From Dyadobacter tibetensis Y620-1 (lineage in GTDB: Bacteria; Bacteroidota; Bacteroidia; Cytophagales; Spirosomataceae), in NCBI RefSeq assembly GCF_000566685.1, contig NZ_AZQN01000001.1:62001-126000 (forward strand): a stretch of DNA of 64,000 nucleotides, written 5' to 3'. Below the pieces are notes generated by a model, which searched no databases, was not told the origin of the DNA, and was given only the letters and a program-made list of their open reading frames with translations. Shown in pieces: positions 1 through 64,000 of this stretch. Made by a program: the position numbers and the translations under genes. Position 1 is the stretch's first letter. The number at the start of each line of letters is the position of its first letter.

Positions 1-879
1 GGAAGGCTTAAGAAGCATGGTATTGAACTTGAGGCCGAGTACCGCAACAAAACCGCTTCAGGATTGAATTACTTCGTTAGAGGAATATTTGGTTTTAATG
101 AAAACCGGATCTTATACAAGGATGACCTTCCTTATGCATCAGATTATCAGAAGGCTGCCGGAAAACCTCTGGGTGCACAGTTGAGCGGTGTGGAGCTAAC
201 GGGCTCGGGATACTATACGTCCATAGACGATATACATAATAATGTGGCGGCCATCGATGTCAACAAGCTGAACGTTGGAGATTATAAGTATTTAGATTTT
301 AACTCTGATGGCTTAGTAAATAGCCTTGACAAATACCCCATACCTGGGTCTGACTATCCCCCGATTACCTATTCATTTTCATCGGGCTTTTCCTTCAAAA
401 AATTTGATTTCAACTTCGTTTTTCAAGGCAACGTAGGCAAGTTTGTAGAATACAACCAGACCTACGAAGTCGAATTTATCAAAGGCGACTGGCGTGTGCA
501 TCATTCTCAGCTCGACTTTTGGACCCCAACTAATCCGAATGCTAATCATGCGACCTTACATTATTCGGGTGGAGGGAGTACTGACAACTTATTCTGGGGT
601 GGGGGAGAGGCCGATAGAGGATTCGATATTATGGTTGAAAACAGATTTTGGAGAAATGCTAACTACCTGCGTTTGAAGGAAGTTTATGCGGCCTATACCT
701 TCAATTCAAAATTTTTGCAAAGGGTTATAGGTACATCTAATCTGGTGTTTTTTGTTACCGGTAACAACCTCTGGACAGTCACCAAACTGATAGAAGGCGA
801 TCCTGAATATAAAGATTTTAATCAGGGTTTTTATCCACAAATGACCAGTATCAAATTTGCCATCAAGGCGGCATTTTAA
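1..879 (+). CDS. SusC/RagA-type TonB-linked outer membrane protein, C-terminal part
   Basis: This is the C-terminal end of a SusC-family TonB-dependent transporter; the reading frame is already open at base 1, so the N-terminus, plug and most of the barrel lie outside the window. Visible family traits are the DFNSDGLVN segment (the acidic loop usual near the end of SusC barrels), the alternating aromatic beta-strand pattern, the ENRFWRNANYLRLKEVYAAY segment that matches the conserved late-barrel NASYLRLKN-type motif, and an aromatic-rich end finishing in AAF. SusC imports oligomers bound by its SusD lid. The matching SusD begins 16 bp downstream. The substrate cannot be told from this fragment. 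The family call is firm. Confidence 0.93.
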   Translation, partial: GRLKKHGIELEAEYRNKTASGLNYFVRGIFGFNENRILYKDDLPYASDYQKAAGKPLGAQLSGVELTGSGYYTSIDDIHNNVAAIDVNKLNVGDYKYLDFNSDGLVNSLDKYPIPGSDYPPITYSFSSGFSFKKFDFNFVFQGNVGKFVEYNQTYEVEFIKGDWRVHHSQLDFWTPTNPNANHATLHYSGGGSTDNLFWGGGEADRGFDIMVENRFWRNANYLRLKEVYAAYTFNSKFLQRVIGTSNLVFFVTGNNLWTVTKLIEGDPEYKDFNQGFYPQMTSIKFAIKAAF

Positions 880-895
880 ACATTCATTGATAAGT

Positions 896-2743
896 ATGAA
901 AAAATATTTCACACGATTGGTAGCCGCTACCGTATTGCTGGTGGCACCGGTATCCTGTATTAAAGACTTCCTGGAAAAAGCACCGGAATCGGGCTTGACC
1001 ACAACGGATGTCTTTACCAAATATGAAAATTTTAAAAAGTTTTTTGATGCCATTTATGAGGGTACCAAACAGGAAGGAGGTACCTGGAGAGGGTATAATA
1101 TCAAGCTTGCTTATGCCTCTTATCTGAATTTCTGGGATCAGAAATACACCCTGGAATCCCTGACCGATATGAGCGATATGGGGCGACTAATGGATGCTCA
1201 GGTAATAAAAAATGGCTCTATATCGGCTATCATCAATAAAATGACTTACGACCCGGCACGCCGACCAATTCTGGGAGCTATGTTTTCCATTATCCGGATC
1301 TGTAATACCACTTTGGCCAATATTCATATGCTCAAAGAAGTCAGTCCTGTCGATATCAATGATTTTAAGGGCCAGGCACATTTTATTAGGGCATTTGCAC
1401 ATTTCCAACTGGTTAAATTATGGGGAGGGATGCCCTACTTAAATGCGGTAATTGGCCCCGACGATCCTTGGGATATTCCACGTCTGAGCAATCACGAATC
1501 CTACCTACGCATTGCCATGGATATGGACACTGCCGCCTCTTATTTTGCTCAGGCTAATCTAATGCGCCGGGACCCTGGCCCTGGAGTAGGAGGCCACCTT
1601 AATAACCCTGAACAAAGAAGGCCTACCGGCGTAGCTGCCAAGGCCATTAAGGCCAGAGCCCTTCTGTACGCCGCCAGCCCCCTGAGTAATAAGAATGGAC
1701 AAAAGGACTGGGAAAACGCCGCTATCGCTAATTGGGAAGCTATCAAAATTGCTGAGGAAAATTCATATGCGTTATTACCACTTTCCGACTATAAGAAGAA
1801 TTATGTGGGCACCACCTATTCCAATGAACAATTATGGGGTTGGTATATTGGGACTATGGCCTATAACAACTCCAGCTTACAAGGGCTAGTAAATGGGGTT
1901 TTTGGAGGAGGAAAAACGGGATGGTCGGGTGAATGCCCTACACAAAATATGGTGGACCGGTTCGAAACCAAATGGGGTGAACCTCTGGTAACCGAGCAAG
2001 ACCGGGAAAAGGCTAGATTATCCGGACATTATAATGAACAAGATCCCTATGCCAACCGAGACCCGCGTTTTTACATTGATATCATCTATAATACAGCGCC
2101 CGTTCCAGGCTATGGAAATGCTAAAATTTATTATGAAATGTCTAATGGTACGGCAGTATACGGGCAACTCCAGGATCAGTCATATGCAGGAATTACGCGT
2201 ACGGGCTACTATCAAAGAAAAACCTGGGGTGAGCAAAGTGTAAATAATAAAACCACCCCTCAGCATACCGACCCTATCATCAGGTTGGGTGAGTTATATC
2301 TCAATTATGCTGAGGCCGCCAATGAGGCCTATGGGCCTAACGGACAAGCTCCAGGAGCCAATATGACTGCACTCCAGGCCTTAAACAAAATCAGAAACAG
2401 AGCGGGCATGCCCGACGTCCAAGATGCATTTACCGGTTCGAAGGATCTGCTGAGAGATCGTATCAAAAATGAAAGGACAATTGAGCTATGCTTTGAAGGG
2501 TCGCACTATTATTATGATATCCGTCGCTGGAAGGATGCCCCTACCGTGATGAATGGGCCTCTAATGGGTGTGGACATAGAAAAAGTCCCTGTGAGTGAAG
2601 CCTATCCCACCGGTTTTAAGTACGTAAGAGTCCCACTGGCAGCCAACAGGCAATCCCGATGGAAAGATGCCATGTACTATCTCCCCTTCAATACGGAGGA
2701 TACTTATAAGATGAAAAACTTTGCACCAAATGAAGTTTGGTAA
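896..2743 (+). CDS. SusD/RagB-family nutrient-binding outer membrane lipoprotein
   Basis: A 615-residue SusD-family surface lipoprotein, expected to act as the substrate-binding lid of the SusC encoded just upstream. The ATG at 896 gives a lipoprotein signal peptide with Cys at residue 21 (LLVAPVSC); the frame stays open back to 857, but that start would overlap the upstream gene and bury the signal. SusD marks are the early helical FIRAFAHFQLVKLWGGMPY segment, the ALLYAASP helix, and the C-terminal LNKIRNRAG, ERTIELCFEGSHYYYDIRRWKD and YYLPFNTEDTYKM blocks. It lies 16 bp after the partial SusC and 24 bp before the next SusC, as in a polysaccharide-utilisation-type operon. Substrate unknown. 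Confidence 0.94.
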   Translation: MKKYFTRLVAATVLLVAPVSCIKDFLEKAPESGLTTTDVFTKYENFKKFFDAIYEGTKQEGGTWRGYNIKLAYASYLNFWDQKYTLESLTDMSDMGRLMDAQVIKNGSISAIINKMTYDPARRPILGAMFSIIRICNTTLANIHMLKEVSPVDINDFKGQAHFIRAFAHFQLVKLWGGMPYLNAVIGPDDPWDIPRLSNHESYLRIAMDMDTAASYFAQANLMRRDPGPGVGGHLNNPEQRRPTGVAAKAIKARALLYAASPLSNKNGQKDWENAAIANWEAIKIAEENSYALLPLSDYKKNYVGTTYSNEQLWGWYIGTMAYNNSSLQGLVNGVFGGGKTGWSGECPTQNMVDRFETKWGEPLVTEQDREKARLSGHYNEQDPYANRDPRFYIDIIYNTAPVPGYGNAKIYYEMSNGTAVYGQLQDQSYAGITRTGYYQRKTWGEQSVNNKTTPQHTDPIIRLGELYLNYAEAANEAYGPNGQAPGANMTALQALNKIRNRAGMPDVQDAFTGSKDLLRDRIKNERTIELCFEGSHYYYDIRRWKDAPTVMNGPLMGVDIEKVPVSEAYPTGFKYVRVPLAANRQSRWKDAMYYLPFNTEDTYKMKNFAPNEVW

Positions 2744-2767
2744 TCCTGAACGCTTAATTATCGTAAT

Positions 2768-5700
2768 ATGAAAATATATCAATCTTGCTTAAAAAGAGGG
2801 GGTCTCGCCTTTATTTGGATCTTGCTGGGGACCCTGGCCCTGGCTCAAAATAAAACACCGAAAGCAGTCAATGTCAATATTCAGGTTACTGGAGAAGACG
2901 GTCTGCCCCTGTCTGGTGCTACGGTAGTGGTGGGCGAAGGCTTACTGCATGGAGAAACCAATTCTAGAGGAGAATATCGGTTTACGGCCCTGCCCGACGA
3001 CCATATTAGCGTGTCGATCAATGGATACGAAAAATCAGTGGCCCTGGTACGGGATGTGGTGACTTTTAATACGGTGGCATTGAAAAAAACCAAGTACTTC
3101 GGTGGAGCCGACGATGTAGTGGCGCTGCCTTTTATGGATATGAAAAAACGCAATCTTACTGGAGGCTATGTAACCCTGAAGAGTGCAGATCTGGAAAAAT
3201 ACCCTACCAACGATCTACGGAATGCCTTTGCTGGTCTGGTCAATGGCTTGGAGGTAATTGAGCGAGACGGTTCAGTAGGGTTGAATGCCGAGGAGGAGCT
3301 GGGTTTTTTCAGGGTAACGGAGAAAATTGGCTTATCAAGCAGAGGCCGTAATCCGATTTTTATTATTGATGATATTCCTACAGATATTACAGAAATGCCC
3401 CTGGACCCTCAGGAAATTGAATCGGTGACGGTGGTTAAAGATATTGTGGGCAAGACCATGCTGGGGCCCAGAGCAGCAGACGGAATTATCTATATTAAAA
3501 CTAAAAGAGGCAGACCCAACGAACGCTTTATGACCCTAAATGCCGAGCAGGGGATTAGCCATATTGACCGGTTTCCTGGCTTCACCTCTGGGGCGGAGTA
3601 TGCCCAGCTGAATAATGAGGCCCGTAATGCGAACGGGCTGCAGCCTTTATATTCTGATAAGGCCATTTCTGAGTATGCCAAGAACGACCCCTATAGTTTC
3701 AAATACCCCAGCGTAGATTATCGCAATCTTATGCTTAAGAATTCCAAAACTTTCCGTAGAGTCAATATGTCCTCATCGGGAGGGAATGAGACGGTACAGT
3801 ATGCCGCTTCCCTGGGTTATAACGGTGAAGGTGATATTTATAAGATGGGGAAAGTGTCAGATTATCACCGAATTAACGTAAGGTCTAATATAGACATCAA
3901 AATAAACCCTTTGATTAAGGTAAAGTTCGATTTTTTTGGTGGTATGACTATTCGGAGATCTCCAAACTACGGATATAATTCCAATTTTACCAGTGACAAT
4001 CAGTCGACCAATACGGCTCTCGATCTGGTGGAGTTCAATTCGGTGTTAGGGGATATTACGGAAACTCCTCCCATCGCTTTTCCTATATATGCAGCCTTTG
4101 GCGATGATCTGGATGCTCCGTGGTATGCCGTAAGTGCCAACTCTGCCTATAGGACCAATCCCATCGGAAACCTGATGCATAATGGGTATTATACCGAAAC
4201 AGGCAGAACAGGTGCCTCTAATCTGACCTTTGAATACGATTTGAAGGAGCTGGTGCCTGGGTTAAAGTCTAAAAGTTATGTGGGTTTTAATATCTTTAAT
4301 AGCATTAGAATTGGTAAAGCTGAAAACTACATCGCCTATATCGTTAATCCCCTTGTGACTGCCACGGGTGCTGACAGCATAGGGCTTTCTAAAGTTCATG
4401 ATGGTATTGATATGTCGGGTATGGCGAAGCTGCATGACTACTATTCTCAAAGGTTTGTTGTATACCAGAACTTTTCTTATCAGAAGTCATGGAAATCGAG
4501 TGATCTCCAAATGGGATTGACCTACTATTTAGGGAAATCCTCCAGGAATGGTATCGAAGAGCCACAGCGACAACAGAACGCCTCCTTAATCGGCTCCTAT
4601 TCTTTACTTGATCGGTATATGGTTCAAGGAGTCCTCAATTATGCCGGTACCTATAGTTTTGCAAAAGATAAGCGGTATGCAATGTTCCCGGCTCTGGGAC
4701 TGGGCTGGGTAGTGTCTGAAGAAAGTTTCTTTAAAAATGTTAAGACTATAAACTATTTGAAGCTTCGCGCCGAGGCTGGAACCCTAGGCTATGAAGGCTT
4801 TTTACCTCCCTTTTATAATCTGGATCGTTGGTCCGTAAATACTTCAGGAACTGCTTTTGGCCCCTTTTCTACCAATCAATGGTTTGGTAGCAATACCGAT
4901 AATTCCGTCTACCGGACCGTTCCCAACCGAATCGGGAACCCTGATCTGACCTGGGAGAAAAGAAGGGAATTTAGCGTGGGCCTGGATGCCCTGGTTCTGA
5001 AAAATTCCCTTTCCATCGAACTCAATTACTTCAATAATCTTAGGGATGGCATAGTTTCACAGTTATTTAATTTAGTGCCATATACAGCCGGCATTTCCAA
5101 CGCGAGACCTTGGTATAACTACAATAAAATTCGTTATCAGGGAGTCGAACTGGCTTTGCAATATACGCGACGTATCGGGCAAGTGCGCGTCTCTTTGGGG
5201 GGAAATGCCACTGTTCAGAACAGTGAAATTCTTAAATATGACGAGCCCAATTATCGCTACGAATTCCAGTCCAGAATTGGGCAGCCGACGGATGCTTATT
5301 ACGGGCAAACCTATTTGGGGAAATTTGCTTCTGATGCCGAAGCCCAGGAGGTGCCTCAAATCTATGATGAGGTCCTAAAAGCTGGTGATCTGAAATATAA
5401 GGATATGAATGGCGATGGCATAGTGGACGATAACGATATGAGCCAAATAGGGCATACTGCACCCCGCCTGATTTATGGAGTTAATTTTAAGTTAAGCTAT
5501 CAAAATTTTGACTTTACTGCCGTAGGCAACGGCCGTGCATTTTATGATATCCCTTTCACAAATAAATATTTTTGGAATGGATGGGGTGATAATAATTACT
5601 CCAATTTTGTGAAAAATAATATAGGCGGCGACTATCCTAACCTTTCCTACTTTAAGGTAAATAACAATTTTGTCGGCTCTGAATTCTGGCTTCGGGATGG

Positions 5701-5917
5701 GGGATTCTTCAAACTGCAAAATGTAGAAATGGCTTACAATTTCAGACTTTCGGCAGATAATATTATCAGGGCACGAACGATCCGGGTTTACTTTAGAGGA
5801 GCTAATCTTCTGACTCTTTCTAAAATTAAAGAGGTCGATCCAGAATCTATTAATTCGGGTATTACGGTGTACCCCCTGTTTAGAACCTTTACTGCCGGCC
5901 TTAAATTCAATTTTTAA
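2768..5917 (+). CDS. SusC/RagA-type TonB-linked outer membrane protein
   Basis: A complete SusC-family transporter of 1049 residues. It has a signal peptide (cleavage after about residue 26, LALAQ), a CarboxypepD_reg-like beta-sandwich at about 33-110 (DGLPLSGATVVVGEG), a plug at about 130-245, and a 22-strand-type barrel ending FTAGLKFNF. The acidic KDMNGDGIVDDND loop near residue 880 is typical. There is no STN domain, so direct sigma-factor signalling through this receptor is not expected. The segment before the plug lacks the common VVVGYGTQ motif and the plug reads unusually (NGLEVIERDGSVG and FIIDDIPTD rather than the usual PGV and IDG forms). It is the first gene of the second SusC/SusD pair in this operon; its SusD follows after 11 bp. 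Confidence 0.94.
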   Translation: MKIYQSCLKRGGLAFIWILLGTLALAQNKTPKAVNVNIQVTGEDGLPLSGATVVVGEGLLHGETNSRGEYRFTALPDDHISVSINGYEKSVALVRDVVTFNTVALKKTKYFGGADDVVALPFMDMKKRNLTGGYVTLKSADLEKYPTNDLRNAFAGLVNGLEVIERDGSVGLNAEEELGFFRVTEKIGLSSRGRNPIFIIDDIPTDITEMPLDPQEIESVTVVKDIVGKTMLGPRAADGIIYIKTKRGRPNERFMTLNAEQGISHIDRFPGFTSGAEYAQLNNEARNANGLQPLYSDKAISEYAKNDPYSFKYPSVDYRNLMLKNSKTFRRVNMSSSGGNETVQYAASLGYNGEGDIYKMGKVSDYHRINVRSNIDIKINPLIKVKFDFFGGMTIRRSPNYGYNSNFTSDNQSTNTALDLVEFNSVLGDITETPPIAFPIYAAFGDDLDAPWYAVSANSAYRTNPIGNLMHNGYYTETGRTGASNLTFEYDLKELVPGLKSKSYVGFNIFNSIRIGKAENYIAYIVNPLVTATGADSIGLSKVHDGIDMSGMAKLHDYYSQRFVVYQNFSYQKSWKSSDLQMGLTYYLGKSSRNGIEEPQRQQNASLIGSYSLLDRYMVQGVLNYAGTYSFAKDKRYAMFPALGLGWVVSEESFFKNVKTINYLKLRAEAGTLGYEGFLPPFYNLDRWSVNTSGTAFGPFSTNQWFGSNTDNSVYRTVPNRIGNPDLTWEKRREFSVGLDALVLKNSLSIELNYFNNLRDGIVSQLFNLVPYTAGISNARPWYNYNKIRYQGVELALQYTRRIGQVRVSLGGNATVQNSEILKYDEPNYRYEFQSRIGQPTDAYYGQTYLGKFASDAEAQEVPQIYDEVLKAGDLKYKDMNGDGIVDDNDMSQIGHTAPRLIYGVNFKLSYQNFDFTAVGNGRAFYDIPFTNKYFWNGWGDNNYSNFVKNNIGGDYPNLSYFKVNNNFVGSEFWLRDGGFFKLQNVEMAYNFRLSADNIIRARTIRVYFRGANLLTLSKIKEVDPESINSGITVYPLFRTFTAGLKFNF

Positions 5918-5928
5918 ACTGAAGTACG

Positions 5929-7725
5929 ATGCAAAAGTTCAATGATATAAAAAGTGGGCTCTGGTTTGTCCTGTTATTCTGTAGCCTAACGTCCTGCATA
6001 GATTATCTGGAGCCTTATCCCAATGGCAACCGGACCACAGAGGATATCTGGAAATATCAGGACATGGTCCAAGGCCTCGTAGGAAACTGTTATGATAATA
6101 TGCCCCGTGGATATAATGATTTTGAAGGGGTCTATTTAGATGGAGCCTCCGATGATGTAGTGATCACCAGTAGCACCCATACACTTGCGAAGCTCGCCGT
6201 TGGCGCCTTGCCTACCAGCCAAGATCCATTTCGAGGCTATTGGGATCGTAACTATCGATCTATATACTCAGTCAATCTTTTTCTAAAAGACCGGAGGGGA
6301 TATAATACCCGGTTCCTGGTAGACCCTCATTTGAACGAATTAGTCAGGAACAGGTTACAGGGAGAAGCATATGCCATTCGTGCGTGGTTTCAATATGACT
6401 TGCTTATGAAGTTCGGTGGCAAAGGTTTGGATGGTCAGTTATTGGGATTCCCCATTATGCTGGAGCCTGTGGATATTAGCAAGCAGTCCAATTTTGCACG
6501 CAATACCTACGACGAATGTGTCCAGCAAATCATTGCAGACTGCGACTCTGCCTATAAATATTTACCCATTGCCCACCGCGATTACCTGGTGCCCAACATT
6601 AGTGATAGAGCCTATGCAGGTGGTCGTTACTGGGGGCGTTTCGATGGAATCACTACACGAGCCATTAAGGCTTTGGTCTATCTCCAATGGGCAAGCCCTC
6701 GGTTCAATCCGGGAAATGATCCTTCTCGGTGGGATCTGGCTGCCAGGAATGCCAAAGAAGTGATCGATTTTAAAAGGACTACTGATGCAGTGAAAAATGG
6801 TTTTGATCCTGTGAAAGCCGTTAACTGGTTTGATCCAAATTTTGGGTCAATCATTTTTGCTTCGAGGTATAATAATTCAAACGATGCTATGGAGCGGATG
6901 TTCTACCCTGGAGGATTTCAGGGTACCGGGGCGGTAGGCGCTACCCAGGAGCTGGTAGACGCTTTTCCTATGAAAAATGGTTACCCCATCACCGATCCTA
7001 TGAGCCTCTATGATCCTAACAAGCCCTATGAGAATAGAGATCCTAGATTTTACAGCACCATTTTTCATAATAATGCTAAAGCCGTTAAAATTAACAGCAA
7101 TACGGTCATGTATACCTTTGAAAACTGGATCAATGGTAAAGATGCAGCTGGACCCGCCGTGAATAGCCGAACCAACTATCATATCAAAAAAATGGTATTC
7201 ATGGGGCTCAATTGGTCCGACAATTCTATCAACCGTCAGCCCCATTCTAAAATGTTTATCCGTTGGGAACATATGTTGCTCGCCTTTGCAGAAGCGGCGA
7301 ACCATGTGGAAGGACCCAACGGGGGGCGTTATGGCATGTCGGCTAAGGAAGCAATGACTTTTATCCGTTCCAAAAATACCTCTGATGGTGCCAAGGGGTT
7401 TGTTTCTGATCCATACCTGGCCGAAGTAGCCGCTGCAGGACCTAATGCCTTTAATAAATTCATACAAAACGAAAGGCGTTTGGAGCTTTGTTTTGAAGGT
7501 CAGCGGTTCTATGACCTTCGCCGATGGTCTACAGACCTTTCGGAGATAAATAAACCAGTTCATGGAGCGAAAATTATCAAAAACTCTGATGATAGCTTTA
7601 CTTATGATTTGAAATATCCAGTTCAGACCCGATCCTATTCTTCCGCATTTCTTCCTATTCCTTATGAAGAAATGCTCAGGATGAGCAACCTAGTGCAAAA
7701 TGAAGGTTGGGAAGCTTGGAAGTAA
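5929..7725 (+). CDS. SusD/RagB-family nutrient-binding outer membrane lipoprotein
   Basis: A 598-residue SusD-family lipoprotein, partner of the SusC immediately upstream (11 bp gap). The signal peptide ends in a lipobox with Cys at about residue 23 (FCSLTSC). Family blocks are QGEAYAIRAWFQYDLLMKFG, the ALVYLQWASPRFNP helix, NPYENRDPRF-like text (KPYENRDPRFYST), and the C-terminal ERRLELCFEGQRFYDLRRW and FLPIPYEEMLRM motifs. It is expected to cap the SusC barrel at the cell surface and bind a glycan or similar oligomer. It is followed after 54 bp by a DUF1735-type lipoprotein, which usually adds further substrate binding. Exact substrate is not readable from sequence. Confidence 0.94.
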   Translation: MQKFNDIKSGLWFVLLFCSLTSCIDYLEPYPNGNRTTEDIWKYQDMVQGLVGNCYDNMPRGYNDFEGVYLDGASDDVVITSSTHTLAKLAVGALPTSQDPFRGYWDRNYRSIYSVNLFLKDRRGYNTRFLVDPHLNELVRNRLQGEAYAIRAWFQYDLLMKFGGKGLDGQLLGFPIMLEPVDISKQSNFARNTYDECVQQIIADCDSAYKYLPIAHRDYLVPNISDRAYAGGRYWGRFDGITTRAIKALVYLQWASPRFNPGNDPSRWDLAARNAKEVIDFKRTTDAVKNGFDPVKAVNWFDPNFGSIIFASRYNNSNDAMERMFYPGGFQGTGAVGATQELVDAFPMKNGYPITDPMSLYDPNKPYENRDPRFYSTIFHNNAKAVKINSNTVMYTFENWINGKDAAGPAVNSRTNYHIKKMVFMGLNWSDNSINRQPHSKMFIRWEHMLLAFAEAANHVEGPNGGRYGMSAKEAMTFIRSKNTSDGAKGFVSDPYLAEVAAAGPNAFNKFIQNERRLELCFEGQRFYDLRRWSTDLSEINKPVHGAKIIKNSDDSFTYDLKYPVQTRSYSSAFLPIPYEEMLRMSNLVQNEGWEAWK

Positions 7726-7779
7726 AACCCTCTTGGGCTCATAATTTCAGATAGAATTTTAATTTAATAACAGAAAGAT

Positions 7780-8742
7780 ATGAAAATCAAAATCTTAGTT
7801 CTGTTCCTGGCAATTGGTTCACTTACCTCTTGTTACAAGGATTATATTGACGATTTCGACTTTAGTGCCATCTATTTTAGTTACCAAACCAATGTACGTA
7901 CCTTCGTGGTAGGGGAAGGAATGAAAATCAAGGTCGGGGCAGCCCTATCCGGGGTTCGGGACAATCGTCAGGATCGAATCGTGAATTTCAAATTAGAGAA
8001 TAGTTTGATCACCGATGAAATATTAACTGCCATGAAGAATGGATTAGGCTATATTAAAGATGCAGTAGCTCCTGTGGATAAGTTAAAGCCTATGCCTTCC
8101 CAATATTTTACTATCTCCGACGCTTCCCAAATGATTATCAGGAAAGGCGAGTATATGGGTGCAGTAGAAATTAAAGCGGATTCTGCCGCATTTCTGAGGG
8201 ATTTAGAAACCATTAATCCGGTGTATGCCCTTCCCTTTTATATTCAAAGCGCCGATGCGGATTCGGTACTTGGTGCGAAACGTTATGCTGTTATTGCCTT
8301 GAAATATGAGAATATGTTATTTGGAAACTATTATCATGGGGGAGTAACAGTAGTGAAAGATTCCACCGGCAAAATCGTTCGTACGGTAAATTACTTCACC
8401 ACCATCCCGGTTCCTGAGAGTAAGATGATGGCATTAAAAACCATAGCTCCAGATGCCTTAGTTACCAATAGAATTAGCGATCAGTCTGGTGCCATGAAAC
8501 TTACACTTAAAGGAGGTGACGTTCTGATTAGTGGGGTGGAAGGCTCCGGGACGGAGGTACAACCCGATGGTGCCAGCACTTATAACCGTGCTCGTCTGCT
8601 CCAGGATCGAAGGATATATCTGAGCTATAAGTTTAAAAACCAAGATGGTACCACCTCTTTTGCCAAAGATACACTTACCTTCCGCAACCGGATCAGGGAT
8701 GGCGTAAACGAATGGCAGGACGAGAATCCTGAAAATTATTAA
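7780..8742 (+). CDS. DUF1735 (BT_3987-like N-terminal) domain surface lipoprotein
   Basis: A 320-residue predicted lipoprotein; the signal peptide MKIKILVLFLAIGSLTSC has a lipobox Cys at 18. Residues about 20-165 fit the DUF1735 (BT_3987-like N-terminal) beta-sandwich: an IYFSYQTNVRTFVVGEG start, a KVGAALSGVRDN strand and an ISDASQMIIRKGEYMGAVEIK strand. Residues about 180-320 look like the second beta-rich domain that often accompanies it (DUF4361 or DUF4973 type; I cannot tell which). Such proteins follow SusC/SusD pairs and are thought to be surface glycan-binding accessories. It is the last gene of the operon and is followed by a clear terminator. Domain call fairly sure, ligand unknown. 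Confidence 0.8.
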   Translation: MKIKILVLFLAIGSLTSCYKDYIDDFDFSAIYFSYQTNVRTFVVGEGMKIKVGAALSGVRDNRQDRIVNFKLENSLITDEILTAMKNGLGYIKDAVAPVDKLKPMPSQYFTISDASQMIIRKGEYMGAVEIKADSAAFLRDLETINPVYALPFYIQSADADSVLGAKRYAVIALKYENMLFGNYYHGGVTVVKDSTGKIVRTVNYFTTIPVPESKMMALKTIAPDALVTNRISDQSGAMKLTLKGGDVLISGVEGSGTEVQPDGASTYNRARLLQDRRIYLSYKFKNQDGTTSFAKDTLTFRNRIRDGVNEWQDENPENY

Positions 8743-8792
8743 AGTTGAGTCGTTTCAACTTACTTTCTATTCCGATAACCCATAAAAAATCG

Positions 8793-8821
8793 GGCTGGCC
8801 TCTGAAGGGCCGGCCTTTTTT
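8793..8821 (+). terminator. Rho-independent terminator after the tandem SusC/SusD operon
   Basis: An 8-bp GC-rich stem (8793-8800 with 8808-8815, one G-T pair) around a 7-base loop is followed directly by a run of six T. It lies 50 bp after the stop of the DUF1735 lipoprotein gene and separates this operon from the ECF sigma cassette. Confidence 0.9.
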
Positions 8822-9094
8822 GACTTCCACTTGCTCATAGATTAGCCTCTCCGAATTAGATAGGTATGTTAACTTTCCCCATGTAACATGGGTAGATATA
8901 TCAGCAGGAGGCTAGGTATAGTACTTGCTCGCTAAGGCTCTAGATGATGAGATTTGAAGAAAATTGTGGACAGTGTGAGTATAATGCGTGGACGGTTGGC
9001 TTTAGATTGCCTTTGTTACACCGCACAAAAAGGTTCTGCAAGGACTTAAGTAAGTTCGTGGTATTTCCTTAAAACATTAATATCGAACGGCCAT
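8822..9094. other. Intergenic stretch upstream of the ECF sigma factor gene
   Basis: Together with the terminator and the bases just before it this makes a 352-bp gap without a convincing gene. It must hold the promoter for the sigma/FecR cassette. The best -7-like box I see is the 7-of-8 match GAGATTTG at about 8949-8956 with a TTG some 21 bases upstream, but this is weak. A 42-codon open frame at 8944-9072 has no support. No tRNA or repeat is visible. Confidence 0.4.
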
Positions 9095-9673
9095 ATGGAC
9101 TATCATCTGCTCAGTGATGAACTGCTGGTTAAACTTTTGAGGGTTGACGACTCAGACGCTTTCAATGAAATCTATAAACGTTACTGGAAGATTTTGTATC
9201 AATCGGCAAGGAAGAAAATAGCCTCAGAAGATGTGGTAGAAGAGATATTACAAAATGTATTTCTGAAGATATGGGAAAAGCGGGATATTCAAAAAATTGA
9301 TGACTTGGGTGCCTACCTTTATACGGCTACAAAATATCAGGTGATGAATTATTACCGTACGCAGTTCTTTTTAGAAAAGTTTGAGCCGGTTAGCCAAAAT
9401 GGAACGGAATTATTGGATGATTCTACCCAGCAAGACATTCACCTTATGGAGATTTCCCATATTTTCGAGCAGGTGCTTTCTCTGCTGCCTCAGAAAACGA
9501 GTCAGGTTTTTGCCTTAAGCAGGCAAGAATTAAAAACAACCAGAGAGATAGCACAAATCCTTAATATCCCAGAGCGGACGGTGGAATATCATATCACTCA
9601 ATCGCTCAAACAACTTCGGATATCCCTGAAAGATTTTTTGCCCACTATCTTTATATTTCTCTGGCTATTGTAA
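9095..9673 (+). CDS. ECF RNA polymerase sigma factor (FecI-like, Bacteroidota type)
   Basis: A 192-residue extracytoplasmic-function sigma factor of the Bacteroidota sigma-70 expansion. Region 2 runs from about 22 to 88 (DAFNEIYKRYWKILYQSARKK, then the VVEEILQNVFLKIWEKR helix typical of region 2.2-2.4), and region 4 from about 120 to 178, with the HTH seen in LKTTREIAQILNIPERTVEYHI. The C-terminus is a short very hydrophobic tail, frequent in this group. The partner FecR anti-sigma factor follows after 119 bp and an STN-containing SusC after that, so this sigma factor is expected to switch on the downstream SusC/SusD genes when the transporter binds its substrate. Confidence 0.93.
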   Translation: MDYHLLSDELLVKLLRVDDSDAFNEIYKRYWKILYQSARKKIASEDVVEEILQNVFLKIWEKRDIQKIDDLGAYLYTATKYQVMNYYRTQFFLEKFEPVSQNGTELLDDSTQQDIHLMEISHIFEQVLSLLPQKTSQVFALSRQELKTTREIAQILNIPERTVEYHITQSLKQLRISLKDFLPTIFIFLWLL

Positions 9674-9792
9674 AATTTAAAGAAAATACTTTAAATAGTT
9701 CGGTTTTGTATAAACTTTCATAGAAATGATTAAATAATCCTGCGGTACTAATCCGTTTTTACGACTATAGGGATAGAATCATCTTGGGAATC

Positions 9793-10797
9793 ATGGATCG
9801 TAAAAATTTTGCCGAGCTTTTATCTCGTTATCTCGCCGGAAAGGCTTCGGCTACCGAAAAGAAAGTGGTAGAACAATGGTATGCATTATTGGAAGAAGAT
9901 CCTCGAAAATTGCAGGAAGAGGAGTGGGTAGCCTTAGAAAAAAGACTTTGGAGTAAATTAGAAGAAAGTGCAGGTTTAGCACAAATGAAGGTAAGCAGTA
10001 GAGAATCAGGAACCTTCATCCGAAACCTTGCTCTCTACCTGTCTGCAGCATGCGTAGCCATTGCGCTAATAGTTGGCTATACTCGTCTGTTTTCTTCTTC
10101 CGAGTTGGGACAATTAGAAGAAGGACAAGTCGCCATAACCAACGAGAAATCCATAGAAATGAGAGTATTGCTGGAAGATGGAAGCGTCGTGCTTCTCTCT
10201 CCCGGAGCAGAATTGCGTTATCCCGAACATTTCCCAACTCATCAGCGGGTAGTGACACTGTTAGGAGAGGCATTCTTCGAAATAAGTGAAAACGCAAATC
10301 GCCCATTTCTGGTGAACGCAGGGAAGATTACTACCAAGGTACTGGGTACCAGTTTTAGGGTGAAAGCAGCAGGCAAGTCCAAGGTAGAGGTTTCGGTGAG
10401 GACGGGTAAAGTGTCTGTTTTTCAACAAGCTAAATTGTCCTCAAATGATTCCAGACGTAAGAATAATGGTGTCATTTTAACACCGAACCACCAGGCTACC
10501 TTCCTTCCTGAGCAGGAAGTTTTTGTAACTGAGCTCGTGGCCAATCCACTCCCGTTACAGCATGACGTTTCTTTTGTCTTCGATGATATCGCCCTGGCCG
10601 AAATTTTGCATCGAATTGAGAAAGCCTATGCTATAAACTTCGAACTGGAGAAGGATAAGCTCGGTGCCTGTCCCTTGACCGCTAACTTATCCAACAGAGG
10701 CCTTTATGCCCAGTTAGACCTTATCTGCGCGGCAATTCAAGGGTCTTATGAATTGAAAGGAACCACCATTCTAATTAGTGGTAAAGGCTGCGAATAG
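9793..10797 (+). CDS. FecR-family anti-sigma factor
   Basis: A 334-residue FecR-type sigma regulator. The ATG at 9793 (MDRKNFAELL) is preferred over an in-frame TTG at 9784. The N-terminal cytoplasmic part (1-75) should bind the ECF factor; one membrane helix lies at about 77-98 (LYLSAACVAIALIVGYTRLF); the periplasmic FecR domain follows (about 110-215, LLEDGSVVLLSPGAELRYPE and GEAFFEIS); and the C-terminal part (about 262-330, DIALAEILHRIEKAY) is the DUF4974/STN-like domain that contacts the receptor signalling domain. It sits between the sigma factor and its SusC, the classic order. It probably holds the sigma factor inactive until the receptor signals. Confidence 0.93.
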   Translation: MDRKNFAELLSRYLAGKASATEKKVVEQWYALLEEDPRKLQEEEWVALEKRLWSKLEESAGLAQMKVSSRESGTFIRNLALYLSAACVAIALIVGYTRLFSSSELGQLEEGQVAITNEKSIEMRVLLEDGSVVLLSPGAELRYPEHFPTHQRVVTLLGEAFFEISENANRPFLVNAGKITTKVLGTSFRVKAAGKSKVEVSVRTGKVSVFQQAKLSSNDSRRKNNGVILTPNHQATFLPEQEVFVTELVANPLPLQHDVSFVFDDIALAEILHRIEKAYAINFELEKDKLGACPLTANLSNRGLYAQLDLICAAIQGSYELKGTTILISGKGCE

Positions 10798-10856
10798 TTC
10801 AATTATTTTTTCACTAATCCTTTTTATATGAGTTAATATATCCAAGCAAAGAAAAG

Positions 10857-10942
10857 ACTGGCAATGTTGCAAGCATTACCAGTCCAATGCAAGCCCCATC
10901 ACCTACAAAGCTGAACTTGAAAGAATGCACCTCTTGGGTGCA
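10857..10942 (+). promoter_or_regulatory. Two hairpins in the fecR-susC intergenic leader
   Basis: Two inverted repeats lie between fecR and the receptor gene. The first pairs 10857-10866 with 10874-10883 (one mismatch); the second pairs 10926-10931 with 10937-10942 and is followed by a T-rich segment. They may form a terminator for the regulator genes, an attenuator, or simply structure in the receptor leader. The sigma-dependent promoter for the SusC should lie in this 194-bp gap, but I cannot pick it out. Confidence 0.4.
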
Positions 10943-10991
10943 CAGGGCTTTGTTTTGTCAAAAATTTCCATTTATCAAAACATTTAAATGT

Positions 10992-13900
10992 ATGAAAAAA
11001 TCTCCGGAACCAAGGCGTTTAGCTTCAAAAATCATGAAAATTACGGTACTCCAACTGATGGTCGGATTGATCTTTTCGGGAATCTCAATGGCCCATAATG
11101 GGCATGCCCAGGATTTTCTTAAGAAGTCGATCAGTATCAATCTTCAACGTACGAGCCTTCGCAACATACTTAGCCAGGTTGAAAGGCAGGCAGATGTTCA
11201 GTTCGTTTATAGCTCCAAGGCAATCCAGGCCGAACAAAAAATATCTGTGAAGGTTAGGGGGCAGCGCCTTGACGAATTTCTGGCAGCCACACTTGCCCCT
11301 TTATCCATAGCCTATAGGATAGTAGAAGGGCAAATTGTTCTGAACCCTGTTTCTAAATCAGCTAACACTGGTACCAAGGCCGCAGAAACCAGTCAGCATT
11401 TAGAAAACCGGACTTCCAATTTAATAGACATAAAGGGTCAGGTTAAGGACGAGACCGGTGCGGGATTGCCTGGCGTTAGCATATTGGTAAAAGGAACTTC
11501 TCAGGGCACTACCACGGATATTGAGGGAAACTTTTCTATAGCTGTGGAGCAGACCGATGCTATATTGGTATTTAGTTTCGTCGGTTATGTTAGTCAAGAA
11601 GTTTCCGTAGGAAGTAAAACGCAGCTTGCAATAACCATGCAGGTCGATAATAAGTCTTTAGAGGAATTGGTAGTCGTCGGATACGGCACTCAGAAGAAGG
11701 TTAATGTAATTGGGTCTATCTCTCAGATAGGCTCAAAAAATATAGAAAATCGTCCCGTTACTCAGGCTTCGCAAGCTATTACTGGTCAGATGCCCGGGGT
11801 AACGGTAATCCAACGTTCGGGCAGACCAGGAGCTAGTGGGGGAGAGATCAGGGTTAGAGGTGTAGGATCCTTTGGAGCAACGCCAGATGCCTTGGTGCTG
11901 ATTGACGGAATTCCAGGTAGCATGAACGATATCAATCCGAATGATATTAAAACCATTTCTGTACTTAAAGATGCTTCTTCTGCTGCCATATACGGTGCCA
12001 GGTCGGCCAATGGTGTTATTCTGATTACTACTAAGGATGGTGCTTCCGATAAATTGTCGGTTAGCTATGATGGATATGTAGGGGTAAATAAGGCGACTCG
12101 ACTTCCCAATATGGTCAACTCATGGGAGTATGCTGAAATGTTTAATGAAGCCTCCGCTTCCAACAGTTTTTCCGCTGCCGATATCGATAAATTTCGCTCA
12201 CAAACCGACCCGGATAACTACCCGAATACACATTTTTTAAAGGACCTTTTCAGTGGAAAGGGTGTTCAAACTTCTCATACTCTTACCTTGAACGGTGGTA
12301 ATGAGAACAATCGATTCTTCCTTTCAGGCGGAATGTTACAGCAACAAGGAATTATACCTAAAAATCGTTATAGCCGCTTTAACCAACGCCTTAACGTTCA
12401 GAACAAAATTGGAAGAAACCTGGAGCTTAACACCCGTCTCTTCGGTTCTATCGAAAATCGTAAAGAACCGCAGGCAACTGCTAATAAGGGTGGGGAACTC
12501 TCAGATCAGCTCATACAGAATGCTGTTCGTTATCCGGCTATTTATTTAGGACAAGCGTCCAATGGTGATTTTGGAATTGGACCTGAGAGCGGGGGTACAC
12601 CCGTGTCCTGGTTGGCGTCGGATTCCTATTATAGAAATCCCAAAACCAGGATGGGTATCAATTCCAGGTTGGAATGGAAGCCCTTGGCAGGACTAACGTT
12701 TTCTGCGATCGGTGGGTTTAATTTCTCCTTGTTTGAAGAGCGCTCCTTTCTGTCGTCTCAAAGACTCAATGAGGCCATAAACCTTACACAATCGTATCTT
12801 AACCAGGAGAGCAATAAGGAGATCTATAAGACCATGCAATTCACCGGAGAATACAATAAGGAGCTAGGTCAGCATTATTTTAGTATACTGGGAGGTTATT
12901 CATTTGAAAACCAGGAATATAATTACCTTAATGTATATCGTCAGGATTTTCCCAGTAACCAGTATACCGTTCCAGACATGGGCGGCCTCAACAATCAGAA
13001 AGGTGGAGGTTACGATGCTGGCTGGGCCATTCAATCCTTGTTCTCTCGTCTGAAATACAGTTTTCAAGAGAAATATCTCTTTGAGGTTACCGTCAGAAAT
13101 GATGGCTCCTCCCGCTTTCCATCGGGTCAGAAATACGCTTTGTTCCCTTCGGCAGCCATGGGCTGGAGACTCTCTCAGGAGGATTTTATGAAAGACCTCA
13201 CCTGGCTATCCGATCTGAAAATTAAAGGTTCCTGGGGCATACTTGGCAATCAGAATATTGGTAATTATCCATATCAACAGGTATTGGCGGCAGGTCGGAA
13301 TTATCCCATCGGTAACCAGGTAAGCACTGGAGCAGCTTATGCCGTTTACACAGATCCTAATATCAAGTGGGAAACAACGAAAACTACTGATATTGGCTTG
13401 GAATCGGGCTTCTTTAATAACCAATTACTTTTTAATCTTACTTATTTCAAACGAAATACTGAGGACATTCTCTTCAAGCCCTCGGCCAGTGTAAGTACTG
13501 TACTAGGTGTGGCCATAGCCGAGACCAATACCGGGGCGATGCAGAATACCGGATGGGAGTTCGATTTGGGCTATCGGGGAAGTGTAGGTGAGTTAAAATA
13601 TAATATTAATGGAAATTTTTCCATCATCAAAAATAAGGTGGTCACCTTGGGCCTAGGGAATGTTACCCAGCCAAATGGTTTCGTAGGAAACGGTTCTGAT
13701 ATATTCATCGGTTATCCCATGCAGACGTATTATGGCTATTTGAGTGACGGTGTTTTCTTAAACGAACAGGACATTAGTGACTGGGCTAATCAGAAGGCTG
13801 TAACGCCTAAGGCTCAGGCCGGTGATATTCGCTATAAGGACATTAGCGGACCTGAAGGAATACCCGATGGGAAGGTAGATCCCACTTATGACCGTACCTT

Positions 13901-14402
13901 TCTAGGTAGTCGGATTCCTAAATATACTTTCGGGACGAATCTTGGAATATCTTACAAAAACTTCGACTTTTCTACCTTCCTACAAGGTGTGGCGGGAGTT
14001 CAGGGACAGCTTAGCGGCTACGCGGGTTATGCCTTCTTCAACCAGGGGAATATCCAGAACTGGCAAATGGAGGGGCGATTTAAGCCGGATGCTCCGGTGC
14101 GCTACCCTGAGTACCCACGCCTTGAGGTAATCTCCAACAGTGGAACACCCAATACGGTTCAGTCTGATTTCTGGGTGCTTAATGCTTCGTACTTAAGGGT
14201 TAAAAATATGCAGCTTGGTTATAATCTTCCGGCTTCAGCCCTGGATATGCTTCGCATTAGCCGGATGCGACTCTATGTCTCTGCCGAAAATTTGCTTACC
14301 ATAACGAAATATCGAGAGGGCTGGGATCCAGAAGTAAACGGTGGGGGTGCCTACTACCCCATTCTGAGAACCGTAACATTTGGTGTAAATCTTAAATTCT
14401 AA
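10992..14402 (+). CDS. SusC/RagA-type TonB-linked receptor with N-terminal STN signalling domain
   Basis: A 1136-residue SusC-family transporter that can signal. The ATG at 10992 (MKKSPEPRRLASKI) places a long basic signal peptide at 1-40; an in-frame ATG at 10887 lies in the structured leader and was rejected. An STN (secretin/TonB short N-terminal) domain covers about 50-105 (SINLQRTSLRNILSQVERQA), followed by a CarboxypepD_reg-like domain at about 140-215, a VVVGYGTQKK box near 226, the plug (GQMPGVTVIQRSGRPGASGG) and the barrel to FGVNLKF. The STN domain should touch the upstream FecR. The SusD partner follows after 7 bp and a PhoD phosphatase comes next, which hints at an organophosphate substrate; that is inference. 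Confidence 0.95.
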   Translation: MKKSPEPRRLASKIMKITVLQLMVGLIFSGISMAHNGHAQDFLKKSISINLQRTSLRNILSQVERQADVQFVYSSKAIQAEQKISVKVRGQRLDEFLAATLAPLSIAYRIVEGQIVLNPVSKSANTGTKAAETSQHLENRTSNLIDIKGQVKDETGAGLPGVSILVKGTSQGTTTDIEGNFSIAVEQTDAILVFSFVGYVSQEVSVGSKTQLAITMQVDNKSLEELVVVGYGTQKKVNVIGSISQIGSKNIENRPVTQASQAITGQMPGVTVIQRSGRPGASGGEIRVRGVGSFGATPDALVLIDGIPGSMNDINPNDIKTISVLKDASSAAIYGARSANGVILITTKDGASDKLSVSYDGYVGVNKATRLPNMVNSWEYAEMFNEASASNSFSAADIDKFRSQTDPDNYPNTHFLKDLFSGKGVQTSHTLTLNGGNENNRFFLSGGMLQQQGIIPKNRYSRFNQRLNVQNKIGRNLELNTRLFGSIENRKEPQATANKGGELSDQLIQNAVRYPAIYLGQASNGDFGIGPESGGTPVSWLASDSYYRNPKTRMGINSRLEWKPLAGLTFSAIGGFNFSLFEERSFLSSQRLNEAINLTQSYLNQESNKEIYKTMQFTGEYNKELGQHYFSILGGYSFENQEYNYLNVYRQDFPSNQYTVPDMGGLNNQKGGGYDAGWAIQSLFSRLKYSFQEKYLFEVTVRNDGSSRFPSGQKYALFPSAAMGWRLSQEDFMKDLTWLSDLKIKGSWGILGNQNIGNYPYQQVLAAGRNYPIGNQVSTGAAYAVYTDPNIKWETTKTTDIGLESGFFNNQLLFNLTYFKRNTEDILFKPSASVSTVLGVAIAETNTGAMQNTGWEFDLGYRGSVGELKYNINGNFSIIKNKVVTLGLGNVTQPNGFVGNGSDIFIGYPMQTYYGYLSDGVFLNEQDISDWANQKAVTPKAQAGDIRYKDISGPEGIPDGKVDPTYDRTFLGSRIPKYTFGTNLGISYKNFDFSTFLQGVAGVQGQLSGYAGYAFFNQGNIQNWQMEGRFKPDAPVRYPEYPRLEVISNSGTPNTVQSDFWVLNASYLRVKNMQLGYNLPASALDMLRISRMRLYVSAENLLTITKYREGWDPEVNGGGAYYPILRTVTFGVNLKF

Positions 14403-14409
14403 AACTACC

Positions 14410-16065
14410 ATGAAAATATATCGTCTAAAGAATAAATTTTTTCAGTATACCATGGCTCTGGCTTTGGTGTCAGGGGTAGGGGCTTGTGACCAGGAACTAG
14501 AAAAATATCCAAGTAACTCCTTTTCAAAGGACAACTTCTGGACTTCCGAATCAAATGCCAATATTGCGTTAACAGGAATGTACCGAGGGGCTGTAGAATA
14601 TGGCACCGAGGTAGTACCTACCGACTGGTGGTCGTATTGTGGGATTGTATTCCTTGAATTTGCAACTGATAATCTTTACGATCGTCGGGGGGATAATTCG
14701 GCGCAGAATCGGCTGACTAATGGGACTCTGTTGCCCGATAATGACGTGATTCTAGGATATTGGAAGTCATCTTATAAGCGGATCGCCATCTGTAACGACT
14801 TTTTGGAAAACATTGAAAAAGTGAAAATGGCTCCGGAGAAGATTAATAGAATGAAGGCTGAGGCTCGTTTTATCAGAGCCACGCAGTACTTTTATTTGGC
14901 CCAGTATTTTGGAGCAGTACCGCTGGTCCAAAAGACACTTTCCCCCAGTGAGGCGAATCAGGTGAGCAAAGCGCCGAAGACTGAAATCGTCCAATTTGTG
15001 ATTAGCGAATTGTCAGCTGCAGCCAGGGACCTTCCCGGCTTCGCAAGTCTGACCGCTAGCGAAACGGGACGCGCCAGCAAGCAGGCGGCTCTAGGATTCT
15101 TAGGTAGAGCTTACCTTGGCGACAAGAATTTTGCGGAGGCCTCCAAAGTATATAAAGAAATTATAGACTTAGGCCAGAATAAAATTGCTCCTGATTATAA
15201 GACACTCTTTACGCCCGCTAATCAGAATAGCAGTGAAAATATTTTCAGTAACCAACATGCTTCGGGTCAGGCACCTAATGCCTTGCCCCAGCATGCCTTT
15301 CCGGCCATGGCAGCGGGGTGGCACATCGTCAATCCTATGGGGAGCCTAGCCGATGCCTATGGCTTTGCCGATGGTACTCCACTGTCTTACGACGACCCAC
15401 GGTTCGACTATCGGGATATGGGGAAAAACCGAGATCCCCGCTTCCGTTACAACCTGCTATGGGATGGAAGTAAGTTCGGAGATAAGACCTATGTTTGCCA
15501 CCCCGACTCCACTAAATCCTTGGATCAGCTAACGTATTCCAAGCAAGCGACAAGGACTGGCTATGGTTTGCGGAAATTTTTTGACGAGAATTTTTCAGGC
15601 AATTTACGTACAGATTACGGGGGGAATGTTCCTGTTCTACGCTATGCCGAAATTTTACTTAGCTATCTGGAAGCTGAACTAGAAGCCGGTAAGCCCATAA
15701 CCCAATCCTTGCTGGATCAGACCATCAACGCCGTACGAGGGCGAGCCTCGGTAGGTTTACCTCCAATTACTACCACCGATCCTGCCACATTACGTCCTAT
15801 TCTTCGAAACGAGCGACGTATTGAGCTCGCCTTTGAAGGCCTTCGCCTCTGGGATCTGCTACGGTGGGAGATAGCCGACAAAGTTCTGTCAGGAGATTTT
15901 TGGGGAGCGCCCTTTCCTGGTTCTGTCTTATATCCTAAGACCTCTAAAAAAATTGACCCGAAGAGTAGATGGTTTGTTACCTCTAAAAGCTTTAGAAAAG
16001 GACAAGATGAACAATGGCCTATCCCCCAGTCGGAGATAAATGTTAATCCCAACTTGGCCAAATAG
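14410..16065 (+). CDS. SusD/RagB-family nutrient-binding outer membrane lipoprotein
   Basis: A 551-residue SusD-family lipoprotein, 7 bp after its SusC. Signal peptide with lipobox Cys at residue 26 (VSGVGAC). SusD blocks are SNANIALTGMYRGA, KAEARFIRATQYFYLAQYFGAVPLV, the ALGFLGRAYLGDKNFAEA helix, and the end motifs NERRIELAFEGLRLWDLLRW and WPIPQSEINVNPNL. It is one of the shorter SusD types, with the arrangement usual for sigma/FecR-controlled pairs. It is expected to bind the substrate imported by the adjacent receptor. A hairpin lies just after the stop, so the phosphatase gene downstream may be less strongly transcribed than this pair. Confidence 0.94.
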   Translation: MKIYRLKNKFFQYTMALALVSGVGACDQELEKYPSNSFSKDNFWTSESNANIALTGMYRGAVEYGTEVVPTDWWSYCGIVFLEFATDNLYDRRGDNSAQNRLTNGTLLPDNDVILGYWKSSYKRIAICNDFLENIEKVKMAPEKINRMKAEARFIRATQYFYLAQYFGAVPLVQKTLSPSEANQVSKAPKTEIVQFVISELSAAARDLPGFASLTASETGRASKQAALGFLGRAYLGDKNFAEASKVYKEIIDLGQNKIAPDYKTLFTPANQNSSENIFSNQHASGQAPNALPQHAFPAMAAGWHIVNPMGSLADAYGFADGTPLSYDDPRFDYRDMGKNRDPRFRYNLLWDGSKFGDKTYVCHPDSTKSLDQLTYSKQATRTGYGLRKFFDENFSGNLRTDYGGNVPVLRYAEILLSYLEAELEAGKPITQSLLDQTINAVRGRASVGLPPITTTDPATLRPILRNERRIELAFEGLRLWDLLRWEIADKVLSGDFWGAPFPGSVLYPKTSKKIDPKSRWFVTSKSFRKGQDEQWPIPQSEINVNPNLAK

Positions 16066-16070
16066 TAAAT

Positions 16071-16107
16071 ACGCTCGTTGCTGGACCCGATTTGCAACGA
16101 GCGTTTT
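16071..16107 (+). terminator. Hairpin terminator between the SusD and phosphatase genes
   Basis: A perfect 11-bp inverted repeat (16071-16081 with 16094-16104) with a 12-base loop runs into a short T stretch (TTTT, then ATCTTTA). It begins 5 bp after the SusD stop and ends about 25 bp before the phosphatase ATG. It may stop most transcription or attenuate it. The sequence TATCTTTA just after it is a 7-of-8 match to the Bacteroidota -7 box, so a separate phosphatase promoter is possible. Confidence 0.7.
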
Positions 16108-16131
16108 ATCTTTAAATATAAATTTCATAGC

Positions 16132-18651
16132 ATGAATAATTCAAGAAGGGCGTTTCTCCAAAAAATGAGCGTTGCCCTGCCGATGGTTTCAATGCCCTTG
16201 GCTTCCTGGGGGGATTCACCTCGTTTTCTGAGACCCCTAACGCAACTTAAAAATTCAACAGTTTCCTATCAATTCAAAAAAAGCTCGGATCGTACCTGGA
16301 TCGGCCCCGATTTCTGGGCAGTGCCTATGGAAGACTGGCAGCTTCGTCAAGGTCGTTTGGAATTTACAGGCACAAAAAAATCAGCGCGGCTGCATATTCT
16401 GAGCCAAGTATTGGGAGCTGACAAGGGAAATTTTAATATGAAGGCTACACTAGGCTTATTGTCTGACGATAAAGGCAAAGGTTCAGTCGGTTTTGCCATA
16501 GGTATTCAAGATGAAACGGATCCTCAAAGTGTAAAGGCAGCTTGTTACTACGGACAGGGTCTCTCAGCTGGTGTAACCCTGGAAGGCAAAATATTTATAG
16601 GTACCCAAGAGGCCACTCTACCAGCTAATTTCGATTTCAAACATTTTACTTTAAACTTGAATACTTTATCGGAGGCTGGTAATACGCTTATGACTTTAAC
16701 GGCTATGGATCGCCATAAGCTAAAAGCGGAACTGACCAGCACAGATCAGGGTCTCACTTCAGGTTTAGTGGCGTTAGAAAACAATATCCGCTCCAAAGAT
16801 CAAAGCACATTTTGGTGGTCTGATGTGGAGGTAGGGGGGGATAAAGTTGAAACGGTACCCCAAAATAAGTTTGGACCTATTTTATGGAGTATGTACACAC
16901 TGTCCGATGGACTGCTGAAACTGAGTGCACAAATGGCTCCGGTAGGATCGGCTGATTCGCAAGAAGTTATTCTCGAACTTTTTAAGCGAGGCCAATGGGT
17001 TTCCGTAGGGACGGAAAATATGAATTCCTTATCCTATGTGGCAACTTTTAGACTTCCATTTGTAGAGCAAATAGACATTCCTTATCGACTCCGATATAAG
17101 TTTGAGAAGCAGGAATATAGCTATTCGGGAACCATACGCAAGCAACCGGATACTCAAAAATTAATTTTTGGCGGACTGACTTGTCAGAATTGGTTAGGTT
17201 ATCCTTACCGACCCTTGGTGGAAAATCTGGAAAGATCCAATCCAGACATGCTTTTCTTCTCAGGTGATCAGATTTATGAAGAAAATGGGGGGTACTCCAT
17301 CAAACGTCAACCGGAAGACAAAGCCATTTTGAGCTATCTGGGTAAATGGTTTATGTTCGGTTGGGCATTTGGCAACATCATGCGTGATCGTCCCACTGTC
17401 TGTACTCCAGACGATCATGATGTTTTCCAAGGTAATTTATGGGGAGAAGGTGGAGCCCATATCAGTTTTGCAGAATGGGAAAAAGTAAGAGATGCCCACG
17501 GTGGCTTTGTTCAGACTACCGCAATGGTCAATGTGGTAAATCAAACGCAGTGCGCTCATCTTCCTGACCCTATACAAAAAGATAGTCTGCCCTCTGGAAT
17601 CACAACTTGGTTTACGGCCCTTACCTATGGTCGGGTGAGTTTCGCCATCGTGAGTGACAGATTATTCAAATCGGGTCCCGAGCAGATACGGAAGGGTGAA
17701 GGGCGGATCGATCATATCAGGGAGCCCCTGCCTATTGGAACTTTGGAGTCGGATGAACTCGAGTATCTGGGAAGCCAGCAGATTGCTTTCCTTAGCGACT
17801 GGGTGACCCAATGGAAAGATGCCGATATGAAAGTTTTGCTTAGTCAGACTCTGTTTGCCAGCGTAGGTACACATCATGGACCTTCCAAAGAGTACCTTAC
17901 AGGGGACTTGGATTCTGGTGGATGGCCTAAAAAACAGAAAGATGCTGTCTTAAGATTAATACGAAAAGCAAACGTATTTCACATCAATGGTGATCAGCAT
18001 GTACCCTTCCTAGTGCAATATAGCATCGATGAGCCTCGTGATGGCGGTTGGACTTACTGCACTCCGGCAATTTCTACGGGCTACCCCCGTTGGGGACAGC
18101 CGGATTCTGTTAATATGCCATATACGCAACGACCCGCCCATAACCTGCCCAATACGGGATGTTATCGGGATGTATTTGGCAATGACAATTTCGTGTATGC
18201 CGTAGGAAATCCTGAGGACGATTTCAGAGGCGAAAAAAACCGCTATAAGGCGGCACAAAAAAAGGCCTCGGGATATGGGTTGATCACCTTCGATACCCAA
18301 GCCCGAACCATCAAAATGGAGGCCCTACGCTTTCTTGCAGATTTGGCAAAAGAGTCAGAAGAAAACACCTATCCAGGTTGGCCACATACCATTAGTCAAT
18401 TCGATAACGATGGTAGGCGTGCCCTGGGGTATCTGCCTCAATTGGAATTGAAACATGCTAACCAAGTGGTGCAGATTATCGATGAAGCGAATGGAGAGGT
18501 GGTATCGGCAATCAGAATTTTAGGAAAAATGTACCGGCCTCCTATCTATGCTTACGGAAGCTACCGTGTGCTCATAGGTGAGGGCGAAACGCTAAGGACA
18601 ATTTCTGGACTAAAGCTTACCACCGATCCAAAGGAGATACGAAGTCTATAA
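16132..18651 (+). CDS. PhoD-like alkaline phosphatase/phosphodiesterase, Tat-exported
   Basis: An 839-residue protein with an excellent Tat signal (SRRAFLQK at residues 4-11) from the ATG at 16132. Residues about 40-240 form a beta-rich, lectin-like N-terminal region; a Fn3-like segment follows; the metallophosphatase core is at about 345-680. Visible metal-site blocks are GGLTCQNW, FFSGDQIYE, CTPDDHDVFQGNLWG and HINGDQHVP. The conserved aspartates and histidines of the PhoD class are all present. PhoD enzymes release phosphate from phosphodiesters and monoesters in the periplasm or outside the cell, using Ca and Fe. Placed behind a signalling SusC/SusD pair, it probably acts on the same organophosphate substrate, but a different transcription unit cannot be excluded because of the hairpin before it. 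Confidence 0.87.
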   Translation: MNNSRRAFLQKMSVALPMVSMPLASWGDSPRFLRPLTQLKNSTVSYQFKKSSDRTWIGPDFWAVPMEDWQLRQGRLEFTGTKKSARLHILSQVLGADKGNFNMKATLGLLSDDKGKGSVGFAIGIQDETDPQSVKAACYYGQGLSAGVTLEGKIFIGTQEATLPANFDFKHFTLNLNTLSEAGNTLMTLTAMDRHKLKAELTSTDQGLTSGLVALENNIRSKDQSTFWWSDVEVGGDKVETVPQNKFGPILWSMYTLSDGLLKLSAQMAPVGSADSQEVILELFKRGQWVSVGTENMNSLSYVATFRLPFVEQIDIPYRLRYKFEKQEYSYSGTIRKQPDTQKLIFGGLTCQNWLGYPYRPLVENLERSNPDMLFFSGDQIYEENGGYSIKRQPEDKAILSYLGKWFMFGWAFGNIMRDRPTVCTPDDHDVFQGNLWGEGGAHISFAEWEKVRDAHGGFVQTTAMVNVVNQTQCAHLPDPIQKDSLPSGITTWFTALTYGRVSFAIVSDRLFKSGPEQIRKGEGRIDHIREPLPIGTLESDELEYLGSQQIAFLSDWVTQWKDADMKVLLSQTLFASVGTHHGPSKEYLTGDLDSGGWPKKQKDAVLRLIRKANVFHINGDQHVPFLVQYSIDEPRDGGWTYCTPAISTGYPRWGQPDSVNMPYTQRPAHNLPNTGCYRDVFGNDNFVYAVGNPEDDFRGEKNRYKAAQKKASGYGLITFDTQARTIKMEALRFLADLAKESEENTYPGWPHTISQFDNDGRRALGYLPQLELKHANQVVQIIDEANGEVVSAIRILGKMYRPPIYAYGSYRVLIGEGETLRTISGLKLTTDPKEIRSL

Positions 18652-18663
18652 ATATTGTATTTT

Positions 18664-18708
18664 AAAAAAAACCATCAGCGGAACCCCTTATCGGTCCGTT
18701 GATGGTTT
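18664..18708. terminator. Bidirectional terminator between phosphatase and SDR genes
   Basis: A 12-bp stem (18671-18682 with 18695-18706, one G-T pair) is preceded by a run of A and followed by a short T stretch, so it can end transcription from both sides. It sits between two convergent genes, 19 bp after the phosphatase stop and about 30 bp from the SDR stop. Confidence 0.8.
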
Positions 18709-18735
18709 GGATTTATTCTTCCAGGTGCCGGTGGT

Positions 18736-19593
18736 CTACCCATTCACTACCTGTCCGCCATTAGGATGAAGTACTTGCCCACTCATATAGGAAGCGTCTT
18801 CACTTGCAAGAAAGACGTAGCAGGGAGCTACTTCAGCAGGTTGTCCTGGACGTTCCATAGGAGTGTCCTTTCCGAACGACGCTACTTTGTCAGCGTCGAA
18901 AGTCGACGGGATTAATGGTGTCCATATCGGGCCAGGTGCTACAGCATTCACACGAATACCTTTTGGAGCTATATTGATGGCCAAGGAACGCGTAAAGGAC
19001 GTAATAGCACCTTTGGTAGAGGAATAATCCAGCAGCATAGGATGACCGTGATAAGCCGTTACAGAGGTGGTATTAATGATGCTGTCACCCGCCTTCATAT
19101 GGGGAAGTGCCGCCTGAGAGAAATAGAAAAAGGAAAAAATATTCGTATGAAAAGTGTTGGTAAGCTGCATAGATGATATCTTATCGACACCATCAACAGG
19201 ATGTTGCTCGGCAGCATTATTAACCAATATATTTAAACTACCGAATTCCCGTATGGTCTGCCCCACCGCTTCCTTACAAAAATCACTGTCCCTGATGTCT
19301 CCTTTTATGTTCAAACATTTGCGGCCCTCGGCTTCTACCATACGTTTGGTATCTTGTGCGTCAGTATCTTCAGCAAGATAAACAATAGAGACATTAGCTC
19401 CTTCTCTGGCGAAATGTACGGCCACCGCACGGCCAATTCCGCTATCACCTCCGGTGATTAAGGCCGTCTTACCTTCCAGTTTACCACTGCCTTTATAGTT
19501 TTCCCGGATGATGATGGGCTGAGGAGTCATAGCCGTTTCTCTTCCTGGCTGTTGCTCCTGTGTCTGAGGTTCAATTTCTTTAATCGTTTCCAT
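18736..19593 (-). CDS. SDR-family oxidoreductase, stress-type (YhxC/YdaD/Gsp39-like)
   Basis: A 285-residue short-chain dehydrogenase. The 40-residue polar N-terminal extension (TQEQQPGRETAMTPQP, then YKGSGKLEGKTALITGG) is the hallmark of the general-stress SDR group related to Bacillus YhxC/YdaD and E. coli YghA. The NADP(H) loop is TGGDSGIG (about 48-55), the structural motif is NNAAEQ (about 126), and the catalytic Ser and YSSTK are at about 176 and 189-193. The protein ends in a typical SGQVLHPNGG. It faces the catalase gene divergently over a 500-bp gap; oxidative or osmotic stress control is likely by analogy. The substrate of these enzymes is not established. Confidence 0.9.
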   Translation of the reverse strand: METIKEIEPQTQEQQPGRETAMTPQPIIIRENYKGSGKLEGKTALITGGDSGIGRAVAVHFAREGANVSIVYLAEDTDAQDTKRMVEAEGRKCLNIKGDIRDSDFCKEAVGQTIREFGSLNILVNNAAEQHPVDGVDKISSMQLTNTFHTNIFSFFYFSQAALPHMKAGDSIINTTSVTAYHGHPMLLDYSSTKGAITSFTRSLAINIAPKGIRVNAVAPGPIWTPLIPSTFDADKVASFGKDTPMERPGQPAEVAPCYVFLASEDASYMSGQVLHPNGGQVVNG

Positions 19594-20093
19594 ATGTTAA
19601 GTGTTTGAGTATGTAATATTGCTTTTTGGTTGTACCCAACTACCTACAAAAATCAATACCAGTACACCCCATGAGTCGGTATGGCCCTCATGTTTTAAAA
19701 TAAATGCCAGAAAAGAACCTATATATAAATACAAATAATGATGATTTAATCAGCAATTGATTTTCTGCTCCAAATCCGGTACTAATTGTCGGATTGAGAC
19801 TGCTAGAAACAAAATGGATAATTTCTTCAACATATACGTTCATTTTTAGGCAGGTAAATTCGTCCTAATGAAGCATGCGGACCTACTGGCCATGCTTATT
19901 TAATATACTATAGTTTTATTATGGTCATAGTCTTAGGAGAAAAAGCCACTCATCAATGCCACAAAGCCATTATGAAGCCTGGCTAAAAGATAAAACCGGA
20001 AATCCCGGAATACTTTGGTATGGTAATTATGCTTAATGACTTTGAACTTATTGTTCAATGACTATTTGAAACTTTACTAAACCAAAAATATCT
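19594..20093. other. 500-bp divergent intergenic region between SDR and catalase genes
   Basis: No convincing gene is present; a 26-codon frame at 19956-20036 has no support. The stretch is AT-rich and must hold the promoters of the two divergent stress genes. I found no perfect TAnnTTTG box for either direction: the nearest are GATTTTTG (read on the minus strand, about 19650) and TGACTTTG at about 20037-20044. No tRNA-like fold or repeat was seen. Confidence 0.5.
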
Positions 20094-22283
20094 ATGGCCA
20101 ACTTAAATGAGAAAAACGAATTTAATCCAAAACAGGAAGATCTTAAATCCAATAAGGAGGATGGTAGTGGTCAATTGCTGACTACTAATCAAGGTTTAAA
20201 GATTAATGACAATCAGAATTCTTTAAAGGCAGGCGAACGCGGAAGTACATTATTGGAGGATTTTATCTTACGGGAAAAAATAACGCATTTCGATCATGAG
20301 AGAATCCCGGAGCGAATTGTCCACGCGCGTGGGTCAGGAGCCCACGGCTACTTTCAGGTTTATGAGCCCCTGGCGAAATACACTAAGGCTGGATTTTTAA
20401 ATAACCCTGACCTGAAAACTCCGGTATTTGTAAGATTTTCTACGGTAGCCGGTTCCCGGGGATCTACCGATCTTGCCAGGGATGTACGAGGCTTTTCCGT
20501 GAAATTTTATACCGAAGAGGGGAACTATGACCTGGTAGGAAATAACATGCCTGTATTTTTTATTCAGGATGCCATCAAATTTCCCGACCTCGTGCATGCA
20601 GTGAAGCCAGAACCGCATAATGAAATACCTCAAGCTGCTTCTGCTCATGATACATTTTGGGATTTTATTTCTCTGATGCCCGAAAGTACACATATGATCA
20701 TGTGGTTAATGAGCGATCGGGCTATACCAAGGAGCTATAGAATGATGGAAGGATTTGGAGTCCACACTTTCCGGCTTATTAATGAAAATGGTGAGGCATT
20801 TTTCGTTAAATTTCATTGGAAACCTCTTCTAGGAGTACATTCTGTATTATGGGATGAGGCTACCAAGATATCTGGAAAAGATCCTGATTTTCATAGAAGA
20901 GATTTATGGGAAGCCATAGAAAATGGTGCCTTCCCTGAATGGGAATTAGGACTGCAAATCGTCCCTGAGGCCGATGAGCATCGATTTGATTTCGATCTGC
21001 TCGATCCTACCAAAATAATTCCAGAGGAGGAGGTTCCGGTACTCAGGGTAGGGAAAATGGTCTTGAACAGAAATCCAGATAACTTTTTTGCCGAAACTGA
21101 GCAAGTAGCTTTTCACCCCGGCCATTTGGTTCCTGGTATTGATTTCACTAACGATCCCTTACTTCAGGGTCGTCTTTTCTCTTACACAGACACGCAGCTA
21201 TCTCGACTGGGAAGCCCTAATTTTCATGAGATACCTATTAATAGGTCGATCAATACGGTTCATAATAATCAGCGTGACGGACATATGCGTCAGATGATCA
21301 ATACGGGGAAATCTAGTTATGAACCCAATACTTTAGGAGGAGGTTCGCCAGCCCAAGCCAAAATCGCTGAAGGTGGTTTTGCAAGCTATTCCGAACGCAT
21401 AGATGGTCGGAAAATAAGAGAACGGAGCAAGAGTTTTATGGATCATTTCACTCAGGCGGCCTTGTTTTACAATAGCCAGGCCGATTATGAAAAGGATCAT
21501 ATAGTTGATGCTTTCTCCTTCGAATTGGGCAAAGTGGAAGTTCTGGACATACGTAAGCGAATGGTAGGAATACTGACACAGGTCGATTTGGATTTGGCCC
21601 AACGTGTTGCCGATAATTTGGGTATTAAGCTTCCAAAGGAACCAGAATATCCCATGAATTTAAGCTTTCCTGCTGACGCCGATCCTAAGGACTATCAGCC
21701 TACCAAGAAAAAGGATAACATAGGAAAGTCTGAAGCTTTGAGTATGTCAAGGACATTAAAAAATACTATTGAGTCACGTCAGATCGCCATACTTGCGGCG
21801 GATGGAGTGGATCTTCCATCCTTAGAAGCCTTGAAAACATATCTGGAAAAGGTTGGTGCCGTGTGTAAAATTGTAGCACCACGTCTGGGCTTTATAAAGG
21901 GCGCTAACAGCGGTGAAATGGAAATAGATATGAGCCTGCTAACGGGCGCGTCCGTTCTTTTTGATGCAGTATATGTAGCGGGCGGAAAGCAGTCTGTGGC
22001 AGCATTGAAAAAGGAAGCCGATGCTATTCGGTTCGTTAATGAAGCCTATCGACACTGCAAAGCTATTGCGATAGCGGGGGATGCCACTGCATTTATGGAA
22101 GAAACATGCATCAAAGGTACAGGAGTAGTTTCTCCAGAGAATACTAAAAACCTGGCCGCTCAGGGAGTCTTCGTAATGCCTATAGGTGACAGTACCGTAG
22201 GAATGGAACCTGTGGATTTCGTCCAGGCCATTGCTCAGCATCGCTTCTGGAATCGGACCGACACCGTTAAAGTCCCTGTCTGA
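20094..22283 (+). CDS. katE: Monofunctional haem catalase, large-subunit HPII type
   Basis: A 729-residue catalase that splits hydrogen peroxide into water and oxygen. The length and the C-terminal flavodoxin/GATase1-like domain (about 560-725, starting SRQIAILAADGVD) mark the large clade 2 (E. coli HPII/KatE) type. The active-site block FDHERIPERIVHARGSGAHG holds catalytic His78; the distal Asn lies in GNNMPVFFIQD, and the proximal haem ligand Tyr in RLFSYTDTQLSRLG (about 364-377). It is expected in the cytoplasm as a tetramer. A strong inverted repeat follows the stop. Neighbours (stress SDR, type II NADH dehydrogenase, HPF) point to a stress-related cluster. Confidence 0.96.
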   Translation: MANLNEKNEFNPKQEDLKSNKEDGSGQLLTTNQGLKINDNQNSLKAGERGSTLLEDFILREKITHFDHERIPERIVHARGSGAHGYFQVYEPLAKYTKAGFLNNPDLKTPVFVRFSTVAGSRGSTDLARDVRGFSVKFYTEEGNYDLVGNNMPVFFIQDAIKFPDLVHAVKPEPHNEIPQAASAHDTFWDFISLMPESTHMIMWLMSDRAIPRSYRMMEGFGVHTFRLINENGEAFFVKFHWKPLLGVHSVLWDEATKISGKDPDFHRRDLWEAIENGAFPEWELGLQIVPEADEHRFDFDLLDPTKIIPEEEVPVLRVGKMVLNRNPDNFFAETEQVAFHPGHLVPGIDFTNDPLLQGRLFSYTDTQLSRLGSPNFHEIPINRSINTVHNNQRDGHMRQMINTGKSSYEPNTLGGGSPAQAKIAEGGFASYSERIDGRKIRERSKSFMDHFTQAALFYNSQADYEKDHIVDAFSFELGKVEVLDIRKRMVGILTQVDLDLAQRVADNLGIKLPKEPEYPMNLSFPADADPKDYQPTKKKDNIGKSEALSMSRTLKNTIESRQIAILAADGVDLPSLEALKTYLEKVGAVCKIVAPRLGFIKGANSGEMEIDMSLLTGASVLFDAVYVAGGKQSVAALKKEADAIRFVNEAYRHCKAIAIAGDATAFMEETCIKGTGVVSPENTKNLAAQGVFVMPIGDSTVGMEPVDFVQAIAQHRFWNRTDTVKVPV

Positions 22284-22297
22284 TTCCCTTACTTTTT

Positions 22298-22327
22298 GCC
22301 TGAGAGGAGCTAAACCTCCTCTCAGGC
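22298..22327 (+). terminator. Inverted repeat after the catalase gene
   Basis: A perfect 11-bp stem (22298-22308 with 22317-22327) with an 8-base loop begins 15 bp after the catalase stop. The T-run lies before rather than after the stem, so termination efficiency on the plus strand is uncertain; it may protect the 3' end of the mRNA. Confidence 0.6.
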
Positions 22328-22511
22328 TCTATAGATTCGGCTCAGGAACATAGATGCTTCGTATAATGGGATTATATTCCCCTAACTGTAGCCCGACTGA
22401 AGAGATACTTGCGCTCTAAGCCATATAAATAGCCTGGTATGTAATTGTTCAATATAACCTTAAGGATTTATATAGAAATAACGAACAGTTAGGACATAAT
22501 AATTATACTCT

Positions 22512-23801
22512 ATGAAAAAGAGAAAAATCGTTGTAGTGGGAGGAGGATTTGCTGGAGTCAATTTTTGTCAAGAACTAGCCAATCACCAAGGTTTTGAGGT
22601 TACACTTGTAGATAAAAACAACTATAATTTTTTTCCTCCATTGCTTTATCAGGTAGCGACCGGATTTCTAGAGGCTTCTAATATAAGTTATCCATTTCGG
22701 AAACTATTCCATCATAAGTCAAACCTACGATTTTGTCTGGCTACAATGAACCGAATTATCCCGGAGACAAAACAGGTTGTTACCGATTCTTGTGTCTTGG
22801 ATTATGATGAACTTATTCTGGCCAGTGGAACGGTTACCAACTACTTTGGGATGGAAAATGTAAAGGCCCATGCGGTGCCCATGAAAACTGTAGAGGATGC
22901 TCTTGCCATGCGGAATCATCTGCTTAGTAAAGTGGAGCAAGCCACCAAAACAAAGGACCCACTCATTCGTGAACGTCTGCTTACCGTGGTTGTGGCAGGA
23001 GCAGGACCAACCGGTGTAGAAGTATCAGGGATGTTGGCAGAAATGAATAAAAATATATTCAAGAAGGATTATCCTGAACTTGAGGGACAGTCATTAAAAA
23101 TATACCTGGTAGATGCCTTGCCCACTGTACTGGCACCCATGCAGGAGAAATCTAGAATGGAAACATTGGGGTATTTAAAGGAACTGGGTATTGAGGTTTT
23201 ACTCAATCATATGGTGAAGGATTATCAAAACCATCAGGTACTATTTGCTGACGACAAAACGCTTCGTACTGAAACGCTCATTTGGACTTCCGGGGTAGTG
23301 GTGCCTCCTATAGAGGGCATCCGATCCGATGCTTCAGGTAAAGGAGGTAGGCTTTTAGTTTCCGGTATTAATCAGGTAAATGGTTATGACCATATCTATG
23401 CCCTAGGCGATATTTGTCTGATGCACGATGATCCAGCATTTCCCAATGGTCATCCCCAACTTGCACAGGTTGCGATTCAACAGGCGGAATTGTTGGCCAA
23501 GAATATGAAAAAATACGACTCTGACGAGGAATTTAAAACGTTCCGGTATAATGACCGCGGCAGCATGGCCATTGTAGGGGTCAATAAAGCAGTAGCAGAC
23601 CTTCCAAAAGTACATTTCAAAGGTTTTATTGCTTACTTTTTGTGGTTATTCGTTCACCTTTTTTCATTGATACAATACCGTAATCAGGTAAAAACCTTTT
23701 ATAACTGGATGATTGCATTTGTAACCAGAGATCAATCCCTGCGATTTATCATGCGGCCAAAGGTGAAAACAGAGGAATTGGAGACATATAAGGTAGAATA
23801 A
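22512..23801 (+). CDS. ndh: Type II NADH:quinone oxidoreductase (NDH-2), FAD-dependent
   Basis: A 429-residue two-dinucleotide-fold flavoprotein. The FAD-binding GGGFAG lies at about residues 9-14, the NAD(P)H-binding GAGPTG at about 163-168, and the FAD-contact block YALGDICLM at about 296-304 with the following PQLAQVAIQQ typical of NDH-2. The C-terminal 60 residues are hydrophobic and amphipathic (FIAYFLWLFVHLFSLIQYRN), fitting membrane attachment. The enzyme passes electrons from NADH to quinone without pumping protons. It stands alone, 228 bp after the catalase. A general NAD(P)/FAD-dependent oxidoreductase label would also fit, but the C-terminal helix favours NDH-2. Confidence 0.87.
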   Translation: MKKRKIVVVGGGFAGVNFCQELANHQGFEVTLVDKNNYNFFPPLLYQVATGFLEASNISYPFRKLFHHKSNLRFCLATMNRIIPETKQVVTDSCVLDYDELILASGTVTNYFGMENVKAHAVPMKTVEDALAMRNHLLSKVEQATKTKDPLIRERLLTVVVAGAGPTGVEVSGMLAEMNKNIFKKDYPELEGQSLKIYLVDALPTVLAPMQEKSRMETLGYLKELGIEVLLNHMVKDYQNHQVLFADDKTLRTETLIWTSGVVVPPIEGIRSDASGKGGRLLVSGINQVNGYDHIYALGDICLMHDDPAFPNGHPQLAQVAIQQAELLAKNMKKYDSDEEFKTFRYNDRGSMAIVGVNKAVADLPKVHFKGFIAYFLWLFVHLFSLIQYRNQVKTFYNWMIAFVTRDQSLRFIMRPKVKTEELETYKVE

Positions 23802-23841
23802 TTGGAAGCTGCTATGTATTGACAGGTTTTTTTTGTATATT

Positions 23842-23964
23842 ATGTCTGGCTTTAAAGTCGCCATTCCACCCGGATATTTAAAGGTTATAACCCTGATTGA
23901 TGAACAAGGGGAATGGGAAGAGCCAGCCCGGCATATCCTCAATTTTTTTATCATCTTAGGATAA
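23842..23964 (+). CDS. Possible 40-residue protein, unknown
   Basis: A short open frame starting with ATG at 23842 encodes 40 residues with a polar middle (DEQGEWEEPARH) and a hydrophobic end (ILNFFIILG). There is no clear ribosome-binding site and I recognise no family. It lies 40 bp after the NDH-2 gene and 76 bp before the HPF gene. It could be a real small protein, the tail of a decayed gene, or chance. Confidence 0.2.
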   Translation: MSGFKVAIPPGYLKVITLIDEQGEWEEPARHILNFFIILG

Positions 23965-24040
23965 TTGTAGATCCCGATAAAATAGGATAATCATTAAGGA
24001 AAACGTTTGTTTTTCGCATTAACTTAATTAATTACTATTT

Positions 24041-24355
24041 ATGACTATTCAGATTAACACAGACAAAAGTTTGAGCGTTCATGCCGAGTACAGTGACAAA
24101 CTGGAAGGTATTTTATCGAAAGAACTCAGCCGATTTGCAGATCATATTACGCGTTTGGAAGTACATCTTTCCGATGAAAACGGAGAGAAGGGTGGTGTAA
24201 AGGATAAGAAATGCCTCCTTGAGGCGCGGGTTAAGGGTCGCCAACCCATGGTCGTTTCGGAATTAGGTGACACTTACGACCAGTCGGTAATTGGCGCAAC
24301 GAACAAACTCAAATCATCATTAACCACCCTTTTTGGTAAACTTCAAAGTCATTAA
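24041..24355 (+). CDS. HPF/RaiA-family ribosome-associated translation inhibitor (short form)
   Basis: A 104-residue protein of the sigma-54-modulation/S30EA fold. It begins MTIQINTDKSL, followed by the first helix (VHAEYSDKLEGILSKELSRF), the strand ITRLEVHLSDENG, the strand CLLEARVKGRQPMVV and a final helix (SVIGATNKLKSSLTTLFGKL). It lacks the long C-terminal dimerisation domain, so it is the short HPF/YfiA type. Such proteins bind the 30S decoding region and hibernate or protect ribosomes in stationary phase and stress. The match at the N-terminus is less canonical than in E. coli HPF. Its place beside catalase and another small gene fits stress use. Confidence 0.78.
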   Translation: MTIQINTDKSLSVHAEYSDKLEGILSKELSRFADHITRLEVHLSDENGEKGGVKDKKCLLEARVKGRQPMVVSELGDTYDQSVIGATNKLKSSLTTLFGKLQSH

Positions 24356-24414
24356 TAGTATTCTTTGCTCGACGGCATTTTAGTTTATTTTGTTCACCCT
24401 TAAAGGAAATAATC

Positions 24415-24726
24415 ATGCAGGAAAGTTATGGAACCTTGTCGGAAACAATAAACGGACTAAAAGCCGAGGGTTATACTATTGATTTTAACGTCCGGGAAGA
24501 TTGTCTGGTTTGCGATATTACCCAGGTTTCTTTATCTCCAGAAGAGTTTGAGATCGATAAAGTATATCGCTTCGAGGGCGAAAGCAATCCAGACGACCAG
24601 GCTATTTTATATGCCATTTCTTCCGAACCACTGGGGGTTAAAGGCACTTTAGTGAATGGATATGGGCTATCGGCCGATGAGATGGCCGATAGATTAGTAG
24701 AAAAGCTAAATACGCACCATGGCTGA
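24415..24726 (+). CDS. Small conserved Bacteroidota protein (often mislabelled phosphoribosylpyrophosphate synthetase)
   Basis: A 103-residue soluble acidic protein. It matches by eye a small Bacteroidota family with the pattern LSEAINxLKxEGYTxDFN, then CL.C, then PEEFEIDKVYRFEGxSNPDDQAILYAISS and a C-terminal VNGYGxSAD. Entries of this kind commonly carry the name phosphoribosylpyrophosphate synthetase in databases, but the protein is a third of the length of a real PRPP synthetase and has none of its motifs, so that name should not be trusted. A Cys pair (CLVC, about residues 29-32) might bind metal. It follows the HPF gene by 59 bp and ends at a terminator, so both may be stress-linked. 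Function unknown. Confidence 0.75.
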   Translation: MQESYGTLSETINGLKAEGYTIDFNVREDCLVCDITQVSLSPEEFEIDKVYRFEGESNPDDQAILYAISSEPLGVKGTLVNGYGLSADEMADRLVEKLNTHHG

Positions 24727-24757
24727 GAAAGAACTGTAGTGAATGGATGCCATGATA

Positions 24758-24786
24758 ACGGCCAAACTTAATTGTTTGGCCGTTTT
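24758..24786 (+). terminator. Rho-independent terminator after the small conserved gene
   Basis: A perfect 10-bp stem (24758-24767 with 24774-24783), a 6-base AT loop and a TTTT run, 31 bp after the stop codon at 24726. Confidence 0.88.
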
Positions 24787-24854
24787 GTATTGTCGACATA
24801 GAAAACCGACTTATTCTTCTTTAGAAGGATCACATTGACCCGTAACCGAAAATC

Positions 24855-27029
24855 TTACAAATTCCACCAATACGTAAACTTCAATACGATGGCCCTGTTT
24901 TTAACCATGAAGTTTTCGGGAAGATAATTATCGGTATAAACTATAAATAGATCGGAAGCAGGTTTGTATCTCCATTGAAAGCGGGCATTAAGATTAATAT
25001 TATCTGCCTGATTATTATACTGCATAAAGGTGGTCAAGAAAAGCTTATTGGTAAAAGTAACATCGATGCGGGGGCCTACCAGCCAAAGTTCGGTACGATT
25101 CCATGGGGTAGGGAGTTTTAGATTATTGTAATTGGCTGCGGCTGTGATGGCCACAAATGGCTGAAAACGATAGCCAAGTTCCGTTCTAAAAGAGGTACGT
25201 TTCCCATTTTGGTAGTATCCTCCATGACTCCCTGCAAGGGAATAGGTAAAGCGGTTTTGCGGCCCTGATACTATTTCAATTCCTGCAGTTTTCCACTGAT
25301 GTTCCGACCCTGCCTCCAACTTAAAGCTACCCAAATTAGTGGGATCGAAAGGGCGAAGCAGACGAAGGTAGTTGCTAGAGACGTAAGGAATAATGGTAGC
25401 CCGATTGATAAAATTAATATTATAGGAAAGTATAAATTCTCTGTCTGTATTATCAAGTTGCTTGTCCCAGTATAAATTGGTAACCAATTTGGGTCCATGG
25501 CTGATAATATGTGGGTTTTTAACGAAAAATAGGTACGCCATATTGGGGCTAATCTTATGATATCCCATTCGTAGAGCGTTGGGTACGTACCCAACATCGG
25601 CTTGAAAATTATTTCCCACGTACTCCTGCTGCCACTGCCATGAAAAATTTGCCTTCGTAAATTTGATATCCCCGGCATATGTGAGGTCATCCCGACTTTT
25701 GCCAGGAGTAAAGGACTTGAGAACCATCATTTTTCCCGTCCAGACATTATTGGCCGATGCCAGATTAAACTCAGCGCCTAAATTGCGGTTGTACCGACTG
25801 ATACCCTCATATTTTTCAGCGTTAAAGTTGAGGGCATCTTTATTGACAAACATCAACCGGATATTAGAGCGCGAGAAGAGTTGACGTTGAACGGCGAAAA
25901 CGGCATAATTGTTTTTAGGATCTATACTGTCTTGAGCTGCCGTCTGAACATTTAATAGGCCTATTCTCCAATTTTTATTAAGTTTTCCACTCATGCGGGC
26001 TCCAAACTGTATAGGAGTGCCCAATCCGATTCGGCGCGAGAAAAACGGTCGTATAGTGCTATATCCAAAATTGGCAAAAAGGTCAGCGTTTTCTAGAAAG
26101 AATTGCCGTCTTTCGGGAAAAAATAATTCAAATCGATCCAAATTGGTCTGCTGCACGTCGACATCTACCTGGGAGAAGTCAGGATTCACTGTCAAATCTA
26201 AGTTCAGGGAAGGAGTAAGTCCAATCTTTACATCGCCACCTATATCAGCATTGATTTTAGATGGGCGCTCCTTTATAAAATCTTTAGTAATCCTGCTTGC
26301 AGCATACGGAATGACCGAAATATTGGCACCCGGATTGGGCGGGGGGACATCCCATGATAGGACCCCTGTATAAGCCAGGGAGGCGGAAGGGAACTGCCTC
26401 GGCACTGGGGCCCATGCCGATTTTTCGGAGATGGTAAGGTCGAGGCGACTGAAATTAATTCCCCACTCTGTGATTCCTGGCTTATATCGGATACTTTTAA
26501 AGGGTATAGCGGCTTCCCATACCCATTTCTCCGCATCATTTTTTACGGCGGTCTCCCATTTGTTGTCCCAACTAAGGTCTACACTTCCTCCATCGTTCAT
26601 CTGCCCGTCCCAAGGCGCTCCCGCAGCATTGGCACCGAAAGAAAAACCGTTCGTCTTGTCGTCGAAAGTATCCATAAACAACAGGAAGTTGTCATTTTTG
26701 CCAAAGTTGAAATCCCGCTTTAAAGACTCTACGATGATTTGACCAGGAATCGGCTTATAGTTGACTACCAGAATATATAAATTATCCTGGTCATAGGCCA
26801 TTCTCACCTCCGTTATGGCCCTGGAATGACTCGTGTCCATAGGCGTAATCATAAAGAAGTTGTCTGCCGTTTGAGTCGTCATCCAAGCCGTTTCATTCAT
26901 CAAGCCATCGACATTAATAGCGGAAGTTGCGGGCCTTATATGATATCGATATGCTTCGTTAGGCTTTTGTGCACATAATACCCCCGTGATTAATAGTAGG
27001 GTTATAATAAGGGAGATTCGTAAATTCAC
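24855..27029 (-). CDS. DUF5916 outer-membrane protein with CBM9-like domain
   Basis: A 724-residue secreted protein with a signal peptide (cleavage after about residue 20, GVLCAQ). Residues about 35-225 form a family 9 carbohydrate-binding-like domain (INVDGLMNETAWMTTQTADNF, then VRMAYDQDNLYILVVNY). The rest is the DUF5916 domain, recognisable from LTVNPDFSQVDVDVQQTNLDRFELFFPERRQFFLEN (shown here only as a landmark split by function: PDFSQVD, then FPERRQFF), and a C-terminal amphipathic beta pattern ending in YWWNL, which suggests an outer-membrane barrel. Members are common in Bacteroidota; their function is not known. It stands alone, convergent with the HPF unit. Confidence 0.87.
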   Translation of the reverse strand: MNLRISLIITLLLITGVLCAQKPNEAYRYHIRPATSAINVDGLMNETAWMTTQTADNFFMITPMDTSHSRAITEVRMAYDQDNLYILVVNYKPIPGQIIVESLKRDFNFGKNDNFLLFMDTFDDKTNGFSFGANAAGAPWDGQMNDGGSVDLSWDNKWETAVKNDAEKWVWEAAIPFKSIRYKPGITEWGINFSRLDLTISEKSAWAPVPRQFPSASLAYTGVLSWDVPPPNPGANISVIPYAASRITKDFIKERPSKINADIGGDVKIGLTPSLNLDLTVNPDFSQVDVDVQQTNLDRFELFFPERRQFFLENADLFANFGYSTIRPFFSRRIGLGTPIQFGARMSGKLNKNWRIGLLNVQTAAQDSIDPKNNYAVFAVQRQLFSRSNIRLMFVNKDALNFNAEKYEGISRYNRNLGAEFNLASANNVWTGKMMVLKSFTPGKSRDDLTYAGDIKFTKANFSWQWQQEYVGNNFQADVGYVPNALRMGYHKISPNMAYLFFVKNPHIISHGPKLVTNLYWDKQLDNTDREFILSYNINFINRATIIPYVSSNYLRLLRPFDPTNLGSFKLEAGSEHQWKTAGIEIVSGPQNRFTYSLAGSHGGYYQNGKRTSFRTELGYRFQPFVAITAAANYNNLKLPTPWNRTELWLVGPRIDVTFTNKLFLTTFMQYNNQADNINLNARFQWRYKPASDLFIVYTDNYLPENFMVKNRAIVLKFTYWWNL

Positions 27030-27187
27030 AGCAATAGGATAGGGGTATAGGAAAATTCAGATCACAAAAAATGAACTATGGGTGAACAAAAAATAGGAAT
27101 TAATTGATTCTTTAAGTCTTAACAAGCCATTCCCGGAGACCGTCGCTTTCAGCGTGGTAAATGCAACTTAATTTCTTGGAAGAATGG

Positions 27188-27487
27188 CTATTCTTTAAAC
27201 CACTTTGCATCGGCGTAAAAAGTGCCAAATGGTATCAGTGAAGAAAGGAAACCGAGGAATGCCTTTTTAAAGGACCACCCTTTTTCTATGGTAACCTGAA
27301 GCAGTAACATACAAAACAGCACGAACAAAACGCCATGTGCTGTACCTACCAGCCTTACGGCTTCCGGCATGTCAGCCATATATTTAAGGGGCATGGCAAT
27401 TCCTAATAGAACCAGATAAGAGATTCCCTCTATAAATGCTACGATTCTCAGACGCCCAAGGGCGGTTTTGGCAAGTGATACGATCAT
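27188..27487 (-). CDS. DUF3817 small membrane protein
   Basis: A 99-residue integral membrane protein with three hydrophobic helices: about 13-37 (RIVAFIEGISYLVLLGIAMPL), 47-68 (GTAHGVLFVLFCMLLLQV) and 77-92. The family signature RxxAxxEGxSYLxLLxxAMPLKY and the VGxxHGxLF pair identify DUF3817 (YdzA-like). The role is unknown; some relatives occur fused to or beside transporters. It is expressed divergently from the TonB-dependent receptor gene, 132 bp away, and has a well-placed promoter box. Confidence 0.88.
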   Translation of the reverse strand: MIVSLAKTALGRLRIVAFIEGISYLVLLGIAMPLKYMADMPEAVRLVGTAHGVLFVLFCMLLLQVTIEKGWSFKKAFLGFLSSLIPFGTFYADAKWFKE

Positions 27488-27510
27488 GATAATATAATTA
27501 GTCAGTCCTG

Positions 27511-27518
27511 CAAAGATA
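27511..27518 (-). promoter_or_regulatory. Candidate Bacteroidota -7 promoter box for the DUF3817 gene
   Basis: The minus strand reads TATCTTTG, a full match to TAnnTTTG, 24-31 bases upstream of the start codon at 27487. No clear TTG -33 element lies at the usual spacing, so the call rests on the -7 box and its position. Confidence 0.4.
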
Positions 27519-27619
27519 CCAACATGCTCTCAAAATATGCCTTTTTATCGGCTTATAATAATTAAAATTGGTATTTTCTTTACAACTTTACCCCAACAAT
27601 TTCTGATACATACATTAAA

Positions 27620-30166
27620 ATGAGTAGAGTATTTTATTTGGCCTTATTGCAGTTAATCGCCAATATTGCTATCGCACAACGATTTAGGGTAAAGGGTGAA
27701 GTCGTCGACCAGGATGGCAATCCACTTTCCGGAGTTACAATTATAGAAAAAGGACATAATGAGGGAGTACTCACCGATCACAAGGGGGTATATTCACTTC
27801 AAGTTAATAACGTAAATGGAATTCTTACCGCAAGCAAGGTCGGCTACGAGTCGAAGGACAAGGGCATCAATGCCCAGGCAACCCACCCATTTCAGCTGAG
27901 GTTGGCCCCAAAAATGCTTCCAGCTGCCCAACTGGGCACACGAAGTCTTCATCATCAAGAAGGGGATAAGCAGCTTTCGGTAATCTCTGTGAATGCCCAG
28001 GAAATAAGCACACTCTTAGGCACGGCAGATGTTAATCAGGTAATTTCTTATCTGGTCCCATCCTTCAATGCCCGACAACAGTTGTCTTCCGACGGGACAT
28101 ACCAGCTTGCTCCCGCTTCTATACGAGGATTGGGCTCCGACCAGCTACTCGTCCTGGTGAATGGTAAACGGAGACATCAATCATCCTTAATGGGTCTGCT
28201 GGGAACTATTGGTAGGGGACAGGCCAGTACAGATCTGAACGCAATTCCTCTTGCAGCCATTGATCGGATAGAAGTGTTGCCTGAAGGGGCTGTAGCACAG
28301 TACGGAAGTGATGCAACGGGAGGAGTAATCAATTTGGTACTTAAAGAATCAACCGGTTCCTGGGCTGCCCAGGCAGGCTCCGGGATTCATTTGGCACAAT
28401 ATAATCTGGAAGGAAAGGCCTTTGACGGATTGAGCTATTATGGTAATTTGAATTATGGCTTAAAAGTGGGTAGTAAAGGGATATTGAATCTGACCGCAGA
28501 TTATTCTATGCAACAAGCTACTAATCGGGCCGAAGGAGTCAGCAAGGCAGATATTGTCCAAAGGCAGAAGTTCGGATCCCCCGAAGTGGGGAGGGGTAGC
28601 CTGCAATACAATTTTAAAATGCCCCTACGAAACACGATGTCCCTTTATAGTTTTGGAGGAATCAGTAGTCGCCGCTGGGATATTTTTGCTCAATCAAGAA
28701 AACCCCAGGACGACCGTAATATAGCGGCTGTTTATCCAGAAGGGTATAATCCCAAGGTGCGAAACCTTTCCGATGACTACGCCCTGGTAGCAGGAATAAG
28801 CACCGTGTTCAATCGCTGGGATGTCGATATGAGTACCAGTCTGGGATATAATCAGAATCGCTATTCATTAAAAAACAGTCTTAATCCATCCCAAGGTCCC
28901 AGGTCCCAGCATGAATTTAATGCGGGTGGCTTTCAACGGATGGAGAGCCTGACCAGCATTGATATCAACCGCTACTTTTCCGATCGCTTACAGGGTGTAA
29001 ATATTGCCTATGGAGGGCAATATCGGTATGAGACCTACCGGATAGTAGTCGGTGAACGCCCCTCTTACTATAATTATGATTTTGACCAGGCCACGGGATC
29101 ACAAGGTTTTCCAGGGTTCGGACCCGATGATGCCGTGAATACCTACCGAATCAATGCAGACGGCTATGTGGATATTGAAGCAAATATTTTTAGTAATCTG
29201 CGGTTAGATGCAGCGGCCCGTTATTCCTACTATCAAAATCTGGGTTCTGCTCTGGCAGGGAAACTGGGACTACAGTACCGTTTGGGGCCACAAATAGCGG
29301 TTAAGGTCTCAGGATCTTCGGAGTATAGAGCTCCCTCCCTGTCCCAACAATATTTTAATTCCATCTATTCGGTATACCGTAACGGAGTAGCGGAGGATGT
29401 ATTAGTATTCAATTCTGACCATCCTATTGCTGATGCTCTGGGAATGAAAGGATTGAATTTTGAAAAATCGCAGCAAGCTCGTATAGGATTATTATATGCT
29501 CCTGACAAGCAACTCAGCATTGGATTAGATGCCTATTATATCCAGGTGAAAGATAGGATTGCCTTGAGCAGCATTTCTCAGGATATTCGTATCGCCGATA
29601 AGGTTCAGGCCTTACATGCAGATAAGATTCAATTTTTATCGAATGCGCTCACCTCCACCACCACATCTGGAGTGGAAGCGAGGGTGCGTCATTCCGCCCC
29701 CATAGCAAATGGTATTCTGAGCTCACAAATAATAGCCAATTTTAACTGGATGGACCTCGGTGCCAACCGGACTTCGCCTCTGTCGGCAAGCCAGACAGAT
29801 TCCTACCTGGGAGCAAGGGAACGTCTTTTATTGATGGCAGCCGCTCCATCATCCAAAATCAATATTCAGTTTCGATACAAACAAGAACGATTTCAGGCAA
29901 TGTTAAATATGATTCGCTATGGTAAGCATGAACTGTTAGACTGGAACGAGACTACTATTGAGTTCTCGCCTAAAGTGACCATGGATCTTTCTCTTCAGTA
30001 TTTGTTCGATCCGAATATTTCTTTGACTTTAGGGGTAGAAAATTTGATGAACACCTATCCGGACTCTATTCTTCCGACCCTATCGGAAACAGGAGGTAGC
30101 TGGGAAGCTCTGCAAACTGGAGTAGGAGGTGCATTCGCTTTTGTGAAACTAGGACTGATATTTTGA
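27620..30166 (+). CDS. TonB-dependent outer membrane receptor
   Basis: An 848-residue TonB-dependent receptor that is not of SusC type. Signal peptide at 1-19 (NIAIAQ), then a CarboxypepD_reg-like domain at about 22-95 (VKGEVVDQDGNPLSGVTIIEKG), a plug at about 115-235 (IRGLGSDQLLVLVNGKRRH, then IDRIEVLPEGAVAQYGSDATGGVINLV) and a beta-barrel ending FAFVKLGLIF. The plug text is the classical siderophore/vitamin/metal receptor form (YGSDATGGVINLV). The ligand is not readable. No SusD accompanies it; instead a small secreted protein follows after 1 bp, surely co-translated. Confidence 0.93.
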   Translation: MSRVFYLALLQLIANIAIAQRFRVKGEVVDQDGNPLSGVTIIEKGHNEGVLTDHKGVYSLQVNNVNGILTASKVGYESKDKGINAQATHPFQLRLAPKMLPAAQLGTRSLHHQEGDKQLSVISVNAQEISTLLGTADVNQVISYLVPSFNARQQLSSDGTYQLAPASIRGLGSDQLLVLVNGKRRHQSSLMGLLGTIGRGQASTDLNAIPLAAIDRIEVLPEGAVAQYGSDATGGVINLVLKESTGSWAAQAGSGIHLAQYNLEGKAFDGLSYYGNLNYGLKVGSKGILNLTADYSMQQATNRAEGVSKADIVQRQKFGSPEVGRGSLQYNFKMPLRNTMSLYSFGGISSRRWDIFAQSRKPQDDRNIAAVYPEGYNPKVRNLSDDYALVAGISTVFNRWDVDMSTSLGYNQNRYSLKNSLNPSQGPRSQHEFNAGGFQRMESLTSIDINRYFSDRLQGVNIAYGGQYRYETYRIVVGERPSYYNYDFDQATGSQGFPGFGPDDAVNTYRINADGYVDIEANIFSNLRLDAAARYSYYQNLGSALAGKLGLQYRLGPQIAVKVSGSSEYRAPSLSQQYFNSIYSVYRNGVAEDVLVFNSDHPIADALGMKGLNFEKSQQARIGLLYAPDKQLSIGLDAYYIQVKDRIALSSISQDIRIADKVQALHADKIQFLSNALTSTTTSGVEARVRHSAPIANGILSSQIIANFNWMDLGANRTSPLSASQTDSYLGARERLLLMAAAPSSKINIQFRYKQERFQAMLNMIRYGKHELLDWNETTIEFSPKVTMDLSLQYLFDPNISLTLGVENLMNTYPDSILPTLSETGGSWEALQTGVGGAFAFVKLGLIF

Positions 30167-30167
30167 T

Positions 30168-30554
30168 ATGAGATATGCTTGTTTAATTGCTTGTCTATTT
30201 ATTAGTCATGGACTCTGGGCTCAGCACTGTCCTGTTTTGACTCAGACCTTGGCCGTTATCGATAGTATGCAGGTCGACAGCAGCAGGCTTTTCCAATTTC
30301 GCTTTAAGGAAAAGCAGCTCAATACCTTAGCCCAATGGCCAGGCCAAGAAGTACCTGTCCGACTACTGGGTGAGTTGCAACACACGTTGAATGAGGACGG
30401 TAATTCCTTGAAAGAAAAGCATTACTGGCTTCTGGATGAAAAGTTAGCGGAGAAACAATTGGACGCCTTACAAAAGCTGTGTCCCCAGACCAGATTCGGA
30501 GTCTATCAAAGGGAGATGGACTATTATCGAAGGAGATATACGGCGAGAAAATAA
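30168..30554 (+). CDS. Small secreted protein coupled to the TonB-dependent receptor
   Basis: A 128-residue protein with a signal peptide (MRYACLIACLFISHGLWAQ) and a mature helical part of about 109 residues with two Cys (HCPVL and KLCPQT) that could form a disulfide, and a strongly basic tail (YYRRRYTARK). Its ATG begins 1 bp after the receptor stop, so the two are almost certainly co-translated. I do not recognise the family. A periplasmic or surface accessory of the receptor is the natural guess. Confidence 0.7.
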   Translation: MRYACLIACLFISHGLWAQHCPVLTQTLAVIDSMQVDSSRLFQFRFKEKQLNTLAQWPGQEVPVRLLGELQHTLNEDGNSLKEKHYWLLDEKLAEKQLDALQKLCPQTRFGVYQREMDYYRRRYTARK

Positions 30555-30707
30555 AGGCAAGTTAAACAAACCAGTTCATCGTTCACCTTGATAAGCTGGT
30601 AGAGAATCGAGGGGTAGATTAAGGATAGAATAGCAGATAGTTCTGTTGAGCCCATTGAGGAGAAAACAAGTCGGATTCATTTAAAGTTTTTAACAAAATA
30701 AGGACAT

Positions 30708-30750
30708 AAAAAATGCCGGGACAAACGAATAGTTCATCCCGGCATTTTTT
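30708..30750. terminator. Bidirectional terminator between the receptor unit and ccmF
   Basis: A perfect 14-bp inverted repeat, 30708-30721 with 30737-30750, has an A-run on the left and a T-run on the right, so it serves both convergent units. The 15-base loop is rather long. It ends 17 bp from the ccmF stop. Confidence 0.9.
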
Positions 30751-30767
30751 ATGTTTTAACAAACAGA

Positions 30768-33374
30768 TTATGCTACAACTGATTTAGGATTTTTAGGTTT
30801 GGGGCTACTGGCCCGGGCCTCCTTGTTTCGTATTTTTATAAACTCCTTAAAGCGGCGAATGGTGGCCAAAATCATTCCGATCATCAGAACAAAGGTGCCC
30901 AGCCATAGGATGTTGATCAGGGGTTTCTCAATGGCTTTCAAAACTATAAAGTCTCTTTGCGTCGTATTAATTGAGAAGGTAAATTGACCCGTCTGGGGAT
31001 TGATTTCCTGAAACTGCATACGTAATCCCAGCTCATCGTGAACTTCGGGCTTACGGGCTACCAGTCGGTCGCGAATCACAAAGGATGGCGTAATTACATA
31101 TTCCTGATCTTTGTCTAATACTCTCACCACGGCTTTTACGGCCGCGTCTCCTTCAGCGAGTTGTACTCCCTCTACTTCGTCGGTACGAACCACATTGTCC
31201 AGTATGGCCACGTAGTCATTTACAAAGAAAGTGTCCCGCAGGTTTACGGTGAAATTCTCAGTCTGACTCCATACGGGTTCGGCAGTTGGATTAGTTACCA
31301 TTGACACATAAGTATACAAGTCCTTGTCTACCTTGCGCTGAATATCAGGAGAAGAAACAATTCCACCCATGCGGGGGTTGATCTGCACTCTGGGGAAAAG
31401 GTGAAAAACACGTCCTGAAGGTTCCCGATATTCTACTTCATAATAGAAGTTTTCTGGAGCGATCTCCATGGTATCTCCTTTTGCATAATACTGTTTGTCA
31501 TTGACTACAATGTCTCTCAGGGCTACCGCACGGAAATCATTCTCAATCAGATCAACCCAACTTTTTGAAATATACTCAGGAATGTTCCGTGGTTCAATAC
31601 GAACATCTTTCCAGGTAAGCATATAGTCTCCCATGCGCTCGGGTTTGTTAAGCCAAAGGGTAATATTTTCCTTATTTTCCTTATTGTCATTCTGGGTAAA
31701 TTCCTCACTTCTGGAGATCATCAAGCCAGAATTATTGATCGATACAACCTGTTCGTAGGCAGAAGAGAACATGATTCCTATCAACATAAGTGCTACACCA
31801 ATATGGGTGATGGCACCACCCGAAAGGTTATAATTGCCCTTTATGATATCGAACAGAATACTACCATTGGCAACTACAGCAAATACCGAAGCAGTTAGAA
31901 TAACAATATAACGGATATCCTGGACTCCCTCGATGGTGATAACGGCGGCACTAATCACCAGTGCCAGTAATAATGGATTATAAAGTGCCTGCAGCTTGCC
32001 TTGACCCACGCGTTTCCACCAGAAGAATTGCCCTACACCGGTTAAAATAATGATCAGGGAGAAGAACCATAACTGGAATTTATTAAAATGTGCAACCTGA
32101 TCGGCCGGTAAGGCCAGGTTAAGCACGGTTCCAAAGGCTTCAGCGATTTTATTGTAAACGGGAATGGATGTAGTTGCCAGAATTTGAAAGCCAGACAAAC
32201 AGAGCAATGTAGCCCCTATAAAGATCCAGAATTCCTGTGAGTAAGTAGATACCTCGTCCTCGTCACTAGGTAGTCCTTTCCAACGGTAAACCAGCAGTCC
32301 GACAGAAACAAATAAAAAGGTAAGTAGATAAATCAGCAACTGACCCGATAGTCCTAAATCCGTAAAGGAATGCACAGAGGCATTTCCCAGAATTCCACTA
32401 CGGGTCATAAAAGTGGAATAAAGAATTAATACGAACGTGGCAATGGTCAGTATGAATGAAGTCTTCAGTGCCGTAGCATTCCTACGGGCTATGATCATGG
32501 TATGGATAGCGGCAACCAAAATCAACCAGGGAACGAAAGAGGTGTTTTCTACAGGATCCCAGTTCCAGTAACTACCAAAATTTAAGGTTTCATAGGCCCA
32601 ATATGCACCCATCAAGATCCCAACGCCCAAGACTAAGGCTGAGAATAATGACCAGGGAAGAGCCGGACGTATCCAGTCATGGGTTTTCTTGAGCCAAAGA
32701 CCGGCCATGGCAAACGAGAAGGGAATCAGGGTAGATGCAAATCCTAAAAATAGCGTAGGAGGGTGGATAACCATCCAATAGTTTTGAAGGAGTGGGTTTA
32801 AACCGTTTCCATCCTTAGGAATAAAATTGGGGTCCATCTTCCATACCGGCATTTCTGGCATTACTTCCTTTAAGAGAAGGAAAGGGGTGGAGCCTATTTT
32901 TAATTCTAGACCCGGAATGACTACCCCTAGAATCATAGACGTTAAAAAAGCTTGAACTAAGGCAAATATCGTCATGACAGGTGCCTCCCAGGAACGGTTA
33001 GAAAAGATCAGTATCGATCCTAATACCACATTCCAGAAAATCCATAACAAAAAGCTACCCTCTTGATCCTGCCAAAAGCTGGAGATTGTATAGCCCGTAG
33101 GTAGGGCCAATGATGAGTTTTTCCAGGCATAATGGTATTCGAAGTAATGGTTTCCGATAATCCAGTATAGAGAGAACACAACGCCTAGTACAGCCAGCAA
33201 ATGGACGAAAAAAGTAAGTCTGGCAAACTTCTTCCACTCCTGGATCAGGGCTGGACTTTGGAGGCTTGTGGTAGCGGTGGTTGCCTTATAATAGGCGAAG
33301 GTTGCCAATAACGCCGTTACAAAAGCAATAATGACGAGTAAGTGACCGGCACTGCCGATGGTATTATGAATCAT
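30768..33374 (-). CDS. ccmF: Cytochrome c maturation haem lyase subunit CcmF
   Basis: An 868-residue polytopic membrane protein of the CcmF/NrfE haem lyase family, which passes haem from holo-CcmE to apocytochrome c in the periplasm. The WWD domain appears as SYWNWDPVENTSFVPWL (about 262-278), and conserved His residues occur in the flanking helices (NYWMVIHPPTLFLGFA near 200). After the membrane core a large periplasmic domain (about 560-810) precedes a last helix (NILWLGTFVLMIGMILATI). It is longer than E. coli CcmF (647), mostly through the C-terminal domain, as usual in Bacteroidota. Its ATG overlaps the ccmE stop by 4 bp. Confidence 0.94.
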   Translation of the reverse strand: MIHNTIGSAGHLLVIIAFVTALLATFAYYKATTATTSLQSPALIQEWKKFARLTFFVHLLAVLGVVFSLYWIIGNHYFEYHYAWKNSSLALPTGYTISSFWQDQEGSFLLWIFWNVVLGSILIFSNRSWEAPVMTIFALVQAFLTSMILGVVIPGLELKIGSTPFLLLKEVMPEMPVWKMDPNFIPKDGNGLNPLLQNYWMVIHPPTLFLGFASTLIPFSFAMAGLWLKKTHDWIRPALPWSLFSALVLGVGILMGAYWAYETLNFGSYWNWDPVENTSFVPWLILVAAIHTMIIARRNATALKTSFILTIATFVLILYSTFMTRSGILGNASVHSFTDLGLSGQLLIYLLTFLFVSVGLLVYRWKGLPSDEDEVSTYSQEFWIFIGATLLCLSGFQILATTSIPVYNKIAEAFGTVLNLALPADQVAHFNKFQLWFFSLIIILTGVGQFFWWKRVGQGKLQALYNPLLLALVISAAVITIEGVQDIRYIVILTASVFAVVANGSILFDIIKGNYNLSGGAITHIGVALMLIGIMFSSAYEQVVSINNSGLMISRSEEFTQNDNKENKENITLWLNKPERMGDYMLTWKDVRIEPRNIPEYISKSWVDLIENDFRAVALRDIVVNDKQYYAKGDTMEIAPENFYYEVEYREPSGRVFHLFPRVQINPRMGGIVSSPDIQRKVDKDLYTYVSMVTNPTAEPVWSQTENFTVNLRDTFFVNDYVAILDNVVRTDEVEGVQLAEGDAAVKAVVRVLDKDQEYVITPSFVIRDRLVARKPEVHDELGLRMQFQEINPQTGQFTFSINTTQRDFIVLKAIEKPLINILWLGTFVLMIGMILATIRRFKEFIKIRNKEARASSPKPKNPKSVVA

Positions 33375-33805
33375 GATTTTTGGGCAGTATGTTCCGTAGT
33401 TTCTAGTTTGCCTTCTTCATATTTCGAAGGACATTTCATCAGGATTTTGTCGGCAACGAAGGTATCCTGTTGCATTCGACCTATAATTACCACCTGTTCA
33501 GACTTATCGAAATCCTGAGGTTTGGTGCTCTTATATATTACCTTTCGTGCCTGATTATTATTGTCTACCAGCGTAAAAGTGAAGAAATTAGGATCTACCT
33601 CCGGACGGTATTCCATCTCTAAAATGTTTCCTTGCGCGTCTTTTTTTAGCTTTCCTACGACATGGATACTTTCATTATCTCCATTGTCGGCCATTTTTTG
33701 GGCTTTGTTGAAGTCTACATACGTACTCGCATCACCCGCTGTGGTGACTATTATACCAATGGCAATGGCGATAATAACGAGTCCAAAAATGTGAATTTTT
33801 TTCAT
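33371..33805 (-). CDS. ccmE: Haem chaperone CcmE, CxxxY variant
   Basis: A 144-residue periplasmic haem chaperone anchored by one N-terminal helix (about 5-23). The OB-fold core runs from about 28 to 122 (VVGKLKKDAQGN, FTFTLVDNNNQARKVIY, VVIIGRMQQDTFVADKI). The haem-attachment site, HxxxY in most bacteria, reads CPSKY here, so Cys125 replaces His and Tyr129 is kept. This CxxxY form is known from some sulphate reducers and archaea. It is translationally coupled to ccmF. The flexible C-terminal tail is short and His-poor (one His). Confidence 0.92.
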   Translation of the reverse strand: MKKIHIFGLVIIAIAIGIIVTTAGDASTYVDFNKAQKMADNGDNESIHVVGKLKKDAQGNILEMEYRPEVDPNFFTFTLVDNNNQARKVIYKSTKPQDFDKSEQVVIIGRMQQDTFVADKILMKCPSKYEEGKLETTEHTAQKS

Positions 33806-33964
33806 CTTTCTTAGAACTTAAAATTTTAAATTTTCTGGCTAAAAGTTATAGTGTGGCTCCAATTTTGAAGCATACTTGCTCCAAGAAAGGTTTTATAGGG
33901 CGTTGTGCCTGGTCTGGCGGCTTTTCGCCAACCGGACCCCAAAAATAGCTTAAATTTTCCTCTT

Positions 33965-34207
33965 TTACTTTATATCCAGGTCTTTTTCCATTCTGCGGAC
34001 TTTCATTTCCAAGCGAAATAAATTGACCACAATGCCTAGAAAAACGATGGCTATTACACCTACTACAACCCATATCTTTCCATCGGCCCGCATTTGGTCG
34101 GCCATTGTTACGGTAGACCCCTCCGTTTGAGCATATGCTCCTGCTGTGCTCAGCACCAGTATAACCAGGACCTTACAAATATCTTTCATAGATTTAATAC
34201 TTTTCAT
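33965..34207 (-). CDS. ccmD: CcmD-family small membrane protein
   Basis: An 80-residue protein with a hydrophobic signal-like N-terminus (VLVILVLSTAGAYAQ), a short periplasmic linker and one membrane helix (about 46-63, WVVVGVIAIVFLGIVVNLF), ending in a charged cytoplasmic tail (RRMEKDL). This architecture matches the Bacteroidota CcmD-like family; CcmD helps release holo-CcmE from the CcmABC complex. The position between ccmC and ccmE supports the call. The start could also be the internal ATG at 34189. A 159-bp gap with a small hairpin follows before ccmE. Confidence 0.78.
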   Translation of the reverse strand: MKSIKSMKDICKVLVILVLSTAGAYAQTEGSTVTMADQMRADGKIWVVVGVIAIVFLGIVVNLFRLEMKVRRMEKDLDIK

Positions 34208-34306
34208 TTCTGTTTAATTCTTAACGTTATTTTGGAGGGATAGTTTATTTTATTAAAAATTTTAAAATTCAGCTTCCAGTTTACCCTTAGTTTCAAAGTT
34301 GAGGTC

Positions 34307-34966
34307 TTATGAATGCTGACTTCTGTCAATGATTTTTAATCTTACCCTTAGTTCTGCCACCCACAGTCCCATCAGGATCCATCCAATAATGGCTGGATAA
34401 AATACCTTACGCATGTCATTATTCATGTCGAAGGAGCCAAAGGTGCTGTTTCCACCGCTTCCAGGATGTAGAGAGTCGGTCAGCCGGGGAAGAATGTAGA
34501 TCAAGGGAATAAATACCGCAAAGGCGAATATATTGTATACCGACGCGATACGCGCCCTCTTTTGCTCATCTTCGAAGGAAGACCGAAGAAGCAGGTAGGC
34601 CAGATAAATTAGAATGCCTACCGCTGCGCCATTTAGTTTCGGGTCGTTGGGCCAGGGATCTCCCCAGGTGAAGTTGGCCCATAACGAGCCGGTCAGGCAG
34701 CCAAGTATTCCAAAAAATATGCCTGATTTGGCGATTTCACTCGCCCGGTCGTCATACTCAATTTTTCCTTTGTTGAGATACATGATAGAATATACCATGG
34801 AGCTAAATAAGAGGGTGGTCATCGCCAGCCAGAGGGCCACGTGGAAATAAGTATTTCGTATGGTTTCATTGATAATAGGTAGGTGCGGTACGGGCCCCAT
34901 CAGGCCAGCTATAATGACATAAAGCAGGATGATGATACACAGATATTTCCACCACATTTTTCTCAT
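34307..34966 (-). CDS. ccmC: Haem exporter/handling protein CcmC
   Basis: A 219-residue six-helix membrane protein of the CcmC/CcsA WWD superfamily, which presents haem to CcmE. The conserved first haem-ligand histidine is His42 (NTYFHVALW), and the second lies in DSLHPGS (about 166-172). The tryptophan-rich loop reads SLWANFTWGDPWPNDPK (94-110) where proteobacterial CcmC has the WGxWWxWDxR form, so the second half is changed but the Asp is kept. It lies 69 bp downstream of ccmB and 99 bp upstream of ccmD in one operon. Confidence 0.92.
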   Translation of the reverse strand: MRKMWWKYLCIIILLYVIIAGLMGPVPHLPIINETIRNTYFHVALWLAMTTLLFSSMVYSIMYLNKGKIEYDDRASEIAKSGIFFGILGCLTGSLWANFTWGDPWPNDPKLNGAAVGILIYLAYLLLRSSFEDEQKRARIASVYNIFAFAVFIPLIYILPRLTDSLHPGSGGNSTFGSFDMNNDMRKVFYPAIIGWILMGLWVAELRVRLKIIDRSQHS

Positions 34967-35035
34967 AAGTGCACTCGTTTTATTAAAGGTCTTGGTTTAT
35001 TCAGGTTGTTTCAGGCATTTATTACAAGCATTGTA

Positions 35036-35713
35036 TTAGCTTTTCCATAAATAGGGAAAAAGCAGATAGCTTAAGGTAATTACAATGGCATCAATGGCCA
35101 ATAAGGTCTGTACTTCATCCATGGAAACGGACCAGTCCAAACCGTCTAAAGCATTTTTAGCAAGTTTGATGGTCATTAATAACATGGGTAGAATGATCGG
35201 GAAGCTCAAGACGGCCATTAAAGTTGCACTATTTTCAGCTTTAGTCGCTATACCTGCCACCAGGGTAAGCACCGACGCAAAACCTATAGCGGCAAGGATA
35301 ATGCTAAGTAGATATTGCCCCAAATCACCTACCGGATTGCCCATTATAAAAGCATAAAAACCAAATCCTGTCATGGAGAGCAACAGCATGATCAGGCAGT
35401 TATAAATGATTTTGGACAGGATAATAGATTGGGGGCTGCAAAGACTATAATAATAGATAAGACGGCCATAGCGTTCCTGGGAGAAGCTTTTGGCAATGGC
35501 ATTGACCGATGTAAACAAAATGATAATCCAGAAAAGTGTATTCCACACGATGGGCGTTAACTGATTTCGTTTTAAGCTAAAGCTCAGATAACACACAAAA
35601 ACAGTGCTGACTACATAAAGCAGCATGCCACTGATTGCGTATTTTTGCCGCCACTCCAGGGTCATTTCTTTCCAAATTAGTGTCCTAATCTCCTTCAATT
35701 GCGCTGACTTCAA
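35036..35713 (-). CDS. ccmB: ABC-type haem exporter membrane subunit CcmB
   Basis: A 225-residue membrane protein with six hydrophobic helices. It begins with the typical LIWKEMTLEWRQKYAISGMLLY segment and contains the FSQERYGRLIYYYSLCSPQSIILSK block that contacts the CcmA ATPase. It is the first gene of the ccm operon. The ATPase gene ccmA is not in the window and must be elsewhere, as is common in this phylum. Together with CcmA and CcmC it powers release of haem-loaded CcmE. Confidence 0.92.
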   Translation of the reverse strand: MKSAQLKEIRTLIWKEMTLEWRQKYAISGMLLYVVSTVFVCYLSFSLKRNQLTPIVWNTLFWIIILFTSVNAIAKSFSQERYGRLIYYYSLCSPQSIILSKIIYNCLIMLLLSMTGFGFYAFIMGNPVGDLGQYLLSIILAAIGFASVLTLVAGIATKAENSATLMAVLSFPIILPMLLMTIKLAKNALDGLDWSVSMDEVQTLLAIDAIVITLSYLLFPYLWKS

Positions 35714-35773
35714 GCTGTATATCGATCCGATTCCCGCTTGATTTAATAGACATATAAAATAGTATTCTTCTCA

Positions 35774-35781
35774 CAAAAGTA
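35774..35781 (-). promoter_or_regulatory. Candidate Bacteroidota -7 promoter box for the ccm operon
   Basis: The minus strand reads TACTTTTG, a full match to TAnnTTTG, about 60 bases upstream of the ccmB start. No clear -33 TTG at normal spacing. Confidence 0.4.
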
Positions 35782-35864
35782 CGACATAAACTGTCAGGGT
35801 TTTAATAAACGGTTAGTAATTTCTATGATTTTCATTCTTAAAACAGAAATGCACCCTATTAAAG

Positions 35865-35895
35865 TTTGAAATGCCGAACGGTAATGCTTTCTTTG
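35865..35895 (+). promoter_or_regulatory. Candidate promoter of the feoAB operon
   Basis: A TTTG at 35865-35868 is followed after 19 bases by TTTCTTTG at 35888-35895, which matches the TAnnTTTG -7 box at 7 of 8 informative and free positions. Spacing is that expected for the Bacteroidota primary sigma factor, and the box lies 33 bases before the feoA ATG. No Fur-box palindrome was recognised. Confidence 0.5.
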
Positions 35896-35927
35896 CAGTT
35901 AAGTATATTCAATCTAAATAAAGACAC

Positions 35928-36155
35928 ATGTTTGTTAAAACGGTATCCCATCTTAAAAGAGGTGAAAAGGGTGTGATCAAATCCTTTACTGACCCCGTGA
36001 TGTCCCTGAAACTTCTGGAGATGGGTTGTGTTCCTGGTTGTACGGTACGGCTCGATGGTGCTGCCCCATTTGGCGATCCTGTTTGTCTGAATGTTGGGGG
36101 GCAATACTGTCTGTCTCTTCGTATCAGCGAGGCTGCTACTATCGAGATTGAATAA
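35928..36155 (+). CDS. feoA: Ferrous iron transport accessory protein FeoA
   Basis: A 75-residue SH3-like protein. The family pattern is clear: L..GE.G.I, then LKLLEMGCVPGCTVRLDGAAPFGDP and YCLSLRISEAATIEI. FeoA is a small cytoplasmic partner needed for FeoB-driven Fe(II) uptake. The feoB start follows 22 bp downstream, so the two form one operon. It is divergent from the cytochrome c maturation operon, which also depends on iron and haem. Confidence 0.95.
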   Translation: MFVKTVSHLKRGEKGVIKSFTDPVMSLKLLEMGCVPGCTVRLDGAAPFGDPVCLNVGGQYCLSLRISEAATIEIE

Positions 36156-36177
36156 TTGCATCTATTAGAATAATACC

Positions 36178-38310
36178 TTGAAAGATAAATCCATTAAAAT
36201 AGCCCTGGTGGGCAATCCAAACGCTGGCAAATCCACGTTATTTAACTCTCTGACGGGCTTACGTCAAAAAACGGGTAATTTCCCCGGTGTTACTGTCGAT
36301 AAGAAATTTGGTAAACTTACCCTAGAGAAAGCTGGTGCTGCCTCCGTAGAGGTTATGGCAGTGGATTTGCCTGGAACATATAGCGTATATCCGAAGTCGG
36401 CCGACGAGGCCGTTGTGATGGACATTTTGGCAAACCCTGCCCATCCCGATTACCCTGACGTCGTTTTGGTGGTAGTGGACGGGTCCAATTTGCTCAGGAA
36501 CCTCCTGCTTTTTACACAAATTCAAGATTTGGGGCTCCCTACCGTCCTGGCTTTAAATATGCTGGATGTCGCTCAAAATATGAATCTAAAAGTAAATGCC
36601 GTCCAATTGGCCATGAATTTGGGTGTTCCTGTGGTTAATATCAATGCCCGAACAGGAAGTGGTATTCCACAGTTAAAGGAAGCTTTACTACATGTAATAG
36701 AGCATTTCGAGCCTGCTAGTCCCAGGTTTTTCTATGATACCACTGCAGATTATCCAGACCTGATCAATGAAGTTAAGCGGGAGTACAAAATTGATAATGA
36801 CTATCTGGCCATGCAATATGTTTGCCAGCACGATAATTTTACCTTTGTTGAAATTCCGGAAAGGGTGAAATTAGATGGAATAATTGAGAAGCATCAGTTT
36901 GACAAACAGGCATTTTTATCGGCAGAGACTATCGGGCGTTATGAAAAACTCCGTCCCCTTGTTGCCAAAGTGGTCAAATCGGAAGGAGAAATTGAGCAAC
37001 CTTATTGGACTCGATTACTGGATCGAATTTTTTTGCATCCGGTGGGAGGGTATTTTTCCTTTGCTGCAGTACTCATACTTGTCTTTCAAGCCATATTCGC
37101 TTGGGCATCTTATCCTATGGATCTTATTGATGAGGGTACGGCCAACACCATTGCCTGGGTAAAGAATGTCCTGCCCGAAGGTGTCCTAAGTGACCTTCTT
37201 ACCGACGGAATTATGGCTGGGATTGGTGGGGTTATTATCTTCATCCCTCAGATCGCGATCCTATTTGCCTTGGTAGCTATTCTTGAAGAATCTGGATATA
37301 TGGCTAGAGTAATGATCATTATGGACAAACTGATGCGAAAATTTGGCCTAAATGGCCGCTCAGTAGTTCCTTTGATTTCTGGAGTCGCTTGTGCGGTACC
37401 GGCCATTATGACCACCAGAAGTATTAATAGCCGATATGAACGCTTGCTCACCATATTGGTCACGCCACTGATGAGCTGTTCTGCTCGACTGCCTATCTAT
37501 GCTATACTGATCGCTTTGGTAGTGCCCGCCACGAAAGTTCTGGGTATATTTAACTTACAGGGACTGGTATTATTTGGCCTCTATCTATTAGGTCTGATAG
37601 GAGCATTGGCGTCAGCATGGGTTATATCCCTATTTGTTCCTCGCAAGGAGCCTAGCTATTTTATGCTAGAAATGCCCTCCTACAAGCTACCTCGCTGGGG
37701 TCACGTGGGCATGAGCATGTATGAAAGTGTTCGCTCGTTTGTACTGGAGGCCGGAAAGATTATTGTAGCCATCTCAATTGTCTTATGGGTCTTGGCCTCC
37801 TATGGTCCCGGCGACCGTATGGATCGGGCGGAGGAGCGGGTTACGGCCAGTATGACCAATGCTGCCCCTGACCAGGTAGATGCTGCCGTGGCCTCGACAA
37901 GGCTGGAAAACTCATATGCCGGAAGCTTTGGTCATTTTATTGAGCCAGCCATTCGTCCCTTGGGCTACGACTGGAAGATAGGCATCGCGTTATTGGCTTC
38001 ATTTGCTGCACGTGAGGTCTTTGTTGGTACGATGGCCACGATCTATAGCATCTCAGGAGATTCGGAAGATGTGCTAACGGTCAAGCAGCGTCTACAGCAA
38101 GAGATTAATCCGGAAACCGGACAACCCATGTACAATACTGCTGTGGGAACCTCCCTGCTGATGTTTTATGTGTTCGCCATGATGTGCATGAGTACTATTG
38201 CAGTCGTGTATCGGGAAACCCGGGGTTGGAAATGGCCCATGATCCAGTTGGTATATATGATGGCTTTAGCATATGTGTCTGCATTCATTGCCTATCAGCT
38301 TTTGTCTTGA
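36178..38310 (+). CDS. feoB: Ferrous iron transporter FeoB
   Basis: A 710-residue Fe(II) transporter. The N-terminal G domain shows G1 GNPNAGKST (about 12-20), the switch region NFPGVTVDK, G3 DLPGTYS and G4 NMLD; then a helical spacer and the membrane core with gate motifs (SGVACAVPAIMTTR, TPLMSCSARLPIYA) and a late SFAAREVFVGTM. Translation appears to start at TTG 36178: the frame has a TAG four codons upstream, and the next ATG lies inside the G domain. It uses GTP hydrolysis to drive Fe(II) entry across the inner membrane. Confidence 0.96.
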   Translation: MKDKSIKIALVGNPNAGKSTLFNSLTGLRQKTGNFPGVTVDKKFGKLTLEKAGAASVEVMAVDLPGTYSVYPKSADEAVVMDILANPAHPDYPDVVLVVVDGSNLLRNLLLFTQIQDLGLPTVLALNMLDVAQNMNLKVNAVQLAMNLGVPVVNINARTGSGIPQLKEALLHVIEHFEPASPRFFYDTTADYPDLINEVKREYKIDNDYLAMQYVCQHDNFTFVEIPERVKLDGIIEKHQFDKQAFLSAETIGRYEKLRPLVAKVVKSEGEIEQPYWTRLLDRIFLHPVGGYFSFAAVLILVFQAIFAWASYPMDLIDEGTANTIAWVKNVLPEGVLSDLLTDGIMAGIGGVIIFIPQIAILFALVAILEESGYMARVMIIMDKLMRKFGLNGRSVVPLISGVACAVPAIMTTRSINSRYERLLTILVTPLMSCSARLPIYAILIALVVPATKVLGIFNLQGLVLFGLYLLGLIGALASAWVISLFVPRKEPSYFMLEMPSYKLPRWGHVGMSMYESVRSFVLEAGKIIVAISIVLWVLASYGPGDRMDRAEERVTASMTNAAPDQVDAAVASTRLENSYAGSFGHFIEPAIRPLGYDWKIGIALLASFAAREVFVGTMATIYSISGDSEDVLTVKQRLQQEINPETGQPMYNTAVGTSLLMFYVFAMMCMSTIAVVYRETRGWKWPMIQLVYMMALAYVSAFIAYQLLS

Positions 38311-38320
38311 TCATTCACTA

Positions 38321-39805
38321 TTAAGGAACACGTAGATTTTCAATAAGGTCCGAAGCTATGAGCCCGGCCTGTCCCTTGCTGAGTGAACCTTTGTCTCCAG
38401 CCATGCCATGACAGTAAACACCCAGTCTGGCGGCATCTGGAGCAGGATATCCCTGAGCCAGTAGTCCCGTTAGAATGCCTGTCAGCACATCGCCGGTACC
38501 TCCTGTTGCCATTCCGGCATTACCGGTGTTATTGAAGTGAACGGAGCCATCACTGAATACTACTGCCGTATGAGCGCCTTTCAGACAGATGATTAGCTGG
38601 TATTCCTTAGCGAATTGAATCGCTAGTTTTAGTCTATGCTGGCTATTTCGAGCTGGTCCCGCCAACCGATCAAATTCTTTGGGGTGTGGGGTTAAAATAC
38701 TGTTTTCAGGAATTCGATCAAGCAGATAACGATTCTGAGCCATCAGATTCAGTGCATCAGCATCTATGACAAAGGGTTTGGATTCTTTAGAAAATATTTC
38801 CTCAATCATTTTTAAAGTTGCAGGATCCTGGCCAAGGCCCGGACCTATTCCTATAGCCGAATAAGGAGCGATATCGGGAACCTGGCTAATAAATTGTCTT
38901 CTAAAATCGGTAGAAGTCATGGCTTCGGGAGTGCTGATTTGCATGATGTCATAGCCGCATCGGGGAATATGCACGGTGAGCAGGCCTACTCCCGAACGCA
39001 GGCAGGCCCTCGAGGCCAGTACTGCGGCACCCATTTTGCCATAACTTCCTGCAACCAGCAGGGCATGGCCAAAGGTACCTTTATGTGAAAAGCGAGCCCT
39101 TGGTTTGCTGATAGAAGTGATTACTTCATGGTCTGTAAGATAATAGGAGCTTGGGCACGATTCCATAAACCGGTTATTCAGTCCAATGTCCACGACTTGC
39201 CACTGACCCGTATAAACAGAATTTTCCGAAAACATAAAAGCAAGCTTGGGAATCTGAAAGGAGACCGTAAAATCTGGCTCAATAATATGCCCGGAGGCGT
39301 CATGTAGTTGATCCATAAATAAACCGCTGGCAATATCTACCGATACCGTTTTATTAGATAATAAATTGATGGCATCGATGACCTTTCCCATTAGGTCGGT
39401 TGCCGGACGTGAAAGTCCTGAACCCAAGAGTGCGTCAATCAGTACATAATTCTCGGAAAGCTCAGGGAAATCTGCTTCCTGATGAATCGCTTCGGGCGTT
39501 ACATGAGGCCGTAACCGATCCAGATTTAGGAGATAGTCTGAAGAAGGATTAGAGGTATGTTGTACCATGAAAACCCTGACCGAATAACTTAATTGTGATA
39601 ATTGACGGGCTATGGCAAGACCGTCGCCACCATTATTGCCCTGGCCACAAAATATGGCTACTGGACGGGTGTTTACGAATTGATTACAAAACCAGTGTAC
39701 AAATGCTGCGGAGGCCCTTTCCATCAGCTGTAGGGATGAAATTTGCTCATGAGCTATAGTCGCAGCATCTGCCTGACGAATCTGGGTGGAATTTAATATT
39801 TTCAT
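38321..39805 (-). CDS. nnr: Bifunctional NAD(P)H-hydrate epimerase / ADP-dependent NAD(P)H-hydrate dehydratase
   Basis: A 494-residue nicotinamide repair enzyme. The YjeF N-terminal epimerase domain covers about 1-210 (IFCGQGNNGGDGLAIARQL); the ribokinase-like dehydratase domain covers about 225-490 with HKGTFGHALLVAGSYGKMGA, ILTPHPKEFDRL and the anion-hole block GNAGMATGGTGDVLTG. It converts damaged NADHX/NADPHX back to NAD(P)H. The full-length fusion is the usual bacterial form. It is convergent with feoB with only 10 bp between stops, and no terminator is visible there. Confidence 0.95.
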   Translation of the reverse strand: MKILNSTQIRQADAATIAHEQISSLQLMERASAAFVHWFCNQFVNTRPVAIFCGQGNNGGDGLAIARQLSQLSYSVRVFMVQHTSNPSSDYLLNLDRLRPHVTPEAIHQEADFPELSENYVLIDALLGSGLSRPATDLMGKVIDAINLLSNKTVSVDIASGLFMDQLHDASGHIIEPDFTVSFQIPKLAFMFSENSVYTGQWQVVDIGLNNRFMESCPSSYYLTDHEVITSISKPRARFSHKGTFGHALLVAGSYGKMGAAVLASRACLRSGVGLLTVHIPRCGYDIMQISTPEAMTSTDFRRQFISQVPDIAPYSAIGIGPGLGQDPATLKMIEEIFSKESKPFVIDADALNLMAQNRYLLDRIPENSILTPHPKEFDRLAGPARNSQHRLKLAIQFAKEYQLIICLKGAHTAVVFSDGSVHFNNTGNAGMATGGTGDVLTGILTGLLAQGYPAPDAARLGVYCHGMAGDKGSLSKGQAGLIASDLIENLRVP

Positions 39806-39935
39806 TAGTAAGGTGATCCTTGATATAAATGCTTCGATAATATACTATAAATGTCATGCTAGATAGGTATGAGCGCTGATACTTTGTCAATTTATTTGTT
39901 TTTGTGATAATTGCCCTGATTTTTAAGTATTAACG

Positions 39936-39967
39936 TTTTTCTTTTAGAAGAATAAAAGCTAGCTTTG
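39936..39967 (+). promoter_or_regulatory. Candidate promoter of the rplS gene
   Basis: TAGCTTTG at 39960-39967 is a perfect TAnnTTTG box. The -33 position holds TTTTT (39936-39940) with a 19-base spacer, a near match to TTTG. Transcription would begin near 39973 and give an 88-base leader before the rplS ATG. Confidence 0.5.
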
Positions 39968-39996
39968 CACTCATTTTTTATAAGGCTGTTCTGAAT

Positions 39997-40015
39997 GAAG
40001 GGGCGTCACCTCTTC
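39997..40015 (+). promoter_or_regulatory. Leader hairpin upstream of rplS
   Basis: A 7-bp stem (39997-40003 with 40009-40015, one G-T pair) closes a 5-base loop CGTCA inside the predicted rplS leader. Ribosomal protein genes often use structured leaders for autoregulation, but no known class was recognised here. Confidence 0.35.
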
Positions 40016-40060
40016 CGCTGGGATCAGACAACATATTTTAATATTTAAAAAGCACTCGTC

Positions 40061-40426
40061 ATGAGCGAACTTATTAAACTCGTTGAAGCTACGATTGAAA
40101 ATCGTAAGTCCGAGTATCCTGCATTCGGTGCAGGCGACACGATTAATGTTCACGTGAAAATCCGTGAAGGTGGTAAAGAACGTATTCAGCAGTTTCAGGG
40201 AACTGTTATTCAGCGTCGTAATGCCAATTCAACCGGAGAAACTTTTACAGTACGTAAAATTTCTAATGGTATTGCTGTTGAGCGTGTATTCCCTATCCTT
40301 TCACCCAGTATCGCCAAGATCGAATTGCTTCGTCGTGGTAAGGTACGCCGTTCACGTTTGTTCTACCTACGTGGCCGTCAGGGTAAAGCTGCTCGTATCA
40401 AAGAGCTTAAGAAGCCAACGAAATAG
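40061..40426 (+). CDS. rplS: 50S ribosomal protein L19
   Basis: A 121-residue L19, the large-subunit protein at the 30S-50S interface. The core motifs are all present: [62 protein letters not shown] and the basic end [25 protein letters not shown]. Length is normal. It is monocistronic: its own promoter and structured leader lie upstream and a terminator follows 22 bp after the stop. Confidence 0.98.
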
Positions 40427-40448
40427 AATCCTATTTCATTCTGATTTG

Positions 40449-40487
40449 AAAAACCCTGCCTGCGACTTAGTCCAAGCAGGGTTTTTT
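40449..40487 (+). terminator. Rho-independent terminator after rplS
   Basis: An 11-bp perfect stem, 40449-40459 with 40476-40486, ends in a run of six T. The loop is 16 bases. Confidence 0.92.
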
Positions 40488-40557
40488 AGTTTTACCTTTA
40501 TTTCTGGGAACCCAGGCCCCATGGTCATGGTTAGTGAAATCATAAATGAATTTTTCT

Positions 40558-41334
40558 ATGCAAATTGAATTTTTTAAATATCAGGGTACAGGCAACGACT
40601 TTGTGATGGTCGATGATAGGTCAGGGACATTCCCGATTGATAAAGCGAAAATTGCTCATCTTTGCCACCGTCGTTATGGAATTGGCGCTGATGGTCTCAT
40701 CCTGATTCGAAGCATGGAAGGCTATGATTTTCGTATGGTATACTTCAATGCCGATGGTGCTGAAGGTAGTATGTGCGGGAATGGTGGCCGATGTGCCGTA
40801 CGTTTTGCCCATGATTTAGGAATGTTTCAGGATCATACGACATTTATTGCTGTAGATGGCCCCCATGAAGCATCCGTGGAGGGCGGGGTGATACACCTTA
40901 AGATGTCACCGGTAAGAGAGGTGACACAGACACCGGGTTACGATTTTATGAATACGGGTTCTCCGCATTATGTGGCCTATGTTGACGACGTAGAAAAAAC
41001 CGAAGTGGTCGCCTTAGGAAAAGCCATCCGTTATGGTGCTACATTCGGTCCATTAGGTGGAACAAATGTGAATTTTACGCAGATTAAAGGAGAGCAATAT
41101 CTGAGTGTGAGAACCTACGAGCGGGGTGTCGAAGACGAGACCTATAGCTGTGGAACGGGAGTGACTGCTTGCGCTTTATCGGCTCATCTTCGGGAGGGCT
41201 GGGCAAGCCCGATTGCCGTAGATACTGTAGGGGGGAAGCTTCAGGTTCGTTTCGAAGTAAAAGACAATATCTTCGATTCTATTTACCTTTCTGGTCCAGC
41301 GGAGCGGGTTTTCCAAGGACAGGTAGCCCTTTAA
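40558..41334 (+). CDS. dapF: Diaminopimelate epimerase
   Basis: A 258-residue DapF that converts LL- to meso-diaminopimelate for lysine and peptidoglycan synthesis. Both catalytic cysteines are in place: SMCGNGGRC in the first half and YSCGTGVTAC in the second. The start YQGTGNDFVMVDD fits family N-termini when translation begins at ATG 40558 (MQIEFFKYQ); an in-frame ATG at 40546 adds four residues and cannot be excluded. It stands alone and ends 20 bp before a very strong hairpin. Confidence 0.95.
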   Translation: MQIEFFKYQGTGNDFVMVDDRSGTFPIDKAKIAHLCHRRYGIGADGLILIRSMEGYDFRMVYFNADGAEGSMCGNGGRCAVRFAHDLGMFQDHTTFIAVDGPHEASVEGGVIHLKMSPVREVTQTPGYDFMNTGSPHYVAYVDDVEKTEVVALGKAIRYGATFGPLGGTNVNFTQIKGEQYLSVRTYERGVEDETYSCGTGVTACALSAHLREGWASPIAVDTVGGKLQVRFEVKDNIFDSIYLSGPAERVFQGQVAL

Positions 41335-41353
41335 TATTTCTGGGAAGGTTACT

Positions 41354-41398
41354 CTCAAACCCCGGTCCACCTGCAAACAAGGTGGACCGGGGTTTGAG
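41354..41398. terminator. Perfect 19-bp hairpin between dapF and the rhodanese gene
   Basis: A perfect 19-bp inverted repeat, 41354-41372 with 41380-41398, with a 7-base loop. No T-run follows on either strand. It lies between convergent genes and probably terminates or stabilises both transcripts. Confidence 0.7.
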
Positions 41399-41435
41399 TT
41401 ACGTCTGACGCATTGGAGGATGGGGTAGGAGGCAT

Positions 41436-41741
41436 TCAATCTGCTTCTATGAGTCCACCTCTGACATGACAAATGCGCTTGTTTAACCAAGTTTCTACGC
41501 GGCAATAATCCATCGCCGCAATCTTACTACGTACTCCATTAGTGCATATGACTATTATGCAGGAATATTGCTCCAGAGCCCGACGCTGATTCCGAATGTC
41601 AGCTAGAGGAATATTCATTCCTCCCGCATTAAATTCTTCGTATTCCCACTGCTCGCGCACATCCACGAGCACGGTCATGGGGTCTATGGCCAGATGTTTC
41701 ATTTCTGATAAGGATATCTCCTCGTAGGTATTTTTGATCAT
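41436..41741 (-). CDS. Rhodanese-like domain protein
   Basis: A 101-residue single-domain rhodanese. The CH2A-like block VLVDVREQWEYEEFNAGGMNIP and the active-site loop CTNGVRS (Cys at about 71, six-residue cradle) are clear. Single-domain rhodaneses bind persulfide sulphur and carry it between enzymes; the specific partner is unknown. The final GG stretch (CHVRGGLIEAD) replaces the usual LxGGxxAW, a short and slightly degenerate end. It lies downstream of the helicase gene and is separated from it by a terminator. Confidence 0.85.
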   Translation of the reverse strand: MIKNTYEEISLSEMKHLAIDPMTVLVDVREQWEYEEFNAGGMNIPLADIRNQRRALEQYSCIIVICTNGVRSKIAAMDYCRVETWLNKRICHVRGGLIEAD

Positions 41742-41766
41742 AGCAGGTAAAGACTACTGGTAAAAC

Positions 41767-41797
41767 ACAAAAACCACAGCGGATAGGGCTGTGGTTT
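41767..41797 (-). terminator. Terminator after the DEAD-box helicase gene
   Basis: A perfect 10-bp stem (41771-41780 with 41788-41797) around a 7-base loop; on the minus strand it is followed by a T-rich run. It lies 19 bases after the helicase stop. Confidence 0.82.
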
Positions 41798-41815
41798 CAA
41801 TAACATCGTTAATCC

Positions 41816-42952
41816 TTATTTGGCATAAGGGTGATCCTTTTCTACAGGAATATTTTTGGATATCAATTTATGGATATCCCGAAGATATGATTTCTCCTCT
41901 ACATCGCAGAACGAAAGAGCGATGCCTTTGGCTCCTGCACGTCCCGTACGCCCGATACGGTGTACATAGGTCTCAGGAATATTGGGTATTTCGTAATTGA
42001 TAACATGGGTGAGATCGTCTACATCGATACCACGCGCTGCGATGTCGGTAGCTACCAACACTCTTGTTGTTTGAGCCTTAAAATTTTTCAGGGCATTCTG
42101 CCGGGCCGACTGAGATTTATTGCCATGAATGGCCTCAGAAGTTACTCCTGCTTTACGCAGCACTTTAACCACCTTGTCGGCGCCATGCTTGGTGCGCGTA
42201 AAAACCAGAGCCGTAGCTATCTCTGTATCTCTGAGAATATGCAGAAGCAAAGAGTTTTTATCGGACTTGTCGACATGGAATACGGTTTGACGTATGGTAT
42301 CTGCGGTCGATGAGACGGGAGTTACCTCTACCTTGCTGGGGTTCGAGAGTATGCTGTCGGCCAAGGTTACAATGGCCGGGGGCATAGTTGCCGAGAAAAA
42401 TAGAGACTGTCTCTTTTTGGGAAGCAGTTTAAGAATCTTTTTTACGTCGTGAACAAAACCCATATCCAGCATCCGGTCAGCCTCATCGAGAACGAAAAGG
42501 TCCAACTGATTGAGTTTAATGAATCCCTGATTGATCAGGTCTAATAGCCGGCCTGGGGTGGCTACCAAAATATCTACCCCCCTGGCTAAAGCGTCGGTCT
42601 GAGGCTTTTGACCCACACCTCCGAAGATTACGGTATGACGGAGTTTTGTATGACGACCATAGGCGGCAAAGCTTTCTCCTATTTGAATGGCCAGCTCACG
42701 GGTAGGTGTCATGATCAGACAGCGTATGCGTGACTTCTCCCCTCTGGGAATAGGGTTTTCTGTTAGTATCTGTAAAATAGGGATGGCGAAGGCCGCTGTT
42801 TTACCAGTACCCGTCTGAGCACACCCTAGCAAGTCGTTTCTCTTGAGGATAAGGGGGATCGCTTGTTGTTGTATTGGAGTTGGGGTGGTGTATCCTTCTT
42901 CTTGGAGCGCTTTTGCAATAGGCTCAATGAGTTCTAATTCCTGAAATGTCAT
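41816..42952 (-). CDS. rhlE: DEAD-box RNA helicase, RhlE type
   Basis: A 378-residue ATP-dependent RNA helicase. All core motifs can be read: the Q motif ([11 protein letters not shown]), motif I AQTGTGKT, Ia PTRELA, Ib TPGRL, II DEAD in [39 protein letters not shown] and [12 protein letters not shown]. The protein stops soon after motif VI, with almost no basic C-terminal tail, as in compact RhlE members. It should unwind structured RNA in ribosome assembly or decay. A leader of about 140 bases with several hairpins precedes it, which may allow cold or autogenous control. Confidence 0.95.
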
Positions 42953-43041
42953 TTGTGTTTTTTAATGGGCTAATTTTGATGTTTCAGAAAAGCCCGAGGT
43001 AATATTTGTTTTCGGCTTTGCAGCCTGTTTAGTAAACGACC

Positions 43042-43107
43042 GAACCATGAATCTGGTTCAAAGTGTGCCTCGTTATACTTGCGAAGTTGCAATGATGTGC
43101 AAAAATA
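43042..43107 (-). promoter_or_regulatory. Candidate promoter box and structured leader of the helicase gene
   Basis: The minus strand reads TATTTTTG at 43107-43100, a perfect TAnnTTTG. The transcript would carry a leader of about 140 bases that includes a 6-bp hairpin (43042-43047 with 43054-43059). No good -33 box is seen at normal spacing. Confidence 0.35.
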
Positions 43108-43170
43108 CGAAAAATAAAGGAGATATTACTATTTCCTTGAATCCGGGCCTTAATCAAGGGATAAGGATTG

Positions 43171-43776
43171 TTATGCCACCACCATGGAGCGGAAGGTAAG
43201 GTTAATCCTCGCCTGCTTGACTAGCGTGGTAGGTGGTAACCGATGCAACCAATTTGTTTGGGTTTCACCTTTCATCACGATTAGACTACCGCTTTCCAGT
43301 ATAGTAGAAAGGGTTTGCTTGGTGCGCTTATGTTTAAAGGAGAATTTTCTGGCCGCCCCGAGCGTCAACGAAGCAATGGCACTATTCTTTCCTAGGGCTT
43401 TTTCATCATCACTATGCCAGCTCATGCCTTCTGTGCCATCATGATACAGGTTCAGCAGGCAGGAGTTGTAGGCATGCCCCGAAATATTCTCTACTAACTT
43501 TTTTAAATCAAGCAGTTCATCGGTCCACAGTAGTGCTCGTTTGGTAGTTTTAGAATAAGTATAATCGTACTCTCGGTCGCCATACCAGGCTACCATTCGT
43601 TTGGTGATGATATGCTTTCCAAATATAATAGCTTCATCATTTTTCCAGGCCACCGTTTCCATTAATCGGTGAAAATACTGCTGAGATCTGTCGGAGGATA
43701 TCACCTTGCCATAGTCTAGTACAATACCATCAAAGGGTAATAGGTTAGGAACTTCGCCTGGGTTAAATAGATTCAT
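43171..43776 (-). CDS. alkB: AlkB-family 2-oxoglutarate/Fe(II)-dependent DNA repair dioxygenase
   Basis: A protein of about 201 residues from the ATG at 43776 (MNLFNPGEVPNLLPFDG), the start that matches family N-termini; an upstream in-frame ATG at 43857 would add 27 unlikely residues. The Fe(II) ligands are in MSWHSDDE (HxD) and WLHRLP, and the 2-oxoglutarate-binding Arg in ARINLTFR. AlkB enzymes remove methyl groups from 1-methyladenine and 3-methylcytosine by oxidation. The gene follows the Ada-like gene on the same strand (104 bp), a natural alkylation-repair pair. Confidence 0.92.
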   Translation of the reverse strand: MNLFNPGEVPNLLPFDGIVLDYGKVISSDRSQQYFHRLMETVAWKNDEAIIFGKHIITKRMVAWYGDREYDYTYSKTTKRALLWTDELLDLKKLVENISGHAYNSCLLNLYHDGTEGMSWHSDDEKALGKNSAIASLTLGAARKFSFKHKRTKQTLSTILESGSLIVMKGETQTNWLHRLPPTTLVKQARINLTFRSMVVA

Positions 43777-43880
43777 ATTCTGTGTTGATAGAAGTAATTG
43801 ATAAAATTGGTTTGAAAAAAAATGCCAGGATAGCTTGAATAAGCTCGTCCTTTTCATATAATGGCCCTATTTCCTGCCAC

Positions 43881-44738
43881 CTATTGCTCAGCCAATATGC
43901 CTATGCTCCTGGCGGCTTCCCAGCCTATCATTGCTTTTTTTCTGACGGGATCCCAGCGATAGCCTCCGATGGCCCCCGACGCCTGTATGACCCTATGACA
44001 GGGTATCAGAAAGGCAATGGGATTGCTGCCTATTGCCGTGCCTACGGCCCTACTTGCCGTAGGCTGCTGTATCTGTCCGGCGATATTTCCATAGGTACTC
44101 AACCCTCCTGCCGGGATCTGAAGTAGTGCTTGCCAGACCTTAAGCTGGAAAGGACTTCCTTTCAAGTGCAACTTTACGCCAGGAAGGTTACTATGGTTAT
44201 AGTCGAAAAAGGGAAGTATCGAGTCAAATGCATGTGCTTCCGCTTGCTGAATTTTAGCTTTTGGGAAATTTCCAAGTAAAGTCTGTAGGCCTTCCTCCCT
44301 TGTTTGAACAAAATTTAGTTGACAGATTCCTTTGTCTGTGGAAGCAGCAAACAAATTTCCGAAGGGACTGGGAAGAAGTCCATAACTTATTTCCAGGCTT
44401 TCTCCTCCCATTTTATATTCTCCTGGGGTCATGCCTTCTATTCCAATAAATAGATCATGGAGGCGGCTTGTTCCCGAAAGTCCTGTTGCTTCTGCCGCAT
44501 CGAAAAGTGTAGCCCTCGGGTGGTTTAAAACGCTTTTTGCATAGTTCACACTGATATATTGGAGAAACTTTTTAGGGCTTATTCCAGCCCATTCCGTAAA
44601 TAAACGTTGGAAATGGTAGGGGCTTAGGTGCACGGCGTCGGCAATCTGCTCCAAAGTAGGCTGCTCCCTGAACTGGGTATGAATAAATGTAATTGCACGG
44701 GCAATACGGTCGTAATTAATGTGGTCCTGATGTTTCAT
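43881..44738 (-). CDS. AraC-type HTH fused to O6-methylguanine-DNA methyltransferase (Ada-like)
   Basis: A 285-residue fusion. The AraC HTH covers about 12-108 (PTLEQIADAVHLSPYHFQRLFTEWAG), and the methyltransferase domain about 118-280, with the acceptor Cys247 in IPCHRV, the helix PTASRAVGTAIGSNPIAF and the arginine finger text. The Ada N-terminal zinc domain that senses methyl phosphotriesters is absent, so the protein is shorter than E. coli Ada (354) and must be induced in another way. It repairs O6-alkylguanine directly and probably regulates itself and alkB. Confidence 0.92.
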   Translation of the reverse strand: MKHQDHINYDRIARAITFIHTQFREQPTLEQIADAVHLSPYHFQRLFTEWAGISPKKFLQYISVNYAKSVLNHPRATLFDAAEATGLSGTSRLHDLFIGIEGMTPGEYKMGGESLEISYGLLPSPFGNLFAASTDKGICQLNFVQTREEGLQTLLGNFPKAKIQQAEAHAFDSILPFFDYNHSNLPGVKLHLKGSPFQLKVWQALLQIPAGGLSTYGNIAGQIQQPTASRAVGTAIGSNPIAFLIPCHRVIQASGAIGGYRWDPVRKKAMIGWEAARSIGILAEQ

Positions 44739-44758
44739 GCTCGCTGGTTTTAATTATT

Positions 44759-44784
44759 CAAAAATAGCTGCTGTAGATCTACAA
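44759..44784 (-). promoter_or_regulatory. Candidate promoter with palindromic operator upstream of the ada-like gene
   Basis: The minus strand reads TATTTTTG (44766-44759), a perfect -7 box 21-28 bases before the start codon, with a TTG (44784-44782) 15 bases further up, slightly short of the usual spacing. Between them lies a perfect 12-bp palindrome TGTAGATCTACA (44772-44783), which could be an operator. Confidence 0.45.
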
Positions 44785-44800
44785 TACGACCCGAAAATTG

Positions 44801-45835
44801 CTACATTCCAATCCTTTTCCTGCTGACCATTTCTTTTATCTTAGCATTGGCTTTATCGACCCATATTTTTTGACCAGCACAAGTCCAGTGAGAATCTCCT
44901 TTTAGATAAGGACTGTTCTTCTGGTTTCGAAAATCATTAAGTACATCAATGGTTTCTAGCCGTAGCTGAGGGTGTGTAATGGTTCGCTCGATTAACCGAT
45001 TATAGTTGCCATAATTAGGCATAAGTACCGACACTTTATTCGGAATTACAGAGAGAAACACATGATCGAAACCCATATTTTCTACTAGGGACTTGGTATG
45101 GTTAAGGTTCAGGACAATGGAATCGAGAGAGGTTTGCGGAAGCTCCGTAAAAGAAGAGGTAAGATTGGGTGTATCCGTATCCATGTAATAGACAATATTA
45201 TTTCCCTCATTAATCAAGGTAACCTCCGGAGTTGTCCGATCGAATAGGAAAAGGTTAAAACCTGCTTTTAGCTCTTTAAGCCTTAAAAAGAAATCGTTCT
45301 GAAATAAAAGTTGATCCAGTCGACTCTCTGTAACCGAGGATCGGAAAAGATCGTCGACCTGAACCATGAGCGGATTGGGATACGCTTCATTGAAACTTGT
45401 TGAGTCAACCACCAAATTGGCCAGGGGCTGGTTGGTAAACTTTTCCCTAAAGTGTCTTTCAACACTCTCTAGTAATAGCACATTAATTACGGAAGTATCC
45501 GGCTTAAAATGTAAGGTTTGGCTCCAATGTGTATAATGATAATAGTCAGCGGCAAAGTTTTCCTTCCCGATTCGATCGGCTTCCGTAAAACTGTCACCAA
45601 TAATATATAGGTGCACGGGTTTATCGGCACCGTATTCTTTAAATGGCCGGTAGGAAGGACAGGGCAGCTTAGGGTCACGGAACTGCCTTAGATTGGAAAG
45701 GCGATACAAATCTCCATATCGGTAACTATCGTTGACCAAACCGGCTTTCGCAGCCAGAGTACTCAGATCGGTGCTGGTACCAATGGCCCAAACAATGATG
45801 AAAAATCCTAAAAAGAAATAGCGTGCAATCTTCAT
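44801..45835 (-). CDS. AlgX/AlgJ-like SGNH-hydrolase-fold protein
   Basis: A 344-residue protein with an N-terminal signal/anchor (about 4-22). The fold is shown by the nucleophile block IGDSF (about 79-83) and the catalytic Asp/His block GDSHW at 313-317, followed by TCAGQKIW, the arrangement of AlgX/AlgJ-type acetyltransferases and related SGNH proteins. Such enzymes O-acetylate polysaccharide outside the cytoplasmic membrane. It is the last gene of the glycan operon, 3 bp after the 893-residue gene. A hydrolase role is also possible. Confidence 0.68.
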   Translation of the reverse strand: MKIARYFFLGFFIIVWAIGTSTDLSTLAAKAGLVNDSYRYGDLYRLSNLRQFRDPKLPCPSYRPFKEYGADKPVHLYIIGDSFTEADRIGKENFAADYYHYTHWSQTLHFKPDTSVINVLLLESVERHFREKFTNQPLANLVVDSTSFNEAYPNPLMVQVDDLFRSSVTESRLDQLLFQNDFFLRLKELKAGFNLFLFDRTTPEVTLINEGNNIVYYMDTDTPNLTSSFTELPQTSLDSIVLNLNHTKSLVENMGFDHVFLSVIPNKVSVLMPNYGNYNRLIERTITHPQLRLETIDVLNDFRNQKNSPYLKGDSHWTCAGQKIWVDKANAKIKEMVSRKRIGM

Positions 45836-45838
45836 TAT

Positions 45839-48520
45839 CTAACGCAACTTAATGGACCATACCTGAATTTTATTTTCAGAACGGCTAAATATCAATAATT
45901 TATAAAACCCGGGCTGATAAGTCAGTCTAACGGGTAGTTCAGAAGGAATCGCTTTATCTCCAAGCCTTTTACCCCTCATGTCAAATAAGGTGGTATAATT
46001 GCCCGACTTAATACTGATAAACCGATTGTCTACGCCAAAGAAATGATACTGAATATCTGAATTGGGCAAAATATCTTTAATCTCGAATAGCTCACGACCC
46101 TCCTTGTCCAATATAGCCGTGCGGGATCCGGTGGAACGGATTAACAGCCAATCCAGAGAGTTTCGGTCAAAAATAATTCTGAAATTAGCACCAGGCTGAG
46201 GGCGAAGTAGCTGTTTACGAGAAACGATCTTGCCCTCCAGGTTGATTCGTAACAGCTGGCCTGAGGTGCTGGTACCCACCAATTCGGGTTGGCCTGTAAG
46301 GTTATTCTGAACCCATGAAAATGGCCCTGCCGTACGGGTTAAGAGGTCAGCAGGGAAACCGCGCCTTACCACCCCCGATTCATTGAGTAAATAGATTTTC
46401 CCGTTGTACTGACTAACGATAAATCCCCGATTTCCTATTTGGTTCAAAGTTACTACCGGCCCTTGAATATTTTCGAAGCGCAGGCTTCTGGAAAGTTTCT
46501 TTAACGGACTCGTAACACTTTCCCAAATGAATAACTCGTCATTCTGACTTCGAACAATGAAACGGTTACTCCCATCCAGGCCTCCATCTACCAGATATAA
46601 GGATTTGATACTATTTCCAGCAGGAAGACTTTGTTTAAAAGTGGTGTATAAAGAGTCATCATCTTGATCTATCGCATAGACACTGGTACTGGTTGCCAAT
46701 ATGCGCTGTTGCCGTCCGATATTAAGAAAGTCAACTTTAAAGGCCTCAGTTTGCAAATGCCCATCCAGTTGGGTAATGGTTTCCGTTTGGCCAGTTTTCA
46801 AATTATCTATTTTTAACAAGTTGAAGGCTTTATCAGTTAAGAGTAGCTCGGAGCTTCCATCCACCTGATTCTGCAGTGCTGCTAACGATTGATCGGAAAA
46901 TATTGGCCATTCCACATCGATATTCAGAAAGGTTTTATTGAGCACCTTGGCTGGTGTGGCCCGTTTCTTCGGAATCAGATTAATTGAAGGATAGGCCTTT
47001 CTACCATCCACCTTACAGCTAAGCACAATGGTTTCAATTTTTGCTGTTAAGTCACTATAGGTCTTACTGGCTGAACTGCCACTGCCCGACTGAATTTTTC
47101 TCAAATTGGCCACCAGGGCTATCTGGGCTTCATTCTTGGAAGATATGAGTACACTATCATATTCCGGAGATTGTTTCCAGGTGATCTGATTCTCGTAATC
47201 TACTAAATAGTTTTGAAGTACCTGAGCATTATTGCTCATTACCAGGTATGGAGCCACGTAGGTAACGAAGGTTTTGTTGAACCCGTTAAATGAAGGTCCG
47301 AATAGGGTAGCGGGAAACTCATTGACGCCGATGGCAAAAATGTCATAGCCCTGGAATTTGTCGTGACTGGAATTAGTCTCTTCGTTGGACAACTGTGCTA
47401 ATTTGAGGAGTGGAGCCCTCAACTTATCATAATGGGCATATTCAGCCAACAAAATTTTTGCATCGGCCAGGCTACTACTTTGTTCTAATTGACAGAATAT
47501 CAATTCAGATCCGAAATTGTCGGTTAAAAGTTTACGGTCGTTCCCAATATGGTAATAGAGCTTACTCCAGCCTTCTGTTTCATTGCTCTCATGCCAGTCG
47601 AGGTATTTTTTGTGAAACTTTTCCTTTTCGGCCGAGGCGTAGCGGTATAATTGAGCCGTCTGTTGTGATATATATTTATGCCCCGTAAAAGTAGACCCTT
47701 TTACGTCCTTGAATAATTGACTCAGGTAGTAATTAGGGCGCTCGCTTCCGTCGGACTCGATAGCGATATGGTGCGGATCTTTACTATTTCTTATGTGAAG
47801 ATCTTGGAAATAGGGGAAATTTTTAAGGAAATGTGTATAATGATGTTGAGGGCCGAGGGAAGGGATTACAGATTTCCAGGCATCTTCCGTCAGGTATATC
47901 GACACCCCGTTGTTGCTGTGTTCGGTATCTGCAAATCTGGATTTAAGATTTCTGCCTTGAAGACTCAGAGATGATGTCCGGATCACGTCTTCGACCAAGT
48001 CACCAAAGTAACTAATAATCAAATAATCGTCCAGTAGTATAAATGAAAATAAGGGGTGAGAGCTGGAGTCATAAATATCCATGATCCGATGATCCTGAAA
48101 GGTATGATGTCTCATCTGAATGGCTGGATTATCGGGTTTCTTTAACCATCCTACTGATTCTTGATCGATAGGAATATATACCAGCACACCCCATTCTGTG
48201 GCAGATCGGGGATGGAAAGAATAAGTGATGTTTTTGTCGTTTAGCAACTCATATAATTTCTTTGAATCGCTTGTTAGCAGATTCAAAGAAGAAAGATTGT
48301 CGCTGGCAACGTCGATTAAAGGTAGCCGCTTTACATCCAGCTCTGCTTCCGAAAGGGTATAGGTTGAGTCCTGTAGGTGACTACTGGTGACCACTACAAT
48401 TGCCGAGGAAGGAATATGCTTCCAGGCCTCTGAGGAAATTCTATACCATCTAAACAGGAAATATCCTGCCAGCATGATGACAACAGCTAGCAGGATAATC
48501 AAATATTTATTTTTAATCAC
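45839..48520 (-). CDS. Large membrane-anchored extracytoplasmic protein, unknown, propeller-like C-terminus
   Basis: An 893-residue protein with one N-terminal helix (about 6-24, YLIILLAVVIMLAGYFLF) and a long extracytoplasmic part. I recognise no family with confidence; residues about 30-520 loosely resemble DUF3352-type proteins. Residues about 560-890 show a repeated beta pattern with aspartate- and glycine-rich turns (VDGGLDGSNRFIVRSQND, SQYNGKIYLLNESG, FDMRGKRLGDK) that suggests a PQQ-like or WD-like propeller. It lies 10 bp after the GT2 gene and 3 bp before the SGNH gene, so it belongs to the glycan locus. It might sense or scaffold glycan assembly; that is a guess. Confidence 0.6.
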   Translation of the reverse strand: MIKNKYLIILLAVVIMLAGYFLFRWYRISSEAWKHIPSSAIVVVTSSHLQDSTYTLSEAELDVKRLPLIDVASDNLSSLNLLTSDSKKLYELLNDKNITYSFHPRSATEWGVLVYIPIDQESVGWLKKPDNPAIQMRHHTFQDHRIMDIYDSSSHPLFSFILLDDYLIISYFGDLVEDVIRTSSLSLQGRNLKSRFADTEHSNNGVSIYLTEDAWKSVIPSLGPQHHYTHFLKNFPYFQDLHIRNSKDPHHIAIESDGSERPNYYLSQLFKDVKGSTFTGHKYISQQTAQLYRYASAEKEKFHKKYLDWHESNETEGWSKLYYHIGNDRKLLTDNFGSELIFCQLEQSSSLADAKILLAEYAHYDKLRAPLLKLAQLSNEETNSSHDKFQGYDIFAIGVNEFPATLFGPSFNGFNKTFVTYVAPYLVMSNNAQVLQNYLVDYENQITWKQSPEYDSVLISSKNEAQIALVANLRKIQSGSGSSASKTYSDLTAKIETIVLSCKVDGRKAYPSINLIPKKRATPAKVLNKTFLNIDVEWPIFSDQSLAALQNQVDGSSELLLTDKAFNLLKIDNLKTGQTETITQLDGHLQTEAFKVDFLNIGRQQRILATSTSVYAIDQDDDSLYTTFKQSLPAGNSIKSLYLVDGGLDGSNRFIVRSQNDELFIWESVTSPLKKLSRSLRFENIQGPVVTLNQIGNRGFIVSQYNGKIYLLNESGVVRRGFPADLLTRTAGPFSWVQNNLTGQPELVGTSTSGQLLRINLEGKIVSRKQLLRPQPGANFRIIFDRNSLDWLLIRSTGSRTAILDKEGRELFEIKDILPNSDIQYHFFGVDNRFISIKSGNYTTLFDMRGKRLGDKAIPSELPVRLTYQPGFYKLLIFSRSENKIQVWSIKLR

Positions 48521-48530
48521 AGGGATGTGT

Positions 48531-49274
48531 TTACGCTTTTATGGCTTTAACCTTTTTGTTCAGTTCCAAACGGAAGTTTAGTAATTCCTGAAAGCTCCTA
48601 ATGCAGACCTTCCACAGGTTCCATTTAACGATGGAGACTTCCCCTGTAGCCCGATCTTTATGGGTAATGGGAATATCGAAAGTTTCCTGACCGGATTTTT
48701 TGGCCATGACTGACAAGAAAATATTGGGAGCAAAGGGCTCAGGATTTGGCAGTTGATCCATTAATTTTTGCAGGAAGGTACCTCTTATCAGGCGGAAAGG
48801 TATATTACTATCCATGATGTAAGTACCATAAACTGCAGAGATGGTTCCTCGGAGCACTTTGGTAATAAACAAACGTACACCTGCATCGTGACGTACTTGA
48901 CGGTATCCTAAGATAAAGTCAGATTGATTACGCTTCGCCCACAGTTTATCAAAATCATCAGAAACGAACTGGTCGTCACTGTCAGTTTGAAATACAAATT
49001 CCGACCCCAATTTAAGGGCAGCAAGATATCCGTTGACAACCGCATTGCCGTGGCCCCCATTTTTTTGGTGGATAACGGTGAGATTGGAAACTTCCCCTTT
49101 GAGCTTATCCAATAGCACCTGGGTGTTATCCTTGGAGCCGTCGTTGATAACGATTAGGGTCGTGTTATCGTTTGGAAACTTTTCTCTTAGAAAGTTAGTC
49201 CAGCTATGTACCACTTTTTCAATACAATCTTGCTCATTGTATGCGGGCATTACTATACTCAGAAGGAACGACAT
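48531..49274 (-). CDS. Family 2 glycosyltransferase, DPM1-like without membrane helices
   Basis: A 247-residue GT2 with the fold start LLSIVMPAYNEQDCIEKVV, the nucleotide-binding VINDGSKDNT, the helix NGGHGNAVVNGYLAA and the metal-binding FQTDSDDQF (DSD). It has no C-terminal membrane helices, as in bacterial dolichol/polyprenyl-phosphate mannose synthase-like enzymes. It likely loads a sugar on polyprenyl phosphate or extends a lipid-linked glycan. It lies 73 bp after the acyltransferase gene. Confidence 0.88.
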   Translation of the reverse strand: MSFLLSIVMPAYNEQDCIEKVVHSWTNFLREKFPNDNTTLIVINDGSKDNTQVLLDKLKGEVSNLTVIHQKNGGHGNAVVNGYLAALKLGSEFVFQTDSDDQFVSDDFDKLWAKRNQSDFILGYRQVRHDAGVRLFITKVLRGTISAVYGTYIMDSNIPFRLIRGTFLQKLMDQLPNPEPFAPNIFLSVMAKKSGQETFDIPITHKDRATGEVSIVKWNLWKVCIRSFQELLNFRLELNKKVKAIKA

Positions 49275-49347
49275 TCAAAATTGGTTTTGGTAAGTTGTTG
49301 CGAATTTAATAAATATTAGTGGATACCCCCTATTCAAATAATTATAT

Positions 49348-50457
49348 TTACCCAGCGTATTTATCTTTCAGTGAATTAATAGGTTTCTCAAAGAAATGCC
49401 AGGACAAGGAGGCCACGATAACTGTTAGTATAGCGTGAATCATCGCTTCGAATGGGAGGGAGTGTTCCAGCCCAGGGACAACGCTATAGATTTTGTTCAT
49501 TAAGCGGACTGTGGGGTGGTTGGGGCCACTATGATAATGATTGTATACAAAATTGTGATATAGGTAAAGACCATAACTTATTTTCCCTAAATAAATGCTG
49601 GCAGGATGCTCAAGAAATGCTTTCATCCCCCCTTTAAATCCTACCACCGACCGGCCTATCAAAAAGAAACAGAAAACAGACGAAACCAGCCTGTCATAGA
49701 CGACATTGGCCACATTATGTAACGTTTCTCCATACGTTTTTGACCAAAAGTGTAGCAGACACCAGGCGATTAGTCCAAGCCATACGGGCCAGGAGCTGCT
49801 GAATAACTTGGTGAAGACTTCATTCTTATAGAGCTGCAACCAGGCCATCAGTCCGCCTAAGGCGAAGGAATCTAGACAAGCAGGCATGGTAACATAAGAG
49901 ACAAACCATTCTTTTCCTGTATAGAAAAAATAGAACCGAAGCAATACGCTCATCAGACCCATTATACCTAGTACTGGTATTAACTTTTTCCGGGGTACGA
50001 AAAAGATAAGAAAAGGAAAAAAGATGTAAACCTGCTCTTCGACTGCCAAGGACCAAAAATGATCTACAACGCCCATCCAGCTCTGGTGAACAGCAATATA
50101 GATATTGGTGCCATACAAAACCAGCCAAGCCCAGGTATCCCGCACCGGAGGTACATCGAATACCAAAAGCAGTGCAATACATAAATAATATACTGGAAAT
50201 ATTCGTATGGTCCGACGGATAAAAAATTTGCTAAGATATCTTCCCAGCCCTCCCGGTTCATCAATAGTCTTTTCCTTACTCTTAAGTAATATGCGGGAAA
50301 TAAGAAATCCGCTCAATACAAAAAAAACGGTTACTCCCAGTGGGCCTAAAGGAATGGTATTCACCTCTGCAAACCAGTGGTCAATAAGTACCAGGGCAAC
50401 CGCAATAAAGCGGACCCCGTCTAGTTGTATAATATGTCCTTGTGGTGTTGCGCGCAT
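49348..50457 (-). CDS. Acyltransferase family 3 membrane protein
   Basis: A 369-residue polytopic protein of the acyltransferase-3 (OafA/NodX) class with about ten hydrophobic helices. The family start LDGVRFIAVALVLIDHWF includes the catalytic-type His, followed by GVTVFFVLSGFLISRILL and the FFIRRTIRIFPVYYL segment. These enzymes move acyl groups to sugars, often O-acetylating surface polysaccharide. The gene starts 2 bp after the 564-residue membrane protein gene, so it belongs to the same operon; together with the SGNH protein it points to glycan acylation. Confidence 0.92.
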   Translation of the reverse strand: MRATPQGHIIQLDGVRFIAVALVLIDHWFAEVNTIPLGPLGVTVFFVLSGFLISRILLKSKEKTIDEPGGLGRYLSKFFIRRTIRIFPVYYLCIALLLVFDVPPVRDTWAWLVLYGTNIYIAVHQSWMGVVDHFWSLAVEEQVYIFFPFLIFFVPRKKLIPVLGIMGLMSVLLRFYFFYTGKEWFVSYVTMPACLDSFALGGLMAWLQLYKNEVFTKLFSSSWPVWLGLIAWCLLHFWSKTYGETLHNVANVVYDRLVSSVFCFFLIGRSVVGFKGGMKAFLEHPASIYLGKISYGLYLYHNFVYNHYHSGPNHPTVRLMNKIYSVVPGLEHSLPFEAMIHAILTVIVASLSWHFFEKPINSLKDKYAG

Positions 50458-50459
50458 GT

Positions 50460-52154
50460 TTACCAGTTGACCTCTATTTTGTTGGCCTTCACTTCCGGGA
50501 TAATAATTTGTTTCGATTTAAAGAGTATACCTAACTTTCCACCCTCTTGTCGTAGAATTCCGACCTTATAAGTTCCTGCTTTCATCTGGCTAAAGGGTAC
50601 ATCGGAATAAAAACCGGGGGCAAAATAGAGTTGCTTGAGGAATAATTGTTTTCTATTTCTATTACGGGTACGATAGGTAGGGTAAACATAATAACGCTCC
50701 TGATTGCTAAATAGCAAATAGACACCACTATCAATCAGTCTTTGACTCGTGTAATGGTTATTTGACACAAGCATATTAGTCGGTGTTTCTTTTAACTCGG
50801 TCTGACCCATCAGGGCAGACAAGCCCTGAGTAACTCCAGCATAGCCCTGTTTGTCCGCCAACTTTATGGATCCAAACCATAGCTTGTAATTATTAGGCGT
50901 TTTTGCGACAATGCCTTGAGCGAAGGTGGAATCCGGAGCGATCGTTAAACTTTTGTCGGTATAGGTCCAGTTAAACTGATCCGTAGAAAGCATCTTTCGC
51001 AAGTTGGATGCATCTACCAGATGGTAATAGTAACTAAATATGTTAAATATGACGGCTAGTAAGGTAATGGCTGAAATATATGGAGACAAGAAACTACCTC
51101 TTATTGGAACCACTATATACAGGTAAGCAATAACCAATAAGAGTACGGAATAGATCTTATAACGACTCGTTATAAGCCCTTCCAGTCCAAATCCAGCTCT
51201 GGAATAGACGACGATGAGAGCGGTTCCTAATATAAACATCAGGGCCCCAATGGTAAATAAATCCGTTATTTTTTCACTTTCCTGTACCTTTTTTTGACTC
51301 GAAAGACGATAAAGCGCGTTAATTCCGATAGAAACAGAAACCAAAAACAATAGTGTTCCTGCTATAATACAGATTTGAAAACTATTCGGTACCGGGACAG
51401 ACTCGGCAAATGAACCCAAAAATGCCATGTAACCTTTGAGAAGCTGAAAGAAACTCGCCCTAGATTCTGGGTTGGATACATTGCCCTGGTACCAATTAAA
51501 ATATCCATACAAAGCCCCGGCACTCACGAGTACCCAGAGACCTAATCGCTGTGGCTTTCGGCCTATAAACAACAGCACGGCTCCTATTGGAAGCACGAAC
51601 AGACCATTACCACTAGTTACCACCGTAAGACAGGCCAGCAATAGGGAAATGACAAATAGTGTATTACTGGGGTGTATACACAAATAAATGGTCCATAAAA
51701 CCAGTGTAACAACGCCGAAATTTTGAATCGCTGCCATCCCCCAATACATATTTTCCCAAAAAGCAAGGGTTAACCACAGGAATGGAATGGGCACAAGTGC
51801 AAACAATGGCTTTTTATTCTGATGGAGGAGCGAATGAAATAGGGGCAGGGCAGCAAGGAGCAACAAATTGCCTGCCATCATGAGGTGCCGGTAGTTTAGG
51901 GCACCTGTCCATTTAAAATCTAACCAGGCGATGAGCCTTGTTAAGGCAATACGGTGTTCATTATGTTGCTTACTTAAGGCAGCAAACTGAGCGGTCCAGG
52001 AGTTGGCATTGCTCATATCGACTATAAATGCCTTCAGCGAATGGTCGTCCCACTTGGGTATATTGATTGCATAAAAATCCCAGGCTATAAAGAATATAGC
52101 CACGGGGATCAGCAAGAAGATGCTGACAACTATTTTACTAAACGTCTTATTCAT
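50460..52154 (-). CDS. Polytopic membrane protein, probable GT-C glycosyltransferase
   Basis: A 564-residue membrane protein with about ten hydrophobic helices in its first 385 residues and a soluble beta-rich end (about 390-564). The first extracytoplasmic loop carries an acidic motif (NIPKWDDHSLKAF) and a conserved-looking HNEHRIALTRLIAW, the pattern of GT-C enzymes that use polyprenyl-phosphate sugars. I recognise no named family. It overlaps the transketolase C-terminal gene by 4 bp and precedes the acyltransferase by 2 bp, so it is tightly coupled to the glycan locus. Role as the transferase for the locus-specific sugar is inference. Confidence 0.65.
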   Translation of the reverse strand: MNKTFSKIVVSIFLLIPVAIFFIAWDFYAINIPKWDDHSLKAFIVDMSNANSWTAQFAALSKQHNEHRIALTRLIAWLDFKWTGALNYRHLMMAGNLLLLAALPLFHSLLHQNKKPLFALVPIPFLWLTLAFWENMYWGMAAIQNFGVVTLVLWTIYLCIHPSNTLFVISLLLACLTVVTSGNGLFVLPIGAVLLFIGRKPQRLGLWVLVSAGALYGYFNWYQGNVSNPESRASFFQLLKGYMAFLGSFAESVPVPNSFQICIIAGTLLFLVSVSIGINALYRLSSQKKVQESEKITDLFTIGALMFILGTALIVVYSRAGFGLEGLITSRYKIYSVLLLVIAYLYIVVPIRGSFLSPYISAITLLAVIFNIFSYYYHLVDASNLRKMLSTDQFNWTYTDKSLTIAPDSTFAQGIVAKTPNNYKLWFGSIKLADKQGYAGVTQGLSALMGQTELKETPTNMLVSNNHYTSQRLIDSGVYLLFSNQERYYVYPTYRTRNRNRKQLFLKQLYFAPGFYSDVPFSQMKAGTYKVGILRQEGGKLGILFKSKQIIIPEVKANKIEVNW

Positions 52155-53071
52155 ATCATGGCATTTAGTGCCATCACACTTTGGGCTATTGAAGTAGAAT
52201 CCAGCCCCGACAATTTCTGGTGATAGCCCTGGCTACCGTATTTACCATTGGGATAGCCTTCTGCCTTAATGCTTTTGAAAAACCTAATGGGTATACCTGA
52301 CTCGAGTAAGGGAACACTAAGCTGCTGGGCCAAGCCTCCAGTCCCAATATGCTCTTCTGCAACGAGAATGTTGGGTGTTTGGCTTAATATTGTTCTAATT
52401 TCCGTGCTTATTTCCAGGGGAAACCTCAAAACGGATAAAATATTGATACGCTCTTTAAGCTCAGGGAATTCTTCCATCGCTTGAATCACATTATTCGCAA
52501 TGGGGCCGAGGGCAATTATAGTTGTATCGGCCTGTAGTCCCTGATGCAGAACTTTGAAGGAGCCAGTATGGAATGCGCCCATAGGGCTGGTCTTGCCAGC
52601 GCCTAGACGTAAATAGGTGGGCCTTGATTCAGAAATAATTTGCTGTAAAACGGGCTCAATTTCATCTGAAAATGCTGGAGTCCATACCTGAGCGTTTTGC
52701 AGTCCACTCAGGCAGGCTATATCTTCGATAGTATGATGGCTACTTCCCATGATACCGTATCCATATCCACCTCCATTACCGACCAGAAATACTGGTAAAT
52801 TATTGAAACAAACGTCGTTACGGAACTGTTCCAGACATCGGTATACGATAAAAGGAGCAATACTATAGCAAAATACCTTGTATCCTTTATGGGCAAAGCC
52901 GGCGGCAACACCAACCATATTTTGCTCAGCCACACCCGCATTGATAAATCTATTGCCCAGTTTGGCTTGTAGGTTCTCCAAGGCATTATAGCCTAGATCG
53001 CCTGTGATGAAGACTATGGAGTCATCTTCTTCGGCCAGTTTTTCTATGGATGCTGAAAATTCTTTTCTCAT
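52151..53071 (-). CDS. Transketolase, C-terminal subunit (split transketolase)
   Basis: A 306-residue protein made of the pyrimidine-binding and C-terminal domains of transketolase. The catalytic Glu that activates thiamine diphosphate lies in NAGVAEQNMVGVAAGFA (about 42-58); SYSIAPF-like text and GYGIMGSSHHTIEDIA follow; the C-terminal domain ends with a short YPNGKYGSQGYHQK. Split transketolases occur in archaea and in some bacterial sugar-pathway clusters. The N-terminal half is encoded two genes upstream, separated by the epimerase-glycosyltransferase fusion, with 4-bp overlaps on both sides of this gene. Substrate unknown. Confidence 0.88.
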   Translation of the reverse strand: MRKEFSASIEKLAEEDDSIVFITGDLGYNALENLQAKLGNRFINAGVAEQNMVGVAAGFAHKGYKVFCYSIAPFIVYRCLEQFRNDVCFNNLPVFLVGNGGGYGYGIMGSSHHTIEDIACLSGLQNAQVWTPAFSDEIEPVLQQIISESRPTYLRLGAGKTSPMGAFHTGSFKVLHQGLQADTTIIALGPIANNVIQAMEEFPELKERINILSVLRFPLEISTEIRTILSQTPNILVAEEHIGTGGLAQQLSVPLLESGIPIRFFKSIKAEGYPNGKYGSQGYHQKLSGLDSTSIAQSVMALNAMI

Positions 53072-55074
53072 TTGCGTAATTGTTTCACGAGTGTGCGAAT
53101 CTCTTCTGCTGTTTTGTAGGCCTTACTACCGCGCCTAATCCTGGTGCGGATGTATTTGGGCCGTTTTTTAGTTTCTTCGAAAATTTTGGTGATGTACTCT
53201 CCTAAGAAAGAAATCCCAAGTATAGTCAATCCCCCAAAAAAGACAATCAATACAATGACCGTACTAATCCCCTGAGGCGTATTAGGGAAAAAGAATAATT
53301 TGGCGAGAATTTGCCAAATTATTCCCAGTATTGAAAGACCTGTAAGGGCAAAACCAGCATAGCTCATAAGCTCTAAGGGAGCGAAGCTAAAGGAAAAAAT
53401 TGCCTTTTTTGCCCACCAAATATTTTTGGTCCAATTATTGGTAGAAACGCCGAACATGCGCTCAGGACGTACGTAAGGAACACCTGTTTGTTTAAAGCCA
53501 ACCCAAGCACGTAGCCCTCGTAAGAACTGCTCGGTCTCGGGTAAGTCCACCAATTCTTTTACAACTTTTCGGTCGATCATCGAGAAGTCACCTGCATCTC
53601 GGGGAATCGGGATATAACTTAGACTCTGAAATATCTTGTAAAAGCTCTTATAAAAGAAGTGAATATGCGGCTTCATTTCCCGCTGTACCCGCACCCCGTA
53701 GACTACATCATTACCGTCCATCCATTTTTCATAAAAATCTGGGATGATTTCCGGAGGATCCTGTAAGTCTCCATCCATCAGAACGACACAGTCTCCCGTA
53801 GCGATTTCCATTCCACTCAAAAAGGCGGACTGAGACCCGAAATTACGGGAGTGGCTGATACCTACTACATTGGGGTCTTTGTCACAAATATTGTTAATAA
53901 CCTCTTCCTGATTGTCAGGAGAATTGTCATTCACAAATATTATTTCATAGCGAACCTTTAACTGGTTGAAAGTCTTCACCAAACGTTCATACATAAAGGG
54001 AATCGCCTGAGCGTCCTTATAACAAGCGATAATGGCAGTGATTACCGGGTTCAACCTGGGGTTCTCAAATGCCGGTATTACGGTATTCTGGTAATCTATG
54101 GCTTTCTGCCAAGCCAATGTTTTTTGTAAGCCTTCTTCTAGTGTGGTCCGTGGAGACCAACCAAAATCATTTTGGAATGCCTCGGAATTGCCATACCATT
54201 CTGCCAAATCCCATTTTCGATTGGACATACTGCCCCATTGAGGACTTTTATCAATGGCAAAGGTCTTTCTGGTCGTCTCTATAAGATCGCCTATGGTCGT
54301 TTTTCGTCCTGTGGCAATGTTATAAGACTTTCCTGAGGTTTGAGCAGTGATGCGATTGGCAGCGTCGATAAATGCTTCGACACAGTCTTCGATAAAAACA
54401 AAATCCCGACTGATATCAGGGGAGACCAGAGTAGGAAGATCTTTTTCCCGGGCACATTCGATGAGCTTAGACATCAGACGATCGGGCTCCTCCCAGGCAC
54501 CATAAATTGAGTATAAACGTAAATTAAGTGTTTTAAGCTTATTTACCTTAGCATAATATTCCAATAAATAAGCGGCAGAAACTTTCGAAACAGCATAATG
54601 GCTGTTTGGCTCCACCCGATCAGTTTCCTGAGGTGCCGTACAGTTAAATCCATATTCCGAACTGCTTCCCGCATGAATATAAATCATCTCTGGACTACAA
54701 TTCTGCAAAAGGTTTACAGTCCCTAATACGTTCGTTTCGTAGGTGAGGTTTACATTACTTTGCTTACTGTAAGCCCCGTATGCCGCCAGATTGAATATGG
54801 TCTGTGGTTTATATCGTTCGAAGACTTCTTGAACGGAATTATTCGACAATATATCACAATGGATGATGTTCTCGAACGGTACATTCAATAATTTCAATCG
54901 CCAGGCTTTGGTCGCATCATGTGTAAGGGCGTAGCAATCCTTCCTGATTTTGAAAATATCATTGAATAGATTGGCACCGATAAATCCACTTGCTCCAAAT
55001 ACAAAGATGGGCCCTTTTAACTGTTCAATTTTATCGCGGTAAACCGGCAATTGGTCAAGCATTCGTAAGTTCAT
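53068..55074 (-). CDS. Fusion of NAD-dependent sugar epimerase/dehydratase with GtrB-like glycosyltransferase
   Basis: A 668-residue two-enzyme fusion. Residues about 20-335 are an extended SDR of the sugar-nucleotide class: FGASGFIG cofactor loop, SSSEYG, and catalytic YAVSK. Residues about 345-585 are a GT2 of the DPM1/GtrB type (AIIACYKDAQAIPF, VNDNSPDN, LMDGDLQDPPE), followed by two membrane helices (about 575-635) and a basic tail. The chain can thus make a nucleotide sugar and pass it to polyprenyl phosphate. It lies between the two transketolase halves (20-bp overlap upstream, 4-bp downstream). An alternative start at 55062 would shorten the upstream overlap to 8 bp. Confidence 0.9.
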   Translation of the reverse strand: MNLRMLDQLPVYRDKIEQLKGPIFVFGASGFIGANLFNDIFKIRKDCYALTHDATKAWRLKLLNVPFENIIHCDILSNNSVQEVFERYKPQTIFNLAAYGAYSKQSNVNLTYETNVLGTVNLLQNCSPEMIYIHAGSSSEYGFNCTAPQETDRVEPNSHYAVSKVSAAYLLEYYAKVNKLKTLNLRLYSIYGAWEEPDRLMSKLIECAREKDLPTLVSPDISRDFVFIEDCVEAFIDAANRITAQTSGKSYNIATGRKTTIGDLIETTRKTFAIDKSPQWGSMSNRKWDLAEWYGNSEAFQNDFGWSPRTTLEEGLQKTLAWQKAIDYQNTVIPAFENPRLNPVITAIIACYKDAQAIPFMYERLVKTFNQLKVRYEIIFVNDNSPDNQEEVINNICDKDPNVVGISHSRNFGSQSAFLSGMEIATGDCVVLMDGDLQDPPEIIPDFYEKWMDGNDVVYGVRVQREMKPHIHFFYKSFYKIFQSLSYIPIPRDAGDFSMIDRKVVKELVDLPETEQFLRGLRAWVGFKQTGVPYVRPERMFGVSTNNWTKNIWWAKKAIFSFSFAPLELMSYAGFALTGLSILGIIWQILAKLFFFPNTPQGISTVIVLIVFFGGLTILGISFLGEYITKIFEETKKRPKYIRTRIRRGSKAYKTAEEIRTLVKQLRK

Positions 55075-55900
55075 TAAGATATCGTTCCTTCACTTCTTGG
55101 GTTGCCAGGTCAAACTGCTCCTGTTTCATAGGTAGATAATGCCATTCTAGCTTATTTTCCATATATGAAACTCCTTTTCCTTTAATAGTATCGGCAATTA
55201 TTACTTTTGGGATTCCATTTTTACGGCCTTTTAAGTCCTGGATTGTTTCATTAAGCTGTGGTATGTCATGCCCGTCAACCACAACCGTTTCAAAACCAAT
55301 TGCCTTCCATTTTTCGGGTGAAGCGGTCTCCCCTAAAACCTGGGTAGTAGTGCCGAAACCTTGCAAGCCATTTTTATCAATAATCATAATCAGATTATCC
55401 AACTCATTTTGTATGGCATAATGTGCGGCTTCCCAGGTCGTTCCTTCGTTGGTCTCTCCATCCGAGAGCAAAGCATAAGAATAACTTCCGTCGCCCGATA
55501 CTTTAGCGGCATGGGCTATGCCTGTAGCGATAGGGAGACCATGGCCCAATGAGCCCGTAGCGAAGGGTATCCCTTTATATTTACGCGGAGCTGGGTGAGC
55601 AGGTAATGTGGTACCGTCTTTATAAAAAGTATCCAGTTCCTGATCCGAAATTTCGCCTAGTACATTTAAGCAGGCATACAAAGCTGCGGCTGCGTGTCCC
55701 TTCGACAGAATGAAAGTGTCTTCTTCTTTCTTATTTAAAAACAATACGGCGATCATAAGATCGATGCAACTCAAGGAACAGCCTATATGGCCTGCATTGG
55801 CCTTGTGGTATAAGCCAAGGATCTTTAGTCTAAGCTCGCCGCTCAAACGTTGCGGGTTATCTATGATTTCTTCTGCAGTCATGGCCTTGTTGTGTGTCAA
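55055..55900 (-). CDS. Transketolase, N-terminal subunit (split transketolase)
   Basis: A 281-residue protein holding the thiamine-diphosphate-binding N-terminal domain. Motifs: HKANAGHIGCSLSCIDLM, LSKGHAAAALYA, GSLGHGLPIATGIA, and the diphosphate/metal motif SDGETNEGTTWEAAHYA ending in IIDKN (the usual GDGE starts with Ser here). It needs the C-terminal subunit encoded further down the operon to be active. The start could also be the ATG at 55882. A 104-bp gap separates it from the GT39-like gene, so an extra promoter before it is possible. Confidence 0.9.
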   Translation of the reverse strand: MTHNKAMTAEEIIDNPQRLSGELRLKILGLYHKANAGHIGCSLSCIDLMIAVLFLNKKEEDTFILSKGHAAAALYACLNVLGEISDQELDTFYKDGTTLPAHPAPRKYKGIPFATGSLGHGLPIATGIAHAAKVSGDGSYSYALLSDGETNEGTTWEAAHYAIQNELDNLIMIIDKNGLQGFGTTTQVLGETASPEKWKAIGFETVVVDGHDIPQLNETIQDLKGRKNGIPKVIIADTIKGKGVSYMENKLEWHYLPMKQEQFDLATQEVKERYLNELTNA

Positions 55901-56004
55901 TGCGGTTTTTGAACTTGCCTACAAAGTAACAAGCATTTTATTTCAAATTAGCGTGCAATATACAAATTCTTATTGGTCGGCTCGTCAATCGGAGGGGTGA
56001 AAGG

Positions 56005-57891
56005 CTATTCGGAGCCATAGCGTAGCCCTTTAAGTCGCTTGATTACAATCGGCTCGGCCTGGTTTTTTTTAAGTAATAAAATGCTTTCCTCTTGGGTGGT
56101 ATCCATGCGTTGCACGTATTGGCTCTTCTTTGGAAGGTACAGGTTCGTCAGCTGGGCATCTTGAACCGAGTAGGGAAGAAAGGTCCGGTCCATCTCGGAA
56201 AGAAATAGGAAGTCTGGAGCTGGATATAAGACTGTATCACCCGGCTGGTATAGGTTCTGAATGCGCTGGGCTGCCTCCATATAGGGATTAGGCTCCCTGG
56301 TGTTTGCGAAATAGCCGTATTTGACCGACTGGTCCTGATAAAACTCCTTAAGTCTCTGGCCGACAAAGATCATTTGCAATCCAAAAACTACCAAGCACAG
56401 GATTCGATATTCCAGACGGAGTTTCGTAATTGTAAGTATGATCAGACTTAATAAAATAATTACATATGGAAAAGAAAATCCAGAGTATCGCTGGGTAATG
56501 CCTGTTGTATGACCATTTTTGAAAGCCATGACAATTAAAAAGAGAGTCGGTATTAGTCCCATAAAATACAGGAGCCATAGCCGATGCTTCTGAGGCTTGG
56601 AGGAATTTTTATGAACATCCCAAACCAAAGAAAGCGCAAATAAGCTTACTGAGAGTATAGTAAACTGTATCTTATTCTGGGTATATATTGCCAATCCCAA
56701 GAACATCAGAATAAAGGGGACAGCGCGGGTCCAGTGTAAGGCAGGGGTGGGCGTTGACAGATTGCTTCTGCGATTTTGATACCGATACCAAAGTATCAGC
56801 AGAAGGCCTAGTACAAGGGAAACCACCAGATTTCTTTTTCCTACCAACGCATCGGCAAGCCCATTGCTGAAAAGAAATATATCAGAAAATAACGGCAGGG
56901 ACTTATTGAGGACATTCTGAAAGGTGGCCGGTAGAGCACCGAACGGATTGTTGTAGGGCCTGGTTTCGGCCATGCGTCTGTAAAGGTCGGCCTGATAGCT
57001 CAGTGTGTATAAGGTATATTGCCCTCCTCCCGCCACTAGCCACCAGGTAACTCCGGAAAGGGCTGCAGGAGCCGCCAGAGCCAGTCGAATCCATGTTTTG
57101 ATATTTTTCAGAAAGAAGAGCGCATACAATCCATGAGCCAACAATACTGTGATGACCAAAAAATGAGATAATAAGGCCAGTCCAGCAGCTAAAATATACC
57201 CTAAATACAATTTCCATACCTTTCGGGAACCCGGCGAATCTTCTATTATCTGCAGGAAATAGTAGGTTGCCAGTAGGGTGAGAAAGAAGGTGAGGGAATA
57301 ATTACGTGCTTGGTGGCTGTAAGCTATAAAAAAAGGCTCTATGGCTACGATACCTGCTGCGATCAAGCCTACCTTATTGGAAAAAAAGCGCTGCCCAAAA
57401 AAGTAGGTAAGTGCTATGATGCCTATACTGAACAGAACCGAAAATCCTCTTGCAGAGAAATCGGACATACCAAATATCTCAAGCCAGTAGTGAAGCAGCA
57501 GATAATAAAATGGACTATTGCCTATATCGCTCCGAGTCATGGCCTCGTAGTAGTCGGCTATGGATTTAGGCGCCCAGAACTCTTCCGGGGTAAAGCTTTT
57601 GGGGACAAATATCTCCTGATAGGTGAAGGATCGAAGTACGCCTCGGGGCCTGTAATCTAAGCGGGGGCTTTGCCAAAATGGACGCGCCGTAATTCGTTTA
57701 CTGGCAAAAACATCCTTTTGATTAGCACCCTCCAAAACGATTCCCTGGCTGATAACCATGGTACTTTTCTCATCGAAAAATATGCTATAGGCATCTAGCT
57801 TGTACATACGCAATCCAAGGCCCAAAGCCAAAATAAGCGCTAATATGAACCAGGATTTTTCGGGAGAAACAGAATTAGATTGAGTCATCAA
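56005..57891 (-). CDS. GT39/ArnT-like polytopic glycosyltransferase
   Basis: A 628-residue membrane protein with about ten to twelve helices. The first loop contains the acidic pair in YSIFFDEKSTM (about 35-45), the catalytic motif of GT39/PMT-2 enzymes, and AYSHQARNYSLTFFLTLLATYY is the family's typical membrane segment. GT39 enzymes transfer a sugar from a polyprenyl-phosphate donor to a lipid, protein or glycan acceptor on the outer face of the cytoplasmic membrane. It is the first gene of the glycan run, 91 bp after the OmpA-family gene. The acceptor is unknown. Confidence 0.85.
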   Translation of the reverse strand: MMTQSNSVSPEKSWFILALILALGLGLRMYKLDAYSIFFDEKSTMVISQGIVLEGANQKDVFASKRITARPFWQSPRLDYRPRGVLRSFTYQEIFVPKSFTPEEFWAPKSIADYYEAMTRSDIGNSPFYYLLLHYWLEIFGMSDFSARGFSVLFSIGIIALTYFFGQRFFSNKVGLIAAGIVAIEPFFIAYSHQARNYSLTFFLTLLATYYFLQIIEDSPGSRKVWKLYLGYILAAGLALLSHFLVITVLLAHGLYALFFLKNIKTWIRLALAAPAALSGVTWWLVAGGGQYTLYTLSYQADLYRRMAETRPYNNPFGALPATFQNVLNKSLPLFSDIFLFSNGLADALVGKRNLVVSLVLGLLLILWYRYQNRRSNLSTPTPALHWTRAVPFILMFLGLAIYTQNKIQFTILSVSLFALSLVWDVHKNSSKPQKHRLWLLYFMGLIPTLFLIVMAFKNGHTTGITQRYSGFSFPYVIILLSLIILTITKLRLEYRILCLVVFGLQMIFVGQRLKEFYQDQSVKYGYFANTREPNPYMEAAQRIQNLYQPGDTVLYPAPDFLFLSEMDRTFLPYSVQDAQLTNLYLPKKSQYVQRMDTTQEESILLLKKNQAEPIVIKRLKGLRYGSE

Positions 57892-57982
57892 ATAGATAAG
57901 GCTCGTTGTTGAATTTTATGTGTGTCTTGCCAAAAAGGGCAAATTTCTGGCGAAAGTACACAAATATTTTCGTTCTCTCGGC

Positions 57983-60019
57983 TTACCGATCTAGGATTGT
58001 AAATTCTACGCGTCGATTTTTCTGGCGTGCTTCTTCGGTAAGATTGTGGGTAAGTGGTCGTGAGGGGCCCCAGGCTTTGGTATCTATTCTTCCGGGGGCC
58101 ACCCCTTTACCGGTCAGATATTTCTTTACCGCATTGACCCGATCCTGAGCAAGCTGTACATTTTTCTTTATATCGCCCTGATTGTCTGTATGACCTTCTA
58201 GCAGAACACGGCTCTGAGGATTTTGAATCAGATAATCGGCTACCAAGTCTAGTTCCTCATAAGTACCTGGGCTTATTGTCGCACTGCTCTGAGCAAACAT
58301 GGTGTTGCTAAGCCTGATATTTTCCCCTTTTACAATGGGTCTCAGATAAGCATCCAATGAGATCTGGTATATCGTGCTCTCTTGGTTGACTACTAATTCT
58401 TTGATTTCTGGAAAGTATCCTTCCTTTCTGATTTCGATTCTATAAGAGGTGTTTTGTGGTAGAAATAACTGAAATTTTTCCTGGGTAGGTATAAAGGTCG
58501 TTTTGAGAATTGTGGAATCTTTAACGCTATTCGATACGATTATTTCGGCAGATATGGGCTGGTTATTACTGAGATCGTATACGGTGCCACTGACATGAAC
58601 AAGAGGCTGGGGCTTAATTTCAGGGCTCAGCCGGATTCTGTAAATATCTACGTCGGAGAAGTTTTCCGCAGTTGAACTAAAGTAGGCAAATGTGGCATCG
58701 GCTGGTAGGTTGAAATACCCTTCCCATCCTTCGCTATTTATCGCAGGGCCCAGATTTTCCGGTTCGCTCCATTTGGTCCAGCTATCGTCGAGTCTGCGGC
58801 TTAAAAAGAGATCGCTTTGGCCAAAGCCACTGTGCCCTTCTGAGGAGAAATATAAGGTTTTGTTGTCTAGAGCCAGGAAAGGAGAGCTCTCGTTTGCAGC
58901 GGAGTTGATGGTGGACCCAATATTTAGAGGGGGAGTCCATTGGTTCTCGTCGGAAAGGAATGATACATAAATATCTCTTTTCCCCTCCGTATCTGGGCGT
59001 TCCAAGGCCATTAAGAGTACATTTCCTAAAGGGGAGACGGTGACTTCCATAGAGTTATTATTTTGGTTGACACCTAAGCTTGGTATTCGTAGCTCTTGTG
59101 GAAAGCTCCAGCCCCCTGCCGATCGCATGGAATAGGAAAACCCAAACTCCAAAGTGCCATCAGGAAGGTATTTGTTAATGAGATAGATCTTATTTCCATC
59201 GGCAGAAATACTGGTGATGGCATTGTCTCCGTAATTGTTTAGTGGAGCGCCCAGATTGGTGGCGTTGGACCAGCGGCCCCGGTTATCCAGGGTCGACTGC
59301 CAGATGTCCTGACGCTGAGAGGTGCCGATATTGCCCGGGTGATTGGCCCGAGCAAAATACAAAGTTTTGCCATCCGAGGAGATGACGGGAGCCAGTTCCG
59401 TCCCTTTGCTGTTAACCGCAGCCCCCAGATTTTCTTTCTTCTGAAGCGATTCTAAATCTTGGGTAATACGAATATTAGCTCTGATGGGATCTGTACTATC
59501 AGAGATTCCGATGGCGTCCAGCTGATTAAATCCCGTGACGGTCGATGGAGCCAGAACTACCTTTATAGCCTTACATACAATATCGCTCTCGGAGGGGAAT
59601 ATTCGAAGCTCCCTACCACCTCCGGCTACTGGGCCAGGCTCTCGTTTGTCTATCAGGTATTCACGACCCTCCGTATCATACGCATATACCCTTGTAACTG
59701 CACCGGGATGGTGGTTTTCTCCAATGAAGACCTGGGCTAATCTGATTGGAACTTTAAACCCTACTTTTATCCATTCCTCATCTGCCCCATCGGGCCGGGC
59801 CGATGTCCATGCCACAGGGCTATCGCCATAGGATGGGAGCTTATTAGGCTGGCCCAGAACCTGTACGGCGCGATAGCCTTCCCCGTAACTGCCGTCGCGC
59901 AGTTCAGAGGAATATCCTAAAATGGTTTGCGCCCATTGCGTATTTTGCCCTTGGGCATAGGCTGTTGCCAACAGTGATAGAATGGGGAATATTGTATATT
60001 TAAAAAACGAAAACTTCAT
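57983..60019 (-). CDS. OmpA-family outer membrane protein with PD40-like repeats
   Basis: A 678-residue secreted protein with a signal peptide (LLATAYAQGQ, cleavage near 22). After an N-terminal beta-sandwich (about 28-180), it shows WD40-like PD40 repeats (about 195-440; ISSDGKTLYFAR, ISADGNKIYLIN, LALDNKTLYFSS), a CarboxypepD_reg/Cna-B-like domain (about 455-545) and a C-terminal OmpA domain (about 560-678; LLEGHTDNQGD, RRVEFTI) that binds peptidoglycan. Such proteins link the outer membrane to the cell wall. No N-terminal beta-barrel is present. A TATCTTTG box lies upstream. Confidence 0.9.
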   Translation of the reverse strand: MKFSFFKYTIFPILSLLATAYAQGQNTQWAQTILGYSSELRDGSYGEGYRAVQVLGQPNKLPSYGDSPVAWTSARPDGADEEWIKVGFKVPIRLAQVFIGENHHPGAVTRVYAYDTEGREYLIDKREPGPVAGGGRELRIFPSESDIVCKAIKVVLAPSTVTGFNQLDAIGISDSTDPIRANIRITQDLESLQKKENLGAAVNSKGTELAPVISSDGKTLYFARANHPGNIGTSQRQDIWQSTLDNRGRWSNATNLGAPLNNYGDNAITSISADGNKIYLINKYLPDGTLEFGFSYSMRSAGGWSFPQELRIPSLGVNQNNNSMEVTVSPLGNVLLMALERPDTEGKRDIYVSFLSDENQWTPPLNIGSTINSAANESSPFLALDNKTLYFSSEGHSGFGQSDLFLSRRLDDSWTKWSEPENLGPAINSEGWEGYFNLPADATFAYFSSTAENFSDVDIYRIRLSPEIKPQPLVHVSGTVYDLSNNQPISAEIIVSNSVKDSTILKTTFIPTQEKFQLFLPQNTSYRIEIRKEGYFPEIKELVVNQESTIYQISLDAYLRPIVKGENIRLSNTMFAQSSATISPGTYEELDLVADYLIQNPQSRVLLEGHTDNQGDIKKNVQLAQDRVNAVKKYLTGKGVAPGRIDTKAWGPSRPLTHNLTEEARQKNRRVEFTILDR

Positions 60020-60106
60020 GTATGATGGGGTTCTAAGCCTATAACTCTCCTTTGAATTAGGGGCTTTTATGGATGAGTACCGTCATGCCTTGGCCCTGAC
60101 TTCACC

Positions 60107-60114
60107 CAAAGATA
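60107..60114 (-). promoter_or_regulatory. Candidate -7 promoter box for the OmpA-family gene
   Basis: The minus strand reads TATCTTTG, a full TAnnTTTG match, 88-95 bases upstream of the OmpA-family start and inside the gap after the DUF4038 gene. No clear -33 box. Confidence 0.35.
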
Positions 60115-60141
60115 AAAAAAAGTTAATATAGAGGAATAAGA

Positions 60142-61413
60142 CTAGTTTTGACCCGCACCGATCAGAAGGATCCAATCCCATTCCGATTTGTTCTCGGGCG
60201 GAGTCAGGCTGGCTTCAGGCTGGTTGGGTAGGGTACCAGCAAACCATCTCTTTCCTGTACGCGGACTGTACCAAACGGCTCTAAACTGATCGCCTTCTAG
60301 ATGAGATAAATATACGTTGATACTGCGCGAATCGGGTAAATACGCAATTGCCATTCTTTTATTGGTTAACATTTTTACATGTACTTCGGCCCGATCCATG
60401 GGGCTTACTAGCAGGGAACTGTTCCATTCGGTCTTAAGAAATGCCCATGGTACGCCATTTAAAACCTTAACTAATTTCTCGATGTATTCTGCACCATCCT
60501 GGGTAATATTTGTTTTCCACGTCGGGTTGAAATTCTTGATGGTGCTTTGATGACAAAAACCACTGCCGCTAGCCATAAAGGCTGTGAATGCTTGCTGACG
60601 AATTTCTGCAGATTGGTCCAGAAGTTCTTTAGAAAATATACTATTCGCCAGTAAAAAGGGGCGCTGTATTTCTCCCGTTTCCTCTGAGGCCTGCTGTTTT
60701 TTTACAAAATTTTTATAGTCCGTTTCAGAGTTCGTTGAGTCTGGAATAATAAAATCAAGGTCATAAGGTCCCCCATTCACTTCTTTCGATATTTTGGGGT
60801 ATTGCTGAAGCAGCAGACCCATCATTCGATTAGGTTGCAAAGTACGAATTTGCTCGGTAAGTAAGGATGCATATGGCCGGGACTGGTCGGTGTCGTCGAC
60901 TAGCCAAAATACGTTTTTATGCTTACCTACAGTTTGAATTAAATGGGACATATATTGTCCGATGGACTCAGGGCTAGCATCCACAAAGGATTGGTGCCAT
61001 CCTTGTCTGTTGACTACAATGCCCACGGCAATTTCTCTTTTTTTTGCCGCCGCTACCACTTTTTCTATATGACTGAAATAGCCTGGGTTGGGCTGAGAAA
61101 AACTTCCCCCTTTAAAGGCCTCCTGTTTATAGAAATTTTTAAGATTAGGACTGCCGGGTAGGGCTTGAACAATGATGCAGTTAAAGGACTGGGATTTACG
61201 GATATCCATATACTCAGCAGCTTCCTGAAGGCTAAGCTTTCGAAAAAGTTGCCAGGCCACATCAGCAACCATCAAGAAAGGTTGCTCTTGTTCATCCAGA
61301 AGATGTTGCCCGTCTTTACTCGCCTGCAGGGGAAAAGCAGTTTGGGCCAGTGTATTCTGAAATACATGAAACAGGATACCCAGAATTAATCCACATAGCT
61401 TCTTCGTTTTCAT
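60142..61413 (-). CDS. DUF4038 (GH140-related) secreted protein
   Basis: A 423-residue secreted protein, signal peptide to about residue 24 (QNTLAQ). The DUF4038 TIM-barrel start is clear (LMVADVAWQLFRKLSLQEAAEYM, about 48-70), and the C-terminal beta domain is of the putative collagen-binding type (VWYSPRTGKRW). DUF4038 includes the GH140 apiosidases. The usual WILGGDRNP catalytic block reads WLVDDTDQSRP here (about 170-180), so the acidic residues are shifted and the activity may differ. Its ATG overlaps the rpe stop by 4 bp, so it is coupled to rpe. Confidence 0.78.
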   Translation of the reverse strand: MKTKKLCGLILGILFHVFQNTLAQTAFPLQASKDGQHLLDEQEQPFLMVADVAWQLFRKLSLQEAAEYMDIRKSQSFNCIIVQALPGSPNLKNFYKQEAFKGGSFSQPNPGYFSHIEKVVAAAKKREIAVGIVVNRQGWHQSFVDASPESIGQYMSHLIQTVGKHKNVFWLVDDTDQSRPYASLLTEQIRTLQPNRMMGLLLQQYPKISKEVNGGPYDLDFIIPDSTNSETDYKNFVKKQQASEETGEIQRPFLLANSIFSKELLDQSAEIRQQAFTAFMASGSGFCHQSTIKNFNPTWKTNITQDGAEYIEKLVKVLNGVPWAFLKTEWNSSLLVSPMDRAEVHVKMLTNKRMAIAYLPDSRSINVYLSHLEGDQFRAVWYSPRTGKRWFAGTLPNQPEASLTPPENKSEWDWILLIGAGQN

Positions 61414-62066
61414 ATTTCCCCGCCATGTTTTAGCTGGGCAATCGTTTGTAGGGGATTCTCCGAGCCAAAAACAAAGCTTCCTGCTACCAAAATGTTAGCC
61501 CCTGCCTCTGCCAACTGAGAACAATTGTCCATATTTACCCCTCCATCTACTTCAATTTTAAATGAATAACTTCTTTCCTGTCGGATTAGCTGCAGTCGTT
61601 GGATTTTGTTATAAGTATGTTCAATAAATTTCTGCCCCCCGAATCCAGGATTCACCGACATGACCAGGACAAGATCCAAATGGGGAAGAATGTCGGTAAG
61701 CACTTCTATCGGTGTGGCTGGATTGAGCGCGACCCCAGCCTGGCAGCCCAGCTCTTGTATATACTGAATCGTACGGTGTAAATGCGGACAGGCTTCATAA
61801 TGAACGGTTATAATAGCAGCTCCAGCCTTGATAAAGTCGGCAATATATCGATCGGGCTGTTCGATCATAAGGTGAACATCCAGGGGTTTAGTGGCGTGAC
61901 GGTTTACCGCGGCACAAACAGGCATTCCAAAGGAAATATTGGGAACAAACATACCATCCATGACGTCGACATGGATCCATTCTGCCTCGCTTCGATTGAG
62001 CATTTCTATATCTCTTTGTAAATTGGCAAAGTCAGCAGCTAGTATGGACGGGGCTATTTCCGGCAT
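61410..62066 (-). CDS. rpe: Ribulose-phosphate 3-epimerase
   Basis: A 218-residue TIM-barrel epimerase that interconverts ribulose 5-phosphate and xylulose 5-phosphate in the pentose phosphate pathway. Family blocks: PSILAADFANLQ, WIHVDVMDGMFVPNISFG (with the metal-binding HVDVMD), DVHLMIEQPDRY, VMSVNPGFGGQKFI and KIEVDGGVN. Length and motifs are normal. It is the first gene of a two-gene unit with the DUF4038 gene and is divergent from ligA. Its product is a transketolase substrate, so a link to the split transketolase nearby is possible, though rpe is a housekeeping gene. Confidence 0.96.
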   Translation of the reverse strand: MPEIAPSILAADFANLQRDIEMLNRSEAEWIHVDVMDGMFVPNISFGMPVCAAVNRHATKPLDVHLMIEQPDRYIADFIKAGAAIITVHYEACPHLHRTIQYIQELGCQAGVALNPATPIEVLTDILPHLDLVLVMSVNPGFGGQKFIEHTYNKIQRLQLIRQERSYSFKIEVDGGVNMDNCSQLAEAGANILVAGSFVFGSENPLQTIAQLKHGGEI

Positions 62067-62097
62067 AAGTGTAGGGGTTCAGTTTGATTTGGATGGC

Positions 62098-62105
62098 CAA
62101 AAATA
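62098..62105 (-). promoter_or_regulatory. Candidate -7 promoter box for rpe
   Basis: The minus strand reads TATTTTTG, a full TAnnTTTG match, 32-39 bases upstream of the rpe start. A TTTTGG follows 13 bases further up, too close for a standard -33 box. Confidence 0.4.
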
Positions 62106-62219
62106 AGGAAATATCGGCCAAAATTGATGATTGAACTGATAACTTCCCCTAAAGTCCCGCACCGATTAGTACTTTTATGAGCTTTTTTGTGAGAGAATTC
62201 ATTGCTGTAGAATAAATCT

Positions 62220-62269
62220 TAATTTTGTATTAAAAAGAATAATAAGCACTAAAAAGACCTCTACTTTTG
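62220..62269 (+). promoter_or_regulatory. Two candidate -7 boxes for ligA
   Basis: TAATTTTG at 62220-62227 and TACTTTTG at 62262-62269 both match TAnnTTTG. The second would give a leader of about 35 bases before the ligA ATG. Neither has a TTG at ideal spacing; the first has one 15 bases upstream. Confidence 0.35.
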
Positions 62270-62292
62270 TTGTGCTAGGATATTAGAATTAA

Positions 62293-64000
<1,708 letters not shown>

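Follow-up and report, generated by a model that had tools for sequence, protein, structure and literature searches.

In the Arn pathway (ArnA-ArnC-ArnT), an SDR enzyme makes a nucleotide sugar, a GT2 enzyme loads it onto undecaprenyl phosphate and a GT-C enzyme transfers it outside. O-antigen decoration of the GtrABC type relies on a GtrB loader and a GT-C transferase, and the AlgX/AlgJ-AlgI system acetylates polysaccharides with an SGNH protein. In the YerE route to branched sugars, the reductase YerF acts after YerE. Passages of a 2025 review describe YerE as a thiamine-diphosphate (ThDP) enzyme adding a carbon branch to CDP-3,6-dideoxy-4-keto-glucose in yersiniose-type sugars (PMC12247030). 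According to the same passages, the split transketolases of miharamycin and amipurimycin are proposed to add a hydroxyacetyl group to a ketosugar, 13 further split-transketolase sequences are all from Streptomycetes with none tested in vitro, and split transketolases that act on ketosugars are so far a proposal drawn from Streptomyces gene clusters alone, with no in vitro demonstration (PMC12247030). Split transketolase genes also occur, along with a methyltransferase gene, in the wps-2 exopolysaccharide (EPS) cluster of Actinoplanes missouriensis, where the passage concerned gives the transketolase no role (PMC13390465).

In this study, we report the analysis of a nine-gene locus within a 64,000-nucleotide stretch (the window) of the Dyadobacter tibetensis Y620-1 genome. 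The locus shares an SDR, a loader and a GT-C enzyme with the Arn pathway, ArnC and ArnT being among the matches, but its SDR and loader are fused and it carries transketolase and acylation genes. Like GtrABC, it combines a GtrB-like loader with a GT-C transferase; unlike GtrABC, it has two each of GT2 loaders and GT-C proteins, and no GtrA flippase was seen in the locus. Its SGNH protein recalls AlgX/AlgJ-AlgI, as does an MBOAT gene beside the U893 gene in the loci of a few relatives, whereas the sequence match is weak, an acyltransferase-3 is also present and the MBOAT gene of this genome lies at another locus. With YerE it would share a ThDP enzyme that branches a nucleotide 4-ketosugar, as proposed here; YerE, however, is a pyruvate user of the decarboxylase superfamily, while the locus encodes a split transketolase whose product would pass to a fused polyprenyl-phosphate transferase. 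Both halves of the split enzyme matched the transketolase family and not the decarboxylase superfamily of YerE. The miharamycin and amipurimycin enzymes serve secondary metabolites, in contrast to a family-wide envelope locus, and the wps-2 cluster differs in its aminotransferases and Wzx/Wzy (PMC13390465, in the passage concerned). Literature searches pairing apulose or bradyrhizose with transketolase returned no paper for either pair.

In the family Spirosomataceae this gene block probably serves to build a rare branched sugar, to load it onto a membrane lipid and to display it at the cell surface together with other sugars and acyl groups. We favour, at a probability of roughly 0.5, two modules in one operon-like locus, of which one would supply a transketolase-built, C-branched, lipid-linked sugar and the other galactofuranose and acylation.

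Organisation of the locus and its gene products

The nine ORFs listed by the initial annotation were all recovered on the (-) strand at 44801..57891 of the window (Table 1), and the Pfam families behind its domain calls (PMT_2 and those in the table) were matched. In transcription order, the gaps are GT39 +104 TKN -20 FUS -4 TKC -4 U564 +2 AT3 +73 GT2 +10 U893 +3 SGNH, so that the spacing it described as mostly between -20 and +10 applies to 6 of 8. The start codons of GT39 (TTG), TKN (TTG) and U893 (GTG) are provisional. Counts of promoters and terminators were near those of shuffled sequence, and the PHROGs comparison gave nothing informative. Inspection of the window's ORF lists by eye likewise bore out the statement that they hold no polysaccharide exporter, Wzx/Wzy-type flippase or polymerase, or priming transferase; decoration of a pre-existing molecule is possible.

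Table 1. Features of the locus and its usual upstream neighbour, with positions in the window
Feature	Description	Position	Strand	Basis
OmpA/PD40	OmpA/PD40 protein, usual upstream neighbour	57983..60019	-	OmpA 1.5e-21, PD40 1.8e-19
GT39	GT39/PMT_2-like membrane glycosyltransferase, 628 aa	56005..57891	-	GT-C superfamily by family match
TKN	Split transketolase, N-terminal half (thiamine-diphosphate)	55055..55900	-	Transketolase_N 5.9e-30
FUS	SDR (res. about 10-335) + GtrB/ArnC-like predicted polyprenyl-phosphate glycosyltransferase (res. about 340-668)	53068..55074	-	Epimerase 2.1e-40, Glycos_transf_2 8.3e-27
TKC	Split transketolase, C-terminal half	52151..53071	-	Transket_pyr 1.2e-25; Transketolase_C also matched
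U564	Predicted GT-C fold glycosyltransferase, 564 aa, acidic/HNEHR motif in first loop	50460..52154	-	Predicted fold
AT3	Acyltransferase-3 membrane protein	49348..50457	-	Acyl_transf_3 1.3e-22
GT2	DPM1/ArnC-like GT2, putative UDP-galactofuranose user	48531..49274	-	Glycos_transf_2 3.1e-18
U893	893 aa; N-terminal anchor, DUF3352-like part, C-terminal beta-propeller (about 527-892)	45839..48520	-
SGNH	Membrane-anchored SGNH acyl esterase/transferase, AlgX/AlgJ-like, 344 aa	44801..45835	-

The GT39 protein matched PMT_2 (5e-15) and the Agl23-like family TIGR03663 (6.2e-10, below the TIGR03663 cut-off). At E 0.01, Pfam gave no match for the 564-, 893- and 344-aa proteins, and a profile search against solved structures gave nothing useful for U564 or SGNH. 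The predicted structure of U564 has the GT-C transmembrane fold (VIA match), while Foldseek returned no match at E<=0.001; D37 and E66 were invariant in 40 sequences, with the first external loop placed from the model helices, and we regard U564 as a predicted GT-C fold glycosyltransferase. U893, with its putative DUF3352-like part and propeller, is a probable periplasmic scaffold. SGNH carries a GDS...DSHW triad, in which G80, D81, S82, D314, H316 and W317 were invariant in 10 sequences. Against these proteins the ALGX profile was weak, with 8/10 at E<=1 and a best value of 1.3e-4; the window protein scored 0.011, at 15.8 bits under a cut-off of 26.5.

Conservation in Spirosomataceae and the two modules

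FUS was found in 127 of the 222 family genomes searched (E<=1e-150; two matches incomplete), genome counts here and below being uncorrected for kinship. Of 80 loci, the 64 longer than 21.5 kb were treated as having full flanks (~10 kb either side). At 64/64 of these, the genes present from GT39 to U893 were identical in order and strand, GT39 being found at 62 and AT3 at 61, and the OmpA/PD40 gene stood at 56/64. Gene order is conserved more than chance would give. The proposed linkage is conserved in Spirosomataceae: a putative unusual-sugar maker (split transketolase and SDR) stays together with acylation genes, GT-C enzymes and the GtrB domain as polyprenyl-phosphate loader, and the loss of synteny among relatives that the initial annotation had named as fatal to it was not seen.

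Its further claim of a single, self-contained pathway was not supported. The single-pathway reading is rejected as stated because module A, comprising AT3, GT2, U893 and SGNH, is found without the removable cassette TKN-FUS-TKC (module B), and the locus is two modules rather than one pathway. The cassette is missing from otherwise similar loci (L199-L203), with module A and U564/GT39 present at L199 and L202, and 46 family genomes have GT2 but no fusion match at the cut-off applied. As to self-containment, the loci of some relatives include genes for UDP-galactopyranose mutase (UGM), an MBOAT acyltransferase and methyltransferases (the last in only 7/80 loci), and in Dyadobacter the mutase and MBOAT genes lie outside the locus, elsewhere in the genome. 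The Ada/AlkB genes downstream were taken as lying outside the locus, being present at 1/80 loci, though many loci end shortly past SGNH.

The two modules could be adjacent by history only and serve two unrelated glycans, GT39 and U564 working for module A and the GT-C enzyme of the cassette being encoded elsewhere. The cassette-free loci L199 and L202 would agree with this, as would the cassettes at L145-L147 (on contigs spanning 5.8-15.5 kb) and in Methylobacterium (20.9 kb of sequence), which have other membrane and methyltransferase genes nearby and no recognisable module A genes. On the other hand, the cassette sits between GT39 and U564 at 62/64 full-flank loci and 124 of the 127 fusion-bearing genomes carry GT2, and we consider such an accidental pairing unlikely.

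GT2 itself matched ArnC (2.6e-11) and DPM synthase (4.1e-7) profiles, and UGM was present in 167/170 GT2-bearing family genomes. Distances were compared in 92 of the 167 genomes with both genes, the remainder being 48 Dyadobacter, most Runella-like and other genomes. GT2 lay <1 kb from the UGM gene in at least 64 (64/92; 53 eukaryote-type, 11 Glf) and apart from it in 28/92; the mutase gene of Dyadobacter is not linked to the locus. The in-locus mutase of relatives was identified as UGM by its match to 4dsg (7.4e-145), and Glf of this genome matched PF03275 (1.9e-82). From the adjacency of GT2 to UGM in these genomes (64 at least), we infer that it handles galactofuranose. The co-occurrence of FUS with UGM partly reflects EPS synthesis in general, because UGM is common without the fusion (55/95 genomes).

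Under the two-module reading, GT2 would take UDP-galactofuranose, probably also loading polyprenyl phosphate, AT3 and SGNH (with the MBOAT protein encoded elsewhere) would add or move acyl groups and U893 would form a scaffold in the periplasm. On that side of the membrane, the two GT-C enzymes, GT39-like and U564, would draw on the polyprenyl-phosphate sugars.

The split transketolase and the proposed sugar of the cassette

The closest solved relative of TKN is the split transketolase 6yak. The first G of the GDG motif is replaced by S in 76/76 aligned relatives; D155, the second G, E160, N185, H66, H100 and H261 are kept in 76/76 and H26 in 75/76 (one gap), so that the N half holds the ThDP motif and the ketose-donor histidines of a sugar-phosphate transketolase. 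The C half departs from that pattern. Six residues, which we take to be substrate-phosphate/acceptor contacts in E. coli transketolase numbering (R358, S385, H461, D469, H473 and R520), are all kept (6/6) in the housekeeping split transketolase of the same genome (L210), while in the 75/75 family-locus cassette copies TKC keeps only R358 and H473, with S385 changed to Y/F, H461 to G, D469 to M and R520 to another residue. Judged by these alignments, the substrate-phosphate contacts are mostly lost and the predicted ThDP machinery is retained.

Such a loss bears on the possibility that the transketolase provides only a sugar-phosphate precursor (pentose, heptose or other), which housekeeping enzymes would activate and FUS would epimerise and load as a conventional sugar. 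The ketose-donor residues examined in TKN are indeed retained, and a gene for Rpe, the enzyme leading to xylulose-5-phosphate, lies upstream at 50/64 full-flank loci. As a gene for the transketolase donor Rpe is unspecific, because it is retained beside L203, a locus without transketolase genes. Moreover, the cassettes read showed neither a sugar kinase nor a sugar-1-phosphate nucleotidyltransferase. Supply of a phosphosugar is judged less likely because four of the six contacts are gone from TKC, and we rate it as quite unlikely. Loss of the His/Asp pair alone is no proof of a nucleotide-sugar acceptor, because catabolic-looking split transketolases share it (L192 and L193, beside FGGY-kinase genes, and L211, beside a sugar-binding-protein gene); the S385 change was the only difference separating the two groups in a set of 18, and the Methylobacterium copies retain Arg at R520. 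Losses like those of TKC were also found where a split transketolase adjoins nucleotide-ketosugar genes, here CDP-ketosugar genes, in Methylovirgula (rfbF-rfbG-oxidoreductase-rfbH-TKN-TKC, followed by GT2 and GtrA) and in Paenibacillus (rfbF-rfbG beside the split transketolase, where a single protein combines SDR and TKN).

FUS matched the profiles of GtrB sll0501 (5e-60) and ArnC (8.9e-32), and its GT2 domain carries a DGDLQDPP-type motif (acidic metal site) in 79/79 sequences, consistent with a predicted polyprenyl-phosphate transferase. The matches of the SDR domain were generic (GalE-like, RmlB-like and others), and it could instead be an epimerase or dehydrogenase. Were the product of the fusion a common hexose on polyprenyl phosphate, formed for instance by 4-epimerisation, the transketolase pair would be a bystander. 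Apart from the generic SDR matches, this finds some encouragement in L098, where the 1.4 kb past FUS holds an opposite-strand gene and no TKC, and in genome G041, where the fusion has no transketolase gene within 9.9 kb on one side and its contig ends <200 bases away on the other. Against it, TKN adjoins FUS in 77/80 loci and TKC in 76/80, six of the seven missing neighbours being due to contig ends (L098 is the exception), the trio recurs across phyla and the SDR-TKN fusion exists, leaving a bystander role very improbable.

In the reading that we favour, the split transketolase of module B would move a two-carbon hydroxyacetyl group from a ketose or hydroxypyruvate to the ketone of a nucleotide-activated 4-ketosugar, giving a C-branched sugar that bears a tertiary alcohol; FUS would then reduce a keto group with its SDR domain and, through the fused GtrB domain, hand the sugar to undecaprenyl phosphate. 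The likeliest acceptor in this genome would be dTDP-4-keto-6-deoxyglucose, the RmlB product, and RmlB is encoded (474 bits). A CDP-sugar route in this genome was rejected, since CDP-glucose dehydratase had no match over the cut-off, the best match being the RmlB gene. A literature search naming Dyadobacter yielded, among the matches listed, no Spirosomataceae glycan structure for comparison.

More broadly, and with slightly less than even confidence, we propose that a phosphate-binding-free split transketolase may build C2-branched nucleotide sugars from ketones, within a mobile three-gene unit (TKN, TKC and the SDR-GtrB fusion) common to Bacteroidota and Alphaproteobacteria. This unit would deliver a polyprenyl-phosphate branched sugar to GT-C transferases, a donor class absent from the literature searched. 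If true, this would offer a testable and widespread source of ketone-acting transketolases forming tertiary alcohols, explain the outward delivery of branched sugars by the polyprenyl-phosphate route and predict, for more than half of the Spirosomataceae genomes searched (the 127/222 with the fusion), an envelope glycan that contains a branched sugar as well as galactofuranose.

The cassette transketolases group as one clade (TKC 100/99, TKN 97/92), and Methylobacterium carries the trio again as a TKN-TKC-FUS unit. No relative of the Methylobacterium fusion turned up in virus contigs; among plasmids, the fusion was found solely in a Methylobacterium record (E<=1e-100).

Organisation and conservation of the locus

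Nine same-strand genes had been placed at 44801-57891 by the initial annotation, and all were present there, on the minus strand, in the order GT39, TKN, FUS, TKC, U564, AT3, GT2, U893 and SGNH, with profile family matches that concurred with the gene families it had assigned. TKN and TKC are the halves of a split transketolase (TK), FUS is an SDR-GtrB/ArnC-like fusion, U564 a GT-C fold protein, AT3 an acyltransferase-3 and U893 a DUF3352-like/propeller protein. Six of the eight intergenic gaps measured -20 to +10 bp, the exceptions being +104 (GT39 to TKN) and +73 (AT3 to GT2).

Full-length FUS was found in the own genome, in 36/36 same-genus genomes and in 1 of 22 order-level genomes searched (G041), where it lies close to a contig end and 9.9 kb of sequence on the opposite side contain no TK gene. 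Within Spirosomataceae it occurred in 127/222 genomes and 21/36 genera (E<=1e-150; matches in G199 and G201 were incomplete), and the only two matches among 395 phylum-sampled genomes (E<=1e-100) belonged to the same family. The FUS family is large, with 5078 matches at E<=1e-90 among 7999 scored candidates.

From 108 relatives found by a genome-contig scan, 80 loci were retained, overlapping locus sets being left out of the counts. In the 64 loci with about 10 kb on each side, TKN, FUS, TKC, U564, GT2 and U893 were each present in 64, GT39 in 62, AT3 in 61 and SGNH in 57 (several of the seven loci without SGNH stop short of its position), and the genes present from GT39 to U893 were collinear on one strand in all 64. 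The usual upstream neighbours OmpA and Rpe were seen in 56 and 50 of these. TKN was detected in 77/80 and TKC in 76/80 loci, contig ends accounting for 6 of the 7 misses; in L098, TKC was not seen in the 1.4 kb from FUS to the contig end, where an opposite-strand gene lies.

Separation into two modules

The proposal of a single pathway held as regards conserved gene order and was not supported as regards unity, since some loci lack the TKN-FUS-TKC cassette. Locus L202 (genome G223) reads OmpA-GT39-U564-AT3-GT2-UGM-U893-SGNH, with 74 bp between GT39 and U564 and UGM denoting UDP-galactopyranose mutase; L199 reads OmpA-U564-AT3-GT2-UGM-U893-SGNH, and three further loci (L200, L201, L203) lack the cassette and keep smaller gene sets. 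At the search cut-offs used, 46 family genomes carried GT2 without FUS, and 3/127 FUS without GT2. Conversely, no recognisable module A gene (AT3, GT2, U893, SGNH) accompanies TKN, TKC and FUS on contigs 5.8 to 15.5 kb long from uncultured Bacteroidetes (L145-L147) or across 20.9 kb of plasmid sequence from Methylobacterium aquaticum (L178). AT3 and GT2 are themselves parted by other genes in two genomes (G206, G221). The initial interpretation is partly supported, and it is recast as a probable removable branched-sugar cassette plus a galactofuranose/acyl module.

Coordinates of features discussed in the text
Feature	Location	Strand	Remark
TKN-TKC-FUS unit, alphaproteobacterium	L178 9111-12861, Methylobacterium aquaticum plasmid		absent from plasmid gene table (one feature in record)
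SDR-TKN fusion protein	L190 5097-7004, Paenibacillus plasmid		annotated as SDR oxidoreductase only
UGM, same locus position as next row, different genus	L126 16655-18043		eukaryote-type
UGM	L129 16800-17897		only distantly related bacterial Glf
Apiosidase-like glycoside hydrolase	window 60142-61413	-	PF13204 3.9e-30; PDB 8t9w apiosidase 1.8e-18

The transketolase and its candidate substrate

Among solved structures, TKN and TKC best matched the paired subunits of a split transketolase (6yak and 6yaj). Residue numbers and roles follow E. coli TktA, and the own housekeeping split TK (L210), which retains 6/6 substrate contacts, served as alignment reference. All 75 cassette TKC proteins retained R358 and H473 and carried S385 to Y/F, H461 to G, D469 to M and R520 to A/V/F/Y/L/N. 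The examined ThDP and donor residues were retained in TKN (n=76) except for one gap at H26, and S replaced the first G of GDG. In Methylovirgula and Paenibacillus, where CDP-ketosugar genes adjoin, and in Solidesulfovibrio, with pseB/pseC near, TKC had F, F and A at S385, G at H461, a non-acid at D469 and Lys at R520; the Methylobacterium TKC retained Arg at R520. Three catabolic-looking split TKs (L192, L193, L211) retained S385 and lacked the His and Asp, so that losing just these two residues is not diagnostic of a biosynthetic TK. Within this small set (n=18), it is position S385 that separates biosynthetic from catabolic-looking enzymes. L192 and L193 adjoin FGGY-kinase and transporter genes; L211 (C7:83269), the third split TK of the own genome, is probably catabolic, and its neighbour resembles, by eye, a periplasmic sugar-binding protein gene. 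The cassette TKs and that of Methylobacterium formed a single clade in trees (TKC 100/99, TKN 97/92), its ties to the remaining TK groups being weak.

The Methylovirgula plasmid has the order rfbF, rfbG, oxidoreductase, rfbH, TKN, TKC, with a GT2-family gene and GtrA on the opposite strand, and the Paenibacillus plasmid rfbF, rfbG, methyltransferase, a single SDR+TKN protein (635 aa) and TKC. Their SDR parts are distantly related to that of FUS, at 24 and 22% identity, and a closer relative is the fusion in Methylobacterium (41% in the SDR, 53% in the GT2 part). Cassette-linked methyltransferases of a first kind occur in Emticicia, a Spirosoma-like genome and Methylobacterium (there on the opposite strand), and of a second kind in Emticicia and L145-L147; one or other was present in 7/80 loci.

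According to a review, hydroxyacetyl transfer onto a ketosugar by TKs is proposed for miharamycin and amipurimycin, the same reaction is predicted for 13 more split-gene TKs, all from Streptomycetes, and none of these enzymes has been characterised in vitro (PMC12247030); another paper describes an Actinoplanes EPS cluster that includes split TK domains (PMC13390465). No paper on a transketolase-SDR-GtrB unit was found in the open-access literature searched.

Neither a sugar kinase nor a sugar-1-phosphate nucleotidyltransferase nor a dehydratase of its own is encoded in any cassette inspected, which suggests that the unit would act on a nucleotide ketosugar already made by the cell. RmlB (474 bits) and RmlC are encoded in the genome and no CDP-glucose dehydratase scored above cut-off there, pointing to dTDP-4-keto-6-deoxyglucose as first candidate substrate; a GDP-mannose dehydratase-like gene was noted by eye in L198. 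We put the probability that the transketolase step functions as proposed at about one half.

A probable galactofuranose link and neighbouring genes

Eukaryote-type UGM was present in 14/80 loci (4dsg match, 7.4e-145) and bacterial-type Glf in 5/80, lying between GT2 and U893 in the loci inspected; in Arcicella the enzyme is Glf. With two unlike mutases at one position, a common requirement for UDP-galactofuranose is the simplest reading. In raw counts that ignore kinship, a UGM of either type occurred in 167/170 GT2-bearing genomes against 13/52 without GT2, and in 125/127 FUS-bearing genomes against 55/95 without FUS. GT2 and UGM lay within 1 kb in 64 of 92 compared pairs (53 eukaryote-type, 11 Glf), and 22 of these 64 were in genomes without FUS. 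All 48 Dyadobacter genomes encoded Glf (one a contig-edge fragment), always outside the locus; the own copy (Pfam) is in L194, beside Wzc- and PHP-like genes (by eye).

Besides a pair of GtrB-like genes, a second own-genome locus, L196 (C2:688000-707500), encodes a paralogue of U564, a DUF6056 membrane protein and an MBOAT, a homologue of which lies within the main locus in Arcicella. Apiose is a branched sugar, and an apiosidase-like gene lies directly upstream of the OmpA gene, with a homologue in 34/80 loci; an amylase-like gene takes its position in Larkinella (Pfam) and Spirosoma (by eye). Several SusC/SusD-like outer-membrane uptake pairs were also noted by eye at window positions 1-8742 and 10887-16065, with a sigma/anti-sigma pair between them.
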